IMG/VR virus record: IMGVR_UViG_3300027763_000186
Span: 1-28,579 of that record
Reading direction: 5' to 3' (one strand)
DNA length: 28,579 nt
Origin: a virus
The position numbers and the translations under genes are program-made. Under the pieces are notes generated by a model. The model saw nothing but the letters and a program-made list of their open reading frames with translations, searched no databases and was not told where the DNA came from. Positions 1 through 28,579 of this stretch are shown here, one piece after another. The first letter of the stretch is position 1. Each line of letters begins with the position of its first letter.

Positions 1-375
1 AGGATGATTGATTTGTTCAGGAGTCCAACCCATGGCCTTAGCACGTGATCTAGGAACTATATGGTCTAACTGTGGCTCGTGCCATTCCCAATCTTCACCA
101 CATTTAATTTTGTTTTCGCCTTTGCCCCAATCAAACTTGCGATATACTCCAACGCCGTCAGTCCAACCATCAGGTGCCTTGTCGTACATTTCTTGAGCCT
201 GTGTGTTATTCCAACGATATTTACTTTTGTAATATCCAAAAATTGCTACACGTTTCAAATCTCGAGTCTTACAGAATTCATTAAAGATGCTCATTGTGTA
301 ATAAGTACCCTCGTCAAATCCTTTGTAAGGCTCGAGAATTGAGATGCTCTCGTTTATAGCAACATGATTCTTCAT
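1..375 (-). CDS. HNH endonuclease-like protein, C-terminus cut by window edge
   Basis: The minus-strand frame starts at ATG 375 and stays open to the window edge (125 codons seen). Near the edge it reads DHIVPRSRAKAMGW, the His-containing first motif of HNH nucleases (D-H-I-V-P-R-S). The N-terminal part (MKNHVAINESISILEPYKGF) is not recognised. Its ATG overlaps the TAA of the upstream gene (TAATG), so the two are translationally coupled. Phage HNH proteins may be homing endonucleases or packaging-associated nucleases; the metal-binding half is outside the window, so the role stays open. Confidence 0.6.
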   Translation of the reverse strand, partial: MKNHVAINESISILEPYKGFDEGTYYTMSIFNEFCKTRDLKRVAIFGYYKSKYRWNNTQAQEMYDKAPDGWTDGVGVYRKFDWGKGENKIKCGEDWEWHEPQLDHIVPRSRAKAMGWTPEQINHP

Positions 376-1574
376 TAGACTAATGCCAATTTGAATTTCT
401 TGTTGCCGCTGGGCCAAGCAGGTTCTGCCCACTTGATGTTAGGAGCATACTTCTTACATACTTGGTAGATACCATGTGCAATAATCATTTCTTCTGGAAC
501 ACGACTATTGCTGTATGAAGCGGCAGTTTGATCCTTGTAAGCATCCTTAATGTTCTTGTGTAACTGTCCACCTGTATTTTTCTTAGGCCAGCGTTCAGAC
601 AATGCTGACATAATAGCATGATCTGCTACTAGGTCACTGTCTGTCAAGTTTTGATACTTTAGGAACTCCATTAAACCCCAACTATTGGCAGTATGGAACT
701 TGCTTGTTGGAAACAACTGTGCGTTGATTGTAGTAGCACGAGTAAAGTAATCCTTACCATATGTAATACGATACTTAATCATGTTACCGATACTAGTAAG
801 TGTACCCGCACGACTACCAGTTTCAATTTTTTCAATCACCTCAACGCCAAGATTTGTAAACAACTCATTGAGTTCGTAGCTGATAGCGTCTTCGGGCTCA
901 CTTGCCATGCCAGCTTCACGTGCGGCTGTTTCACGTTGTACGCGAATACGATAGCGGTCAAACTCACTAGACACAAGGCTGTGAATGTTTAATGCCGCAT
1001 ACTGCGATACATCCCAGAACTCGTCATCGCTTTCGATATAATTAATAGGAACTTCCTCAATACCTAAAATCATACAGGCAAGTATACGGTGCTGGGCATC
1101 GTTAACATACAGGAAACCCTTGGTATTCAATCGTCCAAGTCCTGGCAACACTAGTGCAGGATTGAAGCGGAAGATGATGTCTTCAAAAATATGACGTAAG
1201 AAAACGTCACGTTGTTTTTCGGCATTCTTAACTAGTTTGTCTAGTGGCTGAAAGTTTGTGCTACTATAGTTAAGTGCTTTGGTATTGAGTTTTTCTGCCG
1301 CATCTGAAAGGCTGTTAAAGATAGGGAGGTCAATACCTAATAATGGATTGTCAAGACCCATCAAATATAATTTGTTTAATGCATGAACGAGAACATCTAC
1401 TAGGGTAGGATGTTTGCCCAAACTACGTGTATTCACGTATTCTGGAATTCGTTTAAGACGAGATTTTTGTTCTGCGAGTGACAGTGAGGACCACTTAACA
1501 CGATCTTCAGGCGGGCCGAGTACTTTGAACAAGTCTGCGCCAAACGCCGCTACTAACTTTGGATGATAAGCCAT
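375..1574 (-). CDS. ParB/DGQHR-like domain protein
   Basis: A 399-residue protein. Around residues 140-180 it reads GFLYVNDAQHRILACMILGI followed by EEVPINYIESDDE, which resembles the DGQHR/ParB-N core (D-x-Q-H-R followed by a hydrophobic helix) found in ParB-like nucleases and in DndB/DUF6551-type phage proteins. The rest is helical and unrecognised. A consensus promoter lies upstream (TATAAT at 1650-1655), with an intrinsic-terminator-like hairpin between promoter and gene; the start is preceded by a purine-rich GAAAGAAAA. It is coupled to the HNH-like gene, which suggests joint action on DNA. Function is inferred from one motif only. Confidence 0.5.
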   Translation of the reverse strand: MAYHPKLVAAFGADLFKVLGPPEDRVKWSSLSLAEQKSRLKRIPEYVNTRSLGKHPTLVDVLVHALNKLYLMGLDNPLLGIDLPIFNSLSDAAEKLNTKALNYSSTNFQPLDKLVKNAEKQRDVFLRHIFEDIIFRFNPALVLPGLGRLNTKGFLYVNDAQHRILACMILGIEEVPINYIESDDEFWDVSQYAALNIHSLVSSEFDRYRIRVQRETAAREAGMASEPEDAISYELNELFTNLGVEVIEKIETGSRAGTLTSIGNMIKYRITYGKDYFTRATTINAQLFPTSKFHTANSWGLMEFLKYQNLTDSDLVADHAIMSALSERWPKKNTGGQLHKNIKDAYKDQTAASYSNSRVPEEMIIAHGIYQVCKKYAPNIKWAEPAWPSGNKKFKLALV

Positions 1575-1614
1575 TTAATTTTCTTTCTGCCCGATTCACG
1601 GTGCAACATAGTTT

Positions 1615-1644
1615 AAAAAATGTTGTATGATAACACACACAACA
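1615..1644 (-). terminator. Intrinsic terminator or 5'-end attenuator
   Basis: On the minus strand a 9-bp hairpin (TGTTGTGTG / CATACAACA, one G-U, loop TGTTAT) is followed by six T. It lies after IF-1 but also just after the -10 box at 1650-1655, so RNA started there would begin at the hairpin. It can end the IF-1 operon or attenuate the 375-1574 gene. Confidence 0.6.
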
Positions 1645-1649
1645 AGTAT

Positions 1650-1678
1650 ATTATAACTTCAACTTAACTAAAAGTCAA
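1650..1678 (-). promoter_or_regulatory. sigma70 promoter
   Basis: TTGACT, 17-nt spacer, TATAAT on the minus strand, reading toward the ParB/DGQHR-like gene. Confidence 0.8.
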
Positions 1679-1679
1679 G

Positions 1680-1895
1680 TCATAATCTGTATGTTATACG
1701 TCCTTTGGACATATCGTATGGGCTCATTTCTACTCGAACCCGATCTGCGAGAATCATTTTGATTTTATTCTGGCGAAGTCTGCCGTTTGTATAGCAGGTA
1801 ATCACATGTTGATTTTCCAAAGTAACACGAAACATATTGGCTGGAAGTACTTCGGAAATGGTACCTTCCAATTCAATCAACTCTTCTTTGCTCAT
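1680..1895 (-). CDS. infA: Translation initiation factor IF-1
   Basis: A 71-residue single OB-fold protein that aligns along its full length with bacterial IF-1: N-terminal MSKEELIELEGTISEVLP, central MFRVTLENQHVITCYTNGRLR, C-terminal DRVRVEMSPYDMSKGRITYRL. E. coli IF-1 has MFRVELENGHV and VELTPYDLSKGRI at the same places. IF-1 binds the 30S A site and helps IF-2 and IF-3 select the initiator tRNA. Its start overlaps the upstream AbrB-like gene (ATGA-type). The phage also carries an initiator tRNA and promoters placed for leaderless mRNAs, so altering host initiation is a plausible role. Few phages are known to encode IF-1. Confidence 0.93.
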   Translation of the reverse strand: MSKEELIELEGTISEVLPANMFRVTLENQHVITCYTNGRLRQNKIKMILADRVRVEMSPYDMSKGRITYRL

Positions 1896-2059
1896 ACTTT
1901 TTTAATGATTAATTGTCCGTCACTGGCTTCGATGTGCATGGTGTCGCCTTCTTTCCAACCTTGTGCTTCACAGATTTCTGGTGGGATTTTGAATATGACA
2001 TTGTCGGGATCGCCTTCAATGTCTTCAAATAGTTCTTCTACTAGGTAAGTTTTAGTCAT
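1892..2059 (-). CDS. AbrB/SpoVT-like DNA-binding domain protein
   Basis: A 55-residue protein from ATG 2059. An in-frame ATG at 2089 would overlap the upstream gene; I prefer 2059 because it falls after that gene's stop. The sequence IPPEICEAQGWKEGDTMHIE and the following DGQLIIKKV is the swapped-hairpin AbrB/MazE pattern (P-x-x-I...G...GD...I...). Such proteins are small transcription regulators or antitoxins. No toxin-like partner is adjacent; the next gene is IF-1, overlapping by 4 nt. A related C-terminal half occurs in the protein at 27142-27336. Confidence 0.65.
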   Translation of the reverse strand: MTKTYLVEELFEDIEGDPDNVIFKIPPEICEAQGWKEGDTMHIEASDGQLIIKKV

Positions 2060-2066
2060 ATTGTAT

Positions 2067-2654
2067 TTAATCGTCTTCGGGCCATTCACTAGGAACCCAT
2101 CCTAATGTTTGAAAGTCTTTGCGTATTTCTTCAGTCACTACACCTTCCGGTACATAGGTTCTACCGTCCTCGTCAAGTTCTGGCTTCTTATCACTTAATC
2201 CGTATCCGGTGTCTTGACTACCAATGCCACTACAATACCAATCAATATAGTCACCTGTTCCTAACATGTCAGAAACAACCCCGCCTGCACTACGCCAACT
2301 ACAAGACCAGTATTCATCTTTAAGAGCAGGCCACATGCCAATACGTTGCCAACGCATATTACATAACGCGGCATAGATATTTTGGGCATAGTTTTCGCTA
2401 GCACGAGCTTTCTCTAATATCCAAGAGGTGCTACGAAGATCATACTCGAGATTATCCTTTTGCCAAGCAGGATCTTTTAGATTTTCTTCATCCTGTTCTC
2501 GCCAAGTCTTGTACATATTAACATAGTCGGGATTTGGTTCTTTGCCCTCTTCCTCACAATGTTTGATATACCCTTCTTTTTGAAAAGTATGACGTTCTGG
2601 ACTAGAGCTTACTTTAACGCTTGTATCCGGTAAATCCAATTTTTCTGTAGACAT
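2067..2654 (-). CDS. Hypothetical protein, 195 aa
   Basis: An acidic, Trp-rich protein (WREQDEENLKDPAWQKD; WPALKDEYWSCSW) ending in EWPEDD. I do not recognise the family. The start is set by GGAGTGAG seven bases before ATG 2654; it overlaps the upstream exonuclease gene by 41 nt. It lies in one operon with the exonuclease, the AbrB-like gene and IF-1. Confidence 0.7.
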   Translation of the reverse strand: MSTEKLDLPDTSVKVSSSPERHTFQKEGYIKHCEEEGKEPNPDYVNMYKTWREQDEENLKDPAWQKDNLEYDLRSTSWILEKARASENYAQNIYAALCNMRWQRIGMWPALKDEYWSCSWRSAGGVVSDMLGTGDYIDWYCSGIGSQDTGYGLSDKKPELDEDGRTYVPEGVVTEEIRKDFQTLGWVPSEWPEDD

Positions 2655-3147
2655 TTCTCACTCCGATTGCTTGACGTTTTGCATCTTCTAAGGCATTATG
2701 TTTTGAGTCCTGTGGCATATCTGGATCTGCTAACTCAAATAATGTACGAGTATCTCGCATCTCCCAGAAGTTCCAGGGATACGCACGACCTAATTTTTCA
2801 TAAATGTTCTGTAGAATCATTAAGTCAAATGTAGCACCATGTGACCAAAAGTGACTACAGCCCCAAGCCAGTGCATGAAACTGATTCATAACTTCGTGGA
2901 TTGGAATACGGTTAAGAGGATTAAAGGCTTCTTCTTTAACGTCAGTCTGCTGTTTCCCCCACCAACTAATCGTATCGTCACTAACAGTACAGCCTAATTT
3001 ATCTTGACTGTCAATGTCTACACGTAGATAAAGTTCTTTCATTGGAGCATTAGTCCAAGGATCAAACCGAACTGCACCCAATGTCAAGATAGTTGCAGAA
3101 GTTTTTGTGTCGAGTGTTTCTAAGTCGACCATTAAGTGTTGTGCCAT
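2614..3147 (-). CDS. DexA-like 3'-5' exonuclease (DEDD family)
   Basis: A 177-residue RNase-T/DnaQ-fold exonuclease. ExoI motif is MVDLETL (D8, E10), the region WSHGATFDLMIL supplies the ExoII Asp, and KHNALEDAKRQA is the ExoIII HxxxxD signature. The overall form, including TISWWGKQ and FWEMRDTRTL, resembles phage T4 DexA (TIEWWKNQ, FWNQRDIRT). DexA-type enzymes degrade single-stranded DNA or RNA from the 3' end and may help recycle host nucleic acid. The ATG follows directly on the stop of the upstream membrane-protein gene (TAAATG), so it is probably coupled. Confidence 0.8.
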   Translation of the reverse strand: MAQHLMVDLETLDTKTSATILTLGAVRFDPWTNAPMKELYLRVDIDSQDKLGCTVSDDTISWWGKQQTDVKEEAFNPLNRIPIHEVMNQFHALAWGCSHFWSHGATFDLMILQNIYEKLGRAYPWNFWEMRDTRTLFELADPDMPQDSKHNALEDAKRQAIGVRNVYRKIGFTGYKR

Positions 3148-3516
3148 TTAGAGTACCAGTAAAATATAAATGAAAGAAATATAAGAAATTTGATGTGCCA
3201 TTTGATCGAGTCCTAAATGACTCCAAAACTGCGGAGTAGTAATATCACTATTACCGTAGTTCATCTTGAACCAATCAATGTGATAGTGTAAAACAAAATC
3301 TAATACCCCAATTAGTAGTGCAATGTCGGGCATAGTAAATAGAAAGAAAACCAAGAACGTGCCAATACCTTGTTTAAGGCTGTGCTTGATGCCTAGCCAA
3401 TCTAAGTAGATGCCTTTGTGTTTGACTTCTTCTGTACTTTGATTAACAAAGTCTATGTACCAATGTTTAACTTGAAGTAATACTAGTATTATGAGAGCGT
3501 ATTCAATGAATGTCAT
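3148..3516 (-). CDS. DUF3307-like integral membrane protein
   Basis: A 122-residue protein with four hydrophobic segments (about residues 4-16, 48-72, 75-84, 108-122). Conserved polar residues sit as in DUF3307: H18 and D22 in KHWYIDF, KHSLKQG, HYHIDW and LGLDQMAHQ. Function of this family is unknown. The TATAAT box lies exactly six bases before the ATG and there is no room for a Shine-Dalgarno site, so the mRNA is probably leaderless. First gene of the operon that runs down to IF-1. Confidence 0.65.
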   Translation of the reverse strand: MTFIEYALIILVLLQVKHWYIDFVNQSTEEVKHKGIYLDWLGIKHSLKQGIGTFLVFFLFTMPDIALLIGVLDFVLHYHIDWFKMNYGNSDITTPQFWSHLGLDQMAHQISYISFIYILLVL

Positions 3517-3522
3517 AGTCGT

Positions 3523-3551
3523 ATTATATGATCTTATCAGTTAAATGTCAA
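3523..3551 (-). promoter_or_regulatory. sigma70 promoter of a leaderless transcript
   Basis: TTGACA, 17 nt, TATAAT, then ACGACT and ATG. Transcription would start at or next to the start codon of the DUF3307-like gene. Confidence 0.85.
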
Positions 3552-3564
3552 GAGAAAGTTTAGC

Positions 3565-3592
3565 CAAAAAAATAGAGCCCGAAGGCCCTATT
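3565..3592 (-). terminator. Intrinsic terminator
   Basis: Minus strand: 9-bp stem AATAGGGCC / GGCTCTATT with a TTCG loop, then a T run. It begins at the stop codon of the kinase-like gene and lies directly before the promoter at 3523-3551. Confidence 0.85.
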
Positions 3593-4052
3593 ATACGTAC
3601 CAAATCTCTTTAAAGCCTTCTTCTAGAGTAGGTTCTTCCCACCCATCAATCATGCCTTGTACAACAGGCCAGGGAACATCCTTACCTGCACGATTGGCTA
3701 ATCGCTCTTTAAGCTCATCCAAATTTGGAGTACGGAACACGACTGCAATATGCTCATAGCCTGGAAGCATATTAAACTTCCTAGCACGACTTTTAACAGT
3801 GGTGCTAGTCTGATCCCAAAGTATTGTATGTCCATGCTCACGTGCAAATACTACCTGGTTAGCCATTAGTTCAACTGCTCGAGGCATATATTCTTCAAAG
3901 ACTTCTGAGTAAGTTGATCCGCACTCTCGAGCATAGTCTTCTACAAACGCATCTGTACTAACCACAGTCAAACCCAAAGCCCAGATTTGGTCCTTGATCC
4001 AAGTACTCTTTCCCGCACCCGGTACGCCGATGAGTTGATAACACGTAGACAT
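3591..4052 (-). CDS. P-loop kinase related to polynucleotide kinase (AAA_33)
   Basis: A 153-residue single-domain protein. Walker A is GVPGAGKST (residues 8-16), then VVSTDAF, DQTSTTVKSRARK (a lid and Arg region as in T4 Pnk SDTNLNPERR) and ELKERLANRAGKDVPWPVV (Pnk has ELVKRNSKRGTKAVPIDVL). This matches the 5'-kinase half of T4 polynucleotide kinase without the phosphatase half. A role in 5'-phosphorylation of nucleic acid, perhaps tRNA repair, is inferred from the family; no RNA ligase is in the window. Last gene of an operon, overlapping its upstream neighbour by one base. Confidence 0.7.
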   Translation of the reverse strand: MSTCYQLIGVPGAGKSTWIKDQIWALGLTVVSTDAFVEDYARECGSTYSEVFEEYMPRAVELMANQVVFAREHGHTILWDQTSTTVKSRARKFNMLPGYEHIAVVFRTPNLDELKERLANRAGKDVPWPVVQGMIDGWEEPTLEEGFKEIWYV

Positions 4053-4219
4053 TAATGCACCGCTTCCTTAGCATCTACCTCACATTCAACTACCCAATTC
4101 TCAAACTGGGTAAACTTGTTTACTTCTACACCTAAGCCAACTGCTTCGTTGACAAAATGCTTTAGAAGCGCATTGTAAAGTTCATCGGGCATTGTATCTT
4201 TATCAAATTTAATTTTCAT
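4052..4219 (-). CDS. Small hypothetical protein, 55 aa
   Basis: Reads MKIKFDKDTMPDELYNALLK and ends ECEVDAKEAVH. It shares single-base overlaps (TAATG) with both neighbours, so its start and stop are fixed by context. Not recognised. Confidence 0.6.
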   Translation of the reverse strand: MKIKFDKDTMPDELYNALLKHFVNEAVGLGVEVNKFTQFENWVVECEVDAKEAVH

Positions 4220-4410
4220 TACCAATTCTCCACACCTGATACTTCAATAGAAATCTTTGCAGGATAATCTGCAATCTCTGTGTCGTAAGTTAGCGTAAGA
4301 ATACTACCAATGCCAGAATCAGTAGTCTGCTCTAGCACAAAATATTCTGTACCAACTTCTTCACAGATCTTTTTGATCTTATCCAACTCAAATACGTTTA
4401 ATCTAATCAT
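4219..4410 (-). CDS. Small hypothetical protein, 63 aa
   Basis: Begins MIRLNVFELDKIKKICEEVG after the ribosome site AAGGATT; its stop overlaps the next ATG. Beta-rich C-terminus. Not recognised. First gene of the operon leading to the kinase-like protein. Confidence 0.6.
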   Translation of the reverse strand: MIRLNVFELDKIKKICEEVGTEYFVLEQTTDSGIGSILTLTYDTEIADYPAKISIEVSGVENW

Positions 4411-4420
4411 TTTAAATCCT

Positions 4421-4450
4421 TAAAAAACGAGCCTACATTGTAGGCCCGTT
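4421..4450 (-). terminator. Intrinsic terminator overlapping a stop codon
   Basis: Stem AACGGGCCTAC / GTAGGCTCGTT (11 bp, one G-U) followed by five T. The TAG of the metallophosphoesterase gene is inside the 3' arm. Confidence 0.85.
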
Positions 4451-5038
4451 CCCATTTTTAAAACCAACACTTCCGCCTTCAGCTTCAATGCGAGCAATAA
4501 CATCTTCAAACAAGATGGGAGCAAAGTCCGGGGTCTGTTCTACGCATACGCAATGGTAGCGGACATCGTTCTCATCACTGTATAAGATCTCTCCAGTCCT
4601 AGCATCAACACCTCGGGCCTTCTTCACGCGATTTGCATGAGTATGACCGTGAATGTTAACTCCAAAACGTCCCATTGAATCTGAGTGTAATGGAATATGG
4701 CTTAAGATCATTCCGTTCATAACATGGTATGCTCGTAATTCTCTAAAGTACATTCTGTACTCGTCATCACGGAAGATGTCGTGGTTACCGCGGATTAACA
4801 CCTTGTCGCCGTTTAAACGACTTAAGACTTTTAATGCCTTGCGGTTAATAACAACGTCACCTAAGTGATAGACCTTGTCAGTGGGCTTGACTCGGTCGTT
4901 CCAAGCCTTGACCATTGCTTCGTCCATTTCCTCAGGACTATCCCACGGACGTAATTTTGTAACACCATCGTTACGTGTGAAGCGGCATACACCTGTGTGT
5001 CCAAAGTGCGTGTCGCTTACTAAGAATACACTTGGCAT
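4433..5038 (-). CDS. Calcineurin-like metallophosphoesterase
   Basis: A 201-residue protein with the full motif set: SDTHFGH (residues 8-14), HLGDVV, RGNHD, and the pair LSHIP and GHTHANR. These ligate a di-metal centre that hydrolyses phosphoesters. The substrate cannot be told from sequence; phage relatives include nucleic-acid and nucleotide phosphatases. The start follows AAGGAGC. First in line after two small genes. Confidence 0.85.
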   Translation of the reverse strand: MPSVFLVSDTHFGHTGVCRFTRNDGVTKLRPWDSPEEMDEAMVKAWNDRVKPTDKVYHLGDVVINRKALKVLSRLNGDKVLIRGNHDIFRDDEYRMYFRELRAYHVMNGMILSHIPLHSDSMGRFGVNIHGHTHANRVKKARGVDARTGEILYSDENDVRYHCVCVEQTPDFAPILFEDVIARIEAEGGSVGFKNGNGPTM

Positions 5039-5052
5039 ATTATGCTCCTTTC

Positions 5053-5226
5053 TTAATAAACTTCTTTTATAATATTATACTCACTAGCAGGCCATTTGGC
5101 TTTGAATTCTTCCGACTTAACGTACTCGTTATATGCTTTAGCATCAAAAAACATTTTATGAAATTCTGTTTTCATTGAACCTTTTTTGGTCACTGTAAGA
5201 TAAACCGATTTTGCTTTGCCCGCCAT
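5053..5226 (-). CDS. Small basic hypothetical protein, 57 aa
   Basis: Reads MAGKAKSVYLTVTKKGSMKT and ends EYNIIKEVY. It lies between two coding regions with ordinary spacing. Not recognised. Confidence 0.55.
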   Translation of the reverse strand: MAGKAKSVYLTVTKKGSMKTEFHKMFFDAKAYNEYVKSEEFKAKWPASEYNIIKEVY

Positions 5227-5236
5227 TTAGTATCCT

Positions 5237-5638
5237 TTACTCGATTGATTTTCTAAAAATGATTTCTTGTCTTGCAAAGGCATCCTGTTCCCAAGGTTGA
5301 TCCAAATACTTGGTTCGTTTGGTAAACCGTTTGCCTTTCCAATAGTTTACTCCATTCTTTACTTTAAGAATACCTTTGGCAAACTGTCGCACATGAACCA
5401 TCTCGTGTGCAAGTGTGAGTCCGATATCTTTAATAGACAATGAAGGTTTAATAATCACTACGTAACTGTCAAGGACATCAATGGGCACAGTATATCCCAT
5501 ACCTTCGCAGTCTTGCTCAAGTTTGATAAAAACAGATTTTCTGCTGTTATCCAAACCTAGCTGTGTAACTATCGAAGGAAGAATAGCTTCTATAAACTTC
5601 CTCTTCTTTGGGCTACGTGCTTCAACTCGAATGTCCAT
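5237..5638 (-). CDS. SprT-like zinc metallopeptidase
   Basis: A 133-residue protein with LAHEMVHVRQF (HExxH at about residues 77-81) and a downstream DQPWEQDAFARQ that could give the third ligand. The arrangement (HEMxHVRQ then WEQDA) is typical of small phage SprT-like proteins. The substrate is unknown. Upstream are AAGGAGCG and a consensus promoter. A second, longer HExxH protein is at 25712-26443. Confidence 0.7.
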   Translation of the reverse strand: MDIRVEARSPKKRKFIEAILPSIVTQLGLDNSRKSVFIKLEQDCEGMGYTVPIDVLDSYVVIIKPSLSIKDIGLTLAHEMVHVRQFAKGILKVKNGVNYWKGKRFTKRTKYLDQPWEQDAFARQEIIFRKSIE

Positions 5639-5664
5639 TGTGCGCTCCTTGTTACTATAATGTT

Positions 5665-5693
5665 ATTATAACATCATTCTGCTAGTTAGTCAA
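5665..5693 (-). promoter_or_regulatory. sigma70 promoter
   Basis: TTGACT, 17 nt, TATAAT. The -35 box lies in the last codons of the phosphatase gene. It drives the SprT-like gene and those below it. Confidence 0.85.
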
Positions 5694-6201
5694 CCGGATT
5701 CTTTGGAGTAATAAATCCCCACTCGTTTACTGTGCCATGTACATCGTAGGACTTTTCTTCACTGTCGTATGTCCAACCCAAAATTCTCATCATCTTGTGC
5801 TTGACTAACAAGTTTGGAGCACGGAAACGCTCGCAATCCGCAAAGCCCATCATCACACCGACCTCACAGACCGCACCCGACCTGCAAATACCTGCATGAC
5901 AGTGAACAACAACATTCATCCGATTCTCAAATGCATGTTGCAAAAGAGCCACAAGTTGTTTGGCCTGCTCGTCTGTAATAGCAAACTCACTCAAATCAAT
6001 AGTCTTGCCATCACCGGTATTGGTCATGCCATCTTCTTCTATATCCAAAAATGTAAACTGATGTACTTCTTTGAATGTGTGCTTTGGCACAGGAAATGCC
6101 ATGTCATGATCTGAGATTTGGATCAGCATACTATTAACACCACAGTCATGGTGTTGTCCTTTTGCTACATTTTCCAACGGAATATTTTCAATCCAAGGCA
6201 T
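5686..6201 (-). CDS. Protein tyrosine / dual-specificity phosphatase-like
   Basis: A 171-residue protein with the P-loop signature VVVHCHAGICRSGA (C-x5-R), preceded by an Asp-containing stretch that could give the general acid. Phage relatives are found in several large genomes; targets are unknown, and RNA 5'-triphosphatases share the same fold. Good ribosome site AAGGAGAG. It overlaps the stop of the small gene before it by one base. Confidence 0.75.
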   Translation of the reverse strand: MPWIENIPLENVAKGQHHDCGVNSMLIQISDHDMAFPVPKHTFKEVHQFTFLDIEEDGMTNTGDGKTIDLSEFAITDEQAKQLVALLQHAFENRMNVVVHCHAGICRSGAVCEVGVMMGFADCERFRAPNLLVKHKMMRILGWTYDSEEKSYDVHGTVNEWGFITPKNPVD

Positions 6202-6428
6202 TATGTTCTCTCCTTTTTAACGCGACCAATACGGCCGGCTTTGTTCCAATCATAGGCAACGCCATCTGGGCACTTACCATCTTTGATACTGTCTACTCCA
6301 AATATGCCTACCATTTCGAAATCTGCACCTTTGATGGTTACAAACTCATTCATGCTCTTAGCAACATTCATTGCTTCGGCAAGTGTAAGAACTTTAAATG
6401 TTTCTTCTTTTCCTATTACTTTATACAT
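6201..6428 (-). CDS. Hypothetical protein, 75 aa, leaderless
   Basis: Starts MYKVIGKEETFKVLTLAEAM. The TATAAT box is exactly six bases before ATG 6428 and there is no ribosome binding site, so the mRNA is probably leaderless. Not recognised. Shares a base with the next gene. Confidence 0.6.
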   Translation of the reverse strand: MYKVIGKEETFKVLTLAEAMNVAKSMNEFVTIKGADFEMVGIFGVDSIKDGKCPDGVAYDWNKAGRIGRVKKERT

Positions 6429-6434
6429 AAGACT

Positions 6435-6463
6435 ATTATAAACTCAAAAGAAAACCCTGTCAA
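6435..6463 (-). promoter_or_regulatory. sigma70 promoter of a leaderless transcript, inside a terminator
   Basis: TTGACA, 17 nt, TATAAT, then AGTCTT and ATG. The -35 box is part of the 3' arm of the terminator that ends the DUF2828 gene. Confidence 0.85.
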
Positions 6464-6484
6464 CCAAAACAGCTGACAGGGTTT
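6452..6484 (-). terminator. Intrinsic terminator with embedded -35 box
   Basis: Perfect 11-bp stem AAACCCTGTCA / TGACAGGGTTT, loop of 11 nt, then TCTTTT on the minus strand. It follows the DUF2828 gene. Confidence 0.85.
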
Positions 6485-6490
6485 AGGGGT

Positions 6491-6509
6491 TGTTGTATTT
6501 CTACAACAG
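6491..6509. repeat. GAAA-loop hairpin, copy 1
   Basis: A 7-bp stem TGTTGTA / TACAACA closing a GAAA tetraloop (minus strand), in the 3' untranslated part of the DUF2828 gene. The same 19 bases occur at 17729-17747. Confidence 0.6.
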
Positions 6510-6510
6510 C

Positions 6511-7923
6511 TTAGAGAGCGTAACGATCACTCATTACAGTCTTAAGCATAATGCCTTCTGGAGTGAATTGATCCAAATCAGCGGCTAGCAAGCTAGTCAT
6601 TATACTTGGACTAAATCCACTTACCAATGCGGCACCACTCTTGTCTGCCTTTACAGGTACGTTATCTGAACTGTTTAGGTTCCAGAAAACAATCTGTGGC
6701 ACAGAGTAGCCTGCGGCTTCGAACTTGCGTTCGATCATTTCCATTGCGCTGTCGTCGTAACGGGCGCATTGGTTGAACTGCATGTCTGACAAGATCAGCA
6801 ACATGGCTGGCATGTCGCTAGCTGGTACTGAACTCTTAACCGCAACGTCTAGGATCTTGTCCATAGCCGCGTTTAGGTTAGTGCTCATGTCCCAATCACT
6901 CTTGCTCATTTGAGCAACTTTTTCAACAATGTTACCCTTTAGAGTAACAAGTTGTGGCTTGCTAGAGAAAGTCAAGAATGTGTCCTTGAACACGCCCTTG
7001 TTCTTGTCTGCTAGGTACAAGCCCAAGCTGATTGAAACATCCATGCAAGTTACATTAGAGTTCTTTCCTGCTGGGCAAGACATAGAACCGCTAACGTCTA
7101 CGATTGGCATGATGCTAGCATCTCCCACATAGTTTGGCAAGCTGTCCCATTGTGCGATCACATGGTCAGTTTCTGTCTTGTCAAACTTTGCACGGTAGCT
7201 ACCGATCACTCCCTTCAACACATCATGTGGGAAGATTGCAGAGGCGTTAACCTTAACAGTCTTGTCACCACTTACCAACTTGGCAACATACTCTGCAAAT
7301 GCAGGTGTGTGACGGTTGAATGCCTTCTTGTATTGGCGAGCCGCTACAGAAGGTACGTGACTGAAGTTGATGTTATCCCAATCTCCTGCACACATTTGGG
7401 TTTCAACAACCTTTGTAAGTGCCACAAGGCTCTTACGATATTGCTTAGGAGTCATTCCAAAGAAGGAACGAACTTCTGCGGCAATTTGACCCTTACGAGG
7501 AGTCCACTTTGCAGCCAAACCGTTGTTAGCACGAAGGGCATCACCCAACATGGTATAAGCGGCTGACTTTAGGTCAGGATTGGTAAAGACAAAGATGTCA
7601 TCCCAACGACCAACTTCTGGAACCTTGCGAAGCAAAGCCAAAGCGGCGTCTGGGTCAGTCTTTTCCAAGTGAACAAGAATGTCACGGAAAAGTTGACGTT
7701 CACCTGCACCACCACGGACATCACGTGCCCATTGTGCGATACGCAGTGCCACGTCTTGGTTTTCGACATAAGCGGCTGTGAAAGCAGGAACGATGTTCTT
7801 GCCACGGCTTGCACCAATGTTATAGAAAAGATCAACAGTCTTCTTGGCTGTTGATGCACGAGCCTTCATGCCATTGGCAGTACGGGCTTCTTGATTTGCG
7901 ATTGCGTTTACAAATGCGTTCAT
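6511..7923 (-). CDS. DUF2828 protein with vWA domain (Ro60-like architecture)
   Basis: A 470-residue protein from ATG 7923, chosen because AAAGGTAATTAAA precedes it; the open frame runs 22 codons further up into an RNA element. The N-terminal half has DUF2828 hallmarks: DLFYNIGASRGK, WARDVRGGAGERQLFRDIL, VGRWDD, and FSHVPSVAARQYKKAF. The C-terminal third is a von Willebrand A fold with a complete MIDAS motif (IVDVSGSMS) and later LLILSDMQF. A helical-repeat part plus vWA is the layout of Ro60/TROVE proteins, which hold misfolded RNAs and Y RNAs, so RNA binding is the leading hypothesis. Three tandem structured RNA elements lie between its promoter and start. Confidence 0.85.
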   Translation of the reverse strand: MNAFVNAIANQEARTANGMKARASTAKKTVDLFYNIGASRGKNIVPAFTAAYVENQDVALRIAQWARDVRGGAGERQLFRDILVHLEKTDPDAALALLRKVPEVGRWDDIFVFTNPDLKSAAYTMLGDALRANNGLAAKWTPRKGQIAAEVRSFFGMTPKQYRKSLVALTKVVETQMCAGDWDNINFSHVPSVAARQYKKAFNRHTPAFAEYVAKLVSGDKTVKVNASAIFPHDVLKGVIGSYRAKFDKTETDHVIAQWDSLPNYVGDASIMPIVDVSGSMSCPAGKNSNVTCMDVSISLGLYLADKNKGVFKDTFLTFSSKPQLVTLKGNIVEKVAQMSKSDWDMSTNLNAAMDKILDVAVKSSVPASDMPAMLLILSDMQFNQCARYDDSAMEMIERKFEAAGYSVPQIVFWNLNSSDNVPVKADKSGAALVSGFSPSIMTSLLAADLDQFTPEGIMLKTVMSDRYAL

Positions 7924-7938
7924 TTTAATTACCTTTAC

Positions 7939-7992
7939 AGAATGTATTTTTTTTCGATATGCTTGAAAATTTTGAGTTGCTGTTAACATTCT
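7939..7992 (-). ncRNA. AGGAT/ACAGCAA element, copy M3
   Basis: Arms AGAATGT and ACATTCT pair over 7 bp; conserved TAACAGCAA follows the 5' arm. The 3' arm runs into the ribosome site of the DUF2828 gene. It differs from the other copies by a compensated base pair (GAAT/ATTC instead of GGAT/ATCC). Confidence 0.6.
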
Positions 7993-8004
7993 AAAACTTT
8001 AAAC

Positions 8005-8229
8005 AGGATGATCGTGCTAATGAGTTTATTTTCTGGTCCGGCCAATCATAGCACCCGGACCCTATCAACATTCATGTTGCCTAGTTTGTGTTTTTCTGTA
8101 CAAACATCATATTCCGGATTCCCCGGACCTATCTATTCTATCAGTGTCTATTTCTAGAAAGCATTTCTGCCTGTCCTCCGACCACCTTCTATAGCATTAA
8201 GTTGTAGTTTAAATTGCTGTAGTCATCCT
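8005..8229 (-). ncRNA. AGGAT/ACAGCAA element, copy M2 with long insert
   Basis: Arms AGGATGA / TCATCCT (7 bp) enclose about 210 nt. ACAGCAA follows the 5' arm and CTGTTT ends it. The insert folds locally: GGTCCGG/CCGGACC, TCCGG/CCGGA, GTTTGT/ACAAAC and CAACA/TGTTG hairpins can be drawn. Confidence 0.6.
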
Positions 8230-8238
8230 ATGACTAAC

Positions 8239-8402
8239 AGGATCGTTGTTGACTGCTTTTATTTTACACAGGCCATCACTCTGTGCTCGTTAGTCTTGTT
8301 TCAATAGTTACCTTCAACGCTCGGTGTTTTTACGCACTCCGCTCCACCAACTACCACAGTGTCTAACAGTTCATAGTATATGAATGTTGCTGTACCGATC
8401 CT
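8239..8402 (-). ncRNA. AGGAT/ACAGCAA element, copy M1 with insert
   Basis: Arms AGGATCG / CGATCCT (7 bp) enclose about 150 nt; GTACAGCAA follows the 5' arm and CTGTTA ends it. First element after the promoter at 8440-8468, so M1, M2 and M3 may be transcribed together with the DUF2828 mRNA. Confidence 0.6.
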
Positions 8403-8439
8403 AAAACTTTCTACAAGCATCTCTGCTTGCTATGTATCT

Positions 8440-8468
8440 ATTATAACAGCTTTACTGTTATCTGTCTA
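8440..8468 (-). promoter_or_regulatory. sigma70 promoter
   Basis: TAGACA, 17 nt, TATAAT. It reads into the M1-M2-M3 RNA elements and the DUF2828 gene. Confidence 0.75.
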
Positions 8469-8499
8469 TGTCTTTTGGACAACTATCCAAAATATATTT

Positions 8500-8574
8500 T
8501 GGTCTCCCAGGAGGGAATCGAACCCACATTTACTCTTTAGGAGAGAGTGGTTCTATCCATTGAACTACTGGGAG
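8500..8574 (-). tRNA. tRNA-Arg (CCU)
   Basis: Cloverleaf with 7-bp acceptor CTCCCAG/CTGGGAG, A73 and encoded CCA. Anticodon loop CTCCTAA on a 5-bp stem. Last gene of the array in transcription order. Confidence 0.9.
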
Positions 8575-8581
8575 AAAGATT

Positions 8582-8682
8582 TGGTGTGGTCGGTTGGATT
8601 TGAACCAACAAAGACGGCCAATAGCCTAGTCCCGTCCCTCACCATTTCTGGATTGGAGCTCTGCCAATTTGCTTACGACCAC
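8582..8682 (-). tRNA. tRNA-Leu (class II; anticodon probably CAG)
   Basis: Acceptor GTGGTCG/CGACCAC, A73, CCA, a long variable arm closed by GACGG/CCGTC, and a Leu-type D loop (AATTGGCAGA). The anticodon arm is irregular: the best fit has loop TCCAGAA, giving CAG with C instead of U at position 33 and an A-A pair closing the loop. The promoter at 8689-8717 is directly upstream. Confidence 0.75.
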
Positions 8683-8688
8683 GTATAC

Positions 8689-8717
8689 ATTATACGTTCT
8701 TTAAGGCAAACTGTCAA
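8689..8717 (-). promoter_or_regulatory. sigma70 promoter
   Basis: TTGACA, 17 nt, TATAAT, reading into the tRNA-Leu and tRNA-Arg(CCU) genes. Confidence 0.85.
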
Positions 8718-8726
8718 GTCCGAAGT

Positions 8727-9161
8727 TTAAACGTGATACTCATAGTTGATAGTATCTGCATTTTCACGGAAGGTTTCTGCTCCGTTTTTGTGATGAAATT
8801 TCTTTGCCATTTCAGTCTTAGGACTTAGTGTAACAAAGCGGTTTAGAGTAGGATATTCTGCTTTCAATGCTTCTGTTGCTTTGAATAACAGATCTTTTCC
8901 AGAACCTGGCTTGTAACTCCAAATTGTGTAGAAAATTGCCGCAGTAGGCGCACTTGCTGTTTCTGCTAAATCTTCTACGCTACTAGGGATAAAGTCATGT
9001 AGGCTAACACATACCATTGCGGCAGGTGTATCTTGATCCATTAGGGCAATAACCATACGGCCATCGCTGACTCTAAAGTCAACTGATAGATTCGGTCGAA
9101 CTGGATCATCCTTAATATACTCTAAAAGGCTATTAGAAATGTCTCTAATAAATTTGATCAT
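8727..9161 (-). CDS. GNAT-like acetyltransferase (tentative)
   Basis: A 144-residue protein. The C-terminal part reads RFVTLSPKTEMAKKFHHKNG followed by AETFRENADTINYEY, a pattern of GNAT-type phage proteins in which a final strand pairs after the acetyl-CoA helix. The middle has TIWSYKPGSGKDLLFKATEAL, which could be the pyrophosphate-binding helix. Substrate unknown. Ribosome site CGGAGT. It lies inside the tRNA array, between tRNA-Leu and tRNA-Cys. Confidence 0.5.
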   Translation of the reverse strand: MIKFIRDISNSLLEYIKDDPVRPNLSVDFRVSDGRMVIALMDQDTPAAMVCVSLHDFIPSSVEDLAETASAPTAAIFYTIWSYKPGSGKDLLFKATEALKAEYPTLNRFVTLSPKTEMAKKFHHKNGAETFRENADTINYEYHV

Positions 9162-9221
9162 GATTCGCTACTCCGTCTGTTATATACGTACTTATCTCTT
9201 TTCGCCAAAATCAGCGTTATA

Positions 9222-9299
9222 TGGAGTGGCGGGTCAGATTTGAACTGACGGTTTTACGGATTTGCAATCCGTTGCAATGGGCCTCTCTGCCACCGCCAC
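9222..9299 (-). tRNA. tRNA-Cys (GCA)
   Basis: Acceptor GTGGCGG/CCGCCAC, U73, CCA encoded; anticodon loop TTGCAAA on stem ACGGA/TCCGT. U73 and GCA are the Cys identity elements. Confidence 0.92.
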
Positions 9300-9310
9300 A
9301 TATTATTAGA

Positions 9311-9538
9311 AAGGAACTTGGAGAGTTTTGGTCGACGAAAGTCAGACTTGGCTACCCGCGGCATACAGTCGCGCTCTACTTGTCTAGCAAACATGGAGTA
9401 TCATATGCGTTCGAAGATCGCCCAGACTGTATGTCCTGATCTAGCACCCGGCTGGAGTATGGTCTATAACCATCAAATATTAAAGGCTTCCGACCCTTTA
9501 TACTTCCCACTACGGACTCCCGATACCCTAAGTTCCTT
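9311..9538 (-). ncRNA. Unidentified structured RNA of about 230 nt
   Basis: No protein or tRNA is recognised. The segment is closed by a perfect 9-bp inverted repeat (AAGGAACTT / AAGTTCCTT) and contains a second perfect 9-bp one (CATACAGTC at 9362-9370, GACTGTATG at 9425-9433). It fills the gap between tRNA-Cys and initiator tRNA exactly. Confidence 0.45.
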
Positions 9539-9548
9539 ACTGATAAAA

Positions 9549-9624
9549 TGGTTGCGGGTGAAGGATTCGAACCTCCGGCTTCTAGGTTATGAGCCTAGCG
9601 GTCTGACCACTGACGTAACCCGCG
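9549..9624 (-). tRNA. Initiator tRNA-fMet (CAU)
   Basis: Has the bacterial initiator hallmark, an unpaired C1-A72 at the acceptor end (5' CGCGGGT, 3' ACCCGCA), with A73 and CCA. Anticodon loop CTCATAA on stem CTAGG/CCTAG. Only two of the usual three G-C pairs border the loop. Confidence 0.9.
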
Positions 9625-10118
9625 ATAACTTTATAGGTGCTCTCTGTCCGAGTCGAACGGAACCTGCCAAACTCCTCATCTTCCTTGCACTCCTTGTTCT
9701 TTCTAGAATCGAATAAGGGTTGTGTTCTCAAGTGTAGTTTAGCTACAGAAAGCATTTATAAAGTGTCTAGCTACCTACACCACATAGGCCCTAGACTGAG
9801 CTGTTACTCTGTCCACGTGTTTCTTCTTCTGGTAAAGGTCAGCGTTCCTCACCCTAGGCTGTTTTCAGGATCCCTTAAATAGGGACTGTAAGGTCAAGTC
9901 CTAGTGTACCCCCTGTTCTATCGTTTCAGGGACGCTATTTCGTTAACGTAGAAATAGTAAGACGGGATTACTTCAAAATGAATTTGTTTATCGCTACACA
10001 ATGTCCAAGTCGTGCGCTGAACGTATTACTACGTTTGCTACGGGCATCAGGTACAGTAACAAGTGTCTTGGGCGACTCGCTACTCACATATGGGTAACCG
10101 TACACACATAAACAAAAC
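9625..10118 (-). other. 494-nt gap in the array with local hairpins, no identified gene
   Basis: No protein frame is convincing on either strand. At 9637-9665 there is a tRNA 3'-half-like piece (T arm TTCCG/CGGAC with loop TTCGACT) without a matching 5' half. Hairpins CTATTTC/GAAATAG (9937-9959) and AACGTA/TACGTT near 10019-10034 suggest structured RNA. RNase P RNA motifs were looked for and not seen. Confidence 0.4.
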
Positions 10119-10193
10119 TGGAAGAGCCAAGGGGAGTCGAACCCCTCTTCTCAGGATGAAAACCTGATGTCCTAACCGATAGACGATGGCTCC
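10119..10193 (-). tRNA. tRNA-Glu (UUC), copy 1
   Basis: Acceptor GGAGCCA/TGGCTCT with a G-U first pair, CCA encoded; anticodon loop TTTTCAT on stem TCAGG/CCTGA. Confidence 0.92.
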
Positions 10194-10199
10194 ATATTC

Positions 10200-10275
10200 T
10201 GGAGCGGGCGAAGAGGTTCGAACTCTCGACATTTACCTTGGCAAGGTAATGCTCTACCAACTGAGCTACGCCCGC
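10200..10275 (-). tRNA. tRNA-Gly (GCC)
   Basis: Acceptor GCGGGCG/CGCCCGC, U73, CCA; anticodon loop TTGCCAA on stem TTACC/GGTAA. Confidence 0.93.
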
Positions 10276-10282
10276 ATATATT

Positions 10283-10358
10283 TGGTGGAGGATAACGGGA
10301 TCGAACCGTTGACCTATAGCTTGCAAAGCTACCGCTCTCCCAGCTGAGCTAATCCCCC
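10283..10358 (-). tRNA. tRNA-Ala (UGC), copy 1
   Basis: Acceptor GGGGGAT/ATCCTCC, A73, CCA; anticodon loop TTTGCAA. Its 5' 30 bases are also the last codons of the cytochrome P450 frame. Confidence 0.92.
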
Positions 10359-11489
10359 ATTAATTTTTTCAATAATAATATTTGAAATCATATCAAAGTT
10401 GCCAGGTGCCGTTAAAACAAACTGATAGCCTGCTCGATCAGTGACTACTTTGTACTTACCTGCATGTGTTAACAACATACTCAAATATTGAATCATTACT
10501 GCTTTTGATATTGCTAATGCAATACACGAATGTAAACCAAACCCAAATCCTAAATTAGGAGTTGTTCTAGTAATATCAAAAACATCTGGATTTGTAAACT
10601 TTGAAGGATCTCTATTTGCAGAATCTAAACAAAGCACTACTCGTGTTCCAGGCTTAATCACTGTACCTTGTACAGTAACTTCTTTTAGAACTCTTCTAGC
10701 AAATCTAGCGGTCGCTGTATTAAATCTTAACGACTCATTAACTGCACTCGGTATTAACGAATAGTTAGATTGTAACTGATCTAAAATACTAACTATGTCT
10801 AATGTCAAATATTCTAGCGCACCTGTCATTGATGACATCCCGGCAAATAACGGTGTGGTAAAATTGTGTAGATTAAAATCTGTTTCTAATTTAAATACTT
10901 CTGCATATACTCCAGGTCCTAATGGATCTGTTTTACTAGACACTAAGTCTCTTACTAATTGCATAAATGTTATCAAACTTGTTTCGTCAGTAACATTATT
11001 GTTAGTATCAAGTGCCTTATTAGATGTTCTAAATGTTGTTAGTATTAAAGATTGCATATCATCTTTATTACAAGGCAAATTTAATATTTCTGTTACAATC
11101 CAAGCGGCAATTTCTTCTGCTAAATTTGATACATGTATCGTTGTATCTTTTAAAAACTTTTCTATTTTTAAATTTACAACAGATAATATCCTATCAATGT
11201 TATCTTTACTGTATGCTGATTTGAGAATTTCTTTTAATTTATCGTGTTGTGGATTATCGCTACTACCTAGAGTTTTTCCAAAACGTGTTGGTATTTCTCT
11301 AAGTAAGTTACCTTTTGCAGATGAAAAAATATCTGGATTACTCAATGCAAAAAGTACATCATCATATCTAGTGATAACATACATGTTGTACATGTTACTC
11401 CAATACAACTGATCAGCATCTCGAAGTTCTGAATAATAATTAAACTTATTCAGTAACCAATCATTAGAAAGTGGATCAAATTTTTCCAT
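10329..11489 (-). CDS. Cytochrome P450
   Basis: A 386-residue bacterial-type (soluble, class I size) P450. The I-helix has LFAGMSSMTGAL in place of the usual AGxxT, the K-helix ExxR is ESLR (AVNESLRF), and the heme loop is LGFGFGLHSCIALAIS with the thiolate Cys in FGxGxHxC; ANRDPSKFTNPDVFDITR is the usual meander. The frame ends inside the tRNA-Ala gene. The likely ribosome site GAGGAG lies in the acceptor end of the tRNA-Asn gene upstream. Its AT-rich codons differ from the neighbours, suggesting recent gain. It needs ferredoxin-type electron donors, none of which is in the window unless the rubredoxin serves. Substrate unknown. Confidence 0.92.
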   Translation of the reverse strand: MEKFDPLSNDWLLNKFNYYSELRDADQLYWSNMYNMYVITRYDDVLFALSNPDIFSSAKGNLLREIPTRFGKTLGSSDNPQHDKLKEILKSAYSKDNIDRILSVVNLKIEKFLKDTTIHVSNLAEEIAAWIVTEILNLPCNKDDMQSLILTTFRTSNKALDTNNNVTDETSLITFMQLVRDLVSSKTDPLGPGVYAEVFKLETDFNLHNFTTPLFAGMSSMTGALEYLTLDIVSILDQLQSNYSLIPSAVNESLRFNTATARFARRVLKEVTVQGTVIKPGTRVVLCLDSANRDPSKFTNPDVFDITRTTPNLGFGFGLHSCIALAISKAVMIQYLSMLLTHAGKYKVVTDRAGYQFVLTAPGNFDMISNIIIEKINGGLAQLGER

Positions 11490-11495
11490 TATACT

Positions 11496-11571
11496 TGGCT
11501 CCTCGACCTGGGCTCGAACCAGGGACCAACGGATTAACAGTCCGGCACTCTACCAACTGAGCTATCGAGGA
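11496..11571 (-). tRNA. tRNA-Asn (GUU), copy 1
   Basis: Acceptor TCCTCGA/TCGAGGA, G73, CCA; anticodon loop CTGTTAA. Its 3' end carries GAGGAG that can act as ribosome site for the P450 gene. Confidence 0.93.
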
Positions 11572-11578
11572 AAAAATC

Positions 11579-11800
11579 TTATTCGCTAGCAGTGGCACTA
11601 TTACTTGTTGTAACGTATCCGCCGTTACGAGGAGCGTTCTTATCACGTGGCGCTGTCTTAACAACAATAGCCGCCGCTAGTTCTGCTTGAATCATCATGC
11701 GCTTGTATTGATTACGTTGTTCATCTGTGGAACCTTTCATCAATGCAATCATGCGCTTGGCTGTTTTACTTAACTTAAATGTCTTACCGGGTTTTAACAT
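11579..11800 (-). CDS. Small basic hypothetical protein, 73 aa
   Basis: Starts MLKPGKTFKLSKTAKRMIAL after AAGGAAAAT. Helical N-terminal two thirds, Ser/Thr-rich tail. Not recognised. It sits between tRNA-Val and tRNA-Asn and is probably co-transcribed with them. Confidence 0.65.
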   Translation of the reverse strand: MLKPGKTFKLSKTAKRMIALMKGSTDEQRNQYKRMMIQAELAAAIVVKTAPRDKNAPRNGGYVTTSNSATASE

Positions 11801-11818
11801 ATTTTCCTTTTTGTATTT

Positions 11819-11893
11819 TGGTACCTGGTCACGGTTTCGAACCGCGGACCTTCGCCGTGTAAAGGCGTTGCTCTACCCCTGAGCTAACCAGGC
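11819..11893 (-). tRNA. tRNA-Val (UAC)
   Basis: Acceptor GCCTGGT/ACCAGGT, A73, CCA; anticodon loop TTTACAC on stem ACGCC/GGCGA. Confidence 0.92.
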
Positions 11894-11904
11894 AAACTAT
11901 CTTA

Positions 11905-11981
11905 TGGTCGGAGTACAAGGATTCGAACCTTGGACCCCCTGGTCCCAAACCAGGTGCGCTACCAGACTGCGCCACACTCCG
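11905..11981 (-). tRNA. tRNA-Pro (UGG), copy 1
   Basis: Acceptor CGGAGTG/TACTCCG, A73, CCA; anticodon loop TTTGGGA on stem CCTGG/CCAGG. Confidence 0.93.
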
Positions 11982-11984
11982 AAT

Positions 11985-12215
11985 TTATTTGACTCTTTTT
12001 AGGTATTCGGAACCAATCTTACCTGTTTGTATTTCAAGCAATGCTGTGATGTTGCTGTGAACATGTTCACGCTTGTCACTGTCTCTATGTTGACGCTTGA
12101 TTTCTTTTGCACGGGTTGCGGCAATTAATACTAGATTGTATCTATTTCCTACATTAGCAACACATAAATCTGTGTCAATTTCTGGACCACGACTAAGACC
12201 GATTGGTTTACTCAT
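11985..12215 (-). CDS. rpoZ: RNA polymerase omega subunit (RpoZ-like)
   Basis: A 76-residue protein. CVANVGNRYNLVLIAATRAK matches the omega core (E. coli: [21 protein letters not shown]), followed by VHSNITALLEIQTGKI, which corresponds to the TVIALREIEEGLI segment. Omega clamps the beta-prime C-terminus and helps RNA polymerase assembly. A phage copy could replace the host subunit and change promoter choice or ppGpp response; that is inference. Ribosome site AAAGGT. It lies between tRNA-Gly(UCC) and tRNA-Pro. Confidence 0.88.
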   Translation of the reverse strand: MSKPIGLSRGPEIDTDLCVANVGNRYNLVLIAATRAKEIKRQHRDSDKREHVHSNITALLEIQTGKIGSEYLKRVK

Positions 12216-12239
12216 ATATACCTTTACGTTATTAAACTA

Positions 12240-12313
12240 TGGAGCGGGATAAGAGAATCGAACTCTTGACCGAAGATTGGAAATCTGCTGTTTTACCATT
12301 AAACTAATCCCGC
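12240..12313 (-). tRNA. tRNA-Gly (UCC)
   Basis: Acceptor GCGGGAT/ATCCCGC, U73, CCA; anticodon loop TTTCCAA. Confidence 0.92.
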
Positions 12314-12320
12314 AACTAAA

Positions 12321-12404
12321 TGGTGCCCCAGGGGAGACTCGAACTCCCACGCCTTTCGACAATGGCTTCTAAGACCATCGTGTCTACCATTCCACCACCA
12401 GGGC
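12321..12404 (-). tRNA. tRNA-Leu (UAG)
   Basis: Class II with long variable arm; acceptor GCCCTGG/CTGGGGC, A73, CCA; anticodon loop CTTAGAA on stem ATGGT/GCCAT. Confidence 0.92.
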
Positions 12405-12413
12405 AAAAACTTT

Positions 12414-12488
12414 TGGTGCCGGATGTCGGGATTGAACTGACGACCTACCGCTTACAAGGCGGTTGCTCTACCACTGAGCTAATCCGGC
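12414..12488 (-). tRNA. tRNA-Thr (UGU), copy 1
   Basis: Acceptor GCCGGAT/ATCCGGC, A73, CCA; anticodon loop CTTGTAA on stem ACCGC/GCGGT. A consensus promoter lies directly upstream. Confidence 0.93.
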
Positions 12489-12496
12489 AAATAACT

Positions 12497-12525
12497 ATTA
12501 TAGCAGAATATTTAGTAGCTGTCAA
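12497..12525 (-). promoter_or_regulatory. sigma70 promoter within the tRNA array
   Basis: TTGACA, 17 nt, TATAAT; perfect consensus, between tRNA-Asp and tRNA-Thr(UGU), reading toward lower coordinates. Confidence 0.88.
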
Positions 12526-12542
12526 CTACTGTCTGCTATATC

Positions 12543-12619
12543 TGGCGGAGTAGACGGGACTCGAACCCGCGACCCCCGGCGTGACAGGCCAGTGCGCTAA
12601 CCAACTGCGCTACTACTCC
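12543..12619 (-). tRNA. tRNA-Asp (GUC), copy 1
   Basis: Acceptor GGAGTAG/CTACTCC, G73, CCA; anticodon loop CTGTCAC on stem CTGGC/GCCGG. Confidence 0.93.
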
Positions 12620-12624
12620 AAATA

Positions 12625-12714
12625 TGGCGGAGCGACTGGGAGTCGAACCCAGTGACCGGCTTTCACCGGTCTACGGATTAGCAATCCGCTGCCTTACCGT
12701 TCGGCCACCGCTCC
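12625..12714 (-). tRNA. tRNA-Ser (GCU)
   Basis: Class II; acceptor GGAGCGG/TCGCTCC, G73, CCA; anticodon loop TTGCTAA; variable arm ACCGG/CCGGT. Confidence 0.93.
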
Positions 12715-12717
12715 ATA

Positions 12718-12780
12718 TTAAAACACACTAACAACTACCAGAAACGACTATGTCTACTCGGTTCGGTCAATGTGCTTTAA
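12718..12780 (-). ncRNA. AU-stem element C1
   Basis: 10-bp closing stem TTAAAGCACA / TGTGTTTTAA (one G-U). It starts right after the CCA of tRNA-Tyr and ends just before tRNA-Ser(GCU). Shares GACATAGTC with C2 and TTAAAGCAC with C4. No cloverleaf could be drawn. Confidence 0.45.
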
Positions 12781-12782
12781 TA

Positions 12783-12866
12783 TGGTGGAGTATCCTGGGA
12801 TCGAACCAGGCATGTCTAAGACGGCGGATTTACAGTCCACTGCATCACCGTTGATGCTTCTACTCC
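12783..12866 (-). tRNA. tRNA-Tyr (GUA), copy 1
   Basis: Class II; acceptor GGAGTAG/ATACTCC (last pair mismatched), A73, CCA; anticodon loop CTGTAAA on stem GTGGA/TCCGC. Confidence 0.92.
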
Positions 12867-12925
12867 ACAAGGTTTACTTGTAATTAATTTTTAAAGAACG
12901 TATGTTAATCTCTTAACATGTATGT

Positions 12926-12954
12926 ATTATAACATCACTTTGTAGCATTGTCAA
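12926..12954 (-). promoter_or_regulatory. sigma70 promoter within the tRNA array
   Basis: TTGACA, 17 nt, TATAAT; perfect consensus, in the gap between tRNA-Ser(UGA) and tRNA-Tyr. Confidence 0.88.
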
Positions 12955-12971
12955 CTGATTTTTTTCATTAT

Positions 12972-13061
12972 TGGCGGAAGCGGTGAGATTCGAACTCACG
13001 GACCATTTCTGATCGTCTGTTTTCAAGACAGGTGCAATAAACCGGACTCTGCCACACTTCC
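12972..13061 (-). tRNA. tRNA-Ser (UGA)
   Basis: Class II; acceptor GGAAGTG/CGCTTCC, G73, CCA; anticodon loop CTTGAAA. Confidence 0.92.
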
Positions 13062-13086
13062 ATTGTCAGTTACTTAGTATATCAAT

Positions 13087-13163
13087 TGGTACCCCCTGTC
13101 TGATTCGAACAGACATCCAACTCCTTTTGAGAGAATCCGCACTACCAATTAGCGTAAGGGGGC
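13087..13163 (-). tRNA. tRNA with Leu anticodon CAA but class I body
   Basis: Acceptor GCCCCCT/AGGGGGT with G1-U72, A73, CCA; T arm normal. Loop CTCAAAA gives CAA (reads UUG). The variable region is only five bases, unlike any normal bacterial tRNA-Leu. Its 5' third (ACGCTAATTGGTA) is shared with the UAA tRNA at 14638-14714. Confidence 0.8.
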
Positions 13164-13164
13164 A

Positions 13165-13238
13165 TGGTGCTCTAACGTAGAATCGAACTACGATTGCTCG
13201 CATACCAAGCGAGTGTTCTACCATTAAACTATAAGAGC
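13165..13238 (-). tRNA. tRNA-Thr (GGU)
   Basis: Acceptor GCTCTTA/TTAGAGC (one T-T mismatch), A73, CCA; anticodon loop TTGGTAT on stem CTCGC/GCGAG. Confidence 0.9.
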
Positions 13239-13398
13239 ATATAGGTTTTCCAAGAGACCCGCTATCTTTCTTAAGGACTCACTGGCTTGTCTCGTATAGG
13301 AGAGTTTATGCTACCTTGTACAGCTACTGGTGTGTCATGCTCAAGAAAAAAGGGCACTAGCATACAAGGGACTCATCCCCACGTCTATCTCAGAAACT
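13239..13398 (-). other. Structured gap between tRNA genes
   Basis: No tRNA or protein recognised. Holds hairpin GGGA/TCCC around TGAG and two blocks, TGCTACCTTGTA (13309-13320) and TAGCATACAAGG (13358-13369), whose parts are complementary but in swapped order, so CCTTGTA/TACAAGG and TGCTA/TAGCA could form a pseudoknot or alternate. Confidence 0.4.
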
Positions 13399-13473
13399 TG
13401 GTACCGCTTAGTGGAATCGAACCACTATTATGAATTTAGAAGAATCATGTCCTATCCATTGAACGAAAGCGGT
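13399..13473 (-). tRNA. tRNA-Arg (UCU)
   Basis: Acceptor ACCGCTT/AAGCGGT, A73, CCA; anticodon loop CTTCTAA on a stem with one mismatch. Confidence 0.88.
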
Positions 13474-13558
13474 AAATATTCATGTGAAGACCTACGAAAG
13501 CATTACTCCCGGCGGGCTACACTTTCATCTATCTTTATATGAGGGTGTGTGCATTGTT

Positions 13559-13645
13559 ATGGTTCGTGATATCTACGATATAGAACTTACAGTGCGATAC
13601 TTTACCAATGTCAACAAAGCACTTCGCTTCATCAACAACTTGTAA
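13559..13645 (+). CDS. Possible 28-aa peptide on the opposite strand
   Basis: Reads MVRDIYDIELTVRYFTNVNK and ends ALRFINNL, then TAA, ending directly at the stop of the convergent radical SAM gene. A GAGG lies 13 bases upstream. The composition looks protein-like, but length and isolation on the plus strand make it uncertain; it may be a remnant. Confidence 0.3.
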   Translation: MVRDIYDIELTVRYFTNVNKALRFINNL

Positions 13646-14578
13646 TTAAATTACGCCAATCGACGATAATTTTTTGATTTTTCTAAGCGGCTTGCTTTGA
13701 ACTTTTAATTTGATATCTTCGACGAATGTATCGAATTGTTCGTAGGGTATGACATGATGTTGTCTTTCATCCCCTAAGAATTCTTCAACAACCATTCCGT
13801 CTGGACTTTCGAGGAAAAATATCTGTGCAAATTCGTATTGATACGGAATGTTAAATTCTTTGCCAGTCAATTTTAACTTGGCATTTTCTTTAACCTCATT
13901 GACCATCTCTGTTAATGTTTGACGAGTGTTATCCCACAGACAATTTTTGTATGTAAAATTTTCATCAAGCTCTGCAATAAGATTGCAAAAGTCTTGGTCC
14001 AAATGACGAATTAATTTTAATTCATCATTATACATATGATCTGCAATTAATACATTAAGATATTTAAGTCTAGTATGTTCTTTGACATCTCGCATGGCCT
14101 GTCTAATAACTGCTAGATATTCTCCAGTGAATTCTTCGTCAACAATTAAATTTACTTTGAAGTTTGAAATGTGCTCTGCAAACATATCAATAGTTTTTAG
14201 ATACTTGTCTGTGAGTCTATCATCTCTAAGTATTTCTTTAAAGTGAATACTAATAGTAAAATATAAGTTATCTTTATGTTCAAGACTGTCAATAAATCTC
14301 TTATAGTGTAATCTGCTTAATGTACCGTTACTATATGTAAAAGTTTTTGCTTTAGCAGTAGCTTGATTGACTAGCAGGTTAAATCCTTTGAGCAACAGGG
14401 GCTCGCCCCCGTTTAATACAAAGCCAGTGTCTTCACCGTACAATTCCAAAATTTTATCAATCTTAGATGTATAGTAGTCAAACGGAAGTACATCTTGTTC
14501 AAAATAATTATAACAGTATTTGCACCCAATATTACATTTTGTAAACAATTGATATACTACACATAATTTATTCTTCAT
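13646..14578 (-). CDS. Radical SAM protein
   Basis: A 310-residue protein. The 4Fe-4S motif is CNIGCKYC (CxxxCxxC, residues 15-22) and GGEP appears as NGGEPLLL near residue 58; an IH-containing strand follows. Only two further Cys (DFCNL, KNCLW) occur in the C-terminal half, too few for a full SPASM domain. Such enzymes cut S-adenosylmethionine to make a radical for RNA, peptide or cofactor modification; the neighbours (tRNAs) make tRNA modification possible but not shown. Ribosome site GAAGGACTGAG, with GATAAATA 24 bases upstream. AT-rich like the P450 gene. Confidence 0.85.
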   Translation of the reverse strand: MKNKLCVVYQLFTKCNIGCKYCYNYFEQDVLPFDYYTSKIDKILELYGEDTGFVLNGGEPLLLKGFNLLVNQATAKAKTFTYSNGTLSRLHYKRFIDSLEHKDNLYFTISIHFKEILRDDRLTDKYLKTIDMFAEHISNFKVNLIVDEEFTGEYLAVIRQAMRDVKEHTRLKYLNVLIADHMYNDELKLIRHLDQDFCNLIAELDENFTYKNCLWDNTRQTLTEMVNEVKENAKLKLTGKEFNIPYQYEFAQIFFLESPDGMVVEEFLGDERQHHVIPYEQFDTFVEDIKLKVQSKPLRKIKKLSSIGVI

Positions 14579-14601
14579 TTCTCAGTCCTTCACTAGTGAG
14601 A

Positions 14602-14609
14602 TATTTATC
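14602..14609 (-). promoter_or_regulatory. T4-late-like promoter box GATAAATA
   Basis: Differs from the T4 late consensus TATAAATA only at the first base and stands upstream of the radical SAM gene. The same 8-mer is upstream of the plus-strand operon (26829-26836). Confidence 0.4.
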
Positions 14610-14637
14610 CTCTAAATTTTGTGAATACTGACTAAAC

Positions 14638-14714
14638 TGGTACCCTTAGGTGGATTCGAACCTCCAGACAACGGATTTTAAATCCATTCGCGTTACCAAT
14701 TAGCGTACAAGGGC
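14638..14714 (-). tRNA. tRNA with Leu anticodon UAA but class I body
   Basis: Acceptor GCCCTTG/TAAGGGT with G1-U72, A73, CCA. Loop TTTAAAA on stem ATGGA/TCCGT gives UAA (reads UUA). Short variable region, as in the CAA tRNA at 13087-13163, with which it shares ACGCTAATTGGTA. Confidence 0.8.
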
Positions 14715-14937
14715 ATATTGAATTTGTAAGTAGTTGCCCCATCGTTATAGCAACCATTCACCCATGTATATAAAGCCGGCTGGGACTCGGTACGTCACTT
14801 GGGATTCATCCAGTCTGCCTCCGTTACAGGCCTCCGCAGTTCCCCGCGGGTGGGAGTTGAACCCAAAACCTTCTACTATACAGTACCTTCGAAGAATACT
14901 GAATAGCGTGACTTCACTTGCTGACACTTACAAAACT
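14715..14937 (-). other. Structured gap, possible tRNA remnant
   Basis: A T-arm-like segment (TTGGG/CCCAC, loop TTCAACT) near 14849-14865 and an anticodon-arm-like CAGTA/TACTG hairpin with an 11-base loop are present, but no acceptor stem closes them. GTTGC/GCAAC and CCGC/GCGG hairpins also occur. No protein is recognised. Confidence 0.4.
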
Positions 14938-15013
14938 TGGTGCTACCTCCAGGGATCGAACCTGGTTCCTCGGTGCTTCAAACCGGTGCTATGACCACAT
15001 CAGCTAAAGTAGC
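14938..15013 (-). tRNA. tRNA-Phe (GAA)
   Basis: Acceptor GCTACTT/AGGTAGC, A73, CCA; anticodon loop TTGAAGC. Confidence 0.9.
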
Positions 15014-15023
15014 ATTAAATTGT

Positions 15024-15098
15024 TGGTGGATGATGTAGGGTTCGAACCTACGACCGCTTGGATGTCGACCAAGTATTCTACCACTGAAATAATCATCC
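15024..15098 (-). tRNA. tRNA-Val (GAC), with C33
   Basis: Acceptor GGATGAT/ATCATCC, A73, CCA. Loop TCGACAT on stem CTTGG/CCAAG gives GAC; position 33 is C instead of the near-universal U. Confidence 0.85.
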
Positions 15099-15099
15099 T

Positions 15100-15175
15100 T
15101 GGGGTGTTAGATGGGGAACGATCCCATACTATCGCTTTCACAGAGCAATGTGCAGACCACTACACTACTAACACC
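15100..15175 (-). tRNA. tRNA-His (GUG)
   Basis: Acceptor GTGTTAG/CTAACAC with the extra G at -1 opposite C73, the His identity pair; CCA encoded. Loop CTGTGAA. The T loop is ATCGTTC, not the usual TTCGANN. Confidence 0.9.
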
Positions 15176-15181
15176 ATAGAT

Positions 15182-15258
15182 TGGCCGGCCCTGAGAGACT
15201 CGAACTCCCAACTTCCAGTTTCGAAGACTGGCACTCTATCCATTTGAGTTAAGGACCG
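15182..15258 (-). tRNA. tRNA-Arg (UCG)
   Basis: Acceptor CGGTCCT/AGGGCCG, G73, CCA; anticodon loop CTTCGAA on stem CCAGT/ACTGG. Confidence 0.92.
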
Positions 15259-15264
15259 ATTGTT

Positions 15265-15338
15265 TGGCACCCGGAGTAAGAATCGAACTTACAATAGCAG
15301 AGTCAAAGTCTGTTGTGTTACCACTACACTATCCGGGA
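15265..15338 (-). tRNA. tRNA-Gln (UUG)
   Basis: Acceptor TCCCGGA/TCCGGGT with an open first pair (as in Gln tRNAs), G73, CCA; anticodon loop CTTTGAC. Confidence 0.9.
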
Positions 15339-15345
15339 ATAAATT

Positions 15346-15419
15346 TGGCGTACCTCCAGGGACTCGAACCCCGACCGACAGTTTTGGAGACTGTAATGCT
15401 GCCATTACACTAGAGATAC
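15346..15419 (-). tRNA. tRNA-Trp (CCA)
   Basis: Acceptor GTATCTC/GAGGTAC, G73, CCA; anticodon loop CTCCAAA on stem ACAGT/ACTGT. Confidence 0.92.
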
Positions 15420-15424
15420 ATAAT

Positions 15425-15500
15425 TGGTAGTAACGGTCGGACTCGAACCGACGATAAACACCGTATGAAGGTGGTGCATTAGCCACTATGCTACGTTACC
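15425..15500 (-). tRNA. tRNA with CAU anticodon (elongator Met or Ile2)
   Basis: Acceptor GGTAACG/CGTTACT with G1-U72, A73, CCA; loop TTCATAC. It lacks initiator features. Whether it is Met or lysidine-modified Ile cannot be decided by eye. Confidence 0.85.
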
Positions 15501-15501
15501 A

Positions 15502-15586
15502 TATAGAAACACACTCGAGCCGTTTTCATCAGAAGACGGTGGCTTGGCCTCACACAGACTATGTCCGTATCGAATATGTTTTTATA
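15502..15586 (-). ncRNA. AU-stem element C2
   Basis: 12-bp closing stem TATAAAAACATA / TGTGTTTCTATA (one A-C mismatch, one wobble), starting right after the CCA of tRNA-Lys(UUU). Contains GACATAGTC, as in C1, and a CCGT/ACGG hairpin. Confidence 0.45.
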
Positions 15587-15662
15587 TGGTAGGAGCACCG
15601 GGACTCGAACCCGGAACTGGCAGATTAAAAGTCTGCTGTGATAACCATTTCACTATACTCCC
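15587..15662 (-). tRNA. tRNA-Lys (UUU)
   Basis: Acceptor GGGAGTA/TGCTCCT, A73, CCA; anticodon loop CTTTTAA on stem GCAGA/TCTGC. Its anticodon arm and flanks closely resemble the interior of element M4. Confidence 0.92.
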
Positions 15663-15666
15663 GTAT

Positions 15667-15742
15667 TGGTCCCTAGCGACAGATTCGAACTGTCACCTCA
15701 TCGGTTAAGAGCCGAGTACGCTACCGTTAACGCCAGCTAGGG
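15667..15742 (-). tRNA. tRNA-Lys (CUU)
   Basis: Acceptor CCCTAGC/GCTAGGG, A73, CCA; anticodon loop CTCTTAA on stem CTCGG/CCGAT. Confidence 0.92.
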
Positions 15743-15825
15743 TTAGTTGTATTAAATTGATTTAATGTGCCAACCCTAGACCAATACGGGATCTAGAGCG
15801 ACACTAACGTTTAGCACGTTTCATA

Positions 15826-15954
15826 TCATTCTCCTTTGTTGATATTCTTCTTTTGGGCTTGGCGCTCTGATTTCCAGAACACTCGTTTCCAATCTTTCAA
15901 ATGCTTCCACCACTGTGGAGGCGCTGTTAGGTTACCTTTTTTGACATTTGCCAT
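15826..15954 (-). CDS. Small basic protein, 42 aa
   Basis: Reads MANVKKGNLTAPPQWWKHLK then DWKRVFWKSERQAQKK. The APPQWWKHL core followed by basic Trp-rich helix recurs in small proteins of large phages as I recall it; function unknown. Ribosome site AAGGAACTC. Element M4 forms its 5' leader. A 6-codon frame MKRAKR follows at 15804-15824 behind AAAGGAG. Confidence 0.65.
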   Translation of the reverse strand: MANVKKGNLTAPPQWWKHLKDWKRVFWKSERQAQKKNINKGE

Positions 15955-15977
15955 TTGAGTTCCTTATACTATAAAAC

Positions 15978-16038
15978 AGGATGTATTTTTACTGGTTAGA
16001 TTAAAAGTCTAGTGTAATAAATTTGCTGTTAACATCCT
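15978..16038 (-). ncRNA. AGGAT/ACAGCAA element, copy M4
   Basis: Arms AGGATGT / ACATCCT, conserved TAACAGCAA and CTGTTT. Inside is a 17-base arm (15996-16012) with loop CTTTTAA, that is a tRNA-Lys(UUU)-type anticodon arm, without D or T arms. It follows the CCA of tRNA-Thr copy 2. Confidence 0.65.
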
Positions 16039-16043
16039 TAACT

Positions 16044-16117
16044 TGGTGCCCCATGACAGAATCGAACTGCCGTAACCTGATTACAAAACAGGTGTAATAC
16101 CATTATACTAAAAGGGC
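16044..16117 (-). tRNA. tRNA-Thr (UGU), copy 2
   Basis: Acceptor GCCCTTT/ATGGGGC (one mismatch), A73, CCA; loop TTTGTAA next to a T-T mismatch. Diverged from copy 1 at 12414-12488. Confidence 0.85.
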
Positions 16118-16126
16118 AAATAAAAC

Positions 16127-16187
16127 AGGATAGCATTTTTTGGCTTTTTTTCAAGAAAAGATTTTTAATGTTTGCTGTTGCTATCCT
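16127..16187 (-). ncRNA. AGGAT/ACAGCAA element, copy M5
   Basis: 8-bp arms AGGATAGC / GCTATCCT with AACAGCAAA and CTGTTTT. Inside is a 5+7+5 arm CTTTT-CTTGAAA-AAAAG whose loop equals that of the phage tRNA-Ser(UGA). It lies between tRNA-Pro copy 2 and tRNA-Thr copy 2. Confidence 0.65.
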
Positions 16188-16192
16188 AAAAC

Positions 16193-16268
16193 TGGTCTCC
16201 CTACTTGGATTCGAACCAAGACCCTACGGCCCCAAACCGCAAATGCAACCAGGTAACACTTTAGAGAG
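16193..16268 (-). tRNA. tRNA-Pro (UGG), copy 2
   Basis: Acceptor CTCTCTA/TAGGGAG, A73, CCA; loop TTTGGGG on stem TGCGG/CCGTA. D-arm region differs from copy 1. Confidence 0.85.
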
Positions 16269-16274
16269 ATAATT

Positions 16275-16349
16275 TGGTGGAGGCCGAGGGAATCGAACCC
16301 TTCTAGTCACGATGCTTGCAAGGCAACGCCGTAGCCCACTACTGCCCCC
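16275..16349 (-). tRNA. tRNA-Ala (UGC), copy 2
   Basis: Acceptor GGGGGCA/GGCCTCC (last pair mismatched), A73, CCA; loop CTTGCAA on a stem with one mismatch. Confidence 0.85.
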
Positions 16350-16352
16350 ATA

Positions 16353-16443
16353 TATAAACACACTACCAGTCCCCGGGATTCGAACCCACTTCTCTTGTAG
16401 TTTACCACGACTTTTACGGTCGGGCAAGTAATGTGTTTGTATA
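16353..16443 (-). ncRNA. AU-stem element C3 with tRNA-like T arm
   Basis: Closing stem AAACACATTACT / GGTAGTGTGTTT (12 bp with G-U pairs) extended by TATA. It has a T arm (TGGG/CCCG, loop TTCGAAT) and a CGAC/GTCG hairpin, but no regular anticodon arm. Position and T arm suggest a tRNA with a greatly lengthened acceptor stem, or a derivative of one. Confidence 0.5.
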
Positions 16444-16522
16444 TGGCTCCGTGTGTGAGGATCGAACTCACCTAATCACTGATTAACAGTCAGGTCCTTG
16501 CACCATGCTTGGATTTCACGGA
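16444..16522 (-). tRNA. tRNA-Asn (GUU), copy 2
   Basis: Acceptor TCCGTGA/ACACGGA (last pair mismatched), G73, CCA; loop CTGTTAA on stem CCTGA/TCAGT. D arm longer than in copy 1. Confidence 0.87.
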
Positions 16523-16529
16523 ATAGAAT

Positions 16530-16604
16530 TGGCGCCGCTGACGAGAATCGAACTCGCCTAAATCTGATAGACAATCAGTTACCCTCCCAGAGAGCTACAA
16601 CGGC
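16530..16604 (-). tRNA. tRNA-Asp (GUC), copy 2
   Basis: Acceptor GCCGTTG/CAGCGGC, G73, CCA; loop TTGTCTA. The loop differs from copy 1 (CTGTCAC) at 32, 37 and 38; position 37 is T. Confidence 0.85.
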
Positions 16605-16608
16605 ATAT

Positions 16609-16683
16609 TGGTACTCCGAACGGGTTTCGATCCCGCTTCTCCAACTTGAAAGGCTGGCGTCCTAGCCACTAGACGACCGGAGT
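16609..16683 (-). tRNA. tRNA-Glu (UUC), copy 2
   Basis: Acceptor ACTCCGG/TCGGAGT, A73, CCA; loop CTTTCAA on stem CCAGC/GTTGG. Confidence 0.88.
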
Positions 16684-16693
16684 ATAATTAAAC

Positions 16694-16747
16694 AGGATAC
16701 ATTTTTTTCACCATAAGAAAAGTTGTAAGTGTTGCTGTTAGTATCCT
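16694..16747 (-). ncRNA. AGGAT/ACAGCAA element, copy M6
   Basis: Arms AGGATAC / GTATCCT with TAACAGCAA and CTGTTT. Inside, TTTTC/GAAAA closes a 7-base loop TTATGGT. It lies between tRNA-Ile(GAU) and tRNA-Glu copy 2. Confidence 0.6.
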
Positions 16748-16752
16748 AAACT

Positions 16753-16826
16753 TGGTCCTCTCGACAAGAATCGAACTTGTAATGGCCGGTTATCAGCCGA
16801 CTGTTATACCATTTAACTACAAGAGG
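16753..16826 (-). tRNA. tRNA-Ile (GAU)
   Basis: Acceptor CCTCTTG/CGAGAGG, A73, CCA; loop CTGATAA on stem GTCGG/CCGGC. Confidence 0.9.
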
Positions 16827-16832
16827 AATATT

Positions 16833-16924
16833 TGGTACCAGCGGAGGGGATCGAACCCTCTCAAGAACGCTAATCTGGCGCTAAAAGGTGTATAAGACCT
16901 CTCTGACTTCCAAGTCTCGCTGGC
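16833..16924 (-). tRNA. Class II tRNA with UAU anticodon (reads AUA)
   Basis: Acceptor GCCAGCG/CGCTGGT, A73, CCA; T arm GAGGG/CCCTC. Loop CTTATAC on stem GAGGT/ACCTT gives UAU, an Ile anticodon, but a 24-nt variable region with stem AGCGC/GCGTT is present, as in Ser, Leu or Tyr tRNAs. Confidence 0.8.
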
Positions 16925-16925
16925 A

Positions 16926-17012
16926 TGGTGGAGGATGATGGAATCGAACCACTTGGCGCCACCCTACTTGTTATGCCTACCGGGTTACAGCCGGCAATAG
17001 GGAACATCCTCC
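16926..17012 (-). tRNA. tRNA-Tyr (GUA), copy 2
   Basis: Class II; acceptor GGAGGAT/ATCCTCC, A73, CCA; loop CTGTAAC on stem GCCGG/CCGGT. First tRNA of the array in transcription order. Confidence 0.88.
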
Positions 17013-17036
17013 GTTAACACACTCTTTGGAATGTGT

Positions 17037-17107
17037 GTATTAAAGCACTCTTCATGGATGAACCCACTTGCTCCAAGATTACCCAGAACCTGAGAGTGCT
17101 TTAATAC
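17037..17107 (-). ncRNA. AU-stem element C4, 15-bp perfect stem
   Basis: GTATTAAAGCACTCT and its exact reverse complement enclose 41 bases that contain a T-arm-like AGTGGGTTCATCCAT. Located just upstream of tRNA-Tyr copy 2. The flanks (17013-17036 and 17108-17218) show small hairpins only. Confidence 0.5.
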
Positions 17108-17218
17108 GCTACCATTTTTCGCTCCAGAAGAGGAGTTTCATCCGATAGGCCGCCCGTTCGCTCCATGTTTTAAGTGCAGAGCCAGGACCTCGTTTCCTGT
17201 ATGTTCACACTTTGTACT

Positions 17219-17395
17219 TTAGTTTACACTAAACGTTGGTGCTTTCGCTAACGCTTCGTGATACACTCTAGCACGTTCAAACTTATCTTGAATAAGTTTT
17301 TGAAGCTGTTCTTTAGTAAGAGTATTACTAAGAGCGGCTTCATAAGCCTGTTCAACAATACGTTCGTTTAATTTTGTATAATCTATCTCTTTCAT
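17219..17395 (-). CDS. Small hypothetical protein, 58 aa
   Basis: Starts MKEIDYTKLNERIVEQAYEA after AAGGAAAGG; an upstream TTG at 17416 is less likely. Charged and helical. Not recognised. It precedes the tRNA array and follows a terminator. Confidence 0.6.
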   Translation of the reverse strand: MKEIDYTKLNERIVEQAYEAALSNTLTKEQLQKLIQDKFERARVYHEALAKAPTFSVN

Positions 17396-17410
17396 TTTTC
17401 CTTTCCTTAA

Positions 17411-17443
17411 AAACAAAAAACCCCAGGGTTTTAATCCTAGGGT
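17411..17443 (-). terminator. Intrinsic terminator
   Basis: Stem ACCCTAGG / CCCTGGGGT (8 bp, one G-U) followed by TTTTTTGTTTTT on the minus strand. Confidence 0.75.
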
Positions 17444-17679
17444 CCTTGAAGTTTGTTGTGTTAACTTGTGTGTTACACGACAGTCCTCCGGACCCTGATA
17501 ATCTCTGGTAAACGATCATTTGATAGACTTGTACTATTAATCGCCAGCCAATAAGAGGGCATAAAGCCTTCCACCTGGGCTATCGAATGTTTCGTACATT
17601 GTTGTCTGTTAAACGATTGCATTTTGTTTCTCTTTTAAACCTTTTTTATTTACTAGCGGAATTGCTAGTTCATGTGTTA
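17444..17679 (-). ncRNA. Short transcription unit, candidate small RNA or leader peptide
   Basis: Bounded by a perfect promoter (17680-17708) and a terminator (17411-17443), giving an RNA of about 260 nt. It could encode a 49-aa frame starting MQSFNRQQCTKHSIAQ or, in another frame, the 20-aa MYETFDSPGGRLYALLLAGD. Neither has a strong ribosome site, so a regulatory RNA is as likely. Confidence 0.45.
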
Positions 17680-17708
17680 ATTATAGTGCCTTTCTGCACT
17701 TGTGTCAA
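17680..17708 (-). promoter_or_regulatory. sigma70 promoter
   Basis: TTGACA, 17 nt, TATAAT. Confidence 0.88.
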
Positions 17709-17728
17709 CCACTTTTGGTTATCTTGTT

Positions 17729-17747
17729 TGTTGTATTTCTACAACAG
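17729..17747. repeat. GAAA-loop hairpin, copy 2
   Basis: Same 19 bases as 6491-6509; here it lies between the two promoters at 17680 and 17781. Confidence 0.6.
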
Positions 17748-17780
17748 TTAGATGCCGCTGGTCTTTGTTGACATGACTCT

Positions 17781-17809
17781 ATTATAGTTTTATTTAGTCT
17801 TGTTGTCAA
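17781..17809 (-). promoter_or_regulatory. sigma70 promoter
   Basis: TTGACA, 17 nt, TATAAT, about 100 bp upstream of the promoter at 17680. Confidence 0.88.
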
Positions 17810-17841
17810 GACCTTTGGCGATATCCGGTCAAAATGAAGGG

Positions 17842-18096
17842 TTATTGAATTTCTAATGATACAGGAGTGATGCCGTACTTGGTTAAATTTGCTGTCCCCC
17901 AAGTTACCCACTCTTCAGCTGCCGCTTGGTCTATGAATGTAAGTTCGGCAGTAGCAGGAGGAACAAAATTTGATATGCCGTCAGTTTTCCCTTCAGCGAC
18001 CATCTTGGCAATCTGTGCTGTTCTCTCGGCTACCCTTTCCGGAGAACCTTTTAATTCTTTTAAAGTCCGACATGTTAGGACAACTTTTTTAGTCAT
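17842..18096 (-). CDS. Hypothetical protein, 84 aa
   Basis: Begins MTKKVVLTCRTLKELKGSPE after AAAGGAAAAATTGAT. The second half (FVPPATAELTFIDQAAAEEW) is alpha/beta. Not recognised. Confidence 0.65.
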   Translation of the reverse strand: MTKKVVLTCRTLKELKGSPERVAERTAQIAKMVAEGKTDGISNFVPPATAELTFIDQAAAEEWVTWGTANLTKYGITPVSLEIQ

Positions 18097-18120
18097 ATCA
18101 ATTTTTCCTTTATCTATTAT

Positions 18121-18654
18121 TTATGATTGTAGTAAATCAAGTGAAAGCATAGATACACCGTCTACAATCTCTACATTAGGAAAATGACGCTTAATTAATT
18201 TTTCGTGTATAGGGCCAACTGTAGGTCCTACCCAGTTAACTGACGCACTAGTCATTGGTATTCCAGGTAGCCATTTTTCAAATGTTAAGAAAACAGTTCC
18301 TTTTTCGCTAGGAAAGTTAGCATTATGTTTTTTGCCACTTTTTAATATCTTGCCAGCATATGCCCATTGAATAGGATTCATTCTTCCAATTTGCATGGTA
18401 ATTACGTCCATGCCCGGGTGGCCGTGGAAAGATACTGTAGTCTTGGGATAGTTAACATACAGCTCTACCTGATAACGATCATGCCTAAATAATATTAAAG
18501 AGCAGGCATTATCAGTAACATAGACTTCTGAATTTTCGGGAATCATCCAAGGCATTCTAGAATCCATAAACCACTCAATAAATTCATCTAAGGTAGCCCA
18601 AGTTTCTGGGATTGCTAAAGAAGAAAAGTAATCTTCAAAGTTGTATTGTTTCAT
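18121..18654 (-). CDS. Hypothetical protein, 177 aa
   Basis: Starts MKQYNFEDYFSSLAIPETWA. Contains VSFHGHPGMDVITMQIGRMN and a long mixed alpha/beta body. No family recognised. Separated by a few bases from the SGNH-like gene upstream, probably in one operon. Confidence 0.7.
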   Translation of the reverse strand: MKQYNFEDYFSSLAIPETWATLDEFIEWFMDSRMPWMIPENSEVYVTDNACSLILFRHDRYQVELYVNYPKTTVSFHGHPGMDVITMQIGRMNPIQWAYAGKILKSGKKHNANFPSEKGTVFLTFEKWLPGIPMTSASVNWVGPTVGPIHEKLIKRHFPNVEIVDGVSMLSLDLLQS

Positions 18655-18661
18655 CCAGTAT

Positions 18662-19057
18662 TTATTTGGATTTATCTGCTAATTCCTTGTAACCGGCAGT
18701 TGTAGGATGTACACCGTCTTTACTTAGTTTAGTAATAGGCAGTATAGTATCTCCAAAGTTTCTAGCAATAATTTCAACGATCTCTGTTACGTCTGGTTTA
18801 TTTGCAGGCAATATCCAATAGACTCGTCCTGCATCAGTTAGCTGACGAATTGCCATTAGTTCGTGAAATGTTTTCACACCACGATGATCATTTGATCCAA
18901 GACTAATGATTACTGATTTTGCAGTTAGATTTTTTCCTACGTTTTTGTTTAACCAGTTGTGGCTATTGATGCCACCTTTGGCGTAGACAGCACAGTCCGG
19001 TCGGAACTGTGCAGTACCTACTGCGATTGAATCACCGAGTATTAGGCAGTCTAGCAT
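18662..19057 (-). CDS. SGNH/GDSL-family hydrolase
   Basis: A 131-residue protein with block I GDSIAVG (catalytic Ser in GDS), block III SLGSNDH (GxND), and block V DGVHPT (DxxH). These are the complete catalytic signatures of SGNH esterases, at short length. Substrate unknown; phage members can deacylate surface polysaccharide or act inside the cell. Its ATG overlaps the stop of the rubredoxin gene (TAATG). Confidence 0.85.
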   Translation of the reverse strand: MLDCLILGDSIAVGTAQFRPDCAVYAKGGINSHNWLNKNVGKNLTAKSVIISLGSNDHRGVKTFHELMAIRQLTDAGRVYWILPANKPDVTEIVEIIARNFGDTILPITKLSKDGVHPTTAGYKELADKSK

Positions 19058-19197
19058 TAGAATGCCTCGTATTCGTCTTTACCGCAACCGCACTCAGGAC
19101 AAGTAAAGGATTCATCTAAGTCATCCCACTTGCCTTCTAGTTCTTCATTGTGCTCGTGTCCGCAGACTACGCAGATGTATACTTGATCATTCATCAT
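19057..19197 (-). CDS. Rubredoxin-like protein, 46 aa
   Basis: Two Cys pairs: YICVVCGHEH and FTCPECGCGKDEYEAF. CxxCG twice plus the GKDEYE ending is the rubredoxin pattern, so an Fe(Cys)4 electron carrier is likely. The ATG overlaps the stop of the rubrerythrin-like gene (ATGA). Together they look like a rubrerythrin divided into its two domains. It might also serve as redox partner for other phage enzymes such as the P450; that is speculation. Confidence 0.85.
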   Translation of the reverse strand: MMNDQVYICVVCGHEHNEELEGKWDDLDESFTCPECGCGKDEYEAF

Positions 19198-19643
19198 AGT
19201 GTCTCCAAAACTTTCTTGTAAGCATTAGCATGACGTTCTTCAACTTTCTTAAGAGCATTGAAACGCTTTTCTGCTTTGGCTAGAACTTGGGCAAATTGTT
19301 CAGCGTGTAGTTTGCTTTCAGCAATTTGGTGTTCTGCTTCTTTAGCCGCTTCTAATTCACCTTCACGAATTGCAAGAGCTTGAAACTGTGGATACATTTC
19401 TGTAAACTCATATGTTTCGCCTTCGATGGCCTTTTCTAAACATTCTTTAGTTGTTGGTTTGCCAATTAGTAATTCTAAATGGCCCCATGCATGTAGCAGT
19501 TCTTGATCTGCTGTATGTTCGAAATGTTTGGCAACATCTTCGAATCCTTCTTCGCGAGCAATCTTTGCGAAGTAACGGTATTTGACATGAGCTTGGCTTT
19601 CACCTGCTAATGCGCTACCTAAGTTTGCTAATGTAACTGACAT
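19194..19643 (-). CDS. Rubrerythrin-like diiron protein without rubredoxin domain
   Basis: A 149-residue four-helix ferritin-like protein. Iron ligands are visible as E-x-x-H-type pairs: GESQAHVKYRYFAK, EHTADQELLHAWGH, EGETYEFTEMYP and AESKLHAEQF, following the rubrerythrin order. Rubrerythrin reduces hydrogen peroxide. The usual C-terminal rubredoxin domain is instead the next gene. Ribosome site AAGGAG; promoter at 19664-19693. Confidence 0.88.
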   Translation of the reverse strand: MSVTLANLGSALAGESQAHVKYRYFAKIAREEGFEDVAKHFEHTADQELLHAWGHLELLIGKPTTKECLEKAIEGETYEFTEMYPQFQALAIREGELEAAKEAEHQIAESKLHAEQFAQVLAKAEKRFNALKKVEERHANAYKKVLETL

Positions 19644-19663
19644 AGTGTCTCCTTTGTGTGTAT

Positions 19664-19693
19664 ATTATATATCCTATTAAACCAACTTGTCAA
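19664..19693 (-). promoter_or_regulatory. sigma70 promoter
   Basis: TTGACA, 18 nt, TATAAT, in front of the rubrerythrin-rubredoxin-SGNH operon. Confidence 0.8.
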
Positions 19694-19697
19694 TAGG

Positions 19698-19736
19698 TTT
19701 TACCTATAAATATTTCTATAACACTTATAGGTAAAA
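19698..19736. promoter_or_regulatory. 12-bp perfect inverted repeat upstream of the rubrerythrin promoter
   Basis: TTTTACCTATAA and its reverse complement around a 15-base spacer, directly before the -35 box. It could be an operator or a second terminator arm. The plus strand also contains a TATAAATA box here. Confidence 0.5.
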
Positions 19737-19740
19737 TTAA

Positions 19741-19768
19741 TAAAGAAAAAGGACCCGCAGGTCCTTTT
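19741..19768 (-). terminator. Intrinsic terminator
   Basis: Stem AAAAGGACC / GGTCCTTTT with a 4-base loop, then TCTTTA; follows the outer-membrane protein gene. Confidence 0.8.
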
Positions 19769-19784
19769 GTCTTTTACTCATTCA

Positions 19785-20495
19785 TTAGAATGATTTTGCT
19801 ACAGAAAATACCAAAGCATCTTTGTATAATTTCTGACCGTTAACAGTATTAGCAGTCATAAATGTTGATGTCTTGTTGTCGTTAATGTAGTACTTAGCGG
19901 CCAAGTTCCAACCTTGCAAATCATAACCAAGACCAACGTTGTAGTCAGTGTAGTCCAATGTAGAACTGTTAGCAACATTAGTACGACCAACGTGTGCAAG
20001 TGCTACTAATTTACCAACAACTGGGATTGCCGCATCTGCTTGAACATAGAAACTGTTCTTGCTGTTAGCTGTGCCAAAGTAGTCACTGACAGCATGGCTG
20101 TATTTTACAGAGACAAGTTCTTTGTAACCAATGCCAGCATACAATTCGTTAGTGTCGAAACTACCGTTTGTTCCTGCACGTGGAAAGAAATAGTTCATTG
20201 TACCTACATCAAGTGTAAAGTTTCCAAAAACTTGTTTCTTAAAACCTGCATAAACATCACTCTCGATGCCTGCACCATTTGTGTACAGTTGGCTTGAAAC
20301 ACTACTGTTCCAGTTACCAATATACAAACCACTTACGTGATTGTAATCAATACCACCCTGTACTGCTGGAGCATTTTGGGTTTGACTTACACCACGGAAT
20401 CTGTAGTCTGAGGTCAAGCCCAAATTGCCAGTAACCTCTGCTTGGGCAACAGAAATACCTGCTACCATCATTAATGCTAATAAAAGCTTCTTCAT
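19785..20495 (-). CDS. TIGR02001-like outer-membrane beta-barrel protein
   Basis: A 236-residue protein with a clear signal peptide (MKKLLLALMMVAGISVAQA, cut after AQA). The mature part starts EVTGNLGLTSDYRFRGVSQT, the hallmark of the proteobacterial TIGR02001/Gcw_chp family, and has alternating beta strands ending in an aromatic (SVAKSF), the outer-membrane assembly signal. Members are common in betaproteobacteria; the function is not established. A phage copy may alter the infected cell's surface or permeability. Its ATG overlaps the stop of a 12-codon leader. The promoter contains a palindrome. Confidence 0.85.
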   Translation of the reverse strand: MKKLLLALMMVAGISVAQAEVTGNLGLTSDYRFRGVSQTQNAPAVQGGIDYNHVSGLYIGNWNSSVSSQLYTNGAGIESDVYAGFKKQVFGNFTLDVGTMNYFFPRAGTNGSFDTNELYAGIGYKELVSVKYSHAVSDYFGTANSKNSFYVQADAAIPVVGKLVALAHVGRTNVANSSTLDYTDYNVGLGYDLQGWNLAAKYYINDNKTSTFMTANTVNGQKLYKDALVFSVAKSF

Positions 20496-20530
20496 ATTTT
20501 ATTTCCTTTTGTTAAATGACTCTGTGTCAT
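20492..20530 (-). CDS. Leaderless 12-aa leader peptide MTQSHLTKGNKI
   Basis: ATG lies exactly six bases after TATAAT and the TGA overlaps the ATG of the outer-membrane protein gene (ATGA), with AAAGGAAAT inside the small frame as ribosome site for the main gene. The layout suggests translational coupling. Confidence 0.5.
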   Translation of the reverse strand: MTQSHLTKGNKI

Positions 20531-20536
20531 TGTAGT

Positions 20537-20566
20537 ATTATATAGTCTCCGTGTCCACGGAGTCAA
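20537..20566 (-). promoter_or_regulatory. sigma70 promoter with operator-like palindrome
   Basis: TTGACT, 18 nt, TATAAT. The spacer holds CTCCGTG-GA-CACGGAG, a 7+7 palindrome (20547-20562) that overlaps the -35 edge, the usual place for a repressor site. Confidence 0.75.
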
Positions 20567-20577
20567 ATATTTTTAGT

Positions 20578-21021
20578 TCAAACTTTTGAGGTATCGTAAG
20601 TTTGAGAAAAAATATCTTTTTTAACTACACCGTAATCTCCAGCACCGTGACGCACGATATAGTCCTCGCCTGCCTTATAGTTTAGATCTCCCCAAGAGGC
20701 TTTTACCACCCCGTCATGATCTGCTAGTTTAGCACGTTTGAAAATCTTTTTAGGAGTAGCTGTGCCATCCTTATTATCATCATAGTAGTCAGCAAATTTT
20801 TCTGCGCTAACAGGATATTTTTCACCCTTTGGTCCAGTAATGATCTTGTGCCCTGCCTGATAGTCGACTGGGCCTTCTAAGGTATCTACTGTACCCGGTG
20901 CAATAGCAGTTTTATAATCTATAGGTGTAGGATGCTTATAGGTTTCAAACGATCCGGTCTTAAACCAATCGTCAGTGATACCTTCCATTGTCTCTACAAT
21001 CTTAATAAACTCTTTGATCAT
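20578..21021 (-). CDS. Hypothetical protein, 147 aa
   Basis: Start set at MIKEFIKIVETMEGITDDWF, behind ACGGAAAAT; an upstream in-frame ATG at 21078 lies in the promoter. Two repeats of a GDY/YKAGxDYI unit (PVDYQAGHKIITGPKGEKYP; LNYKAGEDYIVRHGAGDYGV) suggest a duplicated small beta domain, often seen in phage proteins of unknown role. Confidence 0.65.
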   Translation of the reverse strand: MIKEFIKIVETMEGITDDWFKTGSFETYKHPTPIDYKTAIAPGTVDTLEGPVDYQAGHKIITGPKGEKYPVSAEKFADYYDDNKDGTATPKKIFKRAKLADHDGVVKASWGDLNYKAGEDYIVRHGAGDYGVVKKDIFSQTYDTSKV

Positions 21022-21049
21022 TTTATTTTCCGTTTGCCTGTATATAGGT

Positions 21050-21078
21050 AGTATAGCAGAAAAAAAAGGGCCCGTCAA
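21050..21078 (-). promoter_or_regulatory. sigma70 promoter overlapping a terminator
   Basis: TTGACG, 17 nt, TATACT. The -35 box is the terminator loop; the spacer holds its T run. Confidence 0.65.
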
Positions 21079-21086
21079 GGCCCTTT
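21059..21086 (-). terminator. Intrinsic terminator
   Basis: Stem AAAGGGC / GCCCTTT with loop CTTGACGG, then a T run; ends the 21089-23028 operon. Confidence 0.8.
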
Positions 21087-21088
21087 GG

Positions 21089-21583
21089 TTAGCAAGTACC
21101 GTCGTTCAAATCCGAATGTATTCTGTTAGCTACTCTATCTGGCAGGCATGAACATATGGTCCGTACGATTTCCATTATTACTATTGAACGTTCATCGGCA
21201 TTCTCGATACTAGTTGCAAGGGCAGAAACGTATTCCCAAAGGACAAGAGCGTTTGCTTTGTAAATACCTTCTTCCGCATCAGCTTCTTCTTTTTGGTGTT
21301 GTCTTAAAAACTCTCTAAGTTGTTCACTTGATGCAGTTTCTGGACGTTCTACTCTTTGTCTAGATTTTATCATTTCTAAAATATTTTCAGCTCTCGTGTG
21401 AACAACATTTCCATATCGGGGATTTATAATCTGGAGCTGATTATTTCCCACAATTTTTAAGATGTAGTCCATACCATTTTCTGCTGTGTGTTGCACACCG
21501 TCTTGTAGATCTTGATTAAATTTTTTTACAATCTTATCAAGCGGATTTTCATTGGTGTCATTATTATCGTTATTATCAATCAT
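21089..21583 (-). CDS. Hypothetical protein, 164 aa
   Basis: Acidic, helical; starts MIDNNDNNDTNENPLDKIVK after AGAGGAAAA and overlaps the previous stop by 8 nt. Not recognised. Confidence 0.65.
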   Translation of the reverse strand: MIDNNDNNDTNENPLDKIVKKFNQDLQDGVQHTAENGMDYILKIVGNNQLQIINPRYGNVVHTRAENILEMIKSRQRVERPETASSEQLREFLRQHQKEEADAEEGIYKANALVLWEYVSALATSIENADERSIVIMEIVRTICSCLPDRVANRIHSDLNDGTC

Positions 21584-22145
21584 TTTTTTCCTCTATAATA
21601 TAAAAATCTGGGAAATTTGGGCTTTTAATACGGTGTCGCATAGTCTCGGAGTTTCCCATACCGTACGCTTTTGATGCATCTGTAATACTGTCAAATATGC
21701 CTAGCGGAGTATGAACTTTCTTACAGATTTTCTTTTTAGAAGCTTCAATCCGCTTTTTATGATACTCAGGATTAGAATCACGAACAGCAATCGCGGCATA
21801 ATACTTTTCCCAATATTGAGGATCTTCTTTTGACTTTAGATAGGCTTCTCTATTATTTTCTTTATATTCAGCCATTCTCTCTGGATCGTTTCTAAAATCG
21901 TCAATCCCCTTTCGTAAATTTATAAGATATCTTGGATTTTTTAATCTTTTTTCTAATGCTTCCTGATCCGAACTATGGTCTCGGGTTTCCATTGCTGTTT
22001 TGTGTTTTTTCTTAAACTCAGGATCTTGATATTTTTCCTTAAGAATCTTGCTAACTTCTTCTTTTTCATAATCGCTTTTGACACGATTCCATTTTTGATT
22101 TATTTTAAAATTAGCAGGGAGATTACTTTTGAAGTTTGCCATCAT
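21576..22145 (-). CDS. NUMOD-like DNA-binding protein (tentative)
   Basis: A 189-residue, highly basic protein of repeated short helices separated by Pro (DPEFKKKHKTA; NPRYLINLRK; NPEYHKKRIEASKKKICKKV), followed by a C-terminal VHTPLGIFDSITDASKAYGM that resembles the NUMOD1 helix-turn-helix repeat of homing endonucleases (TPLGxFxSxxeAa). No HNH or GIY-YIG catalytic part is seen, so it may be a free-standing remnant or a DNA-binding protein. Ribosome site GAGGTGA. Confidence 0.5.
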   Translation of the reverse strand: MMANFKSNLPANFKINQKWNRVKSDYEKEEVSKILKEKYQDPEFKKKHKTAMETRDHSSDQEALEKRLKNPRYLINLRKGIDDFRNDPERMAEYKENNREAYLKSKEDPQYWEKYYAAIAVRDSNPEYHKKRIEASKKKICKKVHTPLGIFDSITDASKAYGMGNSETMRHRIKSPNFPDFYIIEEKND

Positions 22146-23028
22146 TCACCTCAATAGAGTTAGCAATCAGACTCATTTTAATCCATTTTTCTGGAAATCG
22201 ATACCTATTATGTGCTACCTTAGTAGCAAATCGCGGAGTGATTCCGACTAAATTTGGATAATAATCTTCAAAAAAGTTTAAGACATCTTGAATGATCTCT
22301 TCGTCATAGCCGTCTTTTTTACTGCGGCAGTTTTCTGACAGCATTCCTTTTTCTTGAATAAGATATTTTGTCCATAGATATTTGTCTTTTTTATTCCAGT
22401 CTAATATACCGGGAGTAAATCGACCGCCTTCGCCGACTAATGCACCAAAGTGCTGTGCAGTAGATGGTTTCTTAAGAAGATCTTCAGGTCTTTCATTTGT
22501 AATCCAAATAATGTTCCCCCAGTATTCAAACTTAGGAGGTATTTTATTTTCAATCATCATCTTATTAGGTGCTGCCTTAACCCATGCAACTACTCGGGGT
22601 TTATATATATTTTCTGTAGCAGACTTTAATAGTGCAATAATGCTTTTTGCTTCTGCGCCGCCTTTAGTTAAGTCGACATCGTCTAATACTAATACTCGAT
22701 GTTTTTGACGGTTAAACCAAAGCAACCCGTAAAAACCTGCGGCACTAATGTCAGCACCTTTTAGGTATTCTACACTGGCACCGGCATCGGTTAGTGCCTT
22801 AGTTACCATTTCTGTTTTACCGATGCCCGGTGGTCCAAAAACCGCCAATCCTTTAGATCCATCTAAATCACTAGCAAAGTTTGCTGTGATATCGTAGATA
22901 TTATCCATTTCGATTTGTAGGCGATCGATATGGTCTTGTTCGGCCTGTTGTTCGGCCTCAAATTTCTTTTTGGGGGATGCGTATTCCATATCGGAATCGC
23001 GAGAGATAGCTCGTAGTACTGTGGTCAT
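22123..23028 (-). CDS. AAA+ ATPase
   Basis: A 301-residue protein with Walker A GPPGIGKT (residues 65-72), Walker B VLVLDDVD, sensor-1-like IIWITNERP and an Arg-rich C-terminal lid (ITPRFATKVAHNRYRF). It resembles clamp-loader or MoxR-type phage ATPases; the partner is unknown. Very strong ribosome site AAGGAGGTTG and consensus promoter make it the leading gene of its operon, followed by two overlapping genes. Confidence 0.8.
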   Translation of the reverse strand: MTTVLRAISRDSDMEYASPKKKFEAEQQAEQDHIDRLQIEMDNIYDITANFASDLDGSKGLAVFGPPGIGKTEMVTKALTDAGASVEYLKGADISAAGFYGLLWFNRQKHRVLVLDDVDLTKGGAEAKSIIALLKSATENIYKPRVVAWVKAAPNKMMIENKIPPKFEYWGNIIWITNERPEDLLKKPSTAQHFGALVGEGGRFTPGILDWNKKDKYLWTKYLIQEKGMLSENCRSKKDGYDEEIIQDVLNFFEDYYPNLVGITPRFATKVAHNRYRFPEKWIKMSLIANSIEVNDGKLQK

Positions 23029-23109
23029 TTCAACCTCCTTAAAAGTTTACTAACAATGTTTAAGAGTTTTTATATTAAGCCCTAAGACCTAATCTCTTAC
23101 TGTGCTAAT

Positions 23110-23138
23110 AGTATAGCACAAATATTTATATAAGTCAA
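23110..23138 (-). promoter_or_regulatory. sigma70 promoter
   Basis: TTGACT, 17 nt, TATACT, about 80 bases before the AAA+ ATPase gene. Confidence 0.75.
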
Positions 23139-23168
23139 ACACTTATTTTGCCAAAGTGGTATATAAGA

Positions 23169-23186
23169 AAGCCCCCGAAGGGGCTT
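23169..23186 (-). terminator. Intrinsic terminator of the tmRNA gene
   Basis: Stem AAGCCCC / GGGGCTT with TTCG loop, then TCTT. Confidence 0.8.
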
Positions 23187-23189
23187 CTG

Positions 23190-23556
23190 GTTATTTGGAT
23201 GATAAGGTAAGTCCTACCTCACGAGCGTTGTTTCTTAGGCAACTAGTCTGCTGTCGGCTGTGAAGCCTTCAACAGAGTAATACTCGAATGTAGATGCGTT
23301 TGCATTTACTAGTTTTTTGCTGATTACGTCAGTCAACTCTCGTGTTGCCGTCTCTATTATCTCACCCTGTCGAAACCATGGCAGGCCCATTATAAAACAC
23401 ACTTTGGTTTATTAAGAGTTATGGCTATGCCAAAGAGCTCCTGGGATACCAAACCTAATCTTTTTACGGATTCAAGTATGCTTTATGGTGGACCTGGCGG
23501 GAGTCGAACCCGCGTCCAGAATGCCTTCACTTTGAAGGGATTACAACAATTCTTAA
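23190..23556 (-). ncRNA. ssrA: Permuted (two-piece) tmRNA
   Basis: Read 5' to 3' on the minus strand, the 3' (acceptor) half comes first: TTCTGGACGCGGGTTC, T arm GCGGG/CCCGC with loop TTCGACT (23497-23513), CAGGTCC, A, CCA ending at 23486. After 97 bases of intervening sequence the 5' end starts at 23388 with GGGCCTG, which pairs fully with CAGGTCC to form the 7-bp acceptor stem, followed by the conserved GGTTTCGACAGGG. The tag frame is 23303-23235: resume codon GCA, tag ANASTFEYYSVEG... ending ...ADSRLVA, then TAA (22 residues). Non-polar LVA end fits a protease degron. This gene order defines two-piece tmRNAs. It frees stalled ribosomes and tags their products. Confidence 0.93.
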
Positions 23557-23559
23557 AAA

Positions 23560-23625
23560 TTAACGTTTTTTCTTAGTAGCTCTTTTTGCGGCACGTTCCA
23601 TTGGTGTTGGCTTTTTGCGTGACAT
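23560..23625 (-). CDS. Very small basic protein, 21 aa
   Basis: MSRKKPTPMERAAKRATKKK plus R, behind TAAAGGAG. About half the residues are Lys or Arg. It lies directly in front of the tmRNA gene. Function unknown; nucleic-acid binding is likely from charge alone. Confidence 0.5.
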   Translation of the reverse strand: MSRKKPTPMERAAKRATKKKR

Positions 23626-23659
23626 AATGATACTCCTTTAAAAATAATTAATACAACAA

Positions 23660-23767
23660 TTACTTACTCTTACGCTTGACCACACGTTTGGCCATAGCCC
23701 TTACGGTTTTTGGCTTTGGTGGCTTTTTACCTTTAAGAATCTGACTAACTCTACGTGGACTTGGCAT
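23660..23767 (-). CDS. Very small basic protein, 35 aa
   Basis: Starts MPSPRRVSQILKGKKPPKPK, ends VVKRKSK, behind AAGGAAT. Lys/Arg-rich like the neighbouring 21-aa protein. Not recognised. Confidence 0.5.
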   Translation of the reverse strand: MPSPRRVSQILKGKKPPKPKTVRAMAKRVVKRKSK

Positions 23768-23778
23768 AATTGTATTCC

Positions 23779-23982
23779 TTATTGTGGATGAATATTACTA
23801 GCCTGCTTGCCTTTTTGGCCTTGCACAACATCAAACGTTACTGATTGATTTTCTTGCAAGACTTTGAAGCCTGGAGTCTGTATTGCTGAGTAGTGAGCAA
23901 ATAAATCCTCACCACCGTTGTCTGGAGTAATAAACCCAAAACCTTTGGTTTCATTAAACCATTTTACTTTACCTGTTGCCAT
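23779..23982 (-). CDS. Cold-shock domain protein
   Basis: A 67-residue single OB-fold protein with RNP1 KGFGFI and RNP2-like DLFAHYSAI, in full register with CspA ([20 protein letters not shown]). It binds single-stranded RNA or DNA and melts RNA structure. Its place next to small basic proteins and the tmRNA suggests a role in RNA handling. Ribosome site AGGAAAA. Confidence 0.93.
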
Positions 23983-24008
23983 TTACTTATTTTCCTATTT
24001 CTGACATA

Positions 24009-24203
24009 TTACTGTCGGTTAATCGCGGCTCGGAGTTGGTCCAACTCGGATTTCATCCTGCTACGTTCTCTGTTCATGTACTCGACAGTCTCTGTTAGAA
24101 GCCTTACCTGTTCATGTAACTCTTTTACCCTAGTTTCCAAATTTGGATCTAGGCCCTGTTCCTTGATAGTGATTTTTACTTCTTCACTATATGCTGGAAT
24201 CAT
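24009..24203 (-). CDS. Coiled-coil protein, 64 aa
   Basis: Residues 20-60 have a heptad pattern (LETRVKELHEQVRLLTETVE) typical of a short coiled coil. Its ATG overlaps the stop of the gene before it. Function unknown. Confidence 0.65.
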   Translation of the reverse strand: MIPAYSEEVKITIKEQGLDPNLETRVKELHEQVRLLTETVEYMNRERSRMKSELDQLRAAINRQ

Positions 24204-24616
24204 ACTGACTCTACCTTCTCTTGTGATGCTTCTGGCGCTGTTATATCACCCCCTGAGGCAGTCGCCGGCGTTTCATCACGTTTTTGGAGCACTGGTGCTC
24301 TTAGTTCAAAACCTTCTACCAAATTTTCTTTGGCAGTTAAAACTAACTTTTGTAGTTCTTCTGCTGTCTGTACTCTAGAAGAAATAAATTCTCCCAGGAT
24401 AGTAGCAAATGCACCACCCACGATAGCACCTAGATCTCCAACACTTCCAATTGGTTGTCCTTCGTTGTGTTTTACCAACACAGCAACTCGACCATATAAG
24501 AAATGTTGCAAATCACGATCTAGTGTAACCAAGTTATCATCTAGACTATCGTTCATTAGTTCTTTGAGCATGTTGGCAAATACTGCCACATCTCTTTTCT
24601 TTTCCTGTTTGTCCAT
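24200..24616 (-). CDS. Hypothetical protein, 138 aa
   Basis: Starts MDKQEKKRDVAVFANMLKEL; a Gly/Ala-rich helix (GDLGAIVGGAFATILGEF) in the middle and a low-complexity tail. No clear ribosome site. Not recognised. Confidence 0.65.
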   Translation of the reverse strand: MDKQEKKRDVAVFANMLKELMNDSLDDNLVTLDRDLQHFLYGRVAVLVKHNEGQPIGSVGDLGAIVGGAFATILGEFISSRVQTAEELQKLVLTAKENLVEGFELRAPVLQKRDETPATASGGDITAPEASQEKVESV

Positions 24617-24620
24617 ATTA

Positions 24621-24815
24621 TTACTTAGCTTCTTTACGTTCGTTCTTTACTGCTGTTACGTCATTACGTGTTTCTTTGCAGAGCTTTGCCAAATCTTGAC
24701 AATGCTTGCGAACACGAGTACCGGCAGCACCAACTTCTTTATCGTAGAACTTTTCAAAGTCTGCTTCCATTGCTTCAATGATTGCAGTGAATTCTGCGTA
24801 TTTGTTTTGTGCCAT
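24621..24815 (-). CDS. Histone-H1-like (Hc1-type) protein
   Basis: A 64-residue helical protein: EAMEADFEKFYDKEVGAAGT then RVRKHCQDLAKLCKE. The DFEKFYxK...AAGTRVRK...L pattern is that of the Hc1-like family, which binds DNA in chlamydiae and Bacteroidetes and is seen in phages. The long basic tail of larger members is missing. Ribosome site AAGGAG. Confidence 0.65.
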   Translation of the reverse strand: MAQNKYAEFTAIIEAMEADFEKFYDKEVGAAGTRVRKHCQDLAKLCKETRNDVTAVKNERKEAK

Positions 24816-24845
24816 AATGTTTCTCCTTGTATTATTATGTATGTT

Positions 24846-25688
24846 TTAGGTCCAAAGACTATTGCGGATCTTGATTAAACGGATCATCATAGCTTCGTCT
24901 TCTTTTTCGTAATCGGCTTCAATCTTTTGAAGTAGTTTGTGAGCCTTATCGCTTTGCTTTTTAAGCACAGGATCTTTTGGAGTGCTGAAACTCAGCTTGC
25001 CACCATTGGCCGCACGTTGAGCTTCGCATGCCGCAGTCCATCCACTAGCTTCATAGGGGTCTGGCCGATTGCGGTATGTCACAGTCCACCAAGTGTAAAG
25101 TTCGATAATCTCTTTTGCACTCTTGGCTTGATAGGTTGGTTCGCCATAACCTTTTTCGCCGGGTTCAGCACCCATGTTTTTATCAACGACAAGCTCACTG
25201 GCCCACTTGAGATATTCTAAGCCAGCTTCTGGACAGCGCCATGTTCTCCAGCGAAGCCATCCCTTGCGCCACCAAGGAGTTTCAAATTTGGTCTTAGCTT
25301 CATCACTCCACATGCAGTGATGCCATGCCTGTTCTATTTCAACAAAATCCACAAGCTCGTTAAACATGCAAGGAAGGAAGCGATTGCCAACGTCTTGCCA
25401 TTGTCCTGGTTTGATATCTCGAGAATGTGCTGTGAGGCTATGACTACGAGACACCCAACGATTATTAATATAATATCGTACATCATTTAATTTTCTTTCG
25501 GGCCATGTGACAAAATCTTGTATGTGGCTCAGTGCTTCTTCTGCTAGCCAGTAACGGAAGTTGTGTTTCATCTGAGCCGCAGTGGTCCAGTCATCCCATT
25601 CTTCGGATGTACCTGCGCTGAGTTTTTTGGTGCCACGTAGCCAATCGGCGAAAGGACTACATGACCAGTAATAAGAGTGTTGTGCCAT
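24846..25688 (-). CDS. Hypothetical protein, 280 aa, leaderless
   Basis: Trp-rich (WWRKGWLRWRTWRCPEAGLE; WTVTYRNRP), probably globular and helical. I do not recognise the family. TATAAT stands exactly six bases before the ATG, so the transcript is probably leaderless. The promoter overlaps the 3' end of the peptidase gene upstream. Confidence 0.7.
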   Translation of the reverse strand: MAQHSYYWSCSPFADWLRGTKKLSAGTSEEWDDWTTAAQMKHNFRYWLAEEALSHIQDFVTWPERKLNDVRYYINNRWVSRSHSLTAHSRDIKPGQWQDVGNRFLPCMFNELVDFVEIEQAWHHCMWSDEAKTKFETPWWRKGWLRWRTWRCPEAGLEYLKWASELVVDKNMGAEPGEKGYGEPTYQAKSAKEIIELYTWWTVTYRNRPDPYEASGWTAACEAQRAANGGKLSFSTPKDPVLKKQSDKAHKLLQKIEADYEKEDEAMMIRLIKIRNSLWT

Positions 25689-25694
25689 AAGTGT

Positions 25695-25723
25695 ATTATA
25701 CTGCCTACTTATCAGTATGTCAA
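25695..25723 (-). promoter_or_regulatory. sigma70 promoter of a leaderless transcript
   Basis: TTGACA, 17 nt, TATAAT, then ACACTT and ATG; its -35 overlaps the last codons of the gene upstream. Confidence 0.85.
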
Positions 25724-26443
25724 GTGGTTTGATGTTTTAAATGGTTTGCCGTGGTGGGCATTTTCTAACTGAGTCATAATTTTATGCTTCATTTGTATGA
25801 CTTTTGGATGATGGTGATTGTAATCAAAGGACTTCATAAATCGTCCCCAGCCGTTGGGACGAACTCGTTTTGGAATAGCACTGTCTAGATATTCTTTAAT
25901 AGCCTTGGGTTCAAATCCAAATTTATCAATCATGTCTTGTGCTAGATTAAAACTGTGTGCGCCCATTTCGTCACGATGACCGTAGTACTCTTGCCAAGCA
26001 CGATCTTTGGCATAGTAGGCAGTGCTTTCATATCCCGGAATGTCTTTGAAATTTCTAGCACGGTACTGTCTAGTATGAATAATTTCATGTAACACAGTAT
26101 CAGCAAATAGTCGACAAATACGCTCCCAACGATATAGACTAGTCTTCATTGTGTCAGCTGTAGTAGGAAACGCTAGTTCTATCTCAATAAAACGCTTGTT
26201 GCCTGCTTTATCAAAATAACTATGATAAGCGCCACCAATCCATAACTCACCTTTTTTAACTGGCTTGTGTCTACTACTAGTCACTTTGACTGGTAAGTGA
26301 GATTTAATATGCTTACTCATTAGTTTGGTAATTTCGCCTATAGATAGTCGACGATCTACAATCTCAGTTTTGAGCTCGTAGAGCATGGAGTATAAAGTAT
26401 CTCGATCTAAAAGTGACCAGTTAAATGGTTTTCTGTGACCCAT
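25712..26443 (-). CDS. SprT-like zinc metallopeptidase, long form
   Basis: A 243-residue protein with TVLHEIIHTRQYRAR (HExxH at about 117-121) and a downstream AWQEYYGHRDEMGAHSFNLA that may give a third ligand. The C-terminal 50 residues are His- and Lys-rich. Substrate unknown. Ribosome site AGGAGCC. Shares the HExxHxRQ core with 5237-5638. Confidence 0.7.
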   Translation of the reverse strand: MGHRKPFNWSLLDRDTLYSMLYELKTEIVDRRLSIGEITKLMSKHIKSHLPVKVTSSRHKPVKKGELWIGGAYHSYFDKAGNKRFIEIELAFPTTADTMKTSLYRWERICRLFADTVLHEIIHTRQYRARNFKDIPGYESTAYYAKDRAWQEYYGHRDEMGAHSFNLAQDMIDKFGFEPKAIKEYLDSAIPKRVRPNGWGRFMKSFDYNHHHPKVIQMKHKIMTQLENAHHGKPFKTSNHLTY

Positions 26444-26476
26444 AGAGGCTCCTAGCTTACTACCTATTTAGCTGTA

Positions 26477-26758
26477 TTATTCAGGAATGTACTGGCCAAA
26501 TCCGTTTTCTATAAAATGACTGTATATTTGGTCTTTGTCTAGTTCATCCATTTCCTTAACAAGTTTAGCAAACTCGTTGATATTAGTAATGCCTTGACTA
26601 GATTTGGCTTCTACAAGCATCTGCAAAACGTCAGCTAAATGAGCTAAAAATTGCAGACCCACGTCTATATCACCATCCTCTAGTAGTTTATATGCACGTT
26701 CTGCTTGGTTGGAGCAGTAGTCAAACATACTAGATTCAAATTTTTGATTTTGTACCAT
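26477..26758 (-). CDS. Hypothetical protein, 93 aa
   Basis: Helical; MVQNQKFESSMFDYCSNQAE to GFGQYIPE. Ribosome site AAGGAAA. Not recognised. First gene of the minus-strand block at the strand switch. Confidence 0.65.
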   Translation of the reverse strand: MVQNQKFESSMFDYCSNQAERAYKLLEDGDIDVGLQFLAHLADVLQMLVEAKSSQGITNINEFAKLVKEMDELDKDQIYSHFIENGFGQYIPE

Positions 26759-26784
26759 TTTCCTTCTTTAAGTTAAGTGTGCTT

Positions 26785-26813
26785 ATTATAGCAATAGTAT
26801 TTACACAAGTCAA
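26785..26813 (-). promoter_or_regulatory. sigma70 promoter
   Basis: TTGACT, 17 nt, TATAAT, before the 93-aa gene. Confidence 0.85.
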
Positions 26814-26828
26814 GATATTTTCTACTCA

Positions 26829-26836
26829 GATAAATA
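26829..26836 (+). promoter_or_regulatory. T4-late-like promoter box GATAAATA
   Basis: Seven of eight bases of TATAAATA, 24 bases before the first gene of the plus-strand operon. No good sigma70 pair is seen on this strand, in contrast to the minus side. Confidence 0.5.
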
Positions 26837-26860
26837 CTGACATAAAGAGCGGAGCGAAAA

Positions 26861-27142
26861 ATGGGCGATATTTTCAAACTTATTGGTGATCTGGGAATGC
26901 CAGTTGCGGCAGCATTGGCTGGCGGCTACTTTGTATATCTAACAATCAAATTGTTGTTACAGGGAGTACTTGGTAGCATTAACGGAATGAAGGGCATTAT
27001 TATTGCTCTTGATAATCGTGTTAAGACCATGAATCACGATGTTATCCGTATTGACACAGTTGTATCCAACGCACTGGGACTAAAACCCGATGTTGACCGT
27101 ATTAGCCGTGCAGACGGCAAAAACGATGCAAGGAGAGATTAA
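26861..27142 (+). CDS. Small membrane protein, holin-like (tentative)
   Basis: A 93-residue protein with one strong membrane segment (MPVAAALAGGYFVYLTIKLLL, residues about 12-32) and a charged C-terminal helix, the form of class III holins and of small phage membrane proteins. Ribosome site CGGAGCG. The partial protein at the right edge begins in a similar way. Its place before an adhesin fits a late gene. Confidence 0.55.
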   Translation: MGDIFKLIGDLGMPVAAALAGGYFVYLTIKLLLQGVLGSINGMKGIIIALDNRVKTMNHDVIRIDTVVSNALGLKPDVDRISRADGKNDARRD

Positions 27143-27336
27143 TGCGACATTACGATTATGATTGGGATTTAGAGCCCGAGTGGATTAAGTTTGACCCTGA
27201 GTTAAACATAGACAAACTAGGTTGGAAGGCTGGCGACTGTTTTAAGATTGTCAATGTCGACGGGCAGGCTATGTTAGTTAAACTAGATCCTCTAGAACAG
27301 TTTGTAAAAGGACATAAGGTGAACTGCAATGAATAA
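27142..27336 (+). CDS. AbrB-like small protein, 64 aa
   Basis: LGWKAGDCFKIVNVDGQAML resembles QGWKEGDTMHIEASDGQLII of the AbrB-like protein at 1892-2059, so the swapped-hairpin half is probably shared. The acidic N-terminus differs. ATG overlaps the previous stop; ribosome site AAGGAGAG. Confidence 0.55.
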   Translation: MRHYDYDWDLEPEWIKFDPELNIDKLGWKAGDCFKIVNVDGQAMLVKLDPLEQFVKGHKVNCNE

Positions 27337-27475
27337 ATGGGACGCATGGTGGGATAGTTTAAGCCCTACAACAAAAGAATATTTAAAAGCACAACCACTA
27401 TGGCACGATGTAGACATGTTTAAGGCTGCGGCATTTGGAGCATTCGTTGGCTTTTTGATTGGCTTACTATTTTAA
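27329..27475 (+). CDS. Small membrane protein, 48 aa
   Basis: Starts MNKWDAWWDSLSPTTKEYLK and ends in a membrane helix (AAAFGAFVGFLIGLLF). Overlaps the previous gene by 8 nt. Function unknown. Confidence 0.65.
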   Translation: MNKWDAWWDSLSPTTKEYLKAQPLWHDVDMFKAAAFGAFVGFLIGLLF

Positions 27476-27484
27476 GGAGCAAGC

Positions 27485-28465
27485 ATGCCTTTTTATATTT
27501 GGAACGGTAAAGAATATACCACTGATTTTAATTGGGCAACTGGTCCAGACGGAAAATTAATATCTGCACCTGTTAATGACTATCGTGGATTAACAACAGA
27601 GGAAGAAATTGTGAATCAAGAAACTATATTAAACTATTATGAAACACTAACCATTGCGGATCGTGCGTCATTGATTACTGCGTTACGCACAGAAGAGATT
27701 GCCGTCCAGGCACGTGAACGAGCAGAGCGAACAGCACGTAACAAATCCCTAGGCGTTCATACTGGCAAGACTATAGATGAATATAGTAAAAGTGCTTGGC
27801 AGATTAAACAAGACTATCCGGACAGTGAAGATGGTGTATACTGGATACAGAATGATGCGATCAACAATGGCGATCCATTCCAAGTCTATTGTGATATGAC
27901 TACATTAGGTGGCGGTTGGACATTGATTGTACAAAATTCAGCGTGTGAGTGGCAAACTAATCAAGTGTTTTTACTTAATGAGACAAGTGCTCCTACGCAG
28001 TTAGTAGGATATGATATACAGTCAACTGACTATAACTATAGTATCTTAAGTTGGGCCGATAAGATTAAAAGTGCAGAGTCAGGATTTGATTTTATGATCA
28101 CAGCTCGTGAACATGGATCACTAGGCGGTGCATGGAAAGCCAATGAGGCATATTCATTTGTACAGACTCTTGAAGAAGGCAGTTTGGGTGATGCACAGTT
28201 AGGCACACCAGGCTGGCGCAAGAACATTACAGAATTAGCACGTTGGGGCTACAATGGTAATACGTGGGATTATAGTGACGAGGCTATGGAAGCACGTATG
28301 CCTTGGGTAGGTATTGGTATTAACTATGGTTGGTTGACCACAGATGGATTCCGTGGAGGCTGGTGGGGTACATTAATCACTGGTGGTGGTTGGAATCCTG
28401 CTCCTTGGTTGAGCAACATCGAAGACGGTGCTCGTCCAGGTGTTATCTGGTACTGGGTAAGATAA
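27485..28465 (+). CDS. Fibrinogen-related-domain adhesin / tail-fibre protein
   Basis: A 326-residue protein. After an N-terminal part with a coiled helix (AVQARERAERTARNK), residues 105-150 read SAWQIKQDYPDSEDGVYWIQ and PFQVYCDMTTLGGGWTLI, the opening of the fibrinogen C-terminal domain (GVYWI...PFxVYCDMTTxGGGWTLI). The C-terminal half is Gly/Trp-rich (GWWGTLITGGGWNPAPW). Such domains bind acetylated sugars; in phages they serve as receptor-binding parts of tail fibres. Ribosome site AAGGAGC. Confidence 0.8.
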   Translation: MPFYIWNGKEYTTDFNWATGPDGKLISAPVNDYRGLTTEEEIVNQETILNYYETLTIADRASLITALRTEEIAVQARERAERTARNKSLGVHTGKTIDEYSKSAWQIKQDYPDSEDGVYWIQNDAINNGDPFQVYCDMTTLGGGWTLIVQNSACEWQTNQVFLLNETSAPTQLVGYDIQSTDYNYSILSWADKIKSAESGFDFMITAREHGSLGGAWKANEAYSFVQTLEEGSLGDAQLGTPGWRKNITELARWGYNGNTWDYSDEAMEARMPWVGIGINYGWLTTDGFRGGWWGTLITGGGWNPAPWLSNIEDGARPGVIWYWVR

Positions 28466-28475
28466 GGAGTAATAT

Positions 28476-28579
28476 ATGGATGTTGTAGAACTCGTAAACA
28501 AATATGGATTTCCTATTGTCATGGCAGTGGGAATGGGTTTCATTATCAAATACGTTTGGGAATGGGCCACTAAAGAAGT
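28476..28579 (+). CDS. Small membrane protein, cut by right edge
   Basis: Begins MDVVELVNKYGFPIVMAVGM and continues as a hydrophobic segment before a charged stretch at the edge; resembles the start of the protein at 26861. Ribosome site AAGGAG. Confidence 0.6.
   Translation, partial: MDVVELVNKYGFPIVMAVGMGFIIKYVWEWATKE

Follow-up and report, generated by a model that had tools for sequence, protein, structure and literature searches.

The window, by which we mean the whole stretch of 28,579 nucleotides analysed here (IMG/VR virus record IMGVR_UViG_3300027763_000186), carries a genuine permuted tmRNA gene (ssrA) of the beta type, and the observation made earlier from the letters alone is confirmed. 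Phage permuted tmRNAs are already known and are common in viral contigs and aquatic phages; this gene stands out by its unusually long tag. A potentially new phenomenon is found in its close relatives, where the spacer between the two pieces carries protein genes as cargo.

The identification rests on several programs. Rfam model RF01850 (beta_tmRNA) matches positions 23591-23164 of the minus strand with 124.8 bits (gathering cut-off 84, E 6e-38) and RF04321 (tmRNA_permuted) matches 23548-23235 of the same strand with 124.4 bits (gathering cut-off 47), the full model being covered in both cases; the covariance search that the preliminary description had asked for is therefore positive, far above cut-off, for both models. 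ARAGORN calls a tmRNA* (its permuted form) at 23578-23144, minus strand, with the tag ANASTFEYYSVEGFTADSRLVA*. A pattern that encodes the permuted order has one match in the window and none in 100 shuffles. Together with the Rfam scores, this rules out chance or tRNA mimicry, and a one-piece tmRNA is ruled out by the order of the segments. The claim that a phage-type contig bears a tmRNA of the two-piece kind also holds, given the Rfam and ARAGORN calls, the virus record and the 35 tRNA genes of the contig. The span first proposed, 23190-23556, covers the core of the gene, but the Rfam match is about 35 nt longer at the 5' end and reaches 23164 at the 3' end. Coordinates are collected in the table.

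Table. Features of the permuted tmRNA gene and its neighbours in the window
Feature	Position	Strand	Basis or remark
Permuted tmRNA gene (ssrA), beta type, terminator-like hairpin included	23164..23591	-	Rfam RF01850 and RF04321, ARAGORN tmRNA*
Acceptor (3') piece	23486..23548	-	Rfam, direct order check; 5' end of the piece approximate
T arm	23513-23497	-	Within the acceptor piece
Acceptor 3' strand CAGGTCC	23496-23490	-	Direct order check
ACCA	23489-23486	-	Direct order check
Intervening spacer, 97 nt, expected to be removed	23389..23485	-	Direct order check, folding, ORF scan
GGGCCTG, acceptor-stem 5' strand, start of the coding (5') piece, holds G3 of G3.U70	23382..23388	-	Direct order check
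GGTTTCGAC, conserved D-loop-like segment of the tRNA-like domain	23369..23377	-	Sequence, Rfam, pattern
Tag CDS ANASTFEYYSVEGFTADSRLVA plus TAA, resume signal TAGTAAAT just before	23235..23303	-	ARAGORN, direct order check
Terminal hairpin AAGCCCCTTCGGGGGCTT, terminator-like	23169..23186	-	Last helix of the beta_tmRNA model, terminator scan
Gene for a cold-shock-domain protein, upstream of the tmRNA	23779..23982	-	Pfam CSD, E 4.9e-29
AAA-type ATPase gene, downstream of the tmRNA	22123..23028	-	Pfam AAA, 22.9 bits, cut-off 21.2

Read along the transcript, the order is T arm, CAGGTCC, ACCA, spacer, GGGCCTG, TGGTTTCGAC, resume signal TAGTAAAT, tag codons and terminator-like hairpin. Direct verification on the sequence thus bears out what had been claimed: the acceptor half with T arm and CCA lies upstream of the 5' half and tag, and the spacer measures exactly 97 nt (23485-23389). 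The acceptor stem GGGCCTG/CAGGTCC had been described as a perfect 7-bp helix. All seven positions are indeed paired across the spacer, but not all of the pairs are Watson-Crick, since pair 3 is G.U. This G3.U70 is the identity pair of alanyl-tRNA synthetase and is expected in a tmRNA; its frequency over the relatives is fixed by our search pattern, so that it would be circular to use it as evidence. Pairs 4 and 5, which the pattern leaves free, are of C-G, G-C and A-U types in 160 unique spacers and are always paired. A single closed hairpin is predicted for acceptor and spacer together (-37.1 kcal/mol, z -4.15, none of 200 shuffles as good), the ends of the spacer pairing into a closing stem of the 12-bp class. 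The tag frame runs from GCA to TAA after the resume signal and has a hydrophobic end; both ARAGORN and direct reading give the 22 residues ending in LVA that were first reported. The terminator scan scored the terminal hairpin on the plus strand, and the tail on the gene's own strand is TCTTATAT.

In our opinion, this is very probably a functional phage-borne ssrA gene of the beta permuted type, with processing, charging and tagging as follows; the two-piece nature of the mature RNA, its charging and its tagging activity are inferred from the biology of two-piece tmRNAs (reviewed in PMC3985003). A single precursor would fold through the acceptor stem, RNase P would cut before GGGCCTG, and 3' processing would expose the CCA; the spacer would be lost and the two pieces would remain paired. 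The host alanyl-tRNA synthetase would charge the phage tmRNA via G3.U70 and host SmpB would deliver it to stalled ribosomes, where translation would resume at GCA and append ANASTFEYYSVEGFTADSRLVA, the LVA end directing the tagged product to host proteolysis. Host factors are assumed because neither SmpB nor SspB was found in 18 related phage records, in a search for which control genomes were positive. Further factors may be encoded beyond the window, which is a fragment of 28.6 kb. The most likely role is that ribosome recycling is kept up during infection with a tag of the phage's own choosing, a long sequence selected as protein.

Comparison with relatives is consistent with such use. We compared the gene with L211, the nearest relative found via the tag (L labels denote IMG/VR viral contigs unless otherwise named). 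The acceptor piece is 94.5% identical (69 of 73 positions) and the coding piece before the tag 76%, while the tag CDS, at 98.6%, exceeds all other segments of the gene, its one difference in 69 nt being synonymous. The spacer is 44% identical and unalignable. A discarded spacer and a functioning tag would be expected to give just this contrast between conserved parts and divergent spacer.

These data bear on two other readings. The tRNA-like part might act as a decoy, inhibiting host rescue by titrating SmpB or by competing with the host's tmRNA, in which case the tag itself would matter little. There is a precedent in mycobacteriophage DS6A, which has a tRNA-like tmRNA lacking a tag: a molecule resembling it is a strong inhibitor of tmRNA (PMC4131195). 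We consider a decoy very unlikely for the present gene, whose complete tag CDS stands behind a canonical resume signal and is better conserved against L211 than any other segment. Still less probable is a relic that was acquired from a host and is no longer in use. Phages that integrate at ssrA do acquire ssrA fragments, and several short matches in Salmonella and Escherichia phages consist of the 3' end only; the gene of the window, however, is complete, scores highly against the models and is conserved in pairing, tag and synteny.

The synteny concerns the two flanking genes. L130-L133, with an AAA protein 74% identical to that of the window, preserve the order cold-shock protein, tmRNA, AAA ATPase, and in L211 a cold-shock-domain protein gene likewise lies upstream of the tmRNA. 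In the window the AAA gene has a promoter-like site of its own (23138-23110). Judged by the AAA gene, the closest record is G001 (214 kb, 92%), in which the permuted tmRNA is located elsewhere and has a different long tag. Further from the tmRNA, the window holds, all on the minus strand, the 35 tRNA genes (8500-16924), which serve most amino acids, include duplicates and are interspersed with small ORFs, and two further weak tRNA-like matches (8585-8682 and 12786-12866). Amid the tRNA genes lies a cytochrome P450 gene (10329-11489, Pfam p450 60.5 bits), for which tblastn against 50,697 phage records returned no match. Other genes on that strand encode a DUF2828/DUF7788 protein (6511-7989), widespread in phages, a radical SAM protein (13646-14578), a rubrerythrin (19194-19643) and an outer-membrane-type Gcw_chp protein (19785-20495).

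We disagree with the preliminary description regarding rarity. It held that phage tmRNAs are rare and that no permuted one was well described. In fact, the two-piece tmRNA of methylophage Melnitz was published in 2022, in a study that called 53 of 133 unique phage tmRNA structures two-piece (PMC9004378), and our strict permuted pattern finds at least 119 viral contigs, of which ARAGORN confirms nearly all. The Melnitz tmRNA resembles that of the window in being phage-encoded, circularly permuted and provided with a full tag, but it is of the alphaproteobacterial type and linked to a glutamine riboswitch, whereas the window has the beta type and a long tag.

Permuted tmRNAs above the RF04321 cut-off are also found in phage isolates from six host genera: XacN1 (Xanthomonas), SM1 and PA_L9 (Pseudomonas), QDWS359 (Stenotrophomonas), BUCT628 (Acinetobacter), QDWS595 (Alcaligenes) and PHB04 (Bordetella). 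All are permuted like the window, but their tags are short, 10-13 residues. The record regions examined for these phages contain no tmRNA feature annotation, and some of the phages infect genera whose own tmRNA is one-piece. The Xanthomonas jumbo phage XacN1 (L002) has two permuted copies of equal score, and at the copy examined a GOLLD RNA lies about 1 kb downstream. A permuted tmRNA with the divergent tag GKNDAFYYEAA is also present near trfA on the Pandoraea oxalativorans plasmid pPO70-1 (L212).

Among cellular genes, the betaproteobacterial permuted tmRNA (RF01850/RF04321) agrees with the window in order, tRNA-like domain, resume signal, terminal hairpin and the TRAAT/TGAT-type leader before G1. 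Cupriavidus, however, has a spacer of 32 nt and the 10-residue tag ANDEKFALAA, against 97 nt and 22 residues in the window. The strict pattern found nothing in a bacterial genome panel, a search that had no positive control and required a spacer of at least 70 nt, longer than that of Cupriavidus.

The long tag is not peculiar to the window. In 159 unique genes, a sample in which one long-tag motif is over-represented, the tags have either 8-15 or 22-33 residues and no intermediate length, a bimodal distribution; where genes were collected without regard to the tag, 25 of 103 have long ones. For the first 18 codons of the main long-tag family, ANADTFDFSAMSFTGNTV...ALAA, pN/pS is 0.19, compared with 0.71 when the frame is shifted, and the variation of the family is concentrated at third positions to an excess that none of 20,000 column shuffles reaches. 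The ratio was computed for this family only; the tag of the window falls within the same range of lengths, begins in a related way (ANASTFE, compared with ANADTFE) and differs from that of L211 by the one synonymous change. Such conservation at the protein level argues that the tag is translated, and this would fit both roles suggested in the preliminary description, a backup for rescue when host tmRNA fails and a different degron. A scan for the DNA motif of the main family (not that of the window's tag) gave hits in 81 viral contigs; among 84,980 species genomes, where the search had no positive control, it gave none. A tblastn search for long tags in isolated phages gave no match, a weak negative since it used two short queries. 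In these searches, long tags of this class have so far been seen only in viruses.

Why should a tag be so long? It might be more than a degron, namely an address or a binding site (for a phage protein or an adaptor, or a bypass of SspB), degradation being secondary. The two separate length classes and the conserved extension would fit such a function, and so would the build of 20 of the 55 long tags, in which the extension is placed before an ordinary ANDxxFALAA-like decapeptide. Nearly all long tags, however, have a ClpX-type end (LAA, VAA, IAA or LVA), so that degradation is probably retained, and we regard an address as rather unlikely.

Nineteen unique spacers of 53-268 nt (L144 ... L151, the window included) are bordered by the same flanks, 66 nt on one side and 46 nt on the other (112 nt in all); the relatives are metagenome assemblies, in which short identical flanks could favour chimeras. 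These flanks are identical to the window in L211, L202 and L151. L211 has the same tag as the window and L210 nearly the same, whereas L202, L151 and L130 belong to the ANADTF tag family. The spacer of L202 is nevertheless 95.9% identical to that of the window, so the two elements seem to be reshuffled without regard to each other. Differing or unrelated spacers between identical flanks suggest a cassette-like exchange.

Many spacers in the relatives contain genes. We searched 160 unique strict-pattern spacers for ORFs of 15 codons or more that follow a Shine-Dalgarno sequence, start with ATG close to the CCA and stop no further than 14 nt from G1. Such an ORF occurs in 38 of them, where shuffles predict about 0.5, although the overall fraction is inflated because one contributing scan selected for Shine-Dalgarno plus ATG. 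This count supersedes an earlier and looser one of 27 against 8.9 expected. The share is 15 of 35 for spacers of 110-170 nt and 3 of 6 above 170 nt, with at most 0.04 expected; these spacers come mostly from scans that selected by length and not for Shine-Dalgarno plus ATG. Families of spacer ORFs have pN/pS values of 0.16-0.38, several of them based on just two to four sequences. A complete thioredoxin (Pfam E 4e-21) occupies the spacers of L151 (T arm at 500, minus strand), L182 and L281, and the tmRNA genes that harbour it still score 93-136 bits as permuted tmRNA. The spacer of L249 encodes a protein of phrog_13558, that of L282 has two consecutive ORFs, and nested ORFs are found in L283, L220, L125, L130, L210, L285 and others as well. 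Chimeras alone are an unlikely source, since they would not create selected ORFs that end at the junction; nested ORFs are also present in contigs of 191-339 kb (L120, L125, L220, L285).

Unlike L151, L130 and L210, the window has no Shine-Dalgarno-led ATG or GTG ORF in its spacer. A TTG-started frame of 20 codons was rejected for want of a proper Shine-Dalgarno sequence. A stop one base before G1 was likewise rejected as coding evidence by itself, because TGAT or TAAT immediately precedes G1 in 124 of 141 spacers (TGAT in Cupriavidus too); the motif may serve as an RNase P leader that nested ORFs have taken over as a stop codon.

In 39 of 42 ORF-bearing spacers the Shine-Dalgarno sequence falls within the spacer closing stem, whose other strand often encodes the C-terminus VSL*. 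The cargo slot itself is well supported in the relatives by these sequence comparisons. A further step, which we put forward only tentatively and hold to be somewhat improbable as a whole, is that the precursor is both tmRNA and mRNA and that its maturation is tied to ribosome availability. Small genes (for membrane peptides, Zn-finger-like proteins, thioredoxin) would be swapped into the spacer, with the ribosome-binding site of the cargo locked in the closing stem and its stop usually one base before the RNase P cut. This placement of binding site and stop would make translation of the cargo and maturation of the rescue RNA mutually exclusive, and tmRNA maturation would then respond to ribosome availability. 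Such coupling is speculation on our part. The window copy would represent the same scaffold with a non-coding spacer. We found no report of protein genes nested in a tmRNA spacer in the open-licence literature.

For phage biology, the analysis indicates that many aquatic phages have two-piece tmRNAs and that in a large subset of them a long tag, selected as protein, appears to stand in place of the usual degradation tag. Why phages carry tmRNA becomes directly testable through tag swaps. Protein genes nested in a removable spacer between identical flanks would mean that a by-product of processing has been turned into a gene slot, and these spacer genes suggest a possible link between translation and the maturation of tmRNA.
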